Virus record (IMG/VR): IMGVR_UViG_3300050133_000102
Location: 1-52,571 of that record
Origin: a virus
Direction: 5' to 3' (one strand)
Length of the DNA stretch: 52,571 nt
This document shows positions 1 through 52,571 of this stretch, one piece after another. The stretch's first letter is position 1. Each line of letters begins with the position of its first letter. The position numbers and the translations under genes were made by a program. The notes beneath the pieces were generated by a model. It saw nothing but the letters and a program-made list of their open reading frames with translations, did not search any database and had not been told where the DNA came from.

Positions 1-24
1 CATTTTTTTGATAAGCTCCAGCAT
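1..24 (-). CDS. Start of a truncated gene leaving the window
   Basis: An ATG at 24-22 (minus strand) is preceded by a strong ribosome binding site (AAGGAGGGG at about 31-40). Only eight codons (MLELIKKM) are inside the window. The opening resembles that of the DUF1048 gene just upstream (MLDAIKKF), so it may be a second DUF1048-type protein in a padR operon. That is a guess from seven residues. Confidence 0.45.
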
Positions 25-26
25 CG

Positions 27-411
27 TTATTGCCCCTCCTTATTAAATTTTTCCATAACCTCTTTGTTTAGTTTTTCCCGCAGCTTTTCAGTATTTTCAG
101 TATAGGTAACCGACGCACGCAGAAACTCATCACAAAACCCGCCGACGTCGCTGCCTATGACGTCAAGAACCTGCTTGCCATCCGCAGCTTGTTTCAAACA
201 AATCCACTAAGTCCGTAAATATCGTCAGGTCACCGTCAGGACCAACGCCATTAATAAGCATATAATGTTTAATTTTGCGAAGCACAAACCGATAATCTTT
301 CGGCAGGGCGTCAACCCGCTTCATAAATTGCTTATAGTTCCGTCTTATTTCCATGTTGCCTTCCGTGTCGCCTATTATCAATTTTATGAATTTTTTGATA
401 GCGTCAAGCAT
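27..411 (-). pseudogene. DUF1048 protein, frameshifted
   Basis: The first reading frame (411 to about 195) encodes MLDAIKKFIKLIIGD... and reads well up to DLVDLFE, where it slips and stops at 163. The next frame continues with AADGKQVLDVIGSDVGGFC and LREKLNKEVMEKF up to a stop at 27-29, which matches the C-terminal half of DUF1048 proteins. A 1-2 base change near 192-200 therefore breaks a gene of about 128 codons. The start has an excellent ribosome binding site (AAGGAGGAG) overlapping the end of padR, and small DUF1048 genes commonly sit next to padR. It could be a true pseudogene or a base-calling error. Function is unknown. Confidence 0.7.
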
Positions 412-412
412 T

Positions 413-745
413 TTACCGCTCCTCCTTTAATTGGGTGATTTTCAACGCGACAAATTCCCATTTTTCCCAGGACCTCCGCAGTTCCTCACGCCCCGCGTCG
501 TTGAGCGCGAAAAACTTTCGTGGCGGCCCCATGTCGGAGGGCTTTTTGGTGATCTCTACTAACTTGCTTTTTTCAAGCCGGATCAGGATGGTGTACACCG
601 TTCCCTCCACAACATCTGTGAAGCCGAGGGCGTTCAGCCGCCGCGTGATTTCGTAGCCGTAGGTTTCTTTGCGGCTTATAATTTCAAGGACGCAGCCCTC
701 AAGCACGCCTTTGAGCATTTCCGTTAGGTTTTCCAGCACAATCAC
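413..745 (-). CDS. PadR-family transcriptional regulator
   Basis: This 110-aa protein has the PadR winged helix: LKGVLEGCVLEIISRKETYGYEITRRL, then the wing region VVEGTVYTILIRLEKSKLVEI and GPPRKFFALNDAGREEL. PadR proteins are dimeric repressors, often of membrane or antibiotic-response genes and of their own operon. The start is GTG at 745, or GTG at 739, which lies at a better distance from the AAGGGG ribosome binding site. It is followed without a gap by the DUF1048 gene. A consensus promoter with an overlapping inverted repeat lies just upstream, consistent with autoregulation. Confidence 0.9.
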   Translation of the reverse strand: MIVLENLTEMLKGVLEGCVLEIISRKETYGYEITRRLNALGFTDVVEGTVYTILIRLEKSKLVEITKKPSDMGPPRKFFALNDAGREELRRSWEKWEFVALKITQLKEER

Positions 746-794
746 CCCTTGCTATTCTGTATGGCTGATATTCTGTATCACTTACTACCGCTAT

Positions 795-823
795 ATAGTA
801 ACACATAGTAGCTGGCTTGTCAA
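795..823 (-). promoter_or_regulatory. padR promoter with overlapping inverted repeat
   Basis: On the minus strand, TTGACA (823-818) is followed after 17 bases by TACTAT (800-795), a near-perfect vegetative promoter. An inverted repeat TACTA-N8-TAGTA (783-800) covers the -10 and the start site. This is the position expected for a PadR operator. Confidence 0.75.
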
Positions 824-1076
824 TGGCGATTGTTCTGATAATGAATTTCAACTAAAACGCAAAATGCTAACCAGACCAGCTAAGCAAAGTCAATCATTTT
901 TAAAAAAAAGATAGCAATGGGCGCCGCCCCCGGGCTTGTGACAAATGAAATTGCACACCCCATTGCACACCCTCCCAATCTTTTAACGGCTTAGCCGTTG
1001 ATGGCGGCAAAAACAGATAGGGTTCAAGTCCTGTCTTTCCCCAAATGACTCCAGAGAAACCACTTATAAATGATAA

Positions 1077-1107
1077 AAGCCATTCCGCGAAACCGCTGGA
1101 ATGGCTT
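1077..1107 (-). terminator. Hairpin, possible terminator
   Basis: A perfect 10-bp stem AAGCCATTCC/GGAATGGCTT has an 11-base loop. Read on the minus strand it is followed by TTTTATC, so it could act as a backup terminator for the defence operon. The U-run is short. Confidence 0.4.
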
Positions 1108-1489
1108 AAATACTGGGCTTTTGAGCAAATTAAAAACCACCTATCGACAGAATTTCTTCTATCAATAGATGGTAGTTAATATGAAAGTAAAGACCAATTT
1201 TGATACCAAATGCACACGGACGCTACCTTTCGTTAAAAGGTTCAGGAATAATTAAAAGATGCACCCCTATTTCAAGCTGGCTCTATGAAGTTCCAAACTT
1301 TGATACAAAGAAAAAAGCCCTCTCCAGTCATAAAAGGCTGAAAAAGGCTTAAAATAAAGGCTTCCGTGGTCAATTGCTGACTTCGGAAGTCCTGTTTTTC
1401 TTTATGCAGTTGTGTGATTTGCCGCCGTGGTTGAAGGGCAACTTACCCTCCTTTGGTAGCTGAAAGGCAATAATTAAAATGTACGGTAA

Positions 1490-1537
1490 AATTAAAAAGT
1501 TCACATGGCATAGAAGTAATCGGACCATTCCATGTGA
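1490..1537 (-). terminator. Terminator of the BREX operon
   Basis: A stem TCACATGG/CCATGTGA (1501-1508 with 1530-1537) is followed on the minus strand by ACTTTTTAATTTT. It lies about 50 bases after the last gene of the operon. The 21-base loop is longer than usual. Confidence 0.5.
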
Positions 1538-1588
1538 CTCTTCCTTTCGATGTTCGTAGTATCTTGATTATCACAGTAGAGTGCTGGA

Positions 1589-2119
1589 TTAATTACTTTC
1601 TTTTAGGACTATCGGATATACGGTGCTATTGAGCACAACAGATAGATGCCCATCCTCGGCTTCCAGTTTAATAGAGGCAAAATCACCATTGTAATCGTTA
1701 ATATTGCAAGCACACTCATAATCTATTGGTTCGCTTTCTGCCATCGTATCCGCCGCAATCTTACTTCTAAATAGCGCAAAATGAGCTCTTGTAACATAGT
1801 TCGTTATACAGCAGAGGCAATAAACCATGTTTTTATATATAGTAGCTGCTATGGCATAGGCACCATCGGATGCGTGTATAATTTTGCTTTCCAATGTATC
1901 CCATACAAATACCAACCCGCCTTGTCCGCTCGCCGTAAGCAAGAAGCCAACGATACAATCATCGATGACTTTCGCTGATCCACCTTCGAAATCACCTGCT
2001 GTTGCATATGACCAATACGGCAGCAGAGCAGAAAACGGGATGAAGTATTGCGCATTTTCTTTGATATACTCCAGAAAGATGTCTTTGTCCGCCACGAACT
2101 TCAAATGTTCAATACTCAT
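1589..2119 (-). CDS. Unknown protein, last gene of the BREX operon
   Basis: This 176-aa protein has no family I recognise. It starts at an ATG behind GGAG, 16 bases after the cysteine desulfurase stop, so it is very likely co-transcribed. It has no signal peptide or clear membrane segment. The middle is Cys-rich (MVYCLCCITNYV) and a second Cys pair occurs in ECACNINDYNGD. The fold looks beta-rich (GGLVFVWDTLESKIIHASDGAYAIAATIYK; GHLSVVLNSTVYPIVL). By position it could be an accessory or modifier of the sulfur/BREX pathway, or an immunity factor. That is inference from neighbourhood only. Confidence 0.7.
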   Translation of the reverse strand: MSIEHLKFVADKDIFLEYIKENAQYFIPFSALLPYWSYATAGDFEGGSAKVIDDCIVGFLLTASGQGGLVFVWDTLESKIIHASDGAYAIAATIYKNMVYCLCCITNYVTRAHFALFRSKIAADTMAESEPIDYECACNINDYNGDFASIKLEAEDGHLSVVLNSTVYPIVLKESN

Positions 2120-2135
2120 ATCCAGTCTCCAACTT

Positions 2136-3266
2136 CTATCGAATTATTTTAACCAGCGCTTCTGCAATGGAATCAACATCATCCGATGTATTGCTTTTTC
2201 CAAGTGAAATGCGAATTGTTCCCTTAGCAAGTTTCTCATCGAGATTGATAGCTTGAAGAACATGAGAAATATCCGTGTTTACACTATTACAAGCCGAACC
2301 GGTAGATATGCAGATTCCCATTAAGTCCATACGGTGAAGAATTGCTTCCCCATCCGCTCCGCCAAATGAAAGGCTTACGAATCCAGGCAGTGTTTTTTCA
2401 CCGCCATTGCGAACAAACGGAATATTCGACGCACAAAGAACCTTCAGCAACTGGTGTTCCAATGCTCGTGTGTGGACTATGTTGTCGCTGATGGCGGCAC
2501 AGTTATCTTTTAATGCGGTCGCCATTCCTACAATTGATGCAATGTTTTCTGTTCCCGCGCGATATTGGCTTTCCTGCGCACCCCCATCGGCATAGGACAT
2601 GATTTTCGTACCCTTGTGTATGTACAAAAAGCCGATTCCTTTGGGTCCATTGAATTTATGAGCCGATGCCGAAAGCATATCTACACCAAGCTTCTGAACA
2701 TCAATTTCGACGTGACCGACAGCTTGCACCGCATCTGTATGAAATAGCGCACCATGAGAGTGAGCCACATCGCAGAGTTCCTTAATCGGCTGTATAGTCC
2801 CAATCTCGTTATTGGCATACATAACAGACACGAGACGTGTCGTATTCGAAATCATCCCAATGAGTGCCTCGACTGTTATAATGCCATCCGCAGTCGGCAT
2901 AAGGTAGGCTACTGGATATCCAAGCCGTTCTACGGCTGCACAGGAATGTAGGAGCGCATGATGCTCAAATGCTGATGTAATCATTGCTCTCTTGTCAGTG
3001 TCAGCAAAAGCCGAGCCCTTTATGGCCCAGTTATCGCTTTCTGTTCCGCCGGAAGTGAAGAAAATCTCCTCTGGCATAGCATTGATGCTTTCGGCAATAC
3101 CTTCTCTCGCGTCAGAGAGGGCTTTCTTCGGCTTTCTTGCAAATGAGTATGGCTGTGAAGCATTGCCATACTCATCAAGTAGCCACGGCATCATTGCATC
3201 AAAAGCGGCTTTATTCAATTGTGTCGTTGCCGCATTATCGGCATAGATTAGCTGCTTCATACTCAT
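2136..3266 (-). CDS. Cysteine desulfurase (DndA/IscS/NifS family)
   Basis: This 376-aa class V aminotransferase-fold enzyme removes sulfur from cysteine as a protein-bound persulfide, with PLP as cofactor. The family signature is complete: YADNAATT at the N-terminus, the PLP-binding lysine in SASAHKFNGPKG (K204) and the persulfide cysteine in STGSACNSV (C326). Its ATG overlaps the brxL stop codon (TAATG), so the two genes are translationally coupled. No iron-sulfur scaffold gene (iscU/nifU) is adjacent, so a general Fe-S role is less likely. In dnd loci, DndA feeds sulfur to the PAPS-reductase-like DndC and builds its Fe-S cluster. The same partnership with BrxP here is the natural inference. 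Confidence 0.93.
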   Translation of the reverse strand: MSMKQLIYADNAATTQLNKAAFDAMMPWLLDEYGNASQPYSFARKPKKALSDAREGIAESINAMPEEIFFTSGGTESDNWAIKGSAFADTDKRAMITSAFEHHALLHSCAAVERLGYPVAYLMPTADGIITVEALIGMISNTTRLVSVMYANNEIGTIQPIKELCDVAHSHGALFHTDAVQAVGHVEIDVQKLGVDMLSASAHKFNGPKGIGFLYIHKGTKIMSYADGGAQESQYRAGTENIASIVGMATALKDNCAAISDNIVHTRALEHQLLKVLCASNIPFVRNGGEKTLPGFVSLSFGGADGEAILHRMDLMGICISTGSACNSVNTDISHVLQAINLDEKLAKGTIRISLGKSNTSDDVDSIAEALVKIIR

Positions 3267-4834
3267 TATTCCTTATACTGCACATCTGGTATTGTGCTTT
3301 TCCCGGGAACATCAAATTCCTTGGGATCAACGATGCACAGTTGCCTTTTAATTATTGCTCGCATTTCCTTTGCAGGGTTTAAGCAATATTTGATAAACTC
3401 ATCTGGCGCAATGTCTTCTTTGTGTTGGGCATTCGGGTATAATAGCTTAACAAAGGCGGTACAAAGCCTTTTTATTGCCGTCATATCACGCGTATCTGCC
3501 TTTGGAGGCACATCGATACAGGCATCGACGAGCGCTGCATATGAAAGCTCGTCGCGCATAGCGTGGAGAACCTCTGCAAAGTATTCGGTATTAATTGCCC
3601 ATCCGTTTGCAATCAAGTCTTGATTTAAGCGGGGAATTTTCCATCCGGGGATAAAGCCGTGAAATCTATCCAGAGTGGCAGATTCGCCAAAGACCTCGCT
3701 GATGTTTTCAACCATGTTCTGATTGATGTCAAATTTACCGGCGTCAATATTTCCAAGGACGATTACACCAGCATCCGTAGCCATCTGTGCGTCAAAGCCC
3801 TTTATCTCGCCAAACTCCATATAGTGTTTCAGCGCCTGCTGGATTTGCCCCGGCTGATCAAAAGTAATCGACTGTACTTCATCAAATCCGACATAATCGA
3901 ATCTGGTTAAAAGACCGCCTACTTTTTTCGCATTGTCATAAATCAACGTTGCGCGGGAAACCGTGCCGCCACTAATCAGCCAACCGCGTTTACTGATTTT
4001 TTCGTATATATAGCTCTTTCCCGTTCCTTTAGGTGCAAGTTCGATGAGATTGATTCTTTTCTCTACAAAAGGTAACAACCTTCTTAGGAAGAACAGCTTC
4101 GGTTCCTCACTAATTTCACCCGTTTCTGAGTCGACATATCCTGCTGGGTTATAGTCCACAGCAGAAATGATTACATCAATCCATTCGTGAATATCAAAGT
4201 TTTTCCTCGCTTCTTTATAAAAATTGAGGTCAACTCTGTATGGGCAAAACGGTTTGTACCCGCTTAGGTATATTTCGTTGGGCTTGTAACTGGGTTTGTC
4301 GTCCTCTTCCTCATTATGCTTAGACGATTTCCCGAACAGCTTATCATAGAATTTTGTCGGAGCGTGAGAGCCGTTATTAAAGTCGTCATCAAGGCTAAGC
4401 GTGCTTCCGAGGGCTAATTCAATGATTCCCCAGTTCTCGCTTTCTTTCAGCAACACATCGGCATATTGCTCTAATACTTCATCTGAGACTATGCCGGAAG
4501 CGCCGCCACGGGCACCTCCGAAATCTGGGAGTTCAAATTGAACGACGCTTTTTTTCAAGTTCACTTCCAGACGCACTCGGGCAAGCAGCTTTTCTGTGCT
4601 GCCCTGCATAAGACGGTATTTAATCACCTGATATGCATCTCGGTCGGGAATGAACTTTTTGATATAAGATAGCGTTCCATCATAGTCAATGTTCCCCTGA
4701 TTGTCAGAGAACTTCATTACAAGCCAATCACGCATATATGAAGGCAGACTCAGATTAGAAAAGAACTCAGACCGTTTAGGCTCTTTGAGAACAACCATAT
4801 CCGAGAATACCTGTTTTACTTTTTCTTCAAGCAT
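3266..4834 (-). CDS. brxL: BREX Lon-like protein BrxL
   Basis: This 522-aa AAA+ protein is of the BREX Lon-protease-like (BrxL) family. Walker A is APKGTGKS at about residues 267-274, followed by Walker B VGFDEVQS at about 313-322. The C-terminal Lon-like part follows, but I do not see a convincing Ser-Lys protease dyad. BrxL of other BREX types is a ring-forming DNA-binding ATPase needed for phage exclusion. I chose the ATG at 4834 because AAGGAGGT lies six bases upstream. The longer frame from 4888 lacks a site and would overlap the zinc-ribbon gene. The upstream gene's TGA lies within this ribosome binding site, so translation is coupled. Confidence 0.88.
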   Translation of the reverse strand: MLEEKVKQVFSDMVVLKEPKRSEFFSNLSLPSYMRDWLVMKFSDNQGNIDYDGTLSYIKKFIPDRDAYQVIKYRLMQGSTEKLLARVRLEVNLKKSVVQFELPDFGGARGGASGIVSDEVLEQYADVLLKESENWGIIELALGSTLSLDDDFNNGSHAPTKFYDKLFGKSSKHNEEEDDKPSYKPNEIYLSGYKPFCPYRVDLNFYKEARKNFDIHEWIDVIISAVDYNPAGYVDSETGEISEEPKLFFLRRLLPFVEKRINLIELAPKGTGKSYIYEKISKRGWLISGGTVSRATLIYDNAKKVGGLLTRFDYVGFDEVQSITFDQPGQIQQALKHYMEFGEIKGFDAQMATDAGVIVLGNIDAGKFDINQNMVENISEVFGESATLDRFHGFIPGWKIPRLNQDLIANGWAINTEYFAEVLHAMRDELSYAALVDACIDVPPKADTRDMTAIKRLCTAFVKLLYPNAQHKEDIAPDEFIKYCLNPAKEMRAIIKRQLCIVDPKEFDVPGKSTIPDVQYKE

Positions 4835-4847
4835 TTTGCTACCTCCT

Positions 4848-5051
4848 TCAGATAAATAATGTACACCCTTGCTCTTTAAATTCATCAATTTTGATTTTCA
4901 AGTCTGCAACGTCGCAGCTGAATGACTCGCTCATACATTCCAGACATTGAAACTTCTGAACATCAGGTGAGATCAATTTCTTATTGAGCGCAACTTCGTC
5001 CTTTGTCAACAGCCTGCCGCAGTCTCGACATTTTTTAGCTTGTGGTTTCAT
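4848..5051 (-). CDS. Small zinc-ribbon-like protein in the BREX operon
   Basis: This 67-aa protein has CRDC at residues 9-12 and CLEC at about 36-39, which can bind one zinc ion as a treble-clef or rubredoxin-like knuckle. An amphipathic helix (VADLKIKIDEFKEQGC) and a short hydrophobic tail (TLFI) follow. It starts at an ATG with AGGAG eight bases after pglZ and ends inside the brxL ribosome binding site. It is therefore an integral operon member and not a chance frame. The role is unknown. A small adaptor for protein or DNA contact between PglZ and BrxL is plausible but unproven. Confidence 0.85.
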   Translation of the reverse strand: MKPQAKKCRDCGRLLTKDEVALNKKLISPDVQKFQCLECMSESFSCDVADLKIKIDEFKEQGCTLFI

Positions 5052-5059
5052 AATAGCTC

Positions 5060-7408
5060 CTATAAATCGTCATCGACAACCAGCCCTTTTCTTTTCACAT
5101 GAATGGTTTCCGTCTCAGCTGTGAAGATGTTGTTCAAATATATGCGAACAGAGTAGCTTTGGTCGAGACTAAGTCCTGAAATAAGGACGTTCCAATTGTC
5201 TCCCTCTGTTGCATGAGCCTGTAATTGATTACCGTTAATTTCTACCGTTACGCTCTTTACCGAGCCTTTGGCTGTGATGGTTAAAACAGCGTCGCCATTA
5301 CCATCAAGATGAACTTCCGATGACGCCAAATCATATGAAAAATTAACACTGGCTTTTACTTTTTTCTGACCAAGCTTCTTGAAGTGTATAATTGGAACCA
5401 GAATTTCTTCTGGCGAAGCACCTCCATGTAATTCTCCGGGCGCATTACCAGAAATCGTAAAATGGTTATGCGTTTTAAACGCTATGACGGCTCCTTCTTT
5501 TACGGTATTTGTTATCGATGGCATCTTGCTATCTGATGGCATTTCACAATATCGTCCGAGGTTGTATACGGTTGCCGACGATGGCGAGTTAATTCCCTCT
5601 GTTTTATGAAAGCCTTTTGCTGCCATTCTGCTCATGCCGTGGTCTGCGGTAACAACAATATCTTTGTCGGGATGTTTTGCAGCTGCTTGGCAGATAATAT
5701 CAGCAATCTTGTCCATCATTTCAAACTGTTTCGCTATTATTGAATCATAATTGCAATCGCTTTTATCCTTGATGTGACTCAGTGAATCCAAGGCATCAAA
5801 CTTCTTTTCCGAAATAGTGGCAGGGTCGGCTTTTTCCATATTAACAGGCGTTACTGTTGGTAGCACGGCCGTTCCGATATCGACAAATGGATTCACCAAC
5901 GCTGAATTTTGCCGCTTTACCTTGGCAAGTAACATGTCTATCCACTCAATTCCCATGCCATCTATCCACAGGAAGTACGCATCACCTGACCCTTTTAGTG
6001 AAAACAGGATTTGACCCCTTGTTTTGTAATCATAGGGGTTAATTTCGCCTGCCATGTTTGAAAACGAAAGGCTGAAGCGGTCTGCAACCTTGTTAATCTT
6101 ATACTGAGAAATATATTCGGACAGTTCTGTCTCCAGATGTTCCGGCTCGGATAAATAGAGCACAAGGTCTGGATATTTTTCTTTAAGGATTGTCTTAAAA
6201 TCGCTGGGTTGCTTTCCTTCTGATAATGACTGTGACAGCAACTCGATTATTTTTGTCCGTTCATCATGCGTTTTCCCTGTAAGAATTTTTATTTTAATTC
6301 TGGCATCTGATAAACAATCATATCTCGCCCAGAATTCTTGGCTCAATTCATCGATGTCGAGGGAGTTAAGGGCGTCTTTTCTCTGCTCAAGCCATTCATC
6401 AAAATTTGTATTATCAGTGCAACTTAGGATAGCGCACTCAAGAGAGAGGGGGACTGTGTCAGCAGTGCTTGCCTTGGATAAAGCAAACGAAATATAATCA
6501 CTCTTTTGATTAAGCCCAAGCGTATACCACAGGTAAAAAAGCCATTTTTTGCTTGAATCGAATGTGTTCCAATTGCTGAGAATTTGATATGGATCGAATG
6601 TTACACGGTTAAGTGCTCTCGTTACAAGGCTTTCAAGCGTTCCATTAGCAGTTGGAACACACGGAACAAGAGATGTCCACTGTTCATCAGTGCCCAACTC
6701 TTTTATTAACTTTGCGTTGTTCTCCTTGAGAGAACTGCAAATATATGAAAATGGGTCGGTAACAATAGAAAGAGCATAATCACCGCTGGACTGCGACAAC
6801 TGCTTTATTTGTCGGGTCGCAAATGACATGCCCGACTTTATTTTTTTGTCATCCCATAGCTGCAACCACGATTTCAGCCCGTTCGCATTGACAATTCCGG
6901 GTTGGCTTGCGAACGCTTTTGAGTATGCCAGTGCGGAAAAGTCCGAGGGTGCCTCATCAATTTCAAAAAGAGCGTTTCCAAACCGTTCCTCATCCAATGT
7001 TCCCACAATTAATTGGAATAATCCCTTGGCGGCAAAAATGGGTATCCAGACTCTTTTCTTTGAATGCACATGCCGGTTCAGAATGGAGTACAGGCATGCA
7101 GAGTTCCGCTCGGTGACTTCACCGACACGCAAGTATTCTCCAAGGTGTGGGAGAAGTATATTGTTGTCCTTATGCTGATCCAAGTAATCGATGAGTGCTT
7201 TTAAGTCAGGTACGGTATCTTCGCCTTTGCAGAACATATCATCAGAAAGACGAACAACAATGTCCGCCTTGTCAGACAAGGCAGCTATCAGTGTATAGTA
7301 TGTCTTCAAGTTATTCACGAAGAACACACGCGCAACAAGCCGACTTTCTGCGTTATCGGTCGCTATTCCAGTCATCAGTTCTGGTAATGAAATCTGTTTT
7401 ATTAACAC
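5060..7408 (-). CDS. pglZ: BREX alkaline-phosphatase-superfamily protein PglZ
   Basis: This 782-aa protein carries the PglZ domain typical of all BREX systems. Metal-site motifs of the alkaline phosphatase superfamily are visible: FLWIDGMG (about 479-486), VVTADHGMSR (about 585-594) and GELHGGASPEEILVP (about 658-672). The N-terminal 450 residues are alpha-helical, and about 100 residues at the end look like a beta-sandwich. The start is GTG at 7408 behind AAGGAGG. It lies 20 bases downstream of brxC. PglZ proteins are needed for both host marking and phage exclusion in studied BREX systems. The exact substrate is unknown. Confidence 0.92.
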   Translation of the reverse strand: MLIKQISLPELMTGIATDNAESRLVARVFFVNNLKTYYTLIAALSDKADIVVRLSDDMFCKGEDTVPDLKALIDYLDQHKDNNILLPHLGEYLRVGEVTERNSACLYSILNRHVHSKKRVWIPIFAAKGLFQLIVGTLDEERFGNALFEIDEAPSDFSALAYSKAFASQPGIVNANGLKSWLQLWDDKKIKSGMSFATRQIKQLSQSSGDYALSIVTDPFSYICSSLKENNAKLIKELGTDEQWTSLVPCVPTANGTLESLVTRALNRVTFDPYQILSNWNTFDSSKKWLFYLWYTLGLNQKSDYISFALSKASTADTVPLSLECAILSCTDNTNFDEWLEQRKDALNSLDIDELSQEFWARYDCLSDARIKIKILTGKTHDERTKIIELLSQSLSEGKQPSDFKTILKEKYPDLVLYLSEPEHLETELSEYISQYKINKVADRFSLSFSNMAGEINPYDYKTRGQILFSLKGSGDAYFLWIDGMGIEWIDMLLAKVKRQNSALVNPFVDIGTAVLPTVTPVNMEKADPATISEKKFDALDSLSHIKDKSDCNYDSIIAKQFEMMDKIADIICQAAAKHPDKDIVVTADHGMSRMAAKGFHKTEGINSPSSATVYNLGRYCEMPSDSKMPSITNTVKEGAVIAFKTHNHFTISGNAPGELHGGASPEEILVPIIHFKKLGQKKVKASVNFSYDLASSEVHLDGNGDAVLTITAKGSVKSVTVEINGNQLQAHATEGDNWNVLISGLSLDQSYSVRIYLNNIFTAETETIHVKRKGLVVDDDL

Positions 7409-7428
7409 GGATATGCCTCCTTCCGCTA

Positions 7429-10400
7429 TTAGTCCTCATCAAGAAGGAACAGACAAGCTTCTGCACTCGAATCAAGTAGCTTAATCAGTTTAGCTCTCAA
7501 CTGTTCTTCTGTCATTTTTGCTGCCTTTTTCTTGGCATTACCACTCACTTCGTCTCTAAGCCCTATCGTGATGAATTGCTCGGTGATTTTTCTAATGGCA
7601 ACAACAGAGTTATTCCACGATGAATAATCCCTGTATCCGCTGTCCTGAATCTTTATTTTGAGCTCATCAATATGCGGTAAAAGGAGATTATAGTATTTCT
7701 CCGATGCAACATTTACGATGAAACATCTGTCGATTTCATTTTTATCCTTCAAAACGGCAAAATCTGTTTCTGTGATAGAACTCAAAGCATTTTCCAATCG
7801 AATGGAATCAATTCGCTCGTTGCGACTGAGCGCAGAAACCACAGAGAAAATAAATGTGCAATTGGGCATTACCCAAGCAACGGGCATCATGTATGTTTGC
7901 GCCCATTCTGCAACGCCTGCTGTGTCTGTCTTTGCCAGCCAAATGGCAAGCAGAGAATTCGCCTGCTTTGTGTATGCTAAATCGTTGATTTTATTGAGGA
8001 TTGCGGTCTTGAAACTGTGTTCTGTTTGGGAGTATGGCTCTTTCTGCAACGCTTTAAGGATATCGCTGCATTCTGCGTCTGAAAATGTGCCCATCCCATT
8101 TTTTGCGATATACGCTTTCAAAACATTCATTGGATGTGAGATATTTTCAATGGCATCCTTTGTGTACAGCTCCAATTCGCTGATGATTGCGGCCTTTTCT
8201 TCGCTCGAATATCCAATCCACTTGCCACTTGCGATATTATGTAAAGTAGCAACAGTCTTTGCCCAGTTATCAGGAAGACCGGCATACACGCAGCCCGGGA
8301 CACGAATATAGTCCAGATAATTCGACAGGGTTTCTTTGATTTTTTCTACGGATTCTGCCGTTCCATTAAGGGCAGAATTCACTACACCTACGAGCGTAAG
8401 GTCGATAGTCAGTTTTGCTGTTGCTTCAGCAACCTCACTTTCGCGCCATTGCCACTTTTCTTCTTCAAGAGCTTTGCTGAGCATGTTGAACAGCGTGTCT
8501 ATCGAGAAATTATATTTTTTACAGGCATTCTCTGCATCTGGAGCGGTTTTAAAAACAAAATTTTTCATGCCATTGGCGAGTTTTGACCTACCTTTAAACA
8601 GACCCGTAAATAGAGGCACGTACGCTTTTGCGCTAACTTTTACAAGGCTGACTATGTCTTCCATGACGGCTGTTTGGCTGCCAATCTCCAGAATGTATTC
8701 AACGTACTTATCCACGATTTCGCAGATTTCTGTTTTTATACCCGCGTAATCCATATCCTCAAGATATTTTAAAGCCCAGAATGGATAGCCGTTCTTTGTA
8801 ATGTGGATTTTTACATTTTTGCGGCAATCGTAAACGTCACCAATTTCTTCTGGGGTAAGTGCGAAAATTCTCCGTGTGATGTCTTTGAAGCGTTTCTCAA
8901 TATCGCTTTCGCTGGAGAGTTTCATGCCAGCGGATTTGCCGGAGAGCATGCTGACGACCATCGTCGGAATCGTATCTTCATCCAGCTTGTGCGCATTGTT
9001 GCCGTCATACCATGTAAATTTTCCAACATAGAAATGGAATGCAAAACCGAGAAGGTAGCAACACACACTGGTATCGTAGTAACCGAGTTTCTGCTGCATA
9101 TCGTCCCACAGGTCGGTGAGCAGCAATGTGCCGGAAGTTAATGCCTTATTGAGATATGTACACAACGAAGCCATGCTGCGACCGACCTTCGTTTCGGTCA
9201 TAGCCATGATATCTTCAATGGTTCCACAATCCCAGACGTTTTCATCATTATCGCGGAGAACATCAACGCAGTCCTGCCACTGCTGATTGAAATTCTTTTG
9301 CTTGTCATTTGCTGCGCTCTTGGTTTCAAGGGTGGTCTTAGACACACCATAGTAAGCCGGTGCCATAGCCGGTGACTTATAAAGCGTAATTTTACGAATG
9401 ATATTTTCAGGTGCCGCAGGGAAAAACCTGAAAACAATCTTTTCATAATTCGAGATAACATTTTTGTTTGTATAAACGTGCGCAGGCGTATCTCCATATA
9501 GAAGGTCCATATCTTTGCCAATAGCAGTGCTGACCCAGTTGCCGACAAGGTCAACAGCCTGAGTCTGATAGGAGTTCGCATTTACGGTATTTCCGGCTCT
9601 TTGTGCGAGGGAACCGTTGGCAACCAGCTCATACCAGCTCTGGAATATTTCCTCTGGCAAAGGATATCTCATCACGGTAACAAGAACACGATGTGTTTCA
9701 TCGTCCGCAATTAATCCAGAAATGGTCGTTTTAATCTTATCGCTTTCTTCGACAGATGGTACTGCCACAATCAGTAAGCCGAACTTATGGTGCGTTTTTT
9801 CTACGGCTTTTTTCAACTCCCCGAATTTGAAGTTGAGTTGCTGCGTTGTTCCCCAACAGGTATCAATAATCAGGCGCTTGACAACAGCTTTTTCATCCGG
9901 TACGAATTGCTTTTTTAGAATTGAGCCGAAACAAGAGTCCGTACCGAGCAGTTTTGCGGGTGAATTGTCCTTTTTGACTTTTTCAATTTCTGCATCAAGC
10001 TCTCCACCGGTGCTGGAATACGGAAGCTCGATTCTCGAACCCTCATGGAGGTCGGGTGCCAAAACAAGAACATTCAGAGGATCGGAGCTGAGCGAATGCA
10101 GGTAGCTTTTCACTGAATCCTTGTCCATTATGCCGGAAAAACAGTCGCAGAGGGTTTTCTCAGTTACTTGGATTCCCTTGCTGCCTCTGGTTTTCTTCAA
10201 GCTATGCCCTGTACCAATGGTGGCAAGCAATAGCATTGCAGCTTTAAAAACGCGAAGCGCACGGTCGTCGCTGATGAGATTTTTAACCTTGCTGTAGTGC
10301 TTGAGAGCATCCTCGGCGGTTTTAGTCAGGTCTTTTTTACCGCCAAGATTGTTTACGAAGAAGTAATCCCACAAGTAGTCAGGGGTTACCCATTTCCAGT

Positions 10401-11655
10401 CATACTGTCCATTGTTATGAATATAAGCACGGAAACCGTCCTCACCGCTACTCTTTAAGAATTCAAAAATACTTCTGTTGGACGCGGCAAGTCCAGCGAC
10501 CATAGAAACAAGATTAACCGTCATCGGGTGGATGGGGAATATTTTCTTAAGCGTGTTAGCATCCATGTCAGAGTCAGGGTCACCCATGTATGAATGCACA
10601 CTACCGCTAATAGATGAATAGAGGTCTTCGCAAATATCCTCCCAGTTGCCCTTCATCCCGTCTTTGGTGATGATGCTCTCACCGATAAGTTTGAAAGTCG
10701 TTTTTTTGCTTAAGGACACATCAATCTTATGGAAGCGGGCATCGGCTTTTCCGAGAGAGCCATTCACACTCTCGGAAAACAGGCCGGGATACTCGTGCAT
10801 AACATAAATAATAAAGAACGGCAGCTCTTTGGAGAAGATAGATAATTGCTGTATTATGTCGAGGTCATTATTCCGAATATACTCGGTAAACTCATCCCAG
10901 ATAATAAATATCCCTGATTTCGATAATTCCTCATTACCTGAGTAGACATCTTTTAGCCACGCTTTGAATGTTTCGAGGTCGGTTGCCAGACCGATGTTCA
11001 TCGACTGCAGGATTTCCTGGGCGCTGGAACAAGCCGTAATATCACCATCTTGGACAGCGTCATAGAAACTGTCAAACGTATCATATGTGCTCCAATGTTC
11101 AGGATACTCGCCGTTTTCAAAATCCTGTACCAGCTTCGGTCGAAAGTCCTTAACAGTGCTACGAACCGAGTCGACCAGAGAATTTCGACCTGTATAAGAG
11201 AAACCATTCTCTTTCAGAATATCCCGAACTGACTGTTCGATCTGAAAAAGGAATTTGTTGGAGGTATTAAGCTGCTTGCTTTCACCGCTGCGGAACTTCA
11301 CATAATAGCGAGCTTTTTTCCGGGCGGCGAGAAACTTGTCCTTCACATCGAGGAACAGCTTATTCTTATTCAAAAAGTTTTCCACGATGCCGTAGTCATC
11401 CTGCAGAAAGTGCTTAATGACAATAGCAGAGTAGGTCTTACCTGTACCATAAGAGCCCTTAATCCAGTAATGCCACACATCTTCGTTGGGGTCATCGGGG
11501 CGCAGGGAGCTGGCAAGCAGTTTTACTGCGGTCACCATGTCGTCATTAACAATATAGCGACTCCAGAAATCCGCATTTCTGCTATCGGAGCTGATATCTA
11601 CCACAGACTCATATCCGGGCGTCAATTCTATGAAGGAATCATATTTGTTTGCCAT
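7429..11655 (-). CDS. brxC: BREX ATPase BrxC
   Basis: This very large protein (1408 aa) has one AAA+/STAND-like NTPase near the N-terminus, with Walker A KGSYGTGKT (about 66-74) and Walker B GIFIIWDEF (about 248-256). A long helical C-terminal region follows. The size and order (BrxP-BrxC-PglZ-BrxL) fit the type 4 BREX BrxC. The start MANKYDSF at 11655 has a GGGGGG ribosome binding site and lies one base after the brxP stop. The longer frame from 11688 would overlap brxP. The C-terminus ends in a basic, Lys-rich helix and an acidic tail (LLDED). Confidence 0.92.
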   Translation of the reverse strand: MANKYDSFIELTPGYESVVDISSDSRNADFWSRYIVNDDMVTAVKLLASSLRPDDPNEDVWHYWIKGSYGTGKTYSAIVIKHFLQDDYGIVENFLNKNKLFLDVKDKFLAARKKARYYVKFRSGESKQLNTSNKFLFQIEQSVRDILKENGFSYTGRNSLVDSVRSTVKDFRPKLVQDFENGEYPEHWSTYDTFDSFYDAVQDGDITACSSAQEILQSMNIGLATDLETFKAWLKDVYSGNEELSKSGIFIIWDEFTEYIRNNDLDIIQQLSIFSKELPFFIIYVMHEYPGLFSESVNGSLGKADARFHKIDVSLSKKTTFKLIGESIITKDGMKGNWEDICEDLYSSISGSVHSYMGDPDSDMDANTLKKIFPIHPMTVNLVSMVAGLAASNRSIFEFLKSSGEDGFRAYIHNNGQYDWKWVTPDYLWDYFFVNNLGGKKDLTKTAEDALKHYSKVKNLISDDRALRVFKAAMLLLATIGTGHSLKKTRGSKGIQVTEKTLCDCFSGIMDKDSVKSYLHSLSSDPLNVLVLAPDLHEGSRIELPYSSTGGELDAEIEKVKKDNSPAKLLGTDSCFGSILKKQFVPDEKAVVKRLIIDTCWGTTQQLNFKFGELKKAVEKTHHKFGLLIVAVPSVEESDKIKTTISGLIADDETHRVLVTVMRYPLPEEIFQSWYELVANGSLAQRAGNTVNANSYQTQAVDLVGNWVSTAIGKDMDLLYGDTPAHVYTNKNVISNYEKIVFRFFPAAPENIIRKITLYKSPAMAPAYYGVSKTTLETKSAANDKQKNFNQQWQDCVDVLRDNDENVWDCGTIEDIMAMTETKVGRSMASLCTYLNKALTSGTLLLTDLWDDMQQKLGYYDTSVCCYLLGFAFHFYVGKFTWYDGNNAHKLDEDTIPTMVVSMLSGKSAGMKLSSESDIEKRFKDITRRIFALTPEEIGDVYDCRKNVKIHITKNGYPFWALKYLEDMDYAGIKTEICEIVDKYVEYILEIGSQTAVMEDIVSLVKVSAKAYVPLFTGLFKGRSKLANGMKNFVFKTAPDAENACKKYNFSIDTLFNMLSKALEEEKWQWRESEVAEATAKLTIDLTLVGVVNSALNGTAESVEKIKETLSNYLDYIRVPGCVYAGLPDNWAKTVATLHNIASGKWIGYSSEEKAAIISELELYTKDAIENISHPMNVLKAYIAKNGMGTFSDAECSDILKALQKEPYSQTEHSFKTAILNKINDLAYTKQANSLLAIWLAKTDTAGVAEWAQTYMMPVAWVMPNCTFIFSVVSALSRNERIDSIRLENALSSITETDFAVLKDKNEIDRCFIVNVASEKYYNLLLPHIDELKIKIQDSGYRDYSSWNNSVVAIRKITEQFITIGLRDEVSGNAKKKAAKMTEEQLRAKLIKLLDSSAEACLFLLDED

Positions 11656-11656
11656 T

Positions 11657-12466
11657 TCAATTACCCCCCAGTACGATATTAACGACATCCAGTGAGTTCT
11701 TCTCGCTATTCAGTGTTATATTATCGAGGTCAGCAACAAATGCGATTTTGATGAAATCGGGATAGTCATTTGCAAGCTGACGTACCATCTCCTTGAACGC
11801 GTCCTCGTCCAAAGCAAAAATCGTGACAGGGTCCATACCGACGAAATTCTCCGGGCGGTTGTCGCGGATGTTCTTTAGCTCCTTCAGCGTAATGTTAAAG
11901 TGTCCGCCAAGCTTCTCCGCGTATCGATACATCGCATAGAGGATGGCAGTGCCATCAGGCGTAGACCAGCCTTTTTTTGTGAAGCGATATGAGTTGCCAC
12001 TCGGAATCGGTACGCCCATTTCTAATGTCGAACCTATAGGGCTATTAACAAAGGTTTCGGCCAATGAAGTAATGGCATTATTCCGTGTAGAAGCGGAATA
12101 AATATCATCAATCATTTCCACAAGCTCCGCCTTTGTGTAGGTTTCATCATTTGGCACATTAAGCAGATACCATTTTACCAGCGTGGAATTATAAGCTAAA
12201 TTAGTCCATATCACAGCCCATGTAAATGGGTGAAATGGGCCTATTTCTATCAATTTTTCACCAAGAGCGGTAATTTGACCATTCTTTCCATTTGATGTGC
12301 CAACTTCGATTACTTCGCTCTCTTTTAGATAGACCTTAAGCGCATCATATTGGCGATTGCCGTATTCCTTCGAACTCCAGCAATCGTTACCTTGCTCGAA
12401 GAAATGTTCAAGCCAAGCTCCCCTTAATCCAAAGTGTTGATACCTATTCATACCCTTAAGGTCCAT
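11657..12466 (-). CDS. Internal start: stand-alone DUF4007 protein from within brxP
   Basis: Inside the brxP frame, codon 516 is an ATG preceded by a perfect AAGGAGGT at 12473-12480 with six-base spacing. This exceeds the site used for brxP itself. Initiation here would give a 269-aa protein consisting of the DUF4007 domain alone. Two readings are possible: the locus makes both a fusion and a free DUF4007 protein, or two formerly separate genes have recently become one frame. This is a sequence observation; the separate product is inferred. Confidence 0.55.
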   Translation of the reverse strand: MDLKGMNRYQHFGLRGAWLEHFFEQGNDCWSSKEYGNRQYDALKVYLKESEVIEVGTSNGKNGQITALGEKLIEIGPFHPFTWAVIWTNLAYNSTLVKWYLLNVPNDETYTKAELVEMIDDIYSASTRNNAITSLAETFVNSPIGSTLEMGVPIPSGNSYRFTKKGWSTPDGTAILYAMYRYAEKLGGHFNITLKELKNIRDNRPENFVGMDPVTIFALDEDAFKEMVRQLANDYPDFIKIAFVADLDNITLNSEKNSLDVVNIVLGGN

Positions 12467-14011
12467 GTTGCTACCTCCTTGTGTTGTGGACAATGAACGT
12501 GCTACTTTGCATCCTTTTGCAACTTCCGTGATACATTTTCCACAATGAACACATTTTTCGCTTATTATTGAGATTTTTCGATTTTCATCTATGGTAAACG
12601 CCCCTGTCGGACATTCCACAGAACAACTATTGCAGCCAATACAATAGGCGGCCTTATTTGCTAAACCACGTAACCAACTTATGGTGAATCTGTCCATACT
12701 GCTGAAGCCGGAATATGTTACCGTTGAATTATCTTCACCTACTTCAAAATTGTAGGTTTTATCCTTAATAATCTGTTTCCCGGAGTTTTGATTACGTTCG
12801 ACAATTGGACCTATTATTCTTCCGACCTCTATCCAAGGCTGTCTAATTTCACTAAAGACAAATTGCAAGGTATCATCTTGAATTATCTCGTGTACGCGGT
12901 TACCTCCATTTTTTAATCCGCGTCCTCCGAACCGACCTTTCCAACCACCTTGGGCAACGTACTTTTTTACTTCTTTTTCAGGCTTGTTATCGGCAGCATA
13001 TTCTTCAACTCGTGCCAAGAATGGTGCCAAATCATCTTTATATGCGATATTTGCAATTCCATCCCACCAAGCTGATGACATTGGACACACAGCACAACCG
13101 ACTCGGAATAGGCCTAATCTGTATGCATTATTGAACAGAATATCACGCTCCAAGATATACAAATATATCTCAGATGTACTCCATTTCAAAATGGGGCTGC
13201 AATTAATCTGATTAATATGTTTCTTTCCTTCGGACAATTCTGTATAGGTTGAACGCTGCTCACTTTCTTCGGCACGAACGCCATCAAAAACCACGGCTTT
13301 GATATTTTCGCCTTCGGATATTTTTTGCAAAAGTACAAGTGTCGGCACTGATTTGTGTACACCGCAGCACCAGCGAAGTCTTCTCCCCGGAGGACCGAAT
13401 TCGCTCCACGATTCCTTCGCGTCAAACTCCGATTTTGCGGTTTGAAAATTTAGATTCGGATAATGTTTTTTTGCTTTTTCGACCGCTTGGTATGTATCGC
13501 GAAGTTCCATCCCCGTATCTCCAAAGACCACAAGGAATTGGTCTGGTACCAAGGCTCTTTGAACGATATCAAGAATAACAATGGAATCTTTGCCACCGCT
13601 ATATGCAGCAACAAACTTATAGCCCTTTGTAGCATATTCATCGTATGTTGCTCGAATAAATTGAACAGTTCTTTGTACAAGCCCCTCCATGATGGAAGCA
13701 TTTGTTTTTATAAGCTTATCAACATCAATCGGCTCCAACTTTTTAATTTCGGTGTTCTTAATTACGATTTTCGGCTTTTCATAAAAGCTGCCGCCCTTGG
13801 CTTCCGCAATCACCTCGCCGTTTAACACATATTTCCGAATACCCTCTGCCCACAGTAGCGGCGCTTTGGTATCGGGATATTCCCAGACCTTATACATTTC
13901 GAAGAAGTCCAGTTCTTCCTTGAAAACAGGTCTTATTTCTTTTTGAACGGTTACGGAAACATCGAGCTTGAAAATGCCGTTTTCTCCGTCCACCCATCTA
14001 TATCCATACAT
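11657..14011 (-). CDS. brxP: BrxP: PAPS-reductase-like, ferredoxin and DUF4007 fusion
   Basis: This 784-aa protein is the marker of type 4 BREX, where it stands in place of the PglX methyltransferase. It has a PP-loop ATP pyrophosphatase/PAPS-reductase domain with SGGKDS at 138-143. A Cys-rich site RRLRWCCGVHK (about 210-220) and GCAVCP (305-310) may hold an Fe-S cluster, as in DndC. Two ferredoxin [4Fe-4S] motifs follow: CIGCNSCSVECP (457-468) and CVHCGKC with a late Cys (487-501). The last 269 residues (516-784) match DUF4007, starting MDLKGMNRYQHFGLRG. The likely reaction is ATP-dependent activation of a DNA phosphate or of a sulfur transfer. The chemistry is inferred from DndC. AAAGGATGG precedes the ATG. 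Confidence 0.9.
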   Translation of the reverse strand: MYGYRWVDGENGIFKLDVSVTVQKEIRPVFKEELDFFEMYKVWEYPDTKAPLLWAEGIRKYVLNGEVIAEAKGGSFYEKPKIVIKNTEIKKLEPIDVDKLIKTNASIMEGLVQRTVQFIRATYDEYATKGYKFVAAYSGGKDSIVILDIVQRALVPDQFLVVFGDTGMELRDTYQAVEKAKKHYPNLNFQTAKSEFDAKESWSEFGPPGRRLRWCCGVHKSVPTLVLLQKISEGENIKAVVFDGVRAEESEQRSTYTELSEGKKHINQINCSPILKWSTSEIYLYILERDILFNNAYRLGLFRVGCAVCPMSSAWWDGIANIAYKDDLAPFLARVEEYAADNKPEKEVKKYVAQGGWKGRFGGRGLKNGGNRVHEIIQDDTLQFVFSEIRQPWIEVGRIIGPIVERNQNSGKQIIKDKTYNFEVGEDNSTVTYSGFSSMDRFTISWLRGLANKAAYCIGCNSCSVECPTGAFTIDENRKISIISEKCVHCGKCITEVAKGCKVARSLSTTQGGSNMDLKGMNRYQHFGLRGAWLEHFFEQGNDCWSSKEYGNRQYDALKVYLKESEVIEVGTSNGKNGQITALGEKLIEIGPFHPFTWAVIWTNLAYNSTLVKWYLLNVPNDETYTKAELVEMIDDIYSASTRNNAITSLAETFVNSPIGSTLEMGVPIPSGNSYRFTKKGWSTPDGTAILYAMYRYAEKLGGHFNITLKELKNIRDNRPENFVGMDPVTIFALDEDAFKEMVRQLANDYPDFIKIAFVADLDNITLNSEKNSLDVVNIVLGGN

Positions 14012-14028
14012 AAATCTGCCATCCTTTG

Positions 14029-16590
14029 TTAGTTTATAGTCACCTTACTGTTTTTCTCCGTCCAGTAAAAGCGCAAATCGCCGGCAACAGTCTTATGTAC
14101 ATTCCACATCTTTTCTGAGCCGTGAATTAATCCTTTGTCGAGCAAAAACTCTCTGAATTCTGAAGCGGTTAGTTCTTTTGGAAGCGAAAATGACTTTGAT
14201 ACTTCATTCCAGACCAAATCCGAAAATGTTCTGAATGGAGAATTCTTCTTCAGAATAGCTGCCGGAATGGTCTTTTTGTCGTTGTCATTACCTGCTTCGA
14301 CGGTAATGTATCCAATATCAAAAAGCCGTAACATGTCTTCCAGAAAAAGAGGCGACCATTGAATATTGGTCGGTACAGCCGGAAGCGTCGTGTAGAAATA
14401 GTCTGCAATTTCGCCGAAAGCGATATAGGCTTCGCCTTCAAGCAGGTTCTCTATTTGAACCCTGAGAGCGCTCAGGAAATTATCGTTCACATAAAGTGCT
14501 TCCTTCAGGGCAAAGCAGTTTTCCGCATACTGAAGGAAGGATTTACTGCCTGAGGTGAACAGAATATTTGAGAATGACTGGTCTGGTGTTGCAGAGCCGA
14601 TTGACTCAAAAAAGGTAAGTGCCTGTTCGCGGGTAAAAATATTCTGATGCTCTCGACCATACTTGATTAACAGGCCGTGAAAGTCTTTCGGATAGTTTGG
14701 CTCGTTCCTCCAGATATGCATACCATTCAGGAACAAGAAAGAATTACCTTTATAATTCTCCTGAGTAAAAAGATGCACCGCGAGGTCAAATACCTCCGGG
14801 CGCGACTCAAACGCATTGTTGTAGAAGAAGAAATCATCCAGCCGAAAATGCGCATCATTATATAGCTGCTGTGCGGATGTGTAATCGCCATTAGCGGCAA
14901 ATTGCTTTGTCAGGACATCAAGAAGAATTCCCGCCATTTCGTCATAATTGCTTATATTATCCTTGTGATAATATTTTTTAAGCGCCTTTACTGCATGACA
15001 TGCCGTCAATGCATGATTGACCTGCGGTGTACTGTAATTTGAAAAGTGCGCAAAAACATCTTTCTCTGATATTCCGTCACTACTGGCTTTCAGGAAAGCA
15101 GACAGTTCATTGGTAAGCCCTGTGGATGCAGTCTCAGTTCTTGGCTCTGCCTTTGCTTTCTCAGGGGTACTAATTGCAGGAAAATCCACTGCGTCAATTC
15201 CATCTGGATAAAGATAGCTAAAGTATTTTACCAGTTTCTGAAACGCAGCGGAAAAGCGATTATGCTGGTCTTGATTAATCTGCCTGAACCCTTCATCTGC
15301 CATTAAACAAGAGACGGTCGACAGCGCTTCTTTGCTGTCAACGCCAGAAATATTTCTGCTGGGAAGATTGTGTTCTCTTGCATGTGATTCTGCCTTGTTT
15401 AGCGCGGAAACATAGCTGCGGCACGTACCATCTGCCATTTTTTCAATGTTTTTCAGCCACTCCGAAAATGTAATATCAGAATTGTTGCCAGACGCAATAT
15501 GCGTTTCTTCCTTTGGCTGCATCTTATCATGAACCCTATCGGAAGGCTTCTTTTCTTGATATTCAATTACAACATTTTCTGAAGAAATGCCACAAATATC
15601 AAGTAATGCTGTAATCTTCTTCACTATGTCGGTGGCGCTGATATTGGTTTCGATATAATAATCATCAATGATTTGTTTCGGCGCAGTCATCCCATCGGCA
15701 GCACCAAAATCCAGCCTGCCGCTTTTGTAAAATGACTGTCCAATCGGAATGATGGCTGTATAATCCGTATAAATGCTTTTGAACAGCTTAACATACAACT
15801 CAGTCCAATTTGAAACTGATTCCTCACGAACCCCGCGATATGTGAACACTACGGGTCTTGTGTATGCGAGAGATGGCATATTCCTGAAATCGATTATCAT
15901 GTTATTGTTTGTTTCTGTGGGAGTTGCGGATGCTACTGGGATTACTTCAGTGGTTTCTTCTGCAGGGGTAATATTGGGCAAATCCATCACAAATGCGTAA
16001 TACCAGTTAGCCGCAGAGATGATATTGTTAATCTGCTTCTTGTTTTTTATCCTGAATATTTTGTTTTGGCTCACCGTTTTGGCAAAGCGCTTGATGGTGC
16101 TTTCATCTGTTGTTTCAAACAACGGGGCAGAAAGGACTTTGATTTTCAGACAAAACTCTTCTGCAACAGGCAAAAATCGGCATAGGAAATCAGGCTGGAC
16201 TTTTGGCGCTTTGACTGCCAGCCACGCACAAAACTGCTGACGAGTTTTTTCTTGAATATCACTCACGCCTTTTGCCTCCATCAATATTTTTTCGTAACCT
16301 TTGTAATCATTTTTGTACAGTTGCACCATCTGCCTGAAAAGGTCAGATGTGTTTTTCAGACCGATACCATCGTCAGAAAATAGATAATCAAGTTCACCCA
16401 GCCGCATGTTGATCCCATTTTCGTTGCGATATGTTTCGTCAATAACTACGCCTCGACTGGACGCCCGTAAGCGCAGCGCTTCAGACAGTGTGGTGAAGAC
16501 AGCCCTTCTCGACAATTTGTTTTCTTTTGTCTTCCAGTACGCTTCAATAAGAAGGGCTGCTTCGTACTGATCCCATTTTGGCTGTCGCAC
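14029..16590 (-). CDS. Large unknown protein of the BREX operon
   Basis: This 853-aa protein starts at GTG (16590) with AAGGTG five bases upstream and ends 17 bases before brxP. I do not recognise the family. An N-terminal helical module (QPKWDQYEAALLIEAYW to about residue 210) resembles ones I have seen in restriction-linked proteins. A beta-alpha region follows (VVFTYRGV..., about 230-345), then a region like a SAM-like core-binding fold (TCRSYVSALNKAESHAREHN, about 390-460). The 330-residue C-terminal half looks helical with winged-helix-like segments (LTASEFREFLLDKGLIH). No nuclease or ATPase motif is evident. It may be the target-recognition or specificity component, or an effector. Confidence 0.8.
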   Translation of the reverse strand: MRQPKWDQYEAALLIEAYWKTKENKLSRRAVFTTLSEALRLRASSRGVVIDETYRNENGINMRLGELDYLFSDDGIGLKNTSDLFRQMVQLYKNDYKGYEKILMEAKGVSDIQEKTRQQFCAWLAVKAPKVQPDFLCRFLPVAEEFCLKIKVLSAPLFETTDESTIKRFAKTVSQNKIFRIKNKKQINNIISAANWYYAFVMDLPNITPAEETTEVIPVASATPTETNNNMIIDFRNMPSLAYTRPVVFTYRGVREESVSNWTELYVKLFKSIYTDYTAIIPIGQSFYKSGRLDFGAADGMTAPKQIIDDYYIETNISATDIVKKITALLDICGISSENVVIEYQEKKPSDRVHDKMQPKEETHIASGNNSDITFSEWLKNIEKMADGTCRSYVSALNKAESHAREHNLPSRNISGVDSKEALSTVSCLMADEGFRQINQDQHNRFSAAFQKLVKYFSYLYPDGIDAVDFPAISTPEKAKAEPRTETASTGLTNELSAFLKASSDGISEKDVFAHFSNYSTPQVNHALTACHAVKALKKYYHKDNISNYDEMAGILLDVLTKQFAANGDYTSAQQLYNDAHFRLDDFFFYNNAFESRPEVFDLAVHLFTQENYKGNSFLFLNGMHIWRNEPNYPKDFHGLLIKYGREHQNIFTREQALTFFESIGSATPDQSFSNILFTSGSKSFLQYAENCFALKEALYVNDNFLSALRVQIENLLEGEAYIAFGEIADYFYTTLPAVPTNIQWSPLFLEDMLRLFDIGYITVEAGNDNDKKTIPAAILKKNSPFRTFSDLVWNEVSKSFSLPKELTASEFREFLLDKGLIHGSEKMWNVHKTVAGDLRFYWTEKNSKVTIN

Positions 16591-16636
16591 ATTATCACCT
16601 TCGATTTTACGCTCTCATGTGTACTAAAAAACGGAC

Positions 16637-16870
16637 TTATGTTTCAGCCGGATTATGCTCTGCGTTTCCGTCAGACACAATTTCCATGATATCGCCTATC
16701 TTGCAGTTTAATGCGGTACAAATTTTGAGCAGTATTTCCGTATTTACATTTCCGCCGTTACCGAGCTTGGCAACGGATGTGGCGCTAATGCCACTCATCT
16801 CACGCAGGGTTTTCTTGTTTATTCCTTTGTCAATTAATAATTTCCACAGTTTGTTGTAGCTGAATCGCAT
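16637..16870 (-). CDS. Small XRE-type repressor
   Basis: This 77-aa protein is a single Cro/C1-type helix-turn-helix of the YozG-like type: LWKLLIDKGINKKTLREMSGIS then VNTEILLKICTALNCKIGDIMEIV. It starts at an ATG with GGAGGT placed in the tail of the ABC-3C ATPase gene (20 bases after its stop). It is therefore co-transcribed with both the upstream ABC-3C cassette and the downstream BREX genes. It is the only regulator in the operon and is the best candidate to bind the inverted repeats at 20033-20068. Confidence 0.88.
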   Translation of the reverse strand: MRFSYNKLWKLLIDKGINKKTLREMSGISATSVAKLGNGGNVNTEILLKICTALNCKIGDIMEIVSDGNAEHNPAET

Positions 16871-16889
16871 ACTATACCTCCATTGCTTT

Positions 16890-18554
16890 TTACTGCTCAG
16901 TTACATTGACCTTATTGGTTTTCTTAGCCCACGAATAACCGTAAAGCTCATTACCACCCTCGCTAAGGCGGATTATCGTAGTGCTATCCAATATTTCCTG
17001 AATGCGTTTTGTCGGTGCATCCTGCTTATCATACGCAATGAATATTTGCTTTCCACTCTGAAGATATAACTCCATGATTCTTTCCAACGGCTCATAGCCT
17101 ATGTGATTGAACATTAGCGAATCATGAATGATTGCTGGTAACGGTGTTATCTTCAAAACGCTCAAGTCAAAAACTATCATACTCTTAAACCCTGTTCCCA
17201 TACCGCCATCGTCCGGAGTATAAAAGCTATACTTTGCGCTGCTTTCAAACTGAATGACCGGAGCCATTCTGGTGCCGTTGTAGATATAATCATTAAATCT
17301 AACCATTTGCTCGTTGATTGTCGAGGCAATAAGGTTCAGTACCTCCATTTCAACACCTGACAGAGCTTTTTTCGCTGCCTTGACATCGGCCACCAATGTT
17401 TGTGAGGTTTCGCAAGCCTTATTCTGCGATTTCAGTACGGCTATCCTACGTGTCAAATCGGTGAACTTCTGCAAAAATTTCTGCGGGATAGTAACCGGAA
17501 TCCCAAATTCACGCTGTTGCGCTTGCAAATCCTCGATTTCAGCATTTAATACATCTAACAAAGATTGGAGTCTACCAATTTCCTCCTCCATTTCGTTTTC
17601 CAAAATGCTGTGTATTTGTTGGTGAAACCTTTCAACAGAATCAAGTCTCTGAATGTCGATTTCAGGGAAGAGCTCAGAAAGCTCGCGGTAATCACTGTCA
17701 GTAATTGTAAAACCACTGTTGTTGATTTTTATGGTGTTTTGCTGAGAAATCAACTTACTCCTATTTCGTTTAAATAGTGTAATCCGGCTCTTTATAGCCA
17801 GTACAGTATCTGCGTTATCCATATCTTCCTCGGTCATATTGACATCAAGGGTGTCTGTTAACGCCTGAAGCTCTTCCTCTAATCTTTCAATCTCTCTTTC
17901 GTTATCCATGGCTTGCCGGGCAGTAGGGACATATACCTGAAGGACATCTTCTTTTTTGGCGTCGTTAAAGGCGTCCTTTTTGTCCTCCTTTTTCTTGCTC
18001 TCGCTTTTATACTGCTCAATCTGAGTGTAATAATTAAAAAGTTTTTCTAAAGCTGTAATTGCAGCGGAGGCGCTTTCTTTTGAATCTGCATGCAGCGGAA
18101 GTTTCTCTGAATAATTGTCCTTGCCGTAGATTCGCATGTATCGTCCTACAATATCTCTAAATGTGATCGATGGGAGATCAATCTTATACATTTCAAATAA
18201 ATGCTGACGAAAATCTGCTAATTTGATTGTCTCTATTACACTGTAGTTTTCATTGCATTTATTCACTTCAGTTGGCGTAACAATGCTACGGGAATAGTAT
18301 TCTTTCTTCCCGCCAAAAACAAAAGCAAAACTTACGGTATGCCGTACATCGGCGAATCGAGCTTTTACGTCGGTTCCTGTGTAGTAGGTATCGCCGCCGA
18401 AACAAAAGTCGACAGCAAGTAAAAATGTCGACTTTCCAATAGAATTGTCGGATTGCTTTCCGCCACGTACTGTATTCAGACCGCTGTGAAATATGATACG
18501 GCCGCGTTTGCTACCATTCGATACAAACTCATCACTCATGATTTCGCTCAACAT
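16890..18554 (-). CDS. ABC-3C system ATPase (DUF2326)
   Basis: This 554-aa SMC/RecN-like ABC ATPase is of the ABC-three-component type. Walker A lies in GGKQSDNSIGKST (about 31-43), close to the N-terminus (IIFHSGLNTVRG before it). Long heptad-rich coiled coils occupy about 150-270 and 320-420. The DUF2326-like C-terminal ATPase half contains FNDYIYNGTRM, FDLSVLKITPLPAIIHDSLMFNHI and a Walker-B-like QIFIAYDKQD. Such ATPases have been proposed as sensors of foreign or invading DNA. GGAGGTG lies seven bases before the ATG, and the gene overlaps the end of the middle-component gene by 23 bases. Confidence 0.88.
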   Translation of the reverse strand: MLSEIMSDEFVSNGSKRGRIIFHSGLNTVRGGKQSDNSIGKSTFLLAVDFCFGGDTYYTGTDVKARFADVRHTVSFAFVFGGKKEYYSRSIVTPTEVNKCNENYSVIETIKLADFRQHLFEMYKIDLPSITFRDIVGRYMRIYGKDNYSEKLPLHADSKESASAAITALEKLFNYYTQIEQYKSESKKKEDKKDAFNDAKKEDVLQVYVPTARQAMDNEREIERLEEELQALTDTLDVNMTEEDMDNADTVLAIKSRITLFKRNRSKLISQQNTIKINNSGFTITDSDYRELSELFPEIDIQRLDSVERFHQQIHSILENEMEEEIGRLQSLLDVLNAEIEDLQAQQREFGIPVTIPQKFLQKFTDLTRRIAVLKSQNKACETSQTLVADVKAAKKALSGVEMEVLNLIASTINEQMVRFNDYIYNGTRMAPVIQFESSAKYSFYTPDDGGMGTGFKSMIVFDLSVLKITPLPAIIHDSLMFNHIGYEPLERIMELYLQSGKQIFIAYDKQDAPTKRIQEILDSTTIIRLSEGGNELYGYSWAKKTNKVNVTEQ

Positions 18555-18771
18555 ATCTCAACACCTCCGTTTCTTCGTCATAATCTATTTTATTAAGGGC
18601 GTATAGGCAATCTAAAATTTCCATATATTCATTTACTCCGGTAACGTTCCCTTGAACTCTTTTATATAGTTCCGAAACACTGCATGGAGCTTTTTTTAAT
18701 ATCTGTAGAATGCTTGGAAATTTTGATATGATGCTTTCGTTGTATGAAAACAACTTATTCGGCAATAACAT
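18532..18771 (-). CDS. ABC-3C middle component
   Basis: This small helical protein (79 aa from the ATG at 18771; up to 87 aa from 18795) has a winged-helix-like C-terminus (FPSILQILKKAPCSVSELYKRVQG...LDCLYALNKIDYDEETEVL). It overlaps the genes on both sides, typical of the middle component between the effector/sensor and the DUF2326 ATPase in ABC-3C systems. I chose 18771 or 18774 because AGGTG lies just upstream within the previous gene. The 18795 start has no site. Confidence 0.8.
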   Translation of the reverse strand: MLLPNKLFSYNESIISKFPSILQILKKAPCSVSELYKRVQGNVTGVNEYMEILDCLYALNKIDYDEETEVLRYVERNHE

Positions 18772-19870
18772 CATACACCTCGCACTTCTGGACAAAATAC
18801 GAAACGACTATTTCACATGCCATTCTGTCCTCGTTTGTACTGCTTTGTATCCAGTCAACCAGTTTTTTAAATATCGTTGGTTGAGATAAGTTTTCATTGC
18901 TCAACTTCAGATAGTTTATTTTCACGCTGTTACAGAATGGTCGAAAATGTTGTTTTCCTTCCTGATCCATCTGCTTAAGCCATTGGTCAACTTTACTATA
19001 GTAAGCGGTTACATAACTTTTCACTTTGATAAACAGTGGATTGTAATCGGCCCTGATTTTTTGCCTCACTCTAACCGGGTTATAGTTCAATGGAACCAGT
19101 TCTTCATCAGGAGCAATTAAGATTTTCTCAAGTACTCTTTCAACACCATGCTCGATTTGTTCAGAAGATAGTATTAAGGATTCCACCGCATCCTGCATTA
19201 ACCGCTTTTTTAGTGATTTAAGCCTTGCTTTTGCTTCAGGTAGCTTATTTTGTGTCAGCTTTGCGTAACAGGATGGGCACAGAGCTATTAAGTTATCAAA
19301 AGTCACAGGCTGCGACTCATCGATTCTTAAGACCTCATAACACAATTCGGCCTGGCCATTTATGTCGGACTGCAATGACTGATTACACCAGTCATTGGGG
19401 CAAATACAATTTGTTTCAATAACAAGACTAACGCCAAAAGATCCTTTTAGTCCATCACCAGTATTAATTCTGGTGATGGATTTCTTTTTATCATTAACAG
19501 CCTCAAGCAATATTGACTGAAAGAGCTCTGCTATTTTCTTAGCAACATTGAATGTCGTTATTTCGGGGCAGTAATCCTGAAAGTTACCGCAGATATTGAA
19601 CAACGCTCCTTCTTCAAAAGAATCAATATATGTTTCGAACTTTGTCGTTTCAATGTACTGATTTACTTTTTTCGCCAGCGACCTGATTTTTCGGGTTCCA
19701 TTGAAGTAGCTCTTAAAAGTTGAAACTAATTGCTCGCCAAAAGGATTATCGTCTTCTAATTCTTCAGGGTATTCGATAATTTCGCAGAATAATTCAAGCG
19801 CAAATTTACCGGTAGTCATGCCACCACCGATAATCGGAAAAAGCAAATTTGCAAATTTCTCGAATGTCAT
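18755..19870 (-). CDS. ABC-3C accessory protein with Cys4 knuckle
   Basis: This 371-aa protein is the first gene of the defence operon, with GAGGAGG before its ATG. The central part has CICPNDWC (about residues 152-159) and LCPSCY (about 212-217), spaced like an HNH or Cys4 zinc knuckle. I see the surrounding SQPVTFDNLIALCPSCYAKL but no clear catalytic His pair, so nuclease activity is uncertain. The remainder is helical, with a C-terminal domain likely specific to ABC-3C (about 290-371). In ABC-3C cassettes this position is held by the effector or sensor subunit. Confidence 0.75.
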   Translation of the reverse strand: MTFEKFANLLFPIIGGGMTTGKFALELFCEIIEYPEELEDDNPFGEQLVSTFKSYFNGTRKIRSLAKKVNQYIETTKFETYIDSFEEGALFNICGNFQDYCPEITTFNVAKKIAELFQSILLEAVNDKKKSITRINTGDGLKGSFGVSLVIETNCICPNDWCNQSLQSDINGQAELCYEVLRIDESQPVTFDNLIALCPSCYAKLTQNKLPEAKARLKSLKKRLMQDAVESLILSSEQIEHGVERVLEKILIAPDEELVPLNYNPVRVRQKIRADYNPLFIKVKSYVTAYYSKVDQWLKQMDQEGKQHFRPFCNSVKINYLKLSNENLSQPTIFKKLVDWIQSSTNEDRMACEIVVSYFVQKCEVYDVIAE

Positions 19871-20017
19871 CTACGTATCCTCCTCACTTTTTGTACCCAA
19901 CTGTATCCGACTGTGACAGTGCGTAATGCTGTCAAAATTAAAATCTAACTATAATTGTTTTATGTAAGAAGGGCTCGCAATTGGCACTGATAAAAACACC
20001 ACGAGCCACTTTTACAT

Positions 20018-20046
20018 AGTGTACCACGGAATTTCGCAATAATCAA
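20018..20046 (-). promoter_or_regulatory. Promoter of the ABC-3C/BREX operon
   Basis: On the minus strand, TTGATT (20046-20041) is followed after exactly 17 bases by TACACT (20023-20018). It would give a leader of about 140 bases before the first gene. The leader includes a hairpin with GGCTCG/CGAGCC arms around a 24-base loop. No other convincing promoter was seen for the ten downstream genes. Confidence 0.55.
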
Positions 20047-20099
20047 TATAGTTTTGCGAACGCGAAACAAAATAGTTTCTCACATTCAATGTTTTGCGA
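20032..20099. promoter_or_regulatory. Cluster of TTGCGAA-type operator repeats
   Basis: A perfect inverted repeat TTCGCAA-N14-TTGCGAA (20033-20039 and 20054-20060) encloses the -35 of the defence operon promoter. GTTTTGCGA occurs twice exactly 40 bp apart (20051 and 20091), and GTTTTGCG-AA-CGCGAAAC (20051-20068) is a near-palindrome. The cluster lies in the divergent gap between the defence operon and the phage early genes. It could control both directions. Confidence 0.5.
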
Positions 20100-20109
20100 G
20101 AGCCTGTGA

Positions 20110-20331
20110 GTGCAAAATCGCCTCGTAGTACATCCGCTGATCACGGATGGCTCAGTGCAACGTGACGAACAACCGAATAATGAACAGCTGACTACTGAAC
20201 AGGAAGCTGCAATCCGAAACGGAGTAATCTGCCAGGACTGCGGTCGGGCTTTTATGCCTGCTTTCCAATCAGCTTCGCAGATTCCTCCGTTTCGAGACAA
20301 CGACAAACGGAGGAAATCAAATGAAAAACCA
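20110..20331 (+). other. Possible small reading frame with a CxxC motif
   Basis: From a GTG at 20110 the frame reads NNEQLTTEQEAAIRNGVICQDCGRAF, which looks protein-like and contains CxxC. No good ribosome binding site is visible and the frame runs into the next gene. It may be a degenerate small phage gene. The rest of 19871-20320 holds only the promoter and operator sequences. Confidence 0.25.
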
Positions 20332-20845
20332 AGCCAATCAAGGACAAGCCAGAGACTACAAAGTCTACCTGCCTCGCCTGAAGAAATGGGTGGAGGTCAC
20401 CAAGGAGCAGTACTACGGCTACTACCGCGACTTATGGGCCACCCGCAAACGCGCTCAGGAGCACGGCCAATGTATGTGTCCCAAAAGCAAACTGTGGCTG
20501 TGCGACGGCGATTGCCTTGCCTGTCAGTATCGTGCCGCTGGCGACACCCCCTCCCTCGACTATACCTACGAGAACGAAAAAGGCGAGGCGTTCTCCATGC
20601 TAGACAAGCTGGAAGATGAATCTGTCAGCATTGAGGAAATTGTCACCGACAAAGCCGTGCTGGAGCAACTGTTTAATCGTCTCGACGAAATTATGCCTGA
20701 AGCCCGCCGCATCGGTGAGCTTCGTCTCGCAGGACTTACCGACACCGAGATAGCAAAAATCATCGGAGTTTCCCGCACCACCTTTCTTTCCCGCCTCAAA
20801 AAAGCCGCCGAATTTTTGAAAGATGAATACAGCGATTTGTTCTAA
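20321..20845 (+). CDS. Phage sigma-like/ArpU-type regulator
   Basis: This 174-aa protein has a Cys-rich middle (CMCPKSKLWLCDGDCLACQY, about 54-70) and a C-terminal sigma-70 region-4-like helix-turn-helix (LAGLTDTEIAKIIGVSRTTFLSRLKKAAEFL). Proteins of this layout open the early operon of many clostridial prophages. It starts at an ATG behind CGGAGGAAA. Its terminator lies immediately downstream, so it forms a short transcription unit. Likely role: control of early or middle phage transcription. Confidence 0.8.
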   Translation: MKNQANQGQARDYKVYLPRLKKWVEVTKEQYYGYYRDLWATRKRAQEHGQCMCPKSKLWLCDGDCLACQYRAAGDTPSLDYTYENEKGEAFSMLDKLEDESVSIEEIVTDKAVLEQLFNRLDEIMPEARRIGELRLAGLTDTEIAKIIGVSRTTFLSRLKKAAEFLKDEYSDLF

Positions 20846-20853
20846 TTCCATGC

Positions 20854-20889
20854 CTCCGGTCGGCTTCAAAACCGGCCGGAGAAATTTTT
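20854..20889 (+). terminator. Terminator after the sigma-like gene
   Basis: A ten-bp GC-rich stem (CTCCGGTCGG with CCGGCCGGAG, one G-U pair) with an eight-base loop is followed by AAATTTTTC. Confidence 0.75.
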
Positions 20890-20908
20890 CAAAAAACTTT
20901 TAGATTCC

Positions 20909-20986
20909 TTCGTCAAAACGGCCTGCTCACCTCCAGTGGGTAGTGGAAAGCGACAAAACACAGCTTTCTGAATGGAGGTGAACGGA
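20909..20986 (+). promoter_or_regulatory. Leader hairpin hiding the ribosome binding site, copy 1
   Basis: TTCGTCAAA (20909-20917) is followed by CACCTCCA (20928-20935), which pairs perfectly over eight bases with the ribosome binding sequence TGGAGGTG (20973-20980). An inner stem GAAAGC/GCTTTC (20946-20951 with 20963-20968) adds to the fold. The conserved part shared with copy 2 at 25169 is TTCGTCAAA, then CTCCAGTGG and TAGT at the same spacing. Confidence 0.6.
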
Positions 20987-21202
20987 ATGTATAAGACCCA
21001 AGTAAAACCCCAGACCTGCGCTGCGAACGAGGAGCTTATTGATGTCCTCACAGCAATCAGCGTGGTGTCCAAGAGTCTGGCGAGAAAACTTACAATCCTC
21101 GCCGGGCAGCGCCAATCTACGGAAGGAGGAAAATCAGATGAGCAAAATGAGCGATATGGCAATGACCATCGAAAACCTGCGCAAATGCGCTACCACTATT
21201 AA
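20987..21202 (+). CDS. Small phage protein, unknown
   Basis: This 71-aa helical protein (MYKTQVKPQTC...IDVLTAISVVSKSLARKLTIL) starts at the ATG six bases after GGAGGTG. An upstream ATG at 20972 overlaps the ribosome binding site and is unlikely. It overlaps the next gene by 65 bases. No function is recognised. It sits at the head of the phage replication operon. Confidence 0.6.
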   Translation: MYKTQVKPQTCAANEELIDVLTAISVVSKSLARKLTILAGQRQSTEGGKSDEQNERYGNDHRKPAQMRYHY

Positions 21203-21455
21203 CGAAGCGGCCAATTGGCTCGCGGAGATGTTCAGCGGCGATGAGTCCGCGCAAGAAGCGAAGCCCACTCCGATCGAACCGGTACTTACGCTGGAAGCGG
21301 TCAGAGCAGTCTTGGCAGAAAAGTCCCGTGCGGGCTATACCGCCCAAATTCGCTCTCTGCTCCAGAAGTACGGTGCCAGTAGGCTGTCGGGTATTGACCC
21401 GGCCAACTACAAGCCCCTGCTTGCAGATGTGGAGGAACTGACTGATGCCACCTAA
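21138..21455 (+). CDS. Phage protein of unknown function
   Basis: This 105-aa protein has an alanine-rich N-terminal helix (IENLRKCATTINEAANWLAEMF) and a C-terminal part VRAVLAEKSRAGYTAQIRSLLQKYGASRLSGIDPANYKPLLADVEEL. That part is conserved in clostridial prophages next to DUF2800, and its homologues are sometimes mislabelled as an rRNA biogenesis protein. It starts at an ATG behind GGAAGGAGGA and overlaps DUF2800 by 11 bases. It probably belongs to the recombination/replication set. Confidence 0.75.
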   Translation: MSKMSDMAMTIENLRKCATTINEAANWLAEMFSGDESAQEAKPTPIEPVLTLEAVRAVLAEKSRAGYTAQIRSLLQKYGASRLSGIDPANYKPLLADVEELTDAT

Positions 21456-22584
21456 AGGACACGCAATCCTCTCCGCATCCTCCTCTGACCGCTGGCTACA
21501 CTGCCCACCGTCTGCTCGGCTAAGTGAAAGCTATGCAGATAAAGGCAGCAACTTTGCAGCCGAAGGCACAGATGCCCACAGCCTCGGCGAGTATAAGCTC
21601 CGCCGGGCGCTGGGTATGGATGAGGAGGACCCGACAGATAACCTTACTTGGTACAACGAGGATATGGAAGATTGTGCCATTGGCTATGCCACCTATGTGC
21701 TTGAACAGGTAGAGGCCGCAAAGCAGACCTGCGCTGACCCGGTAGTCCTGATTGAGCAGCGCGTGGCTTTCTCCCGCTGGGTGGAATCCGGCTTCGGTAC
21801 CGCCGACTGCATCATCATCTCAGATGGTACGCTGAAGATCATCGACTATAAGCATGGACGTGGAATCATGGTTGAGGCCAACGAAAACCCGCAGATGATG
21901 TGCTACGCCCTCGGTTCGCTGGAGCTCTTTGACGACATCTACGACATCAACACCGTAGAAATGACCATCTACCAGCCGCGCAGGGACAATGTCAGCACCT
22001 ACAGCATTTCCAAAGATGACCTGTACCGTTGGGCCGATGAGGTCCTGAAGCCCACGGCTGATCTCGCCTTTGCCGGAGATGGGAACTTCCTCTGCGGCGA
22101 ATGGTGCGGCTTTTGCAAGGCCAAATACGACTGCCGCGCCAGAGCCGAAGCCAATATGAAACTGGCCCGATACGACTTCAAGTTGCCTCCTCTCTTGGAG
22201 GATGATGAAGTCGAAAGTATCCTCGCTCGCGTGGACGACCTTGTGGCATGGGCTTCCGACATCAAGGAATATGCCCTGCAACAGGCTATTAGCGGCAAGG
22301 AGTGGTCCAGCTGGAAGCTGGTCGAAGGCCGCTCCATTCGTAGATACACCAATGAGACGGCGGTTGCCGAGGCTGTCAATACTGCCGGTTTTGACCCATA
22401 TGAACGCAAGGTTCTCGGTGTCACCGCCATGCAGAAGCTGCTCGGCAAATCCCGCTTTGACGAACTCCTTGTGGCCTACATTGAGAAACCGCAAGGCAAA
22501 CCGACGCTCGTGCCGGAGAGCGATAAACGTCCGGCGATGAACACAGCCAAAAATGAATTTATGGAGGAAAACGATTATGAATAA
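21445..22584 (+). CDS. DUF2800 protein, RecB-like nuclease fold
   Basis: This 379-aa protein has PD-(D/E)xK-like features: GFGTADCIIISDG, then IIDYKHGRGIMVEA (about 138-150) and QMMCYALG. A Cys cluster (CGEWCGFCKAKYDCRARA, about 214-231) can hold a [4Fe-4S] cluster as in AddB/Cas4-type nucleases. Together with the DUF2815 protein it most likely serves phage recombination or end-processing. A start ATG at 21445 behind GGAGG fits. It is coupled to the next gene by overlap. Confidence 0.88.
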   Translation: MPPKGHAILSASSSDRWLHCPPSARLSESYADKGSNFAAEGTDAHSLGEYKLRRALGMDEEDPTDNLTWYNEDMEDCAIGYATYVLEQVEAAKQTCADPVVLIEQRVAFSRWVESGFGTADCIIISDGTLKIIDYKHGRGIMVEANENPQMMCYALGSLELFDDIYDINTVEMTIYQPRRDNVSTYSISKDDLYRWADEVLKPTADLAFAGDGNFLCGEWCGFCKAKYDCRARAEANMKLARYDFKLPPLLEDDEVESILARVDDLVAWASDIKEYALQQAISGKEWSSWKLVEGRSIRRYTNETAVAEAVNTAGFDPYERKVLGVTAMQKLLGKSRFDELLVAYIEKPQGKPTLVPESDKRPAMNTAKNEFMEENDYE

Positions 22585-23152
22585 CAACACAAACAAAGTC
22601 AACAACCCTATGAAGGTTATCACCGGTCCCGACACTCGCTGGAGCTATGCAAATGTCTGGGAGGCCAAGAGCATCAATGGCGGCACTCCGAAGTTCTCGG
22701 TCAGCCTCATCATCCCTAAGTCTGATACCAAGACTGTCGCCAAGGTTAAGGCCGCTATTGATGCCGCCTACCAAGAGGGCGAAGCCAAACTGAAAGGAAA
22801 CGGCAAGTCTGTGCCTCCAATGGCAGCTATCAAAATCCCTCTCAGGGACGGAGATGCGGAAAGACCTGACGATCCCGCCTACACTAACGCCTATTTCATC
22901 AACGCCAACTCCGCTACTGCTCCCGGCATCGTGGATGCAGACCGCAATCCCGTTCTTACCCGTTCCGAGGTGTACAGCGGCGTATATGGCAGAGCCAGCA
23001 TCAGCTTTTACGCCTTCAACAGCAACGGTAACAAGGGCATCGCCTGTGGCCTTAACAACCTGCAGAAGGTGCGCGACGGCGAACCGCTCGGCGGCAGAGT
23101 CAGTGCTGAGTCCGATTTCACAACCGACGAGGACGAGGATTTCCTAGCATAA
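22577..23152 (+). CDS. DUF2815 protein, probable ssDNA-binding/annealing protein
   Basis: This 191-aa protein (MNNNTNKVNNPMKVITGPDTRWSYANVWE...) is always paired with DUF2800 in this phage class. It has an OB-like beta-rich body (GVYGRASISFYAFNSNGNKGIACGLNNLQKV) and an acidic tail (DFTTDEDEDF), as in single-strand binding proteins. The ATG at 22577 overlaps the end of DUF2800 and has GGAGG upstream. The frame from 22553 is an extension without a site. Confidence 0.85.
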   Translation: MNNNTNKVNNPMKVITGPDTRWSYANVWEAKSINGGTPKFSVSLIIPKSDTKTVAKVKAAIDAAYQEGEAKLKGNGKSVPPMAAIKIPLRDGDAERPDDPAYTNAYFINANSATAPGIVDADRNPVLTRSEVYSGVYGRASISFYAFNSNGNKGIACGLNNLQKVRDGEPLGGRVSAESDFTTDEDEDFLA

Positions 23153-23163
23153 ACACCAGATGC

Positions 23164-23199
23164 CCGAAGGGTGGCGGAGCAATCTGCCACCCTATTCGG
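23164..23199 (+). promoter_or_regulatory. Strong hairpin before the DNA polymerase gene
   Basis: CCGAA-GGGTGGC pairs with GCCACCC-(TA)-TTCGG, 12 bp with a two-base bulge, in the 69-base gap between DUF2815 and the polymerase gene. There is no U-run, so it is not a standard terminator. RNA processing or stability control is possible. Confidence 0.4.
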
Positions 23200-23221
23200 A
23201 CTTTGAAAGGATGGTTGAACT

Positions 23222-25162
23222 ATGAAATCACTCAGCATGGACGCTGAGACCTACAGCAGCGTCAACCTTGCCAAGGCTGGGGTCTATCGGTATACCGAGG
23301 CTCCGGATTTTGAAATAATGCTTTTAGGTTACAGCGTAGACGGCGGTCCGGTACAGGTCGTTGACCTTGCCTGTGGCGAGAAAATCCCCGACGAAATAAT
23401 CAACGCCATAGCAGACGCGTCCGTAACGAAGTGGGCCTTTAACGCAAACTTTGAACGTGTCTGCCTGTCCCATCACCTCGACTATCCCACCGGAGAATAT
23501 CTCGACCCTGCAGCATGGAAATGCTCAATGATCTGGGCTGCGACGATGGGGCTACCACTGTCGCTGGAAGGCGTAGGCACCGTGCTTGGCCTCGACAAGC
23601 AGAAATTGACCGAGGGCAAGGAGCTCATCAAGTATTTCTGTACGCCTTGCAAGCCCACCGCCGCAAACGGGCAGCGTGTCCGCAATTATCCGTATCAGGC
23701 GCTGGACAAGTGGTCGAGCTTCAAAAAATATAACCTCCGCGACGTCGAAGCGGAAATGTCCATTCAGGCAAAGCTCGCCAAGTTTCCCGTGCCGGATAGC
23801 GTATGGGACGAATACCACCTCGACCAAAAAATAAACGACCGGGGCGTGGCACTGGATATGACGCTCGTCAGAGAAGCCGTCGCAATGGATACCCGCTCAC
23901 GCATAGAACTGACGCATCTGATGCAGACGCTTACCGAACTGGACAATCCGAACTCTGTTGTACAGATGAAGCATTGGCTGGCCGACAACGGTCTGGAAAC
24001 TGATACGCTCGGGAAAAAGGCAGTTGCAGAAATGCTGAAAACTGCTCCTCCGGAATTGCAGGATGTTCTTTTGCTCCGGCAGCAGCTTGCCAAATCGTCC
24101 ATAAGAAAGTATCAGGCGATGGAAAAGGCAGTCTGCTCCGATGGCCGCGCCCGTGGAATGTTCCAATTCTATGGTGCCAATAGAACAGGCCGCTGGGCTG
24201 GCAGACTGATTCAAATGCAAAATCTGCCGCAAAACCATCTGCCGGACTTGGAACAGGCTCGTGGGCTTGTACGCTGTGGTGATTTCGACGGGCTTGAAAT
24301 GCTCTATGAAGATATCCCCGACACACTCTCACAGCTTATTCGCACGGCTTTCGTGCCGATGCCCGGACACAAATTTATCGTGGCAGATTTCTCTGCAATT
24401 GAAGCCCGCGTCATCGCATGGTTTGCCGGAGAGACATGGCGGCAGGAGGTTTTTGAAAGCGGCGGCGATATTTACTGCGCGTCCGCTTCACAGATGTTCC
24501 GCGTCCCTGTCGAGAAGCACGGCGTAAACGGTCACCTGCGGCAAAAAGGCAAAATTGCTGAATTGGCACTCGGCTACGGCGGCTCCGTGGGTGCGCTAAA
24601 AGCAATGGGTGCTCTTGATATGGGCCTCAACGAAGATGAGCTACCGCCACTGGTCGATGCATGGCGGCAATCAAATCCGCGCATCGTTCAGTTCTGGTGG
24701 GACGTTGACCGCGCCGCTATGGAAGCAGTAAGAAACAAGCACACCAACGAGACGCATGGTATTACTTTTTCCTGCCGGAGCGGGATGCTGTTTATCACGC
24801 TTCCTTCCAGCAGGCAGCTTGCCTATGTAAAGCCGCGTATCGGAGAAAACAAGTTCGGCGGTCAGTGCATTACTTACGAGGGTGTCAGCGGCACGAAGAA
24901 ATGGGAGCGACTGGACAGCTATGGTCCTAAATTTGTGGAGAACATCGTGCAGGCTACGGCTCGCGACATTCTCTGCCATGCCATGCAGACGCTCCGCTGT
25001 TGTTCCATCGTGATGCATATCCACGATGAGCTCGTCATTGAAGCGGACCCGCGTGTATCTCTGAAAGCGGTCTGCGAGCAAATGGGCCGGACACCGCCGT
25101 GGGCGCAGGGACTGAAACTCCACGCTGATGGCTACGAATGCGATTTTTATAAAAAAGATTAA
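23222..25162 (+). CDS. Phage family A DNA polymerase
   Basis: This 646-aa protein has an N-terminal 3'-5' exonuclease-like region (LSMDAETYSSVNLAKAGVYRY) and a polymerase domain with motif A FIVADFSAIEARVIAW (about 384-399). The fingers region (GHLRQKGKIAELALGYGGSVGALKAMG) and motif C IHDELVIEAD (about 600) follow. It replicates the phage genome together with the primase-helicase downstream. It starts at an ATG behind AAAGGATGG. Confidence 0.95.
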   Translation: MKSLSMDAETYSSVNLAKAGVYRYTEAPDFEIMLLGYSVDGGPVQVVDLACGEKIPDEIINAIADASVTKWAFNANFERVCLSHHLDYPTGEYLDPAAWKCSMIWAATMGLPLSLEGVGTVLGLDKQKLTEGKELIKYFCTPCKPTAANGQRVRNYPYQALDKWSSFKKYNLRDVEAEMSIQAKLAKFPVPDSVWDEYHLDQKINDRGVALDMTLVREAVAMDTRSRIELTHLMQTLTELDNPNSVVQMKHWLADNGLETDTLGKKAVAEMLKTAPPELQDVLLLRQQLAKSSIRKYQAMEKAVCSDGRARGMFQFYGANRTGRWAGRLIQMQNLPQNHLPDLEQARGLVRCGDFDGLEMLYEDIPDTLSQLIRTAFVPMPGHKFIVADFSAIEARVIAWFAGETWRQEVFESGGDIYCASASQMFRVPVEKHGVNGHLRQKGKIAELALGYGGSVGALKAMGALDMGLNEDELPPLVDAWRQSNPRIVQFWWDVDRAAMEAVRNKHTNETHGITFSCRSGMLFITLPSSRQLAYVKPRIGENKFGGQCITYEGVSGTKKWERLDSYGPKFVENIVQATARDILCHAMQTLRCCSIVMHIHDELVIEADPRVSLKAVCEQMGRTPPWAQGLKLHADGYECDFYKKD

Positions 25163-25168
25163 GAGATT

Positions 25169-25241
25169 TTCGTCAAAGACGCGGCTTTATCTCCAGTGGA
25201 TAGTAGATGGACTTAAAGCTCGTCGAGAATGGAGGTAAGAC
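25169..25241 (+). promoter_or_regulatory. Leader hairpin hiding the ribosome binding site, copy 2
   Basis: TTCGTCAAA (25169-25177), then ATCTCCA (25189-25195) pairs with TGGAGGT (25230-25236) with one U-G pair. The distance from TTCGTCAAA to CTCCA is 22 bases, identical to copy 1. CTCCAGTGG and TAGT are conserved, while the inner loop differs. Confidence 0.6.
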
Positions 25242-25667
25242 ATGAGTATAAATAAATTCAATGCCGAGGGATATTACGACCCGACCGCCTATGAAGCGCT
25301 GTCCGTTATTGAGAAAGAAGAACGAGCGCTGCGGGCTTTTCGACCAATCGTATATATCTGCTCGCCTTATGCCGGAGACACGGACAGCAATATAACGGCA
25401 GCACAGAAATACAGCCGTCACGCGGTCTACAATGGATATATCCCGATTGCACCGCATCTGCTATTTCCGCAATTCCTAAACGACGCCAGTTCCACCGAGC
25501 GCCAGCTTGGGCTGTTCTTCGGAAATGCCCTGATGAGCAAGTGCTCTGAGGTATGGGTGTTCGGCAAAACCATCTCGGCCGGTATGGAGGCTGAAATCAA
25601 AAGAGCCAAGTGGAAGAATTACCGCTTGCGTTACTTTAGTGAAAACTGCGAGGAGGTGCATGACTGA
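25242..25667 (+). CDS. DUF4406 / nucleoside deoxyribosyltransferase-like protein
   Basis: This 141-aa protein carries a Rossmann-like DUF4406 fold: VYICSPYAGD (about 36-45), NGYIPIAPHLLFPQFL, LMSKCSEVWVFGKTISAGMEAEIKRAK. The family resembles nucleoside 2-deoxyribosyltransferases. The phage role may be nucleotide metabolism or base alteration, but this is unproven. Its stop overlaps the primase start (TGATG). Confidence 0.85.
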   Translation: MSINKFNAEGYYDPTAYEALSVIEKEERALRAFRPIVYICSPYAGDTDSNITAAQKYSRHAVYNGYIPIAPHLLFPQFLNDASSTERQLGLFFGNALMSKCSEVWVFGKTISAGMEAEIKRAKWKNYRLRYFSENCEEVHD

Positions 25668-27940
25668 TGTTCACTTTATACCATGCAGATTTTATCGGTA
25701 ATCCCGGTAACTGCTCCTATCCGCATAAAGTCGAGATCACCGACGCGGCAACGTTGACCGCTGCTGTTGGCCACGACTATGTGTGCGCAGAGTACCGGAA
25801 CTGCTACCGCAACGGCGAGAATTTCATAGGCGCTGACTGCCTTCCGGTGGACTGCGACAATGACCACTCGGAAAACCCGGAAGAGTGGGTGCTGCCCGCA
25901 GATGTCATGGAGGCGTTTCCCAATGTTGCGTTCGCAGTTCATTACAGCCGCTTCAATATGCGAGAAAAAAACGGCAAGCCCGCTCGCCCTAAGTTCCATG
26001 TACTGTTTCCCATTGACCGCATGACCGACGCGGTCGCCTATAGCGATATGAAGAAGCTGGTCAACTCCATCTTCCCGTACTTCGACACGCAGGCCCTTGA
26101 TGCCGCTCGATTCTTCTTCGGTACCAATTCACCGGAGGTCGAAATATACAACGGTGATAGGAATTTGAGCGAGTTTTTAGAGGACGACAACTTCGATGAA
26201 GATATGGCAACCGGTCATCGTGCAGATCACGTCATCGCCGAAGGTAACCGCAATGCCACCATGTCCCGCTTCGCTGGTCGTGTTATTAAGAAATACGGTG
26301 ACAGTGAAGCCTCCTCTCAGTGCTATCTGGAGGAGGCCGCCAAGTGCTCACCTCCGCTGGATGATCAGGAGCTTATGACCATCTGGCACAGCGCCCAGAG
26401 GTTTTATGCGCGAGTGCAGCAGCAGGATGGTTATGTGCCGCCGGAGGTGTATAACGACCCGACCTCTTACAAGCCCGGCGACTACTCCGATGTAGGACAG
26501 TCCGAGGTGTTAGCAAAATATTTCTCAGGCGAGCTTCGGTATTCTCCGGCCACGCACTTTATCCGCTACAGCGGGCATTATTGGCAGGAAAGCGAGCCCG
26601 GTGCACAGGCCGTTACCCATGAGCTTACTCGTCGCCAGTTGGAAGAAGCCACAAAGGACCTGCAGGCGGCAATGAAAAAGCTGACGGAAAATGGTGCGCA
26701 TGAAATCCTCGAAAACACATCTAAGCCGAAAGCCGAGTCACTCATGAGCGACGAGCAGCTGGAGGCATACAGGGCTTTTCTCGCAGCAAAGGCATATCAG
26801 TCGTTTGCCATTCGTCGCCGGGATTCCAAGAATATCACCGCAACGCTGAAAGAGTCCCATCCTATGCTGGAAATCTCGCCGCGTGACCTTGATGCCGACT
26901 GCTTTCTGCTTTGTTCGCCCGCTGCTACTTATGACCTGCGAAAAGGTATGGCTGGTGCCAGAGAGCATTCGCCGGAGGATTTCATCACCAAAATGACATC
27001 GACCTCGCCCAGCAATAAGGGCGAAAAAATATGGCTGGACAGCCTTGACCTCATCTACTGTGGCAACCAGGAGCTCATCGATTATGTGCAGATGATCTGC
27101 GGTCTTGCTGCTATCGGCAAGGTCTATGTGGAAGCCCTGATCATCGCATACGGTGGAGGTCTAAACGGTAAATCCACCTTCTGGAACGCGGTCTCCCGTG
27201 TACTGGGCCTCTACAGCGGCAATATCTCCGCCGACACCTTGACGGTCGGTTGCCGTAGAAACATCAAGCCGGAGATGGCCGAGGTCAAAGGCAAGCGACT
27301 GCTTATCGCGGCTGAGATGCAGGAAGGCGCTCGCCTCAACGATTCCACCGTCAAGCAGCTGTGCTCCACCGACGATTTGTTTGCAGAGAAAAAGTACAAG
27401 GACCCGTTCAGCTTTACACCCTGTCACACGCTGGTGCTCTATACCAACCACCTGCCGAAGGTCAGCGCCTCCGACGATGGTATCTGGCGTAGGTTAATCG
27501 TCATTCCCTTTGATGCCAAGATTGAAGGAAAGAGCGATATTAAAAATTTTGGTGAATATCTGTACGACAACGCTGGTGAAAGCATTCTCTCGTGGATTAT
27601 CGAGGGTGCTAAAAAGGTCATTGTGCTGGATTACAAGCTGCCAATACCGGAATGTGTGCAGAAAGCGATTAACGAGTATCGAGCGCAAAACAACTGGTTT
27701 GGCCATTTCCTTGACGAAAAATGTGAGCTTGATGCGAGCTACCGTGAAAGCTCCAGTGCGCTGTATCAGGCATATCGCAACTACTGCATTGATACCAACG
27801 AGTATGTTCGTGGCACCGCAGATTTCTACTTTGCACTGGAGAATGCTGACTTTGAAAGAATAAAGGTTAAAAATAAGCGCTTTTTTGCAGGCTTGCGCTT
27901 AAAAACAGACGACGGAGATTTTGAAGATTTCTTGAGCTAA
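25667..27940 (+). CDS. Phage primase-helicase (P4/D5 type)
   Basis: This 757-aa protein has an N-terminal archaeo-eukaryotic primase (PrimPol) domain with VDCDNDHS (about 65-72) and RPKFHVLFPID. A D5-N region follows, then a superfamily 3 helicase with Walker A YGGGLNGKST (about 495-504) and GKRLLIAAEM. A winged C-terminal region completes it. It unwinds and primes phage DNA at the origin. A long inverted repeat lies just behind the gene. Confidence 0.95.
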   Translation: MFTLYHADFIGNPGNCSYPHKVEITDAATLTAAVGHDYVCAEYRNCYRNGENFIGADCLPVDCDNDHSENPEEWVLPADVMEAFPNVAFAVHYSRFNMREKNGKPARPKFHVLFPIDRMTDAVAYSDMKKLVNSIFPYFDTQALDAARFFFGTNSPEVEIYNGDRNLSEFLEDDNFDEDMATGHRADHVIAEGNRNATMSRFAGRVIKKYGDSEASSQCYLEEAAKCSPPLDDQELMTIWHSAQRFYARVQQQDGYVPPEVYNDPTSYKPGDYSDVGQSEVLAKYFSGELRYSPATHFIRYSGHYWQESEPGAQAVTHELTRRQLEEATKDLQAAMKKLTENGAHEILENTSKPKAESLMSDEQLEAYRAFLAAKAYQSFAIRRRDSKNITATLKESHPMLEISPRDLDADCFLLCSPAATYDLRKGMAGAREHSPEDFITKMTSTSPSNKGEKIWLDSLDLIYCGNQELIDYVQMICGLAAIGKVYVEALIIAYGGGLNGKSTFWNAVSRVLGLYSGNISADTLTVGCRRNIKPEMAEVKGKRLLIAAEMQEGARLNDSTVKQLCSTDDLFAEKKYKDPFSFTPCHTLVLYTNHLPKVSASDDGIWRRLIVIPFDAKIEGKSDIKNFGEYLYDNAGESILSWIIEGAKKVIVLDYKLPIPECVQKAINEYRAQNNWFGHFLDEKCELDASYRESSSALYQAYRNYCIDTNEYVRGTADFYFALENADFERIKVKNKRFFAGLRLKTDDGDFEDFLS

Positions 27941-27948
27941 TGGCTATC

Positions 27949-28049
27949 TGGGTTAACCTCGATTAAGGTCATATACAAAAAGTCTCTATAGGACTAAAAA
28001 AATAGTACTAAGAAAAGTTTTAGAAACAACCTTAATAGAGGTTAACCCA
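27949..28049. repeat. Long inverted repeat, candidate replication origin
   Basis: Two 21-base arms (27949-27969 and 28029-28049) match at 20 of 21 positions when one is reversed. They share the core GGGTTAACCTC and ATTAAGGT. The 59-base centre is AT-rich. The repeat fills the only sizeable gap (126 bp) in the replication operon, right behind the primase-helicase. It has no U-run, so an origin or a processing structure is more likely than a terminator. Confidence 0.5.
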
Positions 28050-28081
28050 CCCTCTTAAAATCCCTGATGGAGAACGAGAAA

Positions 28082-28363
28082 ATGAGAGAAAAAGTAATCG
28101 AGAAAAAACTGGTTCAGGCAGTCAAAGCTGCTGGTGGCATCGCACCAAAGTTCGTGAGTCCCGGCCTTGACGGTATGCCCGACCGCATCGTCTTACTGGC
28201 GGGTGGCTATATGGCCTTCGTGGAAGTAAAAGCTCCCGGCGAGAAACCACGACCGCTTCAGCTGGCAAGGCACAAATTATTACGAAGGCTCGGCTTTCAG
28301 GTTTATGTCTTGGATGACGAGCAGCAGATTGGAGGAATCCTTGATGGAATACGTACCCCATGA
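28082..28363 (+). CDS. VRR-NUC domain nuclease
   Basis: This 93-aa stand-alone VRR-NUC (PD-(D/E)xK) protein has motifs DGMPDRIVLL, MAFVEVKAPGEKP and a C-terminal helix LLRRLGFQVYVLDD. Such small nucleases may cut branched DNA in phage replication or recombination. I start at 28082 because GGAG lies about nine bases upstream; 28067 is possible. Confidence 0.9.
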   Translation: MREKVIEKKLVQAVKAAGGIAPKFVSPGLDGMPDRIVLLAGGYMAFVEVKAPGEKPRPLQLARHKLLRRLGFQVYVLDDEQQIGGILDGIRTP

Positions 28364-29711
28364 CTACCAGCGCTTTTCGACACATTTCATAATGGAGCAT
28401 CCCGTATCCGCCATTCTTCTGGACATGGGGCTGGGCAAGAGCGTTATTACGCTGACCGCGCTAAATGACCTGCTGTTTGATAGCTTCGAGGCACATCGCA
28501 TTTTGGTGATCGCGCCGCTACGAGTAGCACGGGACACATGGTCTGCGGAACTTGAAAAATGGGAGCATCTGCACGGGCTGACCTATTCCGTAGCGGTCGG
28601 CAGTGAGACTCAGCGCAAAGCGGCTCTCCTACAAAAAGCCGACATCTACATCATCAACCGCGAGAATGTCCAGTGGCTCATTGATGACAGCAAGCTGCCT
28701 TTCAACTACGACACCGTCGTGATTGACGAGCTTTCGTCCTTCAAAAACAACCAAGCAAAACGCTTCAGGGCTCTGATGAAGGTGCGGCCTACGGTCAGTC
28801 GTGTGGTCGGTCTGACGGGAACGCCGTCCAGTAACGGTCTTATGGATTTATGGGCGGAGTTCCGCCTGTTGGATATGGGCAAACGGCTCGGACGCTTCAT
28901 CACCCACTTCCGCAGCGACTATTTCGTTCCCGACAAACGCAATCAGCAGATTGTGTTCAGCTACAAACCGAAGCCGGGCGCGGAGGAAGCGATATACCGC
29001 CTTGTGTCGGATATCACCATCAGCATGAAAAGCACCGACTATCTCAAAATGCCTGAATGCGTCATAAACGAAGTCCCCGTGCGGCTCTCCGACAAAGAGA
29101 TGGAATGCTACCAGACGCTTAAGGATGATTTGATTCTAAGCCTTGACGGTGAGGACATTGATGCCCAGAGCGCCGTGGGTCTGTCGAACAAGCTGACGCA
29201 GATGGCGAACGGCGCGGTTTACGGCGAGGATGGTAAGGTCATAGCGATACACGACCGAAAGCTGGATGCGCTGGAGGATTTGATTGAAGCCGCCAACGGT
29301 AAGCCCGTGCTGGTAGCCTATTGGTTCAAACACGACCTTAAGCGGATAACCGAGCTGCTTCATAAGCTGCATATTTCCTTTTCCCGTCTGGACACTGCAG
29401 AGAGCATCAAGCTTTGGAACAACGGTGAATTGCCGGTCGCTCTCATCCACCCCGCTTCGGCCGGGCATGGCTTGAATTTGCAGGCAGGCGGTTCCACCCT
29501 CATCTGGTTTGGGCTGACATGGAGTCTGGAACTGTATCAGCAGACCAATGCCCGGCTGTGGCGTCAGGGTCAGAAAGACACCGTTGTGATTCACCACATC
29601 ATTACAAGCGGAACGATTGACGAGCGCATCATGACCGCTTTGCAGAAAAAAAAGAAATCGCAGGCCGCCCTAATCGATGCGGTCAGAGCGGATTTGGAGG
29701 TGCGAAGATGA
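28344..29711 (+). CDS. Phage SNF2/DEAD-type helicase
   Basis: This 455-aa superfamily 2 helicase has DMGLGKSVITLTAL (Walker A), VIDELSSFKNN (motif II as DELS), VVGLTGTPSSNGL (motif III) and the C-terminal SAGHGLNLQAGG and ARLWRQGQKDTVVIH (motifs V-VI). The start ATG at 28344 follows GGAGGAAT and overlaps the VRR-NUC gene by 20 bases. It is typical of the replication module. Confidence 0.93.
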   Translation: MEYVPHDYQRFSTHFIMEHPVSAILLDMGLGKSVITLTALNDLLFDSFEAHRILVIAPLRVARDTWSAELEKWEHLHGLTYSVAVGSETQRKAALLQKADIYIINRENVQWLIDDSKLPFNYDTVVIDELSSFKNNQAKRFRALMKVRPTVSRVVGLTGTPSSNGLMDLWAEFRLLDMGKRLGRFITHFRSDYFVPDKRNQQIVFSYKPKPGAEEAIYRLVSDITISMKSTDYLKMPECVINEVPVRLSDKEMECYQTLKDDLILSLDGEDIDAQSAVGLSNKLTQMANGAVYGEDGKVIAIHDRKLDALEDLIEAANGKPVLVAYWFKHDLKRITELLHKLHISFSRLDTAESIKLWNNGELPVALIHPASAGHGLNLQAGGSTLIWFGLTWSLELYQQTNARLWRQGQKDTVVIHHIITSGTIDERIMTALQKKKKSQAALIDAVRADLEVRR

Positions 29712-29929
29712 TAAAGAATTACGAAAACTTGGCGAACGCCATTATTTTGCAAGCGGTGGTAGATTACCGCAAAGCCCTTCGTACTCTGTCGCTGTATCCC
29801 TACAACCGTGAAGCCCGCGGCAAGGAACAGAGCATCAGGCGGTTCTTCCGCTCCGGCTGGTTTAAGGTACTTACAAATCTCGACCCGGAAGCACTTATCG
29901 AGCGTCTGAACAAGGAGGTGGCGGCATGA
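29708..29929 (+). CDS. Small phage protein, unknown
   Basis: This 73-aa helical protein (NLANAIILQAVVDYRKALRTLSL...SIRRFFRSGWFKVLTNLDPEALIERL) is often found between the SNF2 helicase and DUF1492 in clostridial prophages. Its ATG overlaps the helicase stop (ATGA), and its end overlaps the DUF1492 gene. Confidence 0.75.
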   Translation: MIKNYENLANAIILQAVVDYRKALRTLSLYPYNREARGKEQSIRRFFRSGWFKVLTNLDPEALIERLNKEVAA

Positions 29930-30336
29930 CTGCAAAAGAATATCTCGGACAGGCTTACCGTCTTGACCAGCGCATCAATTCCAAGGCGGAACAGGTGGCG
30001 TCGCTGAACGCTCTCGCCACCAAATGTACCGCAACGCTGACGGATATGCCCAGAAACCCCAACCGCGCAACCTCCACGATGGCGGATGCTGTGGGAAAAA
30101 TCATCGACCTGCAGGCGGAGATTAACAACGACATTGACCGCTTGATAGATTTGAAGCGTGAAATTGTGATGGTCATCAAGTCCGTTGACAACACTGAGTA
30201 TCAGACGCTACTGGAGAAGCGGTACCTCTGCTTCCTGTCTTGGGAGCAGATCGCCGTAGATATGAATTACAGTCTGCAGCACATGTTTCGTCTGCACGGC
30301 AATGCTCTTAAAAAAGTCACCATTCCCGCAGCATGA
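29926..30336 (+). CDS. DUF1492 sigma-like late regulator
   Basis: This 136-aa protein has a coiled-coil N-terminal part (KAEQVASLNALATKC; IIDLQAEINNDIDRLIDLKREIVMVI) and a region-4-like DNA-binding tail (YQTLLEKRYLCFLSWEQIAVDMNYSLQHMFRLHGNALKKV). DUF1492/ArpU-like proteins are thought to switch on late phage transcription. Three phased repeats overlap its stop codon and probably represent its binding sites. Confidence 0.85.
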   Translation: MTAKEYLGQAYRLDQRINSKAEQVASLNALATKCTATLTDMPRNPNRATSTMADAVGKIIDLQAEINNDIDRLIDLKREIVMVIKSVDNTEYQTLLEKRYLCFLSWEQIAVDMNYSLQHMFRLHGNALKKVTIPAA

Positions 30337-30384
30337 GAGTAAATGAGAGAGAATGAGAGTAGGCTCTTATGATATCATTAGAAT
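30333..30384 (+). promoter_or_regulatory. Phased direct repeats and probable activated late promoter
   Basis: ATGAGAG occurs at 30333, 30343 and 30353, spaced exactly 10 bp and so on one face of the helix. Two -10-like boxes follow: TATGAT (30368-30373) and TAGAAT (30379-30384). Neither has a normal -35, which fits an activator-dependent promoter. A palindrome ATGATATCAT overlaps (30369-30378). Confidence 0.5.
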
Positions 30385-30407
30385 AGAAAAATAGAGCATA
30401 CGGCACG

Positions 30408-30443
30408 AGCCTTCGCGGGAAAACCTGCGGGGGCTTTCCTTTT
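30408..30443 (+). terminator. Terminator between early and late regions
   Basis: A 12-bp stem (AGCCTTCGCGGG with CCTGCGGGGGCT, three G-U pairs), an AAAA loop and then TTCCTTTT. It ends the replication operon, or pauses transcripts from the promoter at 30368-30384. Confidence 0.75.
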
Positions 30444-30570
30444 ACCATAAACGAGGTGGCGTTGTGCAAACGGTGCAAAAATTAAGTACAGTAAGCCATA
30501 TATATAAGTTGCTATTTCACAGCTTTAGAGTGATTAATGTTACTACCGAAAAGAAAGGTAGGTAACGATT

Positions 30571-31230
30571 ATGGAAATTCAATTCAATGTGACAGGCGCT
30601 CGGCGCAAGGAACTGGTCAATGCGGTCAGCGAGATTACGGAAAACCCGGCCGTCTACAAAGGCGCCCCCACTTTCGCCTATGAGATTGGCGGTTTTACCG
30701 TTGACAAGGACGGAACGCTCTCCTTTGACAACATGACGGACAGCAATCTGCCGGAAAAACTACTGGAGAAACTAATCGAGCGGGGCTTTGACGTTGGAAG
30801 CGAGGACAGGCTGACAATCGAGATGCCGCTGGAGGGTTTCACCAACACGGCGATTGAAAACCTTGAACGGCTCATATCCAGCAAATCCACCCTTATCAAA
30901 AAGGCCATCGGCGCGGATGCGCTCACTGTCGAGCGCACGGAAACCACACTGAAATTCCCCTGGTTTTCCTTCAACGCGACCGGCGACGAGGTCAACGCCT
31001 ACTCCTGTTTTATCGGCGCCCTCTGCGCCGCAGCAAAGGGACAGACGCGTGTCAACGCCAAAGAAAAGCCCGTGGAGAACGAGAAATTCGCATTTCGGGT
31101 GTTCCTCATCCGGTTGGGATTCGTAGGCGATGAGTATAAAGCGGCACGGAAAATCCTGCTGAAAAACCTCAGCGGAAACTCCGCCTTCAAAAACGGAGCG
31201 CCGCCGAAAGCGGAGGTGCCCGATGAATAG
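30571..31230 (+). CDS. Phage protein labelled 'virulence-related' in relatives
   Basis: This 219-aa protein (MEIQFNVTGARRKELVNAVSEITENPAVYKGAPTFAYEIGGF...) is found at this place in many clostridial prophages, where it carries the uninformative name virulence-related protein. The N-terminal 70 residues look like a small alpha-beta domain followed by an amphipathic linker. No enzyme motif is visible. It starts at an ATG after AAAGGTAGG. The 127-base gap before it, after the terminator, contains no evident gene. Confidence 0.75.
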   Translation: MEIQFNVTGARRKELVNAVSEITENPAVYKGAPTFAYEIGGFTVDKDGTLSFDNMTDSNLPEKLLEKLIERGFDVGSEDRLTIEMPLEGFTNTAIENLERLISSKSTLIKKAIGADALTVERTETTLKFPWFSFNATGDEVNAYSCFIGALCAAAKGQTRVNAKEKPVENEKFAFRVFLIRLGFVGDEYKAARKILLKNLSGNSAFKNGAPPKAEVPDE

Positions 31231-31453
31231 TTTCCCGTCAAAAGAAACCGTGGAGCGACTCCGCATGAAATACCCTTCCGGCACTCGTGTGGAACTGGTG
31301 TGCATGGATGATCCTTACACGAAGCTTATGCCCGGCGATAAGGGCACTGTTTCCTTTGTTGATGATATTGGCACAGTTCATGTAAATTGGGACTGCGGCA
31401 GCAGCCTGGGCGTGGCCTTCGGCGAGGACGAAATCAAGAAAATAGAATCATAA
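31223..31453 (+). CDS. DUF4314 protein
   Basis: This 76-aa protein has the short SH3-like beta fold of DUF4314 (KYPSGTRVELVCMDDPYTKLMPGDKGTVSFVDDIGTVHVNWDCGSSLGV). The start overlaps the previous stop by eight bases and follows GGAGGTG. Function is unknown. It is a common phage accessory gene. Confidence 0.85.
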   Translation: MNSFPSKETVERLRMKYPSGTRVELVCMDDPYTKLMPGDKGTVSFVDDIGTVHVNWDCGSSLGVAFGEDEIKKIES

Positions 31454-31531
31454 CCATACAAATGAATATTACACAAAAGGCATCTGTTCTTAATGAACGG
31501 GTGCTTTTTTGTGTGGCAGGGAGAACCTTGA

Positions 31532-31864
31532 ATGCCAAACAAACCATCGATAACCTGCAACCATCCCGGCTGCTCAATGCTTGCTGTCAAGAACGGATAC
31601 TGCGAACGGCATCGGGGGTCAGGGTTTCAAAGGAACAGTGACATACAAAAGCTTTATGACAGAGACTGGAGCAGAAAAAGCAAGGCGTATCTTGCTGAGT
31701 GCCCTTGGTGTCAGGACTGCCTGGAGCATGGAGTGTACGAACCTGCAACAGAGGTGCATCACTCCATACCTCATCGAGGGAATCAGCACATCTTTTGGGA
31801 TAAGAGCAATTGGAGAGCGCTCTGCAAACGCTGTCATTCAAAGCATACAGGGCGCGGCGAATAG
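31532..31864 (+). CDS. Phage HNH endonuclease
   Basis: This 110-aa HNH nuclease has two Cys pairs (CNHPGC...CERH; CPWCQDC) and the HNH core EVHHSIPHRGNQHIFWDKSNWRALCKRCHSKHTG. In HK97-type cos phages an HNH protein encoded just upstream of terminase assists the cleavage of packaging sites. The start ATG lies behind GGGAGAAC. Confidence 0.9.
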   Translation: MPNKPSITCNHPGCSMLAVKNGYCERHRGSGFQRNSDIQKLYDRDWSRKSKAYLAECPWCQDCLEHGVYEPATEVHHSIPHRGNQHIFWDKSNWRALCKRCHSKHTGRGE

Positions 31865-31967
31865 CACCCCCGCCGCCAATAAAGTATCAGGAATCGCTTT
31901 TGGGGAGCGTTGGGGCCTCGGATGTGCGAAAAATCCCCTAAATTGGTATTTGGAAAGAAGGACCTGC

Positions 31968-33146
31968 ATGACTGTTATCAATAAAAATATACATGAACTT
32001 ATTCCATACGCCAACAACCCAAGAAAAAACGGCGCCGCGGTTGACAAGGTCGCGGCGAGCATAAAAGAATTCGGCTTTAAAGTGCCGATCATTATTGGCA
32101 AAGACAATGTGATTGTTACAGGCCACACAAGACTGCTGGCGGCAAAGAAGCTGGGGCTTGAAACGGTGCCCTGCGTGATTGCCGAAGATTTAACACCGGC
32201 ACAGATAAAGGCTTTTCGGCTTGCCGACAACAAGACGGCGGAGTTCTCAGAGTGGGATGACGAAATGCTGAAAGTGGAATTGGAAGAGCTGGGCGAAATG
32301 GATTTTGATTTGAATTTAACCGGCTTTGGAAAAGATGAAATTGGGGCGCTGCTTGGTGGCGAAGAGTCAGAAGCCAAAGAGGACGATTACGATGTCGAGC
32401 TTCCCGATGAGCCGAAGTCGCAGCCAGGTGACATTTATCAACTGGGCAGACACCGCCTGATGTGCGGCGACAGCACTATTAAAGAAAATGTCGAGAAACT
32501 TATGGACGGCAATAAGGCGGATCTGCTTATTACAGACCCGCCTTATAACGTGAACTATCAGGGTGGAACAAAAGACAAGCTCAAAATTCAAAACGATTCC
32601 ATGGCGGATGATACTTTTAGAAAATTCCTCGTTGACGCGTTTGCCGCTGCCGATAATGTAATGAAACAGGGCGCGGTCTTCTACATATGGCATGCGGATT
32701 CCGAAGGATTTAACTTCCGCGGAGCCTGTTTTGATATCGGATGGCAGGTCAGGCAGTGCCTTATTTGGAATAAAAGCAGTTTGGTTATGGGGCGTCAGGA
32801 CTACCAGTGGAAACACGAACCCTGCCTTTACGGCTGGAAATCCGGTGCCTCTCATCTTTGGGCAAGCGACCGAAAGCAGACGACCGTTTTCAATTTTGAC
32901 AAGCCAACCCGGAACGCGGAGCACCCGACTATGAAGCCGATCGCCTTATTCGATTATCAGATAAAGAACAATACGAAACCAGAGGATGTTGTTGTTGATA
33001 CCTTCGCCGGAAGCGGCACCACGATAATCGCTTGTGAACAGAATGGCAGAAATGCTTATTGCATGGAGCTTGACCCGAAGTATGTTGATGTTATCATCGA
33101 CAGGTGGGAAAAATTCACGGGCAAGAAGGTTATAAAATCTGGATAA
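31968..33146 (+). CDS. ParB-nuclease/DNA N6-adenine (or N4-cytosine) methyltransferase fusion
   Basis: This 392-aa protein has an N-terminal ParB/Srx-like domain (IHELIPYANNPRKN; VTGHTRLLAAKKLG; FRLADNKTAE). A beta-type methyltransferase follows, with the catalytic DPPY in LLITDPPYNVNY (about 186-197) ahead of the AdoMet site DTFAGSGTT (about 343-351). It methylates phage DNA, probably for protection from host restriction or for packaging control. The ATG at 31968 is behind AGAAGGA; the longer frame is spurious. 31865-31967 holds no gene. Confidence 0.93.
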   Translation: MTVINKNIHELIPYANNPRKNGAAVDKVAASIKEFGFKVPIIIGKDNVIVTGHTRLLAAKKLGLETVPCVIAEDLTPAQIKAFRLADNKTAEFSEWDDEMLKVELEELGEMDFDLNLTGFGKDEIGALLGGEESEAKEDDYDVELPDEPKSQPGDIYQLGRHRLMCGDSTIKENVEKLMDGNKADLLITDPPYNVNYQGGTKDKLKIQNDSMADDTFRKFLVDAFAAADNVMKQGAVFYIWHADSEGFNFRGACFDIGWQVRQCLIWNKSSLVMGRQDYQWKHEPCLYGWKSGASHLWASDRKQTTVFNFDKPTRNAEHPTMKPIALFDYQIKNNTKPEDVVVDTFAGSGTTIIACEQNGRNAYCMELDPKYVDVIIDRWEKFTGKKVIKSG

Positions 33147-33233
33147 TAATGGTTCTGATTATGCTCATTATACGACACTGACCTGTTCGACAAATTGGAA
33201 TCTGTCTTTGTAATATTTCACCACACGAATAAA

Positions 33234-33491
33234 TTATTTCTCTTCAGTATATCTTTCTGGCTGCAAAAGTTCCTTGGCCTCGCTAAGGCGTAAATCCCAA
33301 TATTTTTGCAGAAGCTCAATGATTTTCTCATCTCCAACTTCGGCTTCACGCAGAGCCGCAGTCGCCTTTTCAATTCCAAGGACTCTTTCTTTAAAGGCAG
33401 CTTCATCTAGCCTTGCATTGGTTTTTTCTCTTATGCCTTCTAACAGTTCACTACCAAATCCCGAAAAAGAATCACTAATAGAACGTGCCAT
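33234..33491 (-). CDS. Small unknown protein of a reverse-oriented cargo unit
   Basis: This 85-aa, highly charged, helical protein (SISDSFSGFGSELLEGIREKTNARLDEAAFKERVLGIEKATAALREAEVGDEKIIELLQKYW) has AAGGAGGA before its ATG. It follows the 309-aa gene by 17 bases on the minus strand, against the phage operon. It may be an antitoxin or partner of the upstream gene. I do not recognise a family. 33147-33233 shows no gene. Confidence 0.75.
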   Translation of the reverse strand: MARSISDSFSGFGSELLEGIREKTNARLDEAAFKERVLGIEKATAALREAEVGDEKIIELLQKYWDLRLSEAKELLQPERYTEEK

Positions 33492-33508
33492 ATCTATTCC
33501 TCCTTAGT

Positions 33509-34438
33509 TTAATGGTTGACGTAATAATCTATAAATCCATATTGTGTATGACAATATTTTATAAACGAAATAAAAATCATAAGAACTTCAATACGTTCCA
33601 TTTTTGTATCGGATGGATGTGTCAATCCATTTCTTGTTATCCTAGTGAAGTTTGCATAAACTTGAAAAGCTACTCTATCAACCAATGGCAACATGTCTTT
33701 AAATGTCTGATCTGATATATTGTTTTTTATCATATCAAAATACTTTTTATAGTAATTATATTTAGCAGAAGCAAGTCTAATACTAGATAACTCGGTCTGC
33801 ATCTGAGAAAATTCATTAGTAAAATTCCTAGATAAATATCCTAGTAATGCATTAATTTGCTCGTCTATTATTTTCTCACTAGATAGCCCCAGCATAATCA
33901 CTGCTGCTTCCATACAATTTGCATTATAGCACTGTAATGCCTCTTTGATATAAAACTCAACCCACTCCGAAATGCTAGGTATATTCTTAATCTTTTCAAG
34001 ATAACCATCTACATCATATGGTAAAATCTCATGTTCTTCTAAACATTTAAGCCCATATTTTGTTACATGAAAACTAGGCAAATTGGGACCATAATTTCCT
34101 GTTGCTCCAGGTGCTATAATTCCTTGATTAAGTAACAAATGGAACTGTTCATATATATTTTGGATATCACTATAACTGAAATTAGTCGTACCTTGTGGAT
34201 GAAGCAAAAGACCACTTCCACCCCATGCTGCTCCTTGTAAAGGAATATCCGATTTTATAAGACCTCTTTTTATTGCCAAACCTTCCATTAGGCGGTATAA
34301 ATCAGATTGTGTTCCTTGATATCCATATAGTTTAAACGTCTTTCCCTCAGAATCAATATCCGTACCCTCATAAGTTAAAGTATCTAACATCAAGTTTCTT
34401 ATTTCAATTGATGATAAGTTTCTTATTTCTATTTCCAT
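33509..34438 (-). CDS. HEPN-like cargo protein, possible abortive-infection or exclusion gene
   Basis: This 309-aa protein has two parts. The first is an alpha-beta N-terminal region of about 130 residues (LYGYQGTQSDLYRLMEGLAIKRGLI). The second is a helical domain (WVEFYIKEALQCYNANCMEAAVIMLGLSSEKIIDEQINALL) ending in TRNGLTHPSD, an R-x4-H motif (about R269 to H274) like that of HEPN RNases and DUF4145-type proteins. The ATG at 34438 lies nine bases after GAGGAG; the longer frame from 34570 lacks a site. It has its own AT-rich promoter and is far more AT-rich than the flanking genes. This is typical of a late-acquired prophage cargo gene (moron). Confidence 0.8.
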   Translation of the reverse strand: MEIEIRNLSSIEIRNLMLDTLTYEGTDIDSEGKTFKLYGYQGTQSDLYRLMEGLAIKRGLIKSDIPLQGAAWGGSGLLLHPQGTTNFSYSDIQNIYEQFHLLLNQGIIAPGATGNYGPNLPSFHVTKYGLKCLEEHEILPYDVDGYLEKIKNIPSISEWVEFYIKEALQCYNANCMEAAVIMLGLSSEKIIDEQINALLGYLSRNFTNEFSQMQTELSSIRLASAKYNYYKKYFDMIKNNISDQTFKDMLPLVDRVAFQVYANFTRITRNGLTHPSDTKMERIEVLMIFISFIKYCHTQYGFIDYYVNH

Positions 34439-34505
34439 GATTTTCATCTCCTCAAATTCCGGTTTAGCAACCTCTAATATAAACAATGAGCATTTCAATA
34501 GTAAT

Positions 34506-34534
34506 ATTATATAATGCCAAATTGTAGAAGTAAA
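34506..34534 (-). promoter_or_regulatory. Promoter of the cargo unit
   Basis: On the minus strand, TTTACT (34534-34529), 17 bases, then a perfect TATAAT (34511-34506). It lies in the 125-base gap before the small terminase gene. Confidence 0.6.
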
Positions 34535-34563
34535 GAATTTATTTCGAGAGAGGAGGCGGCAGT

Positions 34564-35022
34564 ATGGCACGACCCAGAGAGCCCATTAAATTGCTTGAGG
34601 CAAAAGGGCGCAAGCATCTTACAAAAGCGGAAATTGAAAAGCGGCGTGAAAGCGAAGTCAAGGCTCCGGCAGACGAGATAGAAGCGCCGTCATATCTGAC
34701 CGCCGAACTTAAGGATGAATTTGATAAAATAGCGAAACAGCTCGTGAATATCGGCATCATGACCAACCTTGACGTGGATGCACTCGCCCGTTTTATCATT
34801 GCCCGCGCCATGTATATCACTCTTTCTATGCAGATTATTAAACAGCCCACTGTATTGATGTCCGACAAATACCCTCAAATCGCCATAAATCAGGATAAAG
34901 CGTTTAAGCAGTGCTCCGTCTCCGCCCGCGATCTGGGGCTGACTATATCAAGCCGCTGTAAGTTGGTAATCCCGAAATCTGAAAATGAAAAGGATGACCC
35001 CAATGCAGAACTCTTTGGATAA
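34564..35022 (+). CDS. Phage terminase small subunit (P27 family)
   Basis: This 152-aa protein has the P27 layout: MARPREPIKLLEAKGRKHLTKAEIEKRRESE, then a helical part LTAELKDEFDKIAKQLVNIGIMTNLDVDALARFI and a C-terminal ISSRCKLVIPK. It binds the packaging site and recruits the large subunit. The ATG lies behind GAGAGGAGG and overlaps the terL gene. Confidence 0.92.
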   Translation: MARPREPIKLLEAKGRKHLTKAEIEKRRESEVKAPADEIEAPSYLTAELKDEFDKIAKQLVNIGIMTNLDVDALARFIIARAMYITLSMQIIKQPTVLMSDKYPQIAINQDKAFKQCSVSARDLGLTISSRCKLVIPKSENEKDDPNAELFG

Positions 35023-36787
35023 AATGCATCCGACTACCCGGTATGCCACCGAAGTGGTCAGCGGACTTCAGGGAGTGATCGGTCATAAAGAATGGCAGGC
35101 ATGTGAACGGCATCTGAAAGATATCGAACGCCAGGGTACAGTTGATTTCCCATATGTGTTCGATGAGAGCAGAGCCGACCGTATATTTGACTGGTTTGAA
35201 AAATGCTGCCGGCATCCGCGCGGAATATTTTCAGGCCAGCTCATCAATCTTAACAGTGCTCAGAAGTTCGATCTCGGTTGTGTGTTCGGCTGGGTACATA
35301 AGGATACAGGCCGCAGACGTTTCAAAAAAGTGTTCGACATGCAGGGACGCGGAAACGCTAAATCCGTTAAGCTTTCAGGCATCGCTGACTATTTCATGTG
35401 TTCCGATTGCTTTTACCTGCCGGGGCATCCGGAAGAGCGTGTTTATGAAATGAGCCCAGAAGTGGACTGTGTGGCGGTCGATAGGCAGCAGGCTAAAATC
35501 GTATGGCAGGACGCAGTAACGATGGGACAGGCAAGTCCCGATATTTCCAAACGACTCAAATTTATGAATTCTGTCGTGAAGCATAAGACGCGGGGTGGTA
35601 TGCTCCGCCCCCTCTCAAAGGACACGAAAAACAAAAACGGCGTCGCCCCATGTCTTTACGAAATCGACGAGTATCACGAGCACCCAACCTCATTCATGTA
35701 CGACGTTGGCCAGTCCTCAATGGGGAAACGAGCCCAGTCGCTCATGTATGTTATCACAACCGCCGGTAACAACGCCGAAAACAGCCCATGTAAAAAGGAA
35801 TACGATATCTGCTGTAAAATCCTTGACGGTCAAATAACCGCTGAGGATTATTTTATTATCATTCGCCAGTATGACAGAGGTGATAATCCACACGATTTTA
35901 CTCTGCTGCCCAAGGCAAACCCAATGCTTCAGGAGCCTACCGAATACAGCAATATACTCTTGCAGGAGATCATATCCGAGCATGATCTGGCTTACGGCTC
36001 CGGCGACCCAGCGAAAATTCGAGAATGGCTGATTAAGCGCTGTGACCTGTGGCAGGAAGGCAGCACAGATAAATACATGGATGGCTGCATGGATAAATGG
36101 AAAGCGGCCGGGGTGTCACGCGAGGAATTTGCAGCACTTACAAAAGGGCTTGCCTGCCTGAACGGTGACGATCTTTCAAAGCGCATTGATCTTACCGGGC
36201 AGGCCTTTCTTTTCAAACTCCGTGACGGGCGTTATGCGCTGAAGGCACATGGTTTTATCCCGGAAGCGGCGATAACGAAACACGAACATTCTGACCGTGT
36301 TCCATATCGTGATTGGATAAACAAAGGATACTGCACCGCGACTGAAGGCGAGGTAGTTGATTATAACTATTTGATTGAAAACGCCCATCAGGAGGAATTT
36401 GATAATAATATAAAAATTCTTGAATGGGATCTGGACGCCGCGCTGGCTGTGCAGCTCGAAAATAACCTACAGGCGCAGGGATATACAGTTGTTGAGATAC
36501 GTCAAAACATTATGACGCTTTCAGAGCCGACAAAACTATTTCGCGAGCTCACCATTCAGGGCAAGCTCATTCATGAGGAAAACCCGCTGCTTGACTGGTG
36601 CGTCTCGAATGCCTACCAGTACAGCGATACAAATGAGAACATCCGGCTGTCAAAGAAAAACAAGGACGACAGCCAGCGGATCGATCTTTTAGCAGCGTCA
36701 ATAAACTGTATGGCCCGACTGGTGGCGCTTGATGAGCAGTCGCAGGATATCAGCGAAAAAATATTGTCCGATGATTTTGGATTTTAG
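35003..36787 (+). CDS. Phage terminase large subunit
   Basis: This 594-aa packaging motor has Walker A GRGNAKS (about 115-121), Walker B LYEIDEYHEH (about 217-226) and a coupling motif TTAGNN. The C-terminal nuclease domain has an acidic pattern (LAVQLENN). It cuts and pumps DNA into heads. I prefer the ATG at 35003 (AAGGATG upstream) over 34985. It overlaps terS by 20 bases. Confidence 0.95.
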   Translation: MQNSLDKMHPTTRYATEVVSGLQGVIGHKEWQACERHLKDIERQGTVDFPYVFDESRADRIFDWFEKCCRHPRGIFSGQLINLNSAQKFDLGCVFGWVHKDTGRRRFKKVFDMQGRGNAKSVKLSGIADYFMCSDCFYLPGHPEERVYEMSPEVDCVAVDRQQAKIVWQDAVTMGQASPDISKRLKFMNSVVKHKTRGGMLRPLSKDTKNKNGVAPCLYEIDEYHEHPTSFMYDVGQSSMGKRAQSLMYVITTAGNNAENSPCKKEYDICCKILDGQITAEDYFIIIRQYDRGDNPHDFTLLPKANPMLQEPTEYSNILLQEIISEHDLAYGSGDPAKIREWLIKRCDLWQEGSTDKYMDGCMDKWKAAGVSREEFAALTKGLACLNGDDLSKRIDLTGQAFLFKLRDGRYALKAHGFIPEAAITKHEHSDRVPYRDWINKGYCTATEGEVVDYNYLIENAHQEEFDNNIKILEWDLDAALAVQLENNLQAQGYTVVEIRQNIMTLSEPTKLFRELTIQGKLIHEENPLLDWCVSNAYQYSDTNENIRLSKKNKDDSQRIDLLAASINCMARLVALDEQSQDISEKILSDDFGF

Positions 36788-36800
36788 AGGGGTAAGTGAA

Positions 36801-36929
36801 ATGCATGGAAACAGCAAAAATAAGAAAACACCTTTTGAATGGGCTCGGGAAATTTGTCAGGGCATTAAATCGAGCGGCCAGGGCGACAGCAAACCGAATA
36901 AAAAAGTTAAAATCAAGGTCGCGGTATAA
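36801..36929 (+). CDS. Very small basic protein, unknown
   Basis: This 42-aa Lys-rich protein (MHGNSKNKKTPFEWAREICQGIKSSG...) lies behind GAGGGGTAAG, 13 bases after terL. No function is recognised. Confidence 0.5.
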   Translation: MHGNSKNKKTPFEWAREICQGIKSSGQGDSKPNKKVKIKVAV

Positions 36930-36933
36930 TACC

Positions 36934-37146
36934 ATGGCTCTAATAAAGCATACATTACCTTTTCTTGACGATATTTTTTTTACCCTCGGCCTTATCACGT
37001 TCGTCTCGGCGTCATATCTTGTAAATGCGGTTTTGGGGACATACGTTCTCGGGATCGCATTTTTTGTGGCGGCGTTTTTTTCAGGAACAGCGTTGAGAAG
37101 CCCAGCGGTGCAGCAGATTATCGGGAAATTTCAGCGAAAGAAGTGA
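36934..37146 (+). CDS. Small membrane protein
   Basis: This 70-aa protein has two hydrophobic segments (DDIFFTLGLITFVSASYLVNAV and YVLGIAFFVAAFFSGTAL) and a basic tail (GKFQRKK). It lies between terL and portal. The ribosome binding site is weak. It could be an exclusion or membrane accessory factor. No family is recognised. Confidence 0.55.
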   Translation: MALIKHTLPFLDDIFFTLGLITFVSASYLVNAVLGTYVLGIAFFVAAFFSGTALRSPAVQQIIGKFQRKK

Positions 37147-37152
37147 TAACTA

Positions 37153-38457
37153 TTGATTTTATCCTCAATCCTTGCCCGCATGCCGCCCGGGCTTTCACCG
37201 ATGTATCAGATGGGCGATATATGGGGCGGCTGGAGTTCATCGTCAGGCAAGACCGTCACGGTGGAAAACGCAAAGAACATTGCTACGGCCTACCGATGCA
37301 TTAATGTACTTTCTGACGACGTGGCGAAAATCCCGCTCTACACCTATAAGAGCCCGTCTCGGTTTCAGATCGACCGCCTCATGCCGGACGCGGCCATGGA
37401 GAATATCGCATGGCTGCTTGAAGTCAGCCCGAACCGCTACATGTCGCCGTTCATTTTCAAAAAATCTTTAATTGAATGGCTGCTCGGTTGGGGAATGTCG
37501 TTTATCTGGGCGCCGCCTCCGCATGGAGTAAATCGGCGTGAACTGTTTATTCTTCGCGGCGACTGCACCCTGCCCTATTACGACGAAAACGGAAACCTAT
37601 GGTATCGCACAGCGTTCAATAACGGCGAGATTGACTATCTTCCTTCTGTGGAAGTTCTGCCATTGCTCATAAACAGCCTTGATGGAATATTCGGGCGCTC
37701 GGTGGTTGAGTTCGCACGCGAGAGCATTGGCCGCCAGTTGGGCGCCTATGAGACGCAGGGCAACATGTACAAGCAGGGGCTTAACCCGGCAGGAATTATA
37801 ACAGTTGCAGGCGAAGCAAGTCCCGAAGCCAGAGACAAAATACGTACGGAATTTGAAAACCGCATGGGTGGAAGTCAGAATGCCTATCGTCTTGCGGTCA
37901 TGGACAGTAAGGTGCAAAAATTTGAGGCAATCACCATGAAGCCCATCGACATTCAGTTTTTGCAAGGCATCAACGCAACCGATGTGGAGATTTGTAATTT
38001 CTTCGGTGTGCCGCTGAATAAGGTCAACATGGGCAAGCAGTCGTACAGCTCAAACGAGCAAAACAACCTTGATTACCTCGGCAGCACCCTCGACCCCTAC
38101 CTAGTGCAGATTGAACAGATAGCAAGGGTAAAGTTCCTGCCTGAGAGTCAGCAGGACACCATGTATTTCAAATTCTACCGCAAGGCCCTGCTTCAAATCG
38201 ATGCGGAGGCCAGATCAAACGTCAACACAAAAAACATTGGAATGGGCGTCTCAAGCCCGAACGAAGCGCGCGAGGACGAAGATCTGAGCGGCTATCCGGA
38301 AGGCGAAAAATTCTGGATGAGTCGCAATTACTCACCTGTAAACAATCCATTCTTTACACAACCCCAAGGAGGTGGTAACAACGAAAGTCAAAACCAAAGC
38401 GCAGCGGGAGCGGAAAGCAGCGCAGATCAAGGCGGTGGGGCAGGCACAGCAGAGTGA
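37153..38457 (+). CDS. Phage portal protein (HK97 family)
   Basis: This 434-aa HK97-type portal contains KNIATAYRCINVLSDDVAKIPLYTYK, then LLEVSPNRYMSPFIFKKSLIEW, GAYETQGNMYKQGLNPAGIITV and FFGVPLNKVNMG. A Gln/Gly-rich tail ends the protein. It forms the dodecameric DNA gate of the head. The start is TTG behind AAGTGAT. It overlaps the protease gene by 86 bases. Confidence 0.92.
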   Translation: MILSSILARMPPGLSPMYQMGDIWGGWSSSSGKTVTVENAKNIATAYRCINVLSDDVAKIPLYTYKSPSRFQIDRLMPDAAMENIAWLLEVSPNRYMSPFIFKKSLIEWLLGWGMSFIWAPPPHGVNRRELFILRGDCTLPYYDENGNLWYRTAFNNGEIDYLPSVEVLPLLINSLDGIFGRSVVEFARESIGRQLGAYETQGNMYKQGLNPAGIITVAGEASPEARDKIRTEFENRMGGSQNAYRLAVMDSKVQKFEAITMKPIDIQFLQGINATDVEICNFFGVPLNKVNMGKQSYSSNEQNNLDYLGSTLDPYLVQIEQIARVKFLPESQQDTMYFKFYRKALLQIDAEARSNVNTKNIGMGVSSPNEAREDEDLSGYPEGEKFWMSRNYSPVNNPFFTQPQGGGNNESQNQSAAGAESSADQGGGAGTAE

Positions 38458-39295
38458 CCTTGACCTTATTAACCAGTACACCCGCAACACTCTCACAGCA
38501 GATCAGGTCTATACCATGAAACTGACCCTTTGCGACAACGAGACAGACCGCCAATATGACCAGTTTACGCCGAACGCTTTAAATCAGCTGTCGGCGCTTT
38601 TTATTGGCAAGACGGTCATATTTGACCACAGTTGGAGCGCAAAGAACCAGACGGCGCGCATCTACAGCGCCGCCATTGAATCCGTCCCGGAAAAATCCGT
38701 AAGCAACGGGCAGCCCTATTTAAGGCTTACCGCCATGGCTTACATGCTCAGTCTTCCGGCCAACGCCGACACAATCGCGGCGCTTGATGGCGGGATTCTA
38801 AAGGAAGGCAGCGTGGCGTTTTCCAACGATACCGACACCTGCTCGATCTGCGGCAATGAATATTACTCCGGAGACTGCCCGCACTGGAAAGGACAGACTT
38901 ACATCGAAAACGGCGCCCAGAAAACCTGTTATGTGTCTCTCGACGATGTGACCGACGCCTATGAGTTCTCGCTCGTGGCAGTCCCCGCACAGACCCGCGC
39001 AGGCGTCACAAAGGCTTATAAGGACGGGCGTGCATTATCCGCAGACACGCTCAAAAAGCTCTCCGCGGCCCGCACGTTGCGTGTGCAGGCCGATGATTGC
39101 GAAATTCAGGCCCGCGCAATAGAGGACGACCTCGTGGGAGAATGGCCCGATGATAATCCGGAAGGAGCACCGCTTGACGACCCCGAAGAAGACCCCGACG
39201 ACGGGGCGGAAATCCCGCCGACCGGCGAAGAGCCGGACGATGTAAAGGCTTTTAAAGCCAAAATTAAATTTATAACTGGAGGAAAAACAGAATGA
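38372..39295 (+). CDS. Prohead protease (HK97 family, fused scaffold-like tail)
   Basis: This protein is up to 307 aa. The catalytic His is in IFDHSW (about 88), the Ser in ILKEGSVAF (about 142-150), and a Cys pair lies in CSICGNEYYSGDCPH. The acidic, Pro-rich tail (DNPEGAPLDDPEEDPDDGAEIPP) probably acts as a removable scaffold. Its start is odd: a perfect AAGGAGG touches the GTG at 38372. ACG at 38381 is the codon at the proper distance, and the next in-frame ATG is about 48 codons in. Confidence 0.88.
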   Translation: MVTTKVKTKAQRERKAAQIKAVGQAQQSDLDLINQYTRNTLTADQVYTMKLTLCDNETDRQYDQFTPNALNQLSALFIGKTVIFDHSWSAKNQTARIYSAAIESVPEKSVSNGQPYLRLTAMAYMLSLPANADTIAALDGGILKEGSVAFSNDTDTCSICGNEYYSGDCPHWKGQTYIENGAQKTCYVSLDDVTDAYEFSLVAVPAQTRAGVTKAYKDGRALSADTLKKLSAARTLRVQADDCEIQARAIEDDLVGEWPDDNPEGAPLDDPEEDPDDGAEIPPTGEEPDDVKAFKAKIKFITGGKTE

Positions 39296-40560
39296 AGATT
39301 GATCTCAAAAAGTTTTACGACGCGGCCGTGGAGGCTGGCACCGCAAAAACAGCAAAAGCAGTTGAAATCCAAAAATTGTTTGACGCAAACGAAACCGAAA
39401 AGGGCCTTGCCATGAAGGCCGATCTTGACAAACTCACAAAGGGCGCCAAAGACGCCGAGGAAATGTATATCTCCATGCGCGATGCGGCACAGGGCGACGA
39501 CCCCGCAAAGAATTTTGTTCCCGCGGATGACCGTGCCAAGGCAGAGGAAGCGAAGGACGCCGACATTCTCAAATCAAACGAGTATATCAACGCGTTTTTC
39601 AAGGCTCTTTCGACCAACATGACGCCCAAAGACTTCAAAAAGTCAGGCGTGCCCAGCGGCATGGAAATCCTCATGAAGGCCCTCACCGAAACCGGCGGTA
39701 CTCCGGCAGGCGCGGACGGAGGTTTCCTGCTTCCGGTCGACTTCAACAACATGATCATCGCGCTTCAGCGCCAGTACCTCGACCTGTCTCAGTTCGTCAA
39801 CGTCGAGAACGTGCAGGCGTTCAGCGGCTGGAGGGCGGTTGAGAAAACGACTGCCCAGCTTCCGTTCACGACCTTTGGGAACGACACTCCTGTTCCCGCA
39901 GCCGAGCAGCCTGCATTTGTAAAGGTGCAGTACCAGGTCAAGGATTACGGCGGATTCCTGCCGGTGTCAAACGATCTGCTCCAGGATACACCCGTAAACA
40001 TCATGGCGTATCTGTCCAAGTGGTTTGGCCGCAAGACTATTCTGACCAACAACAGCCTGATCCTTGCCATCCTCAATGCGCTCACGACTGTTCCTGCAGA
40101 TACAGCCACGCCGAAAAACGCGCTTGACACCATCAAACACGTGCTTAACGTTGCGCTTGATCCGGATATTTCCGTCAACGCGACCATCTTTGTCAATCAG
40201 GACGGCTTCGACTTCCTCGATCAGATCAAAGACACGATGAACCGTCCTCTCCTGCAGCCCGACCCGACCAATGACACGAAGTATATGGTCAAGGGCCGTC
40301 CTGTCGCGCTTATGGCGAACCGTCTGCTTCCGTCCACGGTGGTGACCGGCACTCCGGATACATCCCACAGCCGTATCATCATCGGCGACGCGGCCGCGGC
40401 GATCACCTTGTTTGCACGCGCCGGTCTTGAGATGGTTTCAACCACTGTCGGCGGCAACGCCTGGTATAACAACAACACCGAGATCCGCGGCATCATGCGT
40501 GCCGACTGTCAGGAAATTGATGACGGCGCCGTGACCGCAATCGACGCGATTGTCGGATAG
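39292..40560 (+). CDS. Major capsid protein (HK97 fold)
   Basis: This 422-aa protein has an N-terminal coiled delta domain (about 1-125), removed during maturation. The HK97 shell domain follows (GGTPAGADGGFLLPVDFNNMIIALQRQYLDLSQFV..., RAVEKTTAQLPFTTFGNDTPVPAAE). ATGA overlaps the protease stop. Confidence 0.95.
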   Translation: MKIDLKKFYDAAVEAGTAKTAKAVEIQKLFDANETEKGLAMKADLDKLTKGAKDAEEMYISMRDAAQGDDPAKNFVPADDRAKAEEAKDADILKSNEYINAFFKALSTNMTPKDFKKSGVPSGMEILMKALTETGGTPAGADGGFLLPVDFNNMIIALQRQYLDLSQFVNVENVQAFSGWRAVEKTTAQLPFTTFGNDTPVPAAEQPAFVKVQYQVKDYGGFLPVSNDLLQDTPVNIMAYLSKWFGRKTILTNNSLILAILNALTTVPADTATPKNALDTIKHVLNVALDPDISVNATIFVNQDGFDFLDQIKDTMNRPLLQPDPTNDTKYMVKGRPVALMANRLLPSTVVTGTPDTSHSRIIIGDAAAAITLFARAGLEMVSTTVGGNAWYNNNTEIRGIMRADCQEIDDGAVTAIDAIVG

Positions 40561-40578
40561 AAATGGAGTGATTGACCT

Positions 40579-41091
40579 GTGGCAAATATTCTGACGGTTA
40601 ATGAAGCAGCGCGCGTCGTATCTGTTGACGTGACGGATGAAAAGCTTGCGGATGTTTTGCCGCAGGTCGACGCATATATCCAGCAGGCCACCGGATATGA
40701 CTGGACGCAGGACGATCCGGTCAATCCCACGGCCAAAGCTGCCGCCCGCCTGCAGCTCGCTCTCACCTATGACCTTATGGCCATGCTCCCGTCACAGATA
40801 GCCTCGCTTCGTGCGGGGCTTGTCTGCGCCCTCGCACAGCTTGAATTGGCAGCGGCAGGTTTGCAGGCCATAGGAAATATAAACTCTGCCGCGTATGCGG
40901 ACGACATGGAAACATACCTTGCATCCGGATTGCTCGGGCTGAACTTAATTGATTACAATCGCCTTCGCTCGACAGGACAGCGGAGTGTAGCACAGACATT
41001 GTTTGACGGCAGGCCATCCGGGGGATATGCCGATCTGCCCGCCATACAGGAGGCGCTTGATACTGCCGTAAAAGCGGTGATACCGCAATGA
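40579..41091 (+). CDS. Head-tail connector (gp6-like adaptor)
   Basis: This 170-aa helical protein (NILTVNEAARVVSVDVTDEKLADVLPQVDAYIQQATGYDW...) resembles the HK97 gp6/SPP1 gp15 connector that docks on the portal. GTG start. It overlaps the next gene by four bases. Confidence 0.85.
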   Translation: MANILTVNEAARVVSVDVTDEKLADVLPQVDAYIQQATGYDWTQDDPVNPTAKAAARLQLALTYDLMAMLPSQIASLRAGLVCALAQLELAAAGLQAIGNINSAAYADDMETYLASGLLGLNLIDYNRLRSTGQRSVAQTLFDGRPSGGYADLPAIQEALDTAVKAVIPQ

Positions 41092-41450
41092 GTGCGTTTT
41101 ATATCAATCCCGGCGAGCTCCGAACGCAAATCCGCATACAAAAGCAGATCACAGTTGGAACCGGCAGTTTCGCAACTAAACCATGGGTTGATTTCGGGAA
41201 TACATCCGACACTGACCCTCCGCGATACGTTTATGCGAAGTGGGAAAGCGTCAAAGGATTAGAACTTTGGGCAGCCGATAGTGTGCAGGCAGTTGACACC
41301 AACATTGTGACGGTAAGATACAATCCCGCCCTAAACGCGGCGTGCCGCATTATATGCGGCGGGATTACTTATCAGATTACGGACGTGAGCGACCCGACAC
41401 AGCACAAACAGTGGCAGCAAATTCGCGTGATGGGAGCGGTGATGGGCTGA
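41088..41450 (+). CDS. Head closure / head-tail joining protein
   Basis: This 120-aa beta-barrel protein of the SPP1 gp16 type starts with INPGELRTQIRIQKQITVGTGSF and contains YAKWESVKGLELWAADSVQAVDTNIVTVRYNPALNAACRIICGGITYQITDVSDPTQHK. Confidence 0.88.
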   Translation: MSAFYINPGELRTQIRIQKQITVGTGSFATKPWVDFGNTSDTDPPRYVYAKWESVKGLELWAADSVQAVDTNIVTVRYNPALNAACRIICGGITYQITDVSDPTQHKQWQQIRVMGAVMG

Positions 41451-41914
41451 TGGGATCATGGAAAGGCTATAGTTCTTATGGCAAATCGGCACTTGGCATT
41501 TCTATCAGCATTTCCGGTCTCGATGAATACCTTGCAAAAATTCAGGCTGCCGGAAACAACATTGATGACGCCTGCAAGGATGCGGTAAACGCCTGCCTGC
41601 CGGTAGTTGAAAAATCAATGAAAAACGGTGCTGCCCGACACCGCAAAGGCACCGGTAGATACGGAACCGATGCAGTTTACAACGCTATTGAGACAGTTCC
41701 GGCCAAGCAGGAAGGCAATTACATCTATGGCACGGTTGGGATCAATAAAAACAAACACCCGGAAGCTATACACGCAGTCTTTCAAGAATATGGTGACGGC
41801 CACAGCCCCGAATTTCCAGATCCGTTTGTGCGCCCGGCAATTGACGAAAATCGCGCAGAGATCAAAAAAACGCAGCGCGCCGTTTTAAAGGAACGGGGTG
41901 TTCCGGTTGACTAA
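41450..41914 (+). CDS. HK97 gp10-like tail completion protein
   Basis: This 154-aa protein (SISISGLDEYLAKIQAAGNNIDDACKDAVNACLPVVEKSMKNGAARHRKGTG...) has the helical gp10 layout and FQEYGDGHSPEFPDPFVRPAIDENR. The start ATG overlaps the previous stop (TGATG). Confidence 0.88.
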   Translation: MGSWKGYSSYGKSALGISISISGLDEYLAKIQAAGNNIDDACKDAVNACLPVVEKSMKNGAARHRKGTGRYGTDAVYNAIETVPAKQEGNYIYGTVGINKNKHPEAIHAVFQEYGDGHSPEFPDPFVRPAIDENRAEIKKTQRAVLKERGVPVD

Positions 41915-42260
41915 GTGGACAGACTTATGTGAAACAATTCTGACTGCAATCGGACTGCCTTATGACTTCGAGCGCATGTTGATTGACGCCGCACAACTTC
42001 CGGATACATTCATCGTTTACTTTTTAGTTACTGACTCGGGCGTAGCATATGCGGACGATAAGGAAACGAGCCATGAAGCGCGTGTACAGGTAAGCTTGTT
42101 TTATCGTGACAAATCCATATTCTTAACCGTTCCCAATCAGATTGAAACTGCCTTTATGGCAGCTGGCTTTATGCGCGTCGGTTCCGGCACTATTCCATAT
42201 CAGCCCGACACCGGTCACTATGGCTGGCGCTGTGATTTTCGATATTTTGAAAGGAGATAA
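41907..42260 (+). CDS. Tail terminator-like protein
   Basis: This protein is 117 aa from TTG (41907), or 120 aa from GTG (41898). It has an alpha-beta fold with CETILTAIGLPYDFERMLIDA and ARVQVSLFYRDKSIFLTV..AAGFMRV. By size and position (after gp10, before the major tail protein) it is the tail completion or terminator protein. Confidence 0.75.
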   Translation: MTKWTDLCETILTAIGLPYDFERMLIDAAQLPDTFIVYFLVTDSGVAYADDKETSHEARVQVSLFYRDKSIFLTVPNQIETAFMAAGFMRVGSGTIPYQPDTGHYGWRCDFRYFERR

Positions 42261-42265
42261 AATTT

Positions 42266-43174
42266 ATGCCAGATATTTATGGAGAACTTATCGGTTGCGA
42301 CCAGATGTATTATGCGCATGTTGCCGATACAGCAGCCGCGTATATTCCCGGAGCAAATGCGTATCTTGCTCCGGTTGCAGAAATTCAGCATGAATCAAAA
42401 ACAGATGCGGCTACCCGGTATTATGACAATAAGCTCCGCTTTGTCACCATTACTGAGGGCGAGACCAACGTCAAGATCACTATTTCCGGCGTCCCGTGTT
42501 TGCTCGCGGCAGACGTTACCGGAAAACCCTATGACTCAGCAAAGGGTATTTTTATCGACACCGGCGATGCTTCAAATACGCCCTGGTGCGCTCTTTCCGG
42601 GCGCATGAACCTGGGCGACGGCGGATATCGGTATTTCCAGTATGAAAAAGGCAAGTTTGCCATCGGCGCACAAGACGCGCAGACCCGGGCGGACAAAACG
42701 ACTGTCAAGACGGTGGACTTGACCTACACGGCGGTCGTCACAGCGTTTGAATTTAGTATGCCGGACGGAAGCACGGAAAGCATCAAAGGGCTGTTTGCCG
42801 ATACCACAGATGCGGCATTTGACCCGTCGAGTTGGTTCACTCAGGTTCAGACCCCAGCCACGGTCAATCCTCCCGCGGCCATTGCACTTTCGACTTCCAG
42901 CCCTGCAAACAATGCGGCCGGTGTACTGGCAACCGCGCATCCATCCCTGACATTTAACAATGTGATCGCACTGGATGCGGTGACACTTGTTAAAACGTCA
43001 GACAACAGCGTTGTTGCAGCAACAAAGGCATATGACGTGACCGGAAAGATTCTCATAATTACTCCGGCTGCAAGCCTTGCCTCCGCAGGAGTTTACGATA
43101 TCATTGTTGCGGGCGTAAAGGATATTTACGGTCAGACACTGGCAACTTCGGTTATCAAATTCACAGTGGCATAA
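42266..43174 (+). CDS. Major tail tube protein with Ig-like C-terminal domain
   Basis: This 302-aa protein starts MPDIYGELIGCDQMYYAHVADTAAAYIPGANAYLAPVAEI, a siphovirus tube fold. About 210-302 is a Big_5-like Ig domain (SSPANNAAGVLATAHPSLTFNNVI... GVYDIIVAGVKDIYGQTL), which would decorate the tail surface and bind glycans or cells. Confidence 0.88.
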   Translation: MPDIYGELIGCDQMYYAHVADTAAAYIPGANAYLAPVAEIQHESKTDAATRYYDNKLRFVTITEGETNVKITISGVPCLLAADVTGKPYDSAKGIFIDTGDASNTPWCALSGRMNLGDGGYRYFQYEKGKFAIGAQDAQTRADKTTVKTVDLTYTAVVTAFEFSMPDGSTESIKGLFADTTDAAFDPSSWFTQVQTPATVNPPAAIALSTSSPANNAAGVLATAHPSLTFNNVIALDAVTLVKTSDNSVVAATKAYDVTGKILIITPAASLASAGVYDIIVAGVKDIYGQTLATSVIKFTVA

Positions 43175-43179
43175 TTCTA

Positions 43180-43203
43180 AGGGCCCAAATCGGGGCCCTA
43201 TAT
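43180..43203 (+). terminator. Weak terminator-like hairpin after the tail tube gene
   Basis: A stem AGGGCCC/GGGCCCT with a six-base loop is followed by ATATTT. It may lower expression of the genes behind the abundant tail tube gene. Confidence 0.45.
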
Positions 43204-43262
43204 TTGTGCCTGATGCGCGCATGAACGCCGAGGGCAGATAAAAATAATAAGGTGGAGTTTAA

Positions 43263-43622
43263 ATGAACGCACATATCACGGGAAACGATCTGAAACAGGC
43301 TGAAAGCGGCGAGAAGATCAGCCTCGACGGTAAAGAATACAGTCTTGTCATGGATTTTAACGCAATTTGCGATATTGAAGAGAGATTCGGCAGTCTTGAA
43401 AAAGGCATGGATGAAATAGAAAAAGGTAAGATGAAAGACATCAGATTTCTGCTTGCCGCCATGCTCAAACACGACGACGATGAAATGAACGAGCGAAAAG
43501 CCGGAAGGCTCATAACCACTGAAAATATGCAGGAGATATTCGACGCACTCGGCAAGGCAATGTCGGGCTCCATGCCTCAGGGTGACACTTCAAAAAAGGC
43601 GGAGAGCCCGCAGGAGACGTAA
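43263..43622 (+). CDS. Tail assembly chaperone, short form (gpG-like)
   Basis: This 119-aa protein (MNAHITGNDLKQAESGEKISLDGKEYSLVMDFNAICDIEERFG...) is of the gpG type, encoded just before the tape measure gene. Near its end lies the slippery site A_AAA_AAG at 43592-43598. Confidence 0.88.
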   Translation: MNAHITGNDLKQAESGEKISLDGKEYSLVMDFNAICDIEERFGSLEKGMDEIEKGKMKDIRFLLAAMLKHDDDEMNERKAGRLITTENMQEIFDALGKAMSGSMPQGDTSKKAESPQET

Positions 43623-43861
43623 GCTTCCCGTGGGCCTCTTATTATACGATTGCAGTAGCGACTATGAAATTTACTCCGAAACAGTTTTGGAAATCCACTC
43701 CGCGTAAAATCGGACTGCTCTGGAACGAGTATTTACGCCTTAATGGAATGTCTGACGAAAAAGAACAGCCTGCGCAGGGCGGCAATATTGTTTACCGTGA
43801 CGGCAAAGCGTACCGAAAAGCTGTGGCAAAAGACACTGACTGGACAAAAAATATATTTTAG
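43263..43861 (+). CDS. Tail assembly chaperone, frameshifted long form (gpGT-like)
   Basis: At the A_AAA_AAG site (43592-43598, codons TCA-AAA-AAG) ribosomes slipping back one base would read GGEPAGDVSFPWASYYTIAVATMKFTPKQFWKSTP... to the stop at 43859. The product is about 199 aa. The extension (FPWASYYT..TPKQFW) is typical of gpT-like domains, and the -1 direction matches most long-tailed phages. Confidence 0.8.
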
Positions 43862-43872
43862 GGGGTGAGGAT

Positions 43873-46458
43873 GTGCCTGGCGAAAATGATCTGAATAGCT
43901 CTATAGGCATGGATACAACCGCATTTAAAGCGGGAGTTACCGAGCTTAACGCGCAAATTAAATCAATAGAAACAGGGTTCCGAGCCTCCGCCGCCGTCAT
44001 GGGCGACTGGTCGAATACATCGAGCGGGCTGACCGAGCGGACATCCTCCCTGAGTGACAAATTGGCGCTTCAAAAGCAAAAGCTTGAAACATTGAATGCC
44101 GAGTATCAAAAGGCGGTATCGGAACAGGGGGCGACAAGCAGCGCCGCTCAAAGCCTTGCAAATCAAATGTTCTCGGCTGAAAAGGCTATTTCAAGCACAG
44201 AATCCGATCTTAAGAAATACGACAGCCAATTAAAAACTGTCGTAACTCAGGAAAAGGAAAATAGCAGTTCACTTTCAAAACTGAAATCCGGTTTTCTTGG
44301 GCTTGCCGATCAATCTCAAAAATCAACTTCGCTCATTTCAAGCGGATTCGGAAGTTTGAAAAACGTTATCACAGGTTTTGCGGCAACGGCAATAGCCGGA
44401 TTTTCACTGAAATCAGTCGTTGATGAGATGAACTCCGAGGAAAAGGCATCGGCTCAAATGAGCGCCGTGTTAAAATCAACAGGCGACGCGTCGGGCATGA
44501 CTCAGAAGCAGCTCGAAGATTTGGCTGAAGCGCAGGCCAAGGTGACAACAAACGATAAAGATACTACGGAGCAGGCTGAAAACATGCTGCTCACGTTTAC
44601 GGGCATAGGTTCTAAAGTATTCCCGCAGGCGACAATCGCCGCGGAGGATATGGCAACTGCTATGCACACGAACGCCACAGATGCGGCTAAGACCCTCGGC
44701 AAAGCTCTCAACGACCCCGCGGCAGGATTATCTAAACTTACGAGACAGGGCGTGGTGTTCACCGCCGCGCAAAAAGAGCAAATCACAGCCATGGAAAAAG
44801 CGGGGAATGTGGCAGGCGCGCAAGGGGTTATTATTGCCGAACTCACAAGAGAATTCGGAGGCAGCGCAAAGGCTGCGGGTTCGACGGTTGCCGGGCAAAT
44901 CCAGATCATGACCAACGGCATAAAGGAATCCGGAGCGTCAATACTTGCATCCCTCATGCCGATCGTGACGAGCATGATGCCAATGTTTACAAAAGCCATA
45001 CAAGGGATTTCATCAGTAATTACCGCACACAAGAGCGAAATCATCGGTGCGGTATCCATGGTTGCAATCGTTGTAAAAGATATTTTCGGATTTGTCGAAA
45101 ATCATGGAGCGCTCATAAAGGGAGCAATTATCGGAATCGTCGGTGCTATGGTGGCGTGGAAAGTGGTGACGCTCGCGTCAATGTTAGTGCAAGGGATTCA
45201 GACAGGCATCCTTGCCGCACAAGTATTAGCGTCCGGCAGTGCCACTGCCGCAAAAGCCGTTCTTACCGCTGCGACGGAAGCGGGAACGGGCGCTCAGATT
45301 GCAGAGAACGCCGCAATGATGGCCGGTATGCTGCCTATAATAGCGATCGTTGCCGCGGTGGCATTGCTTGCATTCGGAGTCTATGAACTCATAACGCACT
45401 GGAAACAGGTAAGCGCTTTTTTTGTTGGGCTTTGGCACGATGTAGAGGGCTTTTTTAAAGCCGCATGGGAATGGATAAAAAATATGTTTCTCAGTTATAC
45501 TCCGGAGGGGCTTATTATAAGTCACTGGAAACAAATCACTGCTTTCTTTTCGGGTTTATGGAAAGATGTTGAGAATGCTTTTTCAGTTGCATGGGAATGG
45601 ATAAAGAATATGTTTCTTAAATATACTCCACAGGGACTTATTATAAGCCACTGGAGTACGATAAGCGCGTTTTTCGTGGGACTTTGGAACAATGTAACCG
45701 GTGTATTTACAACGGCATGGAATGCGATTGCCGGATTTTTAACTGGAATATGGAACTGGGTCGTCGGCTTCTTCACTCAGTGGGGCCCTCTTATACTTGC
45801 TGTCCTCGTTCCATTCATTGGGATACCGCTTCTGATTTATCAGCATTTCAACCAGATTACAGGATGGTTATCGGGGATTTGGAATGATGCGGTAAATGGC
45901 GTTAAAGGATTTGTTTCGAGCGTTTCAAATGTGATCGGGGGTATCGGTGACACAATAGTCCATGCGTTCGATACAGCTATTAACTTTATCAAAAACCTGC
46001 CCGGTGAGATGCTCAACTGGGGCAAAGACATGATACAAAACCTCATAAATGGCATAAAAAGCGGAATTGACGCTGTGGGCGACGCAGTAAAAGGCGTGGC
46101 TGATAAGATCAGCTCGTTCCTGCACTTTTCAGTTCCGGATGTTGGCCCGCTTGCTGATTTTGATAAATCTCCGGGCGATATGATAAATTTAATTGCCAAT
46201 GGCCTTAATGCCGGTGTGAGTAAAGTTAAGGCGGCTGCAAATAATGTGGCAGCGGCTATGTCTTTGGCATCGGGAGGCATGCAGACCGGAACATTAGCAC
46301 CTCAGCTTGCGGGAGCCGGTTCCGGTACTTCTCAGGCAAGCACCACGAATGTTGTACACTCAGGCACCATCCACGTGGAAGGTGTCAGCGATTCCGGCCA
46401 ACTGGCTGGAGCGGTTGATATTATAATCGATCAACTACGCAGGGAGGCACGCATATGA
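43873..46458 (+). CDS. Tape measure protein
   Basis: This 861-aa protein has a coiled-coil N-terminus (MDTTAFKAGVTELNAQIKSIETGFRASAAVMG), a membrane-active region (about 480-510, MLPIIAIVAAVALLAFGVYELI) and tandem Trp-rich repeats. It sets tail length. If about 1.5 angstrom per residue holds, the tail is near 130 nm. GTG start behind GGGGGTGAGG. Confidence 0.92.
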   Translation: MPGENDLNSSIGMDTTAFKAGVTELNAQIKSIETGFRASAAVMGDWSNTSSGLTERTSSLSDKLALQKQKLETLNAEYQKAVSEQGATSSAAQSLANQMFSAEKAISSTESDLKKYDSQLKTVVTQEKENSSSLSKLKSGFLGLADQSQKSTSLISSGFGSLKNVITGFAATAIAGFSLKSVVDEMNSEEKASAQMSAVLKSTGDASGMTQKQLEDLAEAQAKVTTNDKDTTEQAENMLLTFTGIGSKVFPQATIAAEDMATAMHTNATDAAKTLGKALNDPAAGLSKLTRQGVVFTAAQKEQITAMEKAGNVAGAQGVIIAELTREFGGSAKAAGSTVAGQIQIMTNGIKESGASILASLMPIVTSMMPMFTKAIQGISSVITAHKSEIIGAVSMVAIVVKDIFGFVENHGALIKGAIIGIVGAMVAWKVVTLASMLVQGIQTGILAAQVLASGSATAAKAVLTAATEAGTGAQIAENAAMMAGMLPIIAIVAAVALLAFGVYELITHWKQVSAFFVGLWHDVEGFFKAAWEWIKNMFLSYTPEGLIISHWKQITAFFSGLWKDVENAFSVAWEWIKNMFLKYTPQGLIISHWSTISAFFVGLWNNVTGVFTTAWNAIAGFLTGIWNWVVGFFTQWGPLILAVLVPFIGIPLLIYQHFNQITGWLSGIWNDAVNGVKGFVSSVSNVIGGIGDTIVHAFDTAINFIKNLPGEMLNWGKDMIQNLINGIKSGIDAVGDAVKGVADKISSFLHFSVPDVGPLADFDKSPGDMINLIANGLNAGVSKVKAAANNVAAAMSLASGGMQTGTLAPQLAGAGSGTSQASTTNVVHSGTIHVEGVSDSGQLAGAVDIIIDQLRREARI
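45397..45774 (+). repeat. 126-bp tandem repeats inside the tape measure gene
   Basis: CACTGG begins at 45397, 45523 and 45649, a period of exactly 126 bp (42 residues). Units read HWKQ..AFF.GLW.DVE..F..AWEWIKNMFL.YTP.GLIIS. The first two are nearly identical at the DNA level and the third is diverged and partial. Confidence 0.85.
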
Positions 46459-46790
46459 GTGACCTTTATAACCTCGACACATCTACGGATATAACGCCAT
46501 ATGTCAGCGTAAATACAGATCAGGATATTATCAAAGTGACAAACCGCACGCTCGACGGACAATATTATGTGCAGATCATCGGAAGCCCGGCTGCTTTAGT
46601 AAATCTTGATGTTTGCGTAGACGATGCCGGGAAAGCGCTACTCATGCAGGCCGACGCGGATGCAAACCTCCTTCGCGTAACCTCATCTAAGGGAATATTT
46701 CAAGGGCGCATTCTGGAATGCGGCTCATGGGCGAAAATCGGTTCAATATATTATGAAACAACAGTAAAACTCGGGGTGGTGAGCTCATGA
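46455..46790 (+). CDS. Tail protein, unknown
   Basis: This 111-aa beta-rich protein (ITPYVSVNTDQDIIKVTNRTLDGQYYVQIIG; LLRVTSSKGIFQGRILECG) lies between the tape measure and baseplate genes and overlaps both. It could be part of the distal tail ring. Confidence 0.75.
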   Translation: MSDLYNLDTSTDITPYVSVNTDQDIIKVTNRTLDGQYYVQIIGSPAALVNLDVCVDDAGKALLMQADADANLLRVTSSKGIFQGRILECGSWAKIGSIYYETTVKLGVVSS

Positions 46791-48160
46791 GACCGATATC
46801 CTCAGCTCTTCTGGCAAAGTTATCGCAGCGGTGGCAGGCTGATGCGACAGACTCAAAGCCGAACCTTAAGCTCATAGCGACACAATCCTCAGTCAATACG
46901 TTGATTACGGAACCGATCCACAGCGGCATTGCCGCCGCTTATGGAGACGTCGCTCTGCGGCAGCTGCCCGGAGAATTAGCACCATCCTATGCTTATGCCA
47001 TTTGCGTAGATAGTGGCGTTGCTAAAGTGTATGGACGTGCTCTCCCTGCAGATTACGAACAGGCATGGGTTTACCTTTGGACGCTGGGTGCGGCTATAGA
47101 TGTGGCCATCGAGTATAACGGCACATGGCAGATTACAAACACACGCAATTATTACATGCTCATTACCGAGGAGACCCCATGGATATTTTGGGTGGATGTT
47201 TCCGAGGTACTTTGGGCACAGCACTGGCAGGATACCAGCACGAAGGTACAGCTTGATACCGGGGTGAGTGGAATATCAGCCTGCAGGGCATGGCAATCCA
47301 TCATCACACCCACCGACGACCAAGGGCTTATTGTTGCCTACATCAAAGACGGCAAGGCGTGGTACCGGGCCTATTGCTTAGAGGTAACCGGGACACCGGC
47401 ATGGGAGGCCGCCCTGCAGATAACCGCGCTGGGCTCAGCGGTAACCACGATCGACGTGTTCCGCACCAATGACTACCGGGTAGGATTTGTGGCCGAGACT
47501 GGAGCAGGCATGCAATATGTGCTTTCAGCGAGGCAATATGCTGGCGGTTCGTTTAGGCCGGAATTTTTCAGCATCATGCCGACACAGATAGCCTTCGGAA
47601 TTATCACGATCGACTACCACCAGACGGTCGAAACCGATCACATCACGGCCCAACCTTCGACGCCTTTTGCGCGAATGTTCGACGACCCGGCGCCCGCCGT
47701 TTCCGTCGTTTCAGTTACCCGCACGGGCCTCCGCGACTTGGATCTGGCCCTCAACTACCCGCTGATTGCCGACCCCGTTTATTCCAGTTTGGTCCCCTAC
47801 GTCACGGTTTCACCGAGCCAAGCGATAGACGCGGCCTATGTCGCCAACGGGGCCTTGCACGTCACCCTCTCGGTCGACACTACGCACAACATCGGGCTCA
47901 CTTTTACGGTTTCCTTCTGCCCCTTGGCGGCCTTCAAAAGCGGCGGGAAAACCTATCCGCTTTCAGGCACCCTCACAGCACCCGCGGAGGTTGTGACGCA
48001 CCAGACAAAGACGGCGGGAAACTTCACCATGCAGGGCAGCTCGGCTGCGGTCGCCCTGATTCCGATAATCTACCATCAGGCTAAGGCCACCGAGAGCCTC
48101 ACCGCACAGGGAAGCAGCCTGACCCTCGCACTTACACAGACGGGAACGATTCCGATTTAA
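46787..48160 (+). CDS. Tail/baseplate protein, unknown
   Basis: This 457-aa protein starts RPISSALLAKLSQRWQADATDSKPNLKLIA, followed by a beta-propeller-like middle. The end carries a SwmB-like beta domain (about 300-400) and two short related segments (FTMQGSSAAVAL; LTAQGSSLTLAL). It is likely a baseplate or fibre component. Confidence 0.75.
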   Translation: MRPISSALLAKLSQRWQADATDSKPNLKLIATQSSVNTLITEPIHSGIAAAYGDVALRQLPGELAPSYAYAICVDSGVAKVYGRALPADYEQAWVYLWTLGAAIDVAIEYNGTWQITNTRNYYMLITEETPWIFWVDVSEVLWAQHWQDTSTKVQLDTGVSGISACRAWQSIITPTDDQGLIVAYIKDGKAWYRAYCLEVTGTPAWEAALQITALGSAVTTIDVFRTNDYRVGFVAETGAGMQYVLSARQYAGGSFRPEFFSIMPTQIAFGIITIDYHQTVETDHITAQPSTPFARMFDDPAPAVSVVSVTRTGLRDLDLALNYPLIADPVYSSLVPYVTVSPSQAIDAAYVANGALHVTLSVDTTHNIGLTFTVSFCPLAAFKSGGKTYPLSGTLTAPAEVVTHQTKTAGNFTMQGSSAAVALIPIIYHQAKATESLTAQGSSLTLALTQTGTIPI

Positions 48161-48172
48161 GGAGGAGCTATC

Positions 48173-49774
48173 ATGCCAAATTTAAAGACTTCCTGCGCGA
48201 TCCACAACAGGTTTGACATCGTGGTCAAAGACGCCAAAACAGGGAAAGTGAAGCAAAGAGCAAAAGCATACAACGTGGTTTTAAACGGTTTTTTCACTTG
48301 GCTGACTAGCTACGTCGGAAGCCTTATCAGTTCAGGCACATATGGGCTTTATCTCCCATATGGGCTCTCCTACGGGTCGGGAAGTGGGACACCGGCGGTG
48401 ACGGACTCGGGTCTTTTCAGCAGCCAAGGGACACTGCAAAGCTATGATTTCGGCGCGGTCACGACCAACGCATACGGGAACCCGACATCGTGGAAATCGG
48501 TCGCCTTCACCCTTGACGTGAATACTGCAAACGGCGTGAACATTACCGAGGTCGGGCTGGTAATCGGCAACGGAAGCAGCAATACCAGACTGATCTCCCA
48601 CGCCATGCTTCAGGACAGCGAGGGCAACCAGATATCAATCAACAAAACCAGCAACGACGTCGTAATTATCACCGCGACAATTTACCTCACCATCACCAAC
48701 GCGGGCTTCGGAACCGGCGCCCTTTACCCCGCGGTACAAAACAACGCTCTCGTTACCGGACTTATGGCCGTTCAATCCAACGGAGGGACCAACAAGCGAA
48801 CCGGAATCCCGTCGACCGTTTACATGGGGAACATCATACCAGCCAACTGCGAAGAGATCGCAGCACTTGCTTCCATCTCATCAGACAGCGGAACACCCAC
48901 AGCAGACGCCACGGGGAAAGCCACCTACCCGCTCCTCACGATTTCTCCAAGCATCGGCGATAAAAAGAGCATAAGATGCATCGGACTGCCGGGCATCGGA
49001 GTGGCTGTGTTCCCGAACCACGACATATTCCCACCGTTCGCAATAAGCAATCTCGCGATAGGCACCGGCGACGGAGCCACGACGGACTTCAACATCGCGG
49101 CACCCTACATCATGACTGGCAGTGAGGTAATAACTGTAGGCGGCGCCGTGAAAACAAAGGGTACCGATTACACCATCGACTATGATGCCAATCCCTATGA
49201 TCAGCATGAGTGCTACTACTCGGCGGCATTACGTCTTGGAGCAGGAGCAACATTCGGAAACATGGGTTTAGGAACAGTAGCTTATGATCCTTGCCTATTT
49301 GGTCTTGTTAGAACCGTCGGTACTGCAGGGACAATAACACAAGCAAAACCAATTCATATTGATTTTGTTGACCCAAAATCTTGTAATCGTCTAAGATTAG
49401 AAATCAATAGCATGACTACAGTCCAACAAAATGCTCTTACTGTTGAATATTCAACAGATGATGTAAACTGGGTTACTGCTCCTGGTCTAACGCACACAGG
49501 GCAACTATGGTCTTGGACTCTTACAAATGCCCGATATTGGTGTGTTTATCTTTCAGGCCAATCATGGACATATAGTGCCGGTACATCCGCCTCCTTGGAT
49601 GGTGTTACTACTGGTGCTTCATTTTATCTTGGAAAAAGTGTCCCAGGTCTGCACTTTATAACACCTCCTGCATCAGGGCTGGCAGTTCAGGCGAGCTACA
49701 ACATCGATATCCCGTACAAGACCAGCAATAACAAGCTGACGTTTCAATGGGCATGGCAAATCGGAAGGGGATGA
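48173..49774 (+). CDS. Tail fibre / receptor-binding protein with inserted discoidin-like domain
   Basis: This 533-aa protein has an N-terminal fibre-like domain (CAIHNRFDIVVKDAKTGKVKQRAKAYNVVLNGFFTW). Residues about 355-497 look like an F5/8 type C (discoidin) carbohydrate-binding domain (IHIDFVDPKSCNRLRLEINSM; LTVEYSTDDVNWVTAPG; ARYWCVYLSGQSW). The DNA for this stretch (about 49235-49665) is clearly more AT-rich than both flanks. It probably recognises cell-surface sugars. Confidence 0.75.
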   Translation: MPNLKTSCAIHNRFDIVVKDAKTGKVKQRAKAYNVVLNGFFTWLTSYVGSLISSGTYGLYLPYGLSYGSGSGTPAVTDSGLFSSQGTLQSYDFGAVTTNAYGNPTSWKSVAFTLDVNTANGVNITEVGLVIGNGSSNTRLISHAMLQDSEGNQISINKTSNDVVIITATIYLTITNAGFGTGALYPAVQNNALVTGLMAVQSNGGTNKRTGIPSTVYMGNIIPANCEEIAALASISSDSGTPTADATGKATYPLLTISPSIGDKKSIRCIGLPGIGVAVFPNHDIFPPFAISNLAIGTGDGATTDFNIAAPYIMTGSEVITVGGAVKTKGTDYTIDYDANPYDQHECYYSAALRLGAGATFGNMGLGTVAYDPCLFGLVRTVGTAGTITQAKPIHIDFVDPKSCNRLRLEINSMTTVQQNALTVEYSTDDVNWVTAPGLTHTGQLWSWTLTNARYWCVYLSGQSWTYSAGTSASLDGVTTGASFYLGKSVPGLHFITPPASGLAVQASYNIDIPYKTSNNKLTFQWAWQIGRG

Positions 49775-49778
49775 TACC

Positions 49779-51110
49779 GTGGTTTTAACCTTTCCCTACA
49801 GCGAGACCGTGGCAGGCGGCCATGCCCCGCAGGCCGTTCACATGATGGACAATAACCTCAGAATTTTCTATATTGACGATTCAGGTGACGTAAAGGCCAT
49901 GAGCGCTGCTCCACCACTGGGGATTTACGACGCACTTTCATTCTCAGACGACGGCAGGATGAGTGCCGACTCAGGGGTGGCCGACCCGAACTTGAAAAAA
50001 GTCCCCCACTGCGGAGCTTATGGTTTCTGGAGCGCGGAGAATTCGCACAGGTTTGTCATGTACATGCTCCCCATTGACATTTCAGCCGAGCAACTCGATG
50101 GGAGCGTCCAATACACCAAGGATTCGCCGGTATCGCAGATCAGCGTAAATGCTCAAAATGTAGGCTCGGGATTGATGGGGAAATACCGGTCATCAGTAAC
50201 GCCGGGCTCCATCCTGAGTCTTGTATTTACCATGGGCGACAGCCCCGAGCTTTCGCTCGGAACATTTTATTCTGATCGGGTGAGCGGCAAGCGCGAGGCA
50301 TATGCCATAGCAATCACAGGCAGAAACAGCATCGGTAAACTTCTCTTAGAGCAGACCTTTGACGACGAGAACACATTCACAAGCGGAAACCTACGGGACA
50401 ACCTGCTCGCAATTCTCGAGATGGCGGCCGTCGAAAATTACTTTGTAGCGGACACGGCGCTAACTTGGAACCTGACGTTTGACCCGGCCACATCCGTCCT
50501 TGACGGGATACAATCTGTGGTTCAGCTCATCCCCGGGTGGAAGATCTCCGAGAACGCAGACGGAACCGTCGGCATCGGCCCGTCAACAGATGGCCGGTTC
50601 GATGCCCCTTCCACTTATACATTTCAGCGCGACAGCACCTGCTGGAGCTGCGATGCAAGTCAGGACGACCAGGAAAGCTACAGCCGCGTGTGCATCCAGT
50701 GTGCAAATCCTGTTGCCACAGTTTTTAGAGATTTGCCGCCGCACAAATACTGGCCGATTGCAGCGCATAAAACACTTTATGTGAACGTGCCGGAGGGCAC
50801 GACAACAGACCAGATGAACGCCTATGCGGATACGCTGGAGGATACCATACCGCTCACGGGGCGTGTTGAGACGTTTGCCGGAATATTTACCCCGCACCTG
50901 ATGATCGGCGACAGCGCGGAAGTGGTGGAGTCAGACGGAAGTTATTCAACCGTCGGAACAGTGACCACCGTTGAACACCATTTCGGCCGCAGCGGGTTCT
51001 ATACGCAATTCACAGTGGACAGCGGCGGACGAATTGGAAAACCAATGCTCAAGGATTACCTGAGCACAGTCTCAGGACAAAACACACAGACCAAGGTCAC
51101 AATATCATAA
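49779..51110 (+). CDS. Baseplate hub-like / tail-associated protein
   Basis: This 443-aa protein contains SQISVNAQNVGSGLMGKY...SILSLVFTMGDSPELSLGTFYSDRVSG and a late region TPHLMIGDSAEVVESDGSYSTVGTVTTVEHHFGRSGFYTQFTVDSGG. The latter resembles hub or OB domains of siphovirus/contractile baseplates. GTG start. Confidence 0.75.
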   Translation: MVLTFPYSETVAGGHAPQAVHMMDNNLRIFYIDDSGDVKAMSAAPPLGIYDALSFSDDGRMSADSGVADPNLKKVPHCGAYGFWSAENSHRFVMYMLPIDISAEQLDGSVQYTKDSPVSQISVNAQNVGSGLMGKYRSSVTPGSILSLVFTMGDSPELSLGTFYSDRVSGKREAYAIAITGRNSIGKLLLEQTFDDENTFTSGNLRDNLLAILEMAAVENYFVADTALTWNLTFDPATSVLDGIQSVVQLIPGWKISENADGTVGIGPSTDGRFDAPSTYTFQRDSTCWSCDASQDDQESYSRVCIQCANPVATVFRDLPPHKYWPIAAHKTLYVNVPEGTTTDQMNAYADTLEDTIPLTGRVETFAGIFTPHLMIGDSAEVVESDGSYSTVGTVTTVEHHFGRSGFYTQFTVDSGGRIGKPMLKDYLSTVSGQNTQTKVTIS

Positions 51111-51135
51111 CCGCCCAATCGGGCGGTATTTTTAT
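51111..51135 (+). terminator. Terminator before the lysis genes
   Basis: A perfect six-bp stem CCGCCC-aatc-GGGCGG is followed by TATTTTTATAT. Confidence 0.85.
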
Positions 51136-51159
51136 ATCAAAATTCAGGAGGTAAAAAAT

Positions 51160-52158
51160 ATGCAAAGCAGAAATTCCGCAAATCTACCCGGCATAGACAT
51201 CTCGCACTATGAAACCGTCAGTTACCCCGCAATCGTGGCCGCAGGCAAAAAAGCCGTGTACATTAAGGCCACAGAGGGCACAACATTCCAAGACCCTGCA
51301 TTTCTAACACACAACACGAACTGCCGGGCGCTCGGCCTTCAGACCGGGGCATACCACCTAATCCACGTTTACCCCACGTCAACCATCGACGCGCAGGTGG
51401 CCAATTTCCTCGAGGCCATAAAAGGACAACCCCTCAGCATGCCATTGATGATCGACGCAGAACCGGAAATCATTGTAGGTATGACCCCAGAGACCGTGAC
51501 CGCGCAGGTTCTCGATTTCGCGGCTAAGTTGAAGACGGCGACCGGCGTGGAGGTTGTTCTGTACGCCTGCACAGACAGCATCATCAACGCATTTACTGCA
51601 GACATTACTGCTCTCAGGCTGTATATCGCAGACACCCGGTACGGTGACACAGCCCCGGGAGAAAACAGCAAAACAGAATCATGGTGTGGTTTCCAATATT
51701 CGTGGAAAGGCGGCATCGATGGCATGACGGTCGACCTTGACGAATTCACCCCGGATATGATCATCCCTGAATACACGTATGGCGCACCGGCCCCCGTGCC
51801 CGCGCCTGCGCCCGCCCCGAAACCCGCACCGATACCGTTTGACCAGACAGTCCTCGACGCGCAGCGTGAGCTCAACGCCTTAGGTGTGAGGGACGATAGC
51901 GGGGACAAACTCTCGGAGGACGGCAAGGCAGGAAAACACACGCTGGAAGCCCTCGGCAATCATGTTCTCGTATACGACCCGACACATATAAAGGAATGTG
52001 TAAAACTCCTGCAGAAGAGGCTCGGGTTCACCGGCGAAGACATTGACGGCAGGTTCGGTGATAAGACATTGGCCTCCGTCAGAGCTTATCAGACGGCACA
52101 CGGACTGCAGGTCGACGGTAAAGCAGGCCCGCAGACGTGGGCCGCAATAATTGGGTAA
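51160..52158 (+). CDS. GH25 endolysin with peptidoglycan-binding domain
   Basis: This 332-aa phage lysin has a GH25 (Chalaropsis-type) muramidase N-terminus with catalytic Asp in PGIDISHYE and acidic pair in LMIDAEPE, plus YIADTRYG. A Pro/Ala linker (about 205-225) leads to a C-terminal PG_binding_1 domain (VKLLQKRLGFTGEDIDGRFGDKTLASVRAYQTAHGLQVDGKAGPQTW). It cleaves cell wall glycan at lysis. Confidence 0.95.
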   Translation: MQSRNSANLPGIDISHYETVSYPAIVAAGKKAVYIKATEGTTFQDPAFLTHNTNCRALGLQTGAYHLIHVYPTSTIDAQVANFLEAIKGQPLSMPLMIDAEPEIIVGMTPETVTAQVLDFAAKLKTATGVEVVLYACTDSIINAFTADITALRLYIADTRYGDTAPGENSKTESWCGFQYSWKGGIDGMTVDLDEFTPDMIIPEYTYGAPAPVPAPAPAPKPAPIPFDQTVLDAQRELNALGVRDDSGDKLSEDGKAGKHTLEALGNHVLVYDPTHIKECVKLLQKRLGFTGEDIDGRFGDKTLASVRAYQTAHGLQVDGKAGPQTWAAIIG

Positions 52159-52173
52159 AGGATGTTGGCAGAT

Positions 52174-52545
52174 ATGGTTGAAACACAGGAACAGGTCACG
52201 GCTGCCATTGTAGCGCAAACGGCCACGGCCACAGCAAAAGCCGTCTTTGAAGCTGCGCAAGCGGCGGCGATTGTGGTCGAGAGGGAAAAAGGGGCAAACA
52301 TAGCTTCAATCGCAACATTGAGGACAGAGTTGAACTATCTCAAAGAACAGCAGTCTGCTTTTGAGGTTCAAATTACTCAGAAGGTGGACAATTTGGACAT
52401 AAAAATTGATAAAGTATTTGAAAAGATATTTTGCAAACTCGATGAATTAACAAAGGGCAGACCCTCGTGGATGATATCGTGGGCATTAACTGCCCTTGTT
52501 AGCTTATGCGTCGGCTTGATAGTTTTCGTTATTTCTCACCTATAA
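52174..52545 (+). CDS. Holin-like (XhlA-type) protein
   Basis: This protein is 123 aa from 52174, or 127 aa from 52162. A coiled coil (LRTELNYLKEQQSAFEVQITQKVDNLDIKIDKVFEKIF) precedes one C-terminal membrane segment (SWALTALVSLCVGLIVFVISHL), the XhlA layout. It probably helps the endolysin cross the membrane. A ribosome binding site (AAGGAG) for a next gene is visible at the window end. Confidence 0.8.
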   Translation: MVETQEQVTAAIVAQTATATAKAVFEAAQAAAIVVEREKGANIASIATLRTELNYLKEQQSAFEVQITQKVDNLDIKIDKVFEKIFCKLDELTKGRPSWMISWALTALVSLCVGLIVFVISHL

Positions 52546-52571
52546 AAAAATATTTAATTTAAGGAGAAAAA

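What the first reader, a model, noticed from the sequence alone, without database searches (positions are those of the whole stretch)
1589..14011. Type 4 BREX core with its own cysteine desulfurase
BrxP, BrxC, PglZ and BrxL are the defining type 4 set, which lacks the PglX methyltransferase. Here a complete DndA/IscS-like cysteine desulfurase is coupled to brxL by a TAATG overlap, with no Fe-S scaffold genes nearby. Together with BrxP's DndC-like PP-loop and Fe-S motifs this points to sulfur-based DNA marking as the self-signal.
Basis: partly seen in the sequence, partly recalled or inferred. Interest (0 to 1): 0.75.

Follow-up and report, generated by a model that had tools for sequence, protein, structure and literature searches.

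The report
Phage-borne sulfur-tagging BREX defence operon
A bacterial virus appears to carry a complete set of genes that should tag DNA with sulfur and block rival viruses; this kind of system and its sulfur-supplying enzyme are already published, but two further conserved parts and its home in a virus's interchangeable defence slot are not discussed in the literature I could read.

Summary
The window holds an intact type 4 BREX operon (BrxP, BrxC, PglZ, BrxL) with a catalytically intact DndA/SspA-like cysteine desulfurase (CD) joined to brxL by TAATG. The headline is already known: type 4 BREX is a published phosphorothioation system, and a 2026 survey reports the desulfurase in 56% of such loci. 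I recover 28 of 49 (57%).

Beyond the finding:
(1) The operon starts one gene earlier. UP853 (14029-16590) has a fairly constant C-terminal winged-helix array and a fast-evolving N-terminal part of 142-1042 aa. It is in every member of one of the two BrxP clades and absent outside it where checked. In 398 genomes, 8 of 8 strong hits abut brxP.
(2) A missed 67-aa zinc-ribbon gene (4848-5051) with an invariant C-terminal GCxLF cysteine tail occurs in 29 of 29 CD+ loci, at three operon positions.
(3) The window is an IMG/VR virus contig. BREX and an adjacent Lamassu-like trio fill the slot where 43 related phage records carry type I RM, type 1 BREX or Lamassu.

Phosphorothioate itself, and the roles of UP853 and the zinc ribbon, are inferred.

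The parts
14029..16590 (-). UP853: first gene of the operon; constant C-terminal tandem winged-helix part, fast-evolving N-terminal modules
   Evidence: No hit of the window protein in Pfam, PADLOC, NCBIfam or PHROGs; 17 bp upstream of brxP; family directly upstream of brxP in 29/48 covered complete loci; AlphaFold pLDDT 85.7; Foldseek hits to tandem winged-helix proteins UFL1/DDRGK1 and SelB, with low TM-scores
11657..14011 (-). brxP: PAPS-reductase-like PP-loop (SGGKDS), CC...GCxxCP cysteines, ferredoxin 4Fe-4S motifs, weak DUF4007 tail
   Evidence: SGGKDS, RWC and RxGCxxCP motifs in 66/66 family members
7429..11688 (-). brxC: AAA+ ATPase with Walker motifs; probable start ATG near 11655
   Evidence: PADLOC BrxC 6.6e-55, SspC 5.8e-21
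5060..7408 (-). pglZ, BREX-4 type
   Evidence: NF033445 342.9 bits
4848..5051 (-). Zr: 67-aa zinc ribbon, CxxC...CxxC with C-terminal GCxLF
   Evidence: family in 29/29 desulfurase-positive loci
3266..4834 (-). brxL: BrxL_N plus MCM-like AAA+ ATPase
   Evidence: PDB match 8emc BrxL
2136..3266 (-). cysteine desulfurase (CD), DndA/SspA-like; active-site STGSAC loop and PLP lysine AHKFNGPKG present
1589..2119 (-). 176-aa ORF of unknown function, 16 bp after the desulfurase; membership of the operon unsure
   Evidence: no relative in the loci surveyed
16890..18554 (-). neighbouring defence system: LmuB-like SMC/DUF2326 ATPase
   Evidence: PADLOC PDC-M68B 3.4e-14, LmuB 2.1e-8; Pfam DUF2326
18532..18795 (-). 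small middle component of the ABC-3C/Lamassu-like trio
   Evidence: phrog_6259 4.1e-21
18755..19870 (-). LmuA-like effector with ABC-3C CTD11
20113..52571 (+). tailed-phage replication, packaging, tail and lysis genes; DNA homology to related phages begins sharply at about 20113

Best explanation
This is a type 4 (phosphorothioate) BREX operon of a subtype that adds a desulfurase, a zinc ribbon and UP853. It is carried as cargo by a temperate tailed phage, next to a Lamassu-like system. Proposed working: the desulfurase takes sulfur from cysteine. The zinc ribbon, through its C-terminal cysteine, docks with or relays that sulfur. BrxP, with BrxC and its own DUF4007-like DNA-binding tail, puts it into the DNA backbone. 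UP853's winged-helix array holds DNA, and its variable front part decides which DNA is engaged. PglZ (nuclease/phosphatase) and BrxL (DNA translocase-like ATPase) act against unmarked incoming phage DNA. Shown here: gene identities, intact motifs, operon layout, co-occurrence, fast evolution of UP853's front part, and the phage-slot synteny. From the literature: phosphorothioation by type 4 BREX. Inferred: the roles of the zinc ribbon and UP853, marking as the self-signal, and activity of this copy.
For: Gene identities and motifs. Desulfurase downstream of brxL in 28/49 loci; BREX-4 desulfurases lie on one side of the tree (support 86, not starred), apart from SspA. UP853 needs one change on the BrxP tree and is in all 39 rows of one clade spanning 8 phyla. 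In 398 genomes, 8/8 strong UP853 C-domain hits abut brxP. UP853's front part is the fastest-evolving piece: median identity 35%, against BrxP 67, BrxL 71, desulfurase 61 and the UP853 C-part 47. Zinc ribbon in 29/29 CD+ and 4/21 CD- loci, at three operon positions, with GCxLF in 37/37. Phage slot: 43 related records carry type I RM, type 1 BREX or Lamassu in the same place and mostly the same orientation. In a related complete phage (PV036449) an integrase reading frame runs across the record ends, so that genome is circular and its RM arm is phage DNA. Literature: PMC12839542, PMC11931770.
Against: No chemistry was tested. The left end of the window has PadR-like genes and no integrase, so the exact prophage border is not seen. 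The closest BREX-4 (L010, BrxP 68%) is chromosomal, and IMG/VR calls the window and its relatives linear. The UP853/desulfurase co-occurrence is one event on the tree, so it is no independent evidence for joint function. Relatives without UP853, desulfurase or zinc ribbon exist (Bacteroidota clade), so these parts are not needed by every type 4 BREX.
Confidence: 0.65

Rival explanations
1. The desulfurase mainly builds the Fe-S clusters of BrxP, as DndA was reported to do for DndC, rather than being the direct sulfur donor for DNA.
For: BrxP carries a CC...GCxxCP set and ferredoxin-type 4Fe-4S motifs; a DndA paper on assembling DndC as an Fe-S protein is cited in PMC12839542.
Against: Hosts of related systems hold several other desulfurase homologues (3 to 5 per whole genome tested); BREX-4 loci without a desulfurase still have BrxP with the same motifs. 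The two roles are not exclusive.
Confidence: 0.35
2. The BREX/Lamassu block is host DNA that merely flanks an inserted prophage, and the IMG/VR border was drawn too far left.
For: GC 0.39-0.46 on the left against 0.51-0.52 in the phage core; PadR-like genes and no integrase at the left end; L010 is chromosomal.
Against: Same-slot, mostly same-strand defence arms in 43 related phage records, several with the same Lamassu type; the circular relative PV036449 carries its arm.
Confidence: 0.2
3. UP853 is a regulator or an infection sensor, not a specificity part.
For: Some family members carry RNA polymerase alpha-CTD, sigma region 4 and HARE-HTH modules in the front part; fast evolution also fits a sensor.
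Against: It is the first gene of the core operon, strictly tied to brxP and universal in one clade; it shares the winged-helix style of the BrxA/DUF4007-type parts described for BREX.
Confidence: 0.4

Closest known systems
Type 4 BREX (brxPCZL), phosphorothioation-based BREX; Yuan et al. Nat Commun 2026 (doi 10.1038/s41467-026-68412-5, cited, not readable here) and PMC12839542
   Same: BrxP, BrxC, PglZ and BrxL in the same order; desulfurase and small zinc finger already noted as frequent companions in PMC12839542
   Different: UP853 is not mentioned in the main texts I could read; zinc ribbon sits between pglZ and brxL; phage-borne beside a Lamassu-like trio
Ssp system (SspABCD with SspE or SspFGH)
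   Same: desulfurase, PAPS-reductase, SspC-like ATPase, DUF4007/SspB-like DNA-binding part
   Different: fused BrxP with ferredoxin domain; PglZ and BrxL instead of SspE/FGH; desulfurase on another branch of the tree than the SspA genes sampled here
Dnd system (DndABCDE)
   Same: DndA-like desulfurase; PP-loop sulfurtransferase
   Different: no DndB, DndD, DndE or DndFGH
Phage-borne defence hotspots (P2/P4 type, PMC9122126)
   Same: interchangeable defence genes at a fixed place in a temperate phage
   Different: another phage family; large modification systems (type I RM, BREX) often preceded by an ABC-3C/Lamassu-type module

Membership tests
Type 4 BREX | BrxP (PAPS-reductase) in place of PglX | tested here: met
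   PADLOC BrxP 9e-240; no PglX in the left 20 kb
Type 4 BREX | BrxC, BREX-4 PglZ and BrxL in one operon | tested here: met
Type 4 BREX | phosphorothioate in DNA | not testable with these tools
   needs mass spectrometry; only motifs checked
Type 4 BREX | phage exclusion | not testable with these tools
   none
Type 4 BREX with desulfurase (PMC12839542) | desulfurase and small zinc finger in the locus | tested here: met
Dnd system | DndB/C/D/E set | tested here: not met
   only weak DndC hits inside BrxP, none of the others
Ssp system | SspE or SspFGH effector | tested here: not met
   no such PADLOC hit among the operon and Lamassu-like proteins
Lamassu (neighbour) | LmuA and LmuB | tested here: inconclusive
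   hits cover only part of the profiles and are shared with ABC-3C/PDC-M68
Phage cargo | located inside the phage attachment sites | tested here: inconclusive
   synteny and a circular relative support it; the window's own borders were not seen

The most novel reading that the evidence does not exclude
UP853 is the missing target-recognition part of phosphorothioate BREX: an HsdS-like subunit with a constant core and exchangeable front modules. The zinc ribbon is a dedicated sulfur relay between desulfurase and BrxP. Temperate phages carry this eight-gene system in a defence slot in which a Lamassu-type module guards a modification system.
Probability: 0.22. Interest if true: 0.75.

Novelty: new variant of a known kind. 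Interest (0 to 1): 0.5.

Why it matters
The claim as handed over is already in print. What would matter is the rest. Type 4 BREX has no PglX, so what chooses its sites is open; UP853 is a concrete, testable candidate, present in 29 of 48 complete loci here and in 9 of 15 in an independent genome sample. The zinc ribbon tracks the desulfurase wherever it sits in the operon, which makes it a candidate link in the sulfur path. A temperate phage family that carries whole BREX or RM systems, often behind a Lamassu-type module, in one exchangeable slot would be a source of such systems and a natural test of backup defence.

Tried and rejected
Dnd or Ssp membership was rejected: their other parts are missing. 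DNA-pattern search of viral contigs with the window BrxP alone found nothing; the alignment found few full-length BrxP genes in IMG/VR. MT835511, labelled Bacteriophage, is bacterial chromosome around a BREX-4 locus and was not counted as phage-borne. The desulfurase/UP853 Fisher value (6e-6) was dropped as evidence of joint function once the tree showed a single UP853 change. PDB sequence search for UP853 found nothing useful, and the fold search gave tandem winged-helix proteins at E about 6e-4 with low TM-scores, so only the fold style is claimed. PDB searches for PglZ and BrxC found nothing. IMG/VR end classes gave no circular relatives. The promoter scan upstream of UP853 was at chance level. 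The Yuan et al. full text and all supplements could not be read, so UP853 may be drawn in a published figure.

Full report
1. What is there. The window is an IMG/VR virus record, linear, 52571 bases. Its right part, from about 20.1 kb, is a tailed phage: exonuclease, SSB, DNA polymerase, primase, SNF2 helicase, terminase, portal, capsid, tape measure, endolysin. Its left part is a block of minus-strand genes of lower GC, about 0.42 against 0.52. That block holds, in order of transcription, a Lamassu/ABC-3C-like trio (19870 down to 16890) and then UP853, brxP, brxC, pglZ, a zinc ribbon (Zr), brxL, the cysteine desulfurase (CD) and a 176-aa ORF. The TAATG join of brxL and CD is real. CD has the active-site loop STGSACNS and the PLP lysine, and is related to solved desulfurases including SspA 6m4j. 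BrxP has the PP-loop SGGKDS, the cysteine sets and ferredoxin motifs, conserved across the family. Nothing is broken by stops or frameshifts.

2. PMC12839542 describes type 4 BREX as phosphorothioation-based, reports a desulfurase in 255 of 457 taxa (56%) as a possible sixth core part, and notes a small zinc-finger companion. PMC11931770 lists brxPCZL as a phosphorothioate-synthesis family. Yuan et al. 2026 (Nat Commun 17:1717) is cited there and in PMC13326643 but could not be opened. My survey gives CD downstream of brxL in 28 of 49 covered loci.

3. UP853. In the survey of 80 relatives from 85k genomes, a family of large proteins sits directly upstream of brxP, usually within 60 bp. On a BrxP tree (69 rows) it needs one change: every row of a 39-row clade over 8 phyla has it, and no row outside does where the flank is covered. 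In an independent sample of 398 genomes, 9 of 15 BREX-4 loci have it, and all 8 strong hits of its C-terminal domain abut brxP. The window protein matches no family library; some other members show HARE-HTH, RNA polymerase alpha-CTD, sigma region 4 or integrase SAM-like modules in the front part. Family members share a C-terminal part of about 313 aa (median), while the front part runs from 142 to 1042 aa with missing, repeated and rearranged modules. The front part is the fastest-changing piece of the operon (median 35% identity where BrxP is 67%). AlphaFold models are confident (pLDDT 85.7 for the whole protein and for the C-part), and the C-part looks like a string of winged helices (closest UFL1/DDRGK1, SelB). 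A constant core with variable DNA-binding-type modules is what a specificity or sensing subunit would look like. That is an inference.

4. Zinc ribbon. A 67-aa gene hidden under the long TTG-start brxL ORF (4848-5051) belongs to a family found in 29 of 29 CD+ loci and 4 of 21 CD- loci. It lies in one of three places: brxL>Zr>CD (22), pglZ>Zr>brxL (5, including the window), brxP>Zr>brxC (2); the other 4 follow brxL in loci without a desulfurase. All 37 members end in GCxLF. In the 398-genome sample, 10 of the 11 strongest hits lie on the same contig as a BREX-4 brxP, and the eleventh is in a genome whose brxP is on another contig. A small protein that follows the desulfurase gene around the operon and ends in an invariant cysteine is a candidate sulfur relay or adaptor. 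Inference again.

5. The phage slot. Related phages (exonuclease at least 78% identical) share DNA with the window only from about 20113 rightwards, apart from Lamassu-like gene matches in two records. Left of that point, mostly on the minus strand, 43 records with at least 4 kb of arm carry type I RM (HsdM in 19), type 1 BREX (BrxA/B/C in 5) or Lamassu (LmuA in 8), the rest unlabelled genes (family checks). L153, L161 and L172 carry Lamassu followed by type 1 BREX, the same arrangement as the window's Lamassu-like trio followed by type 4 BREX. Others start with a PDC-S06 trio or a short gene before type I RM. PV036449, a related complete phage, has a tyrosine-integrase reading frame running across its record ends, so it is circular, and its arm is a PDC-S06 trio plus type IIG RM genes. 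So the slot is phage-borne in a relative; for the window this is by synteny. The nearest BREX-4 outside (L010) is chromosomal. Few IMG/VR records hold full-length BrxP; L005 and L256 also lie beside phage genes, but after the lysis genes.

6. Likely working and rivals. See the best explanation. Steps resting on the literature: sulfuration by BrxPC with a desulfurase. Steps inferred: the Zr relay, UP853 targeting, exclusion by PglZ/BrxL against unmarked DNA, and the Lamassu-like trio as backup. The desulfurase may instead or also serve BrxP's Fe-S clusters; hosts have other desulfurases that could substitute.

7. Verdict. As handed over, the finding is a correct reading of a known system. The added parts and the phage setting make it a variant worth follow-up. 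Interest 0.5.

Noticed in passing
window 20113; L119-L198 left arms: Fixed defence-cargo slot left of the phage replication module: type I RM, type 1 BREX, Lamassu or PDC-S06 systems exchanged between related phages, often with an ABC-3C-type module first and the modification system second.
   Followed up: partly
window 16890-19870: Lamassu/ABC-3C-like trio with a CTD11 effector; same subtype in the same slot in L161, L174 and L181.
   Followed up: partly
L050, L051, L053, L061, L066, L003, L046 between brxP and brxC: Bacteroidota-type BREX-4 loci without UP853 carry a conserved ORF of about 145 aa between brxP and brxC.
   Followed up: no
L255 6644-11998: brxP split by two tandem copies of a 438-aa transposase-like gene (both copies have the same listed N-terminus).
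   Followed up: no
L023, L032, L067 and window desulfurases: The desulfurase tree disagrees with the BrxP tree (window CD groups with L023/L032/L067; L005/L006 CD group with L045/L035), suggesting exchange of desulfurase genes between systems.
   Followed up: partly
window 33509-34570: Lone minus-strand 353-aa ORF in a low-GC stretch (0.43) between a ParB-like methyltransferase and the terminase; no Pfam hit.
   Followed up: no
window 31581-33146: Phage gene joining a ParB-N domain to an N6/N4 DNA methyltransferase.
   Followed up: no
MT835511.1 (L223): GenBank record labelled Bacteriophage sp. is bacterial chromosome (serine dehydratase, pyruvate phosphate dikinase) around a BREX-4 operon.
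   Followed up: yes
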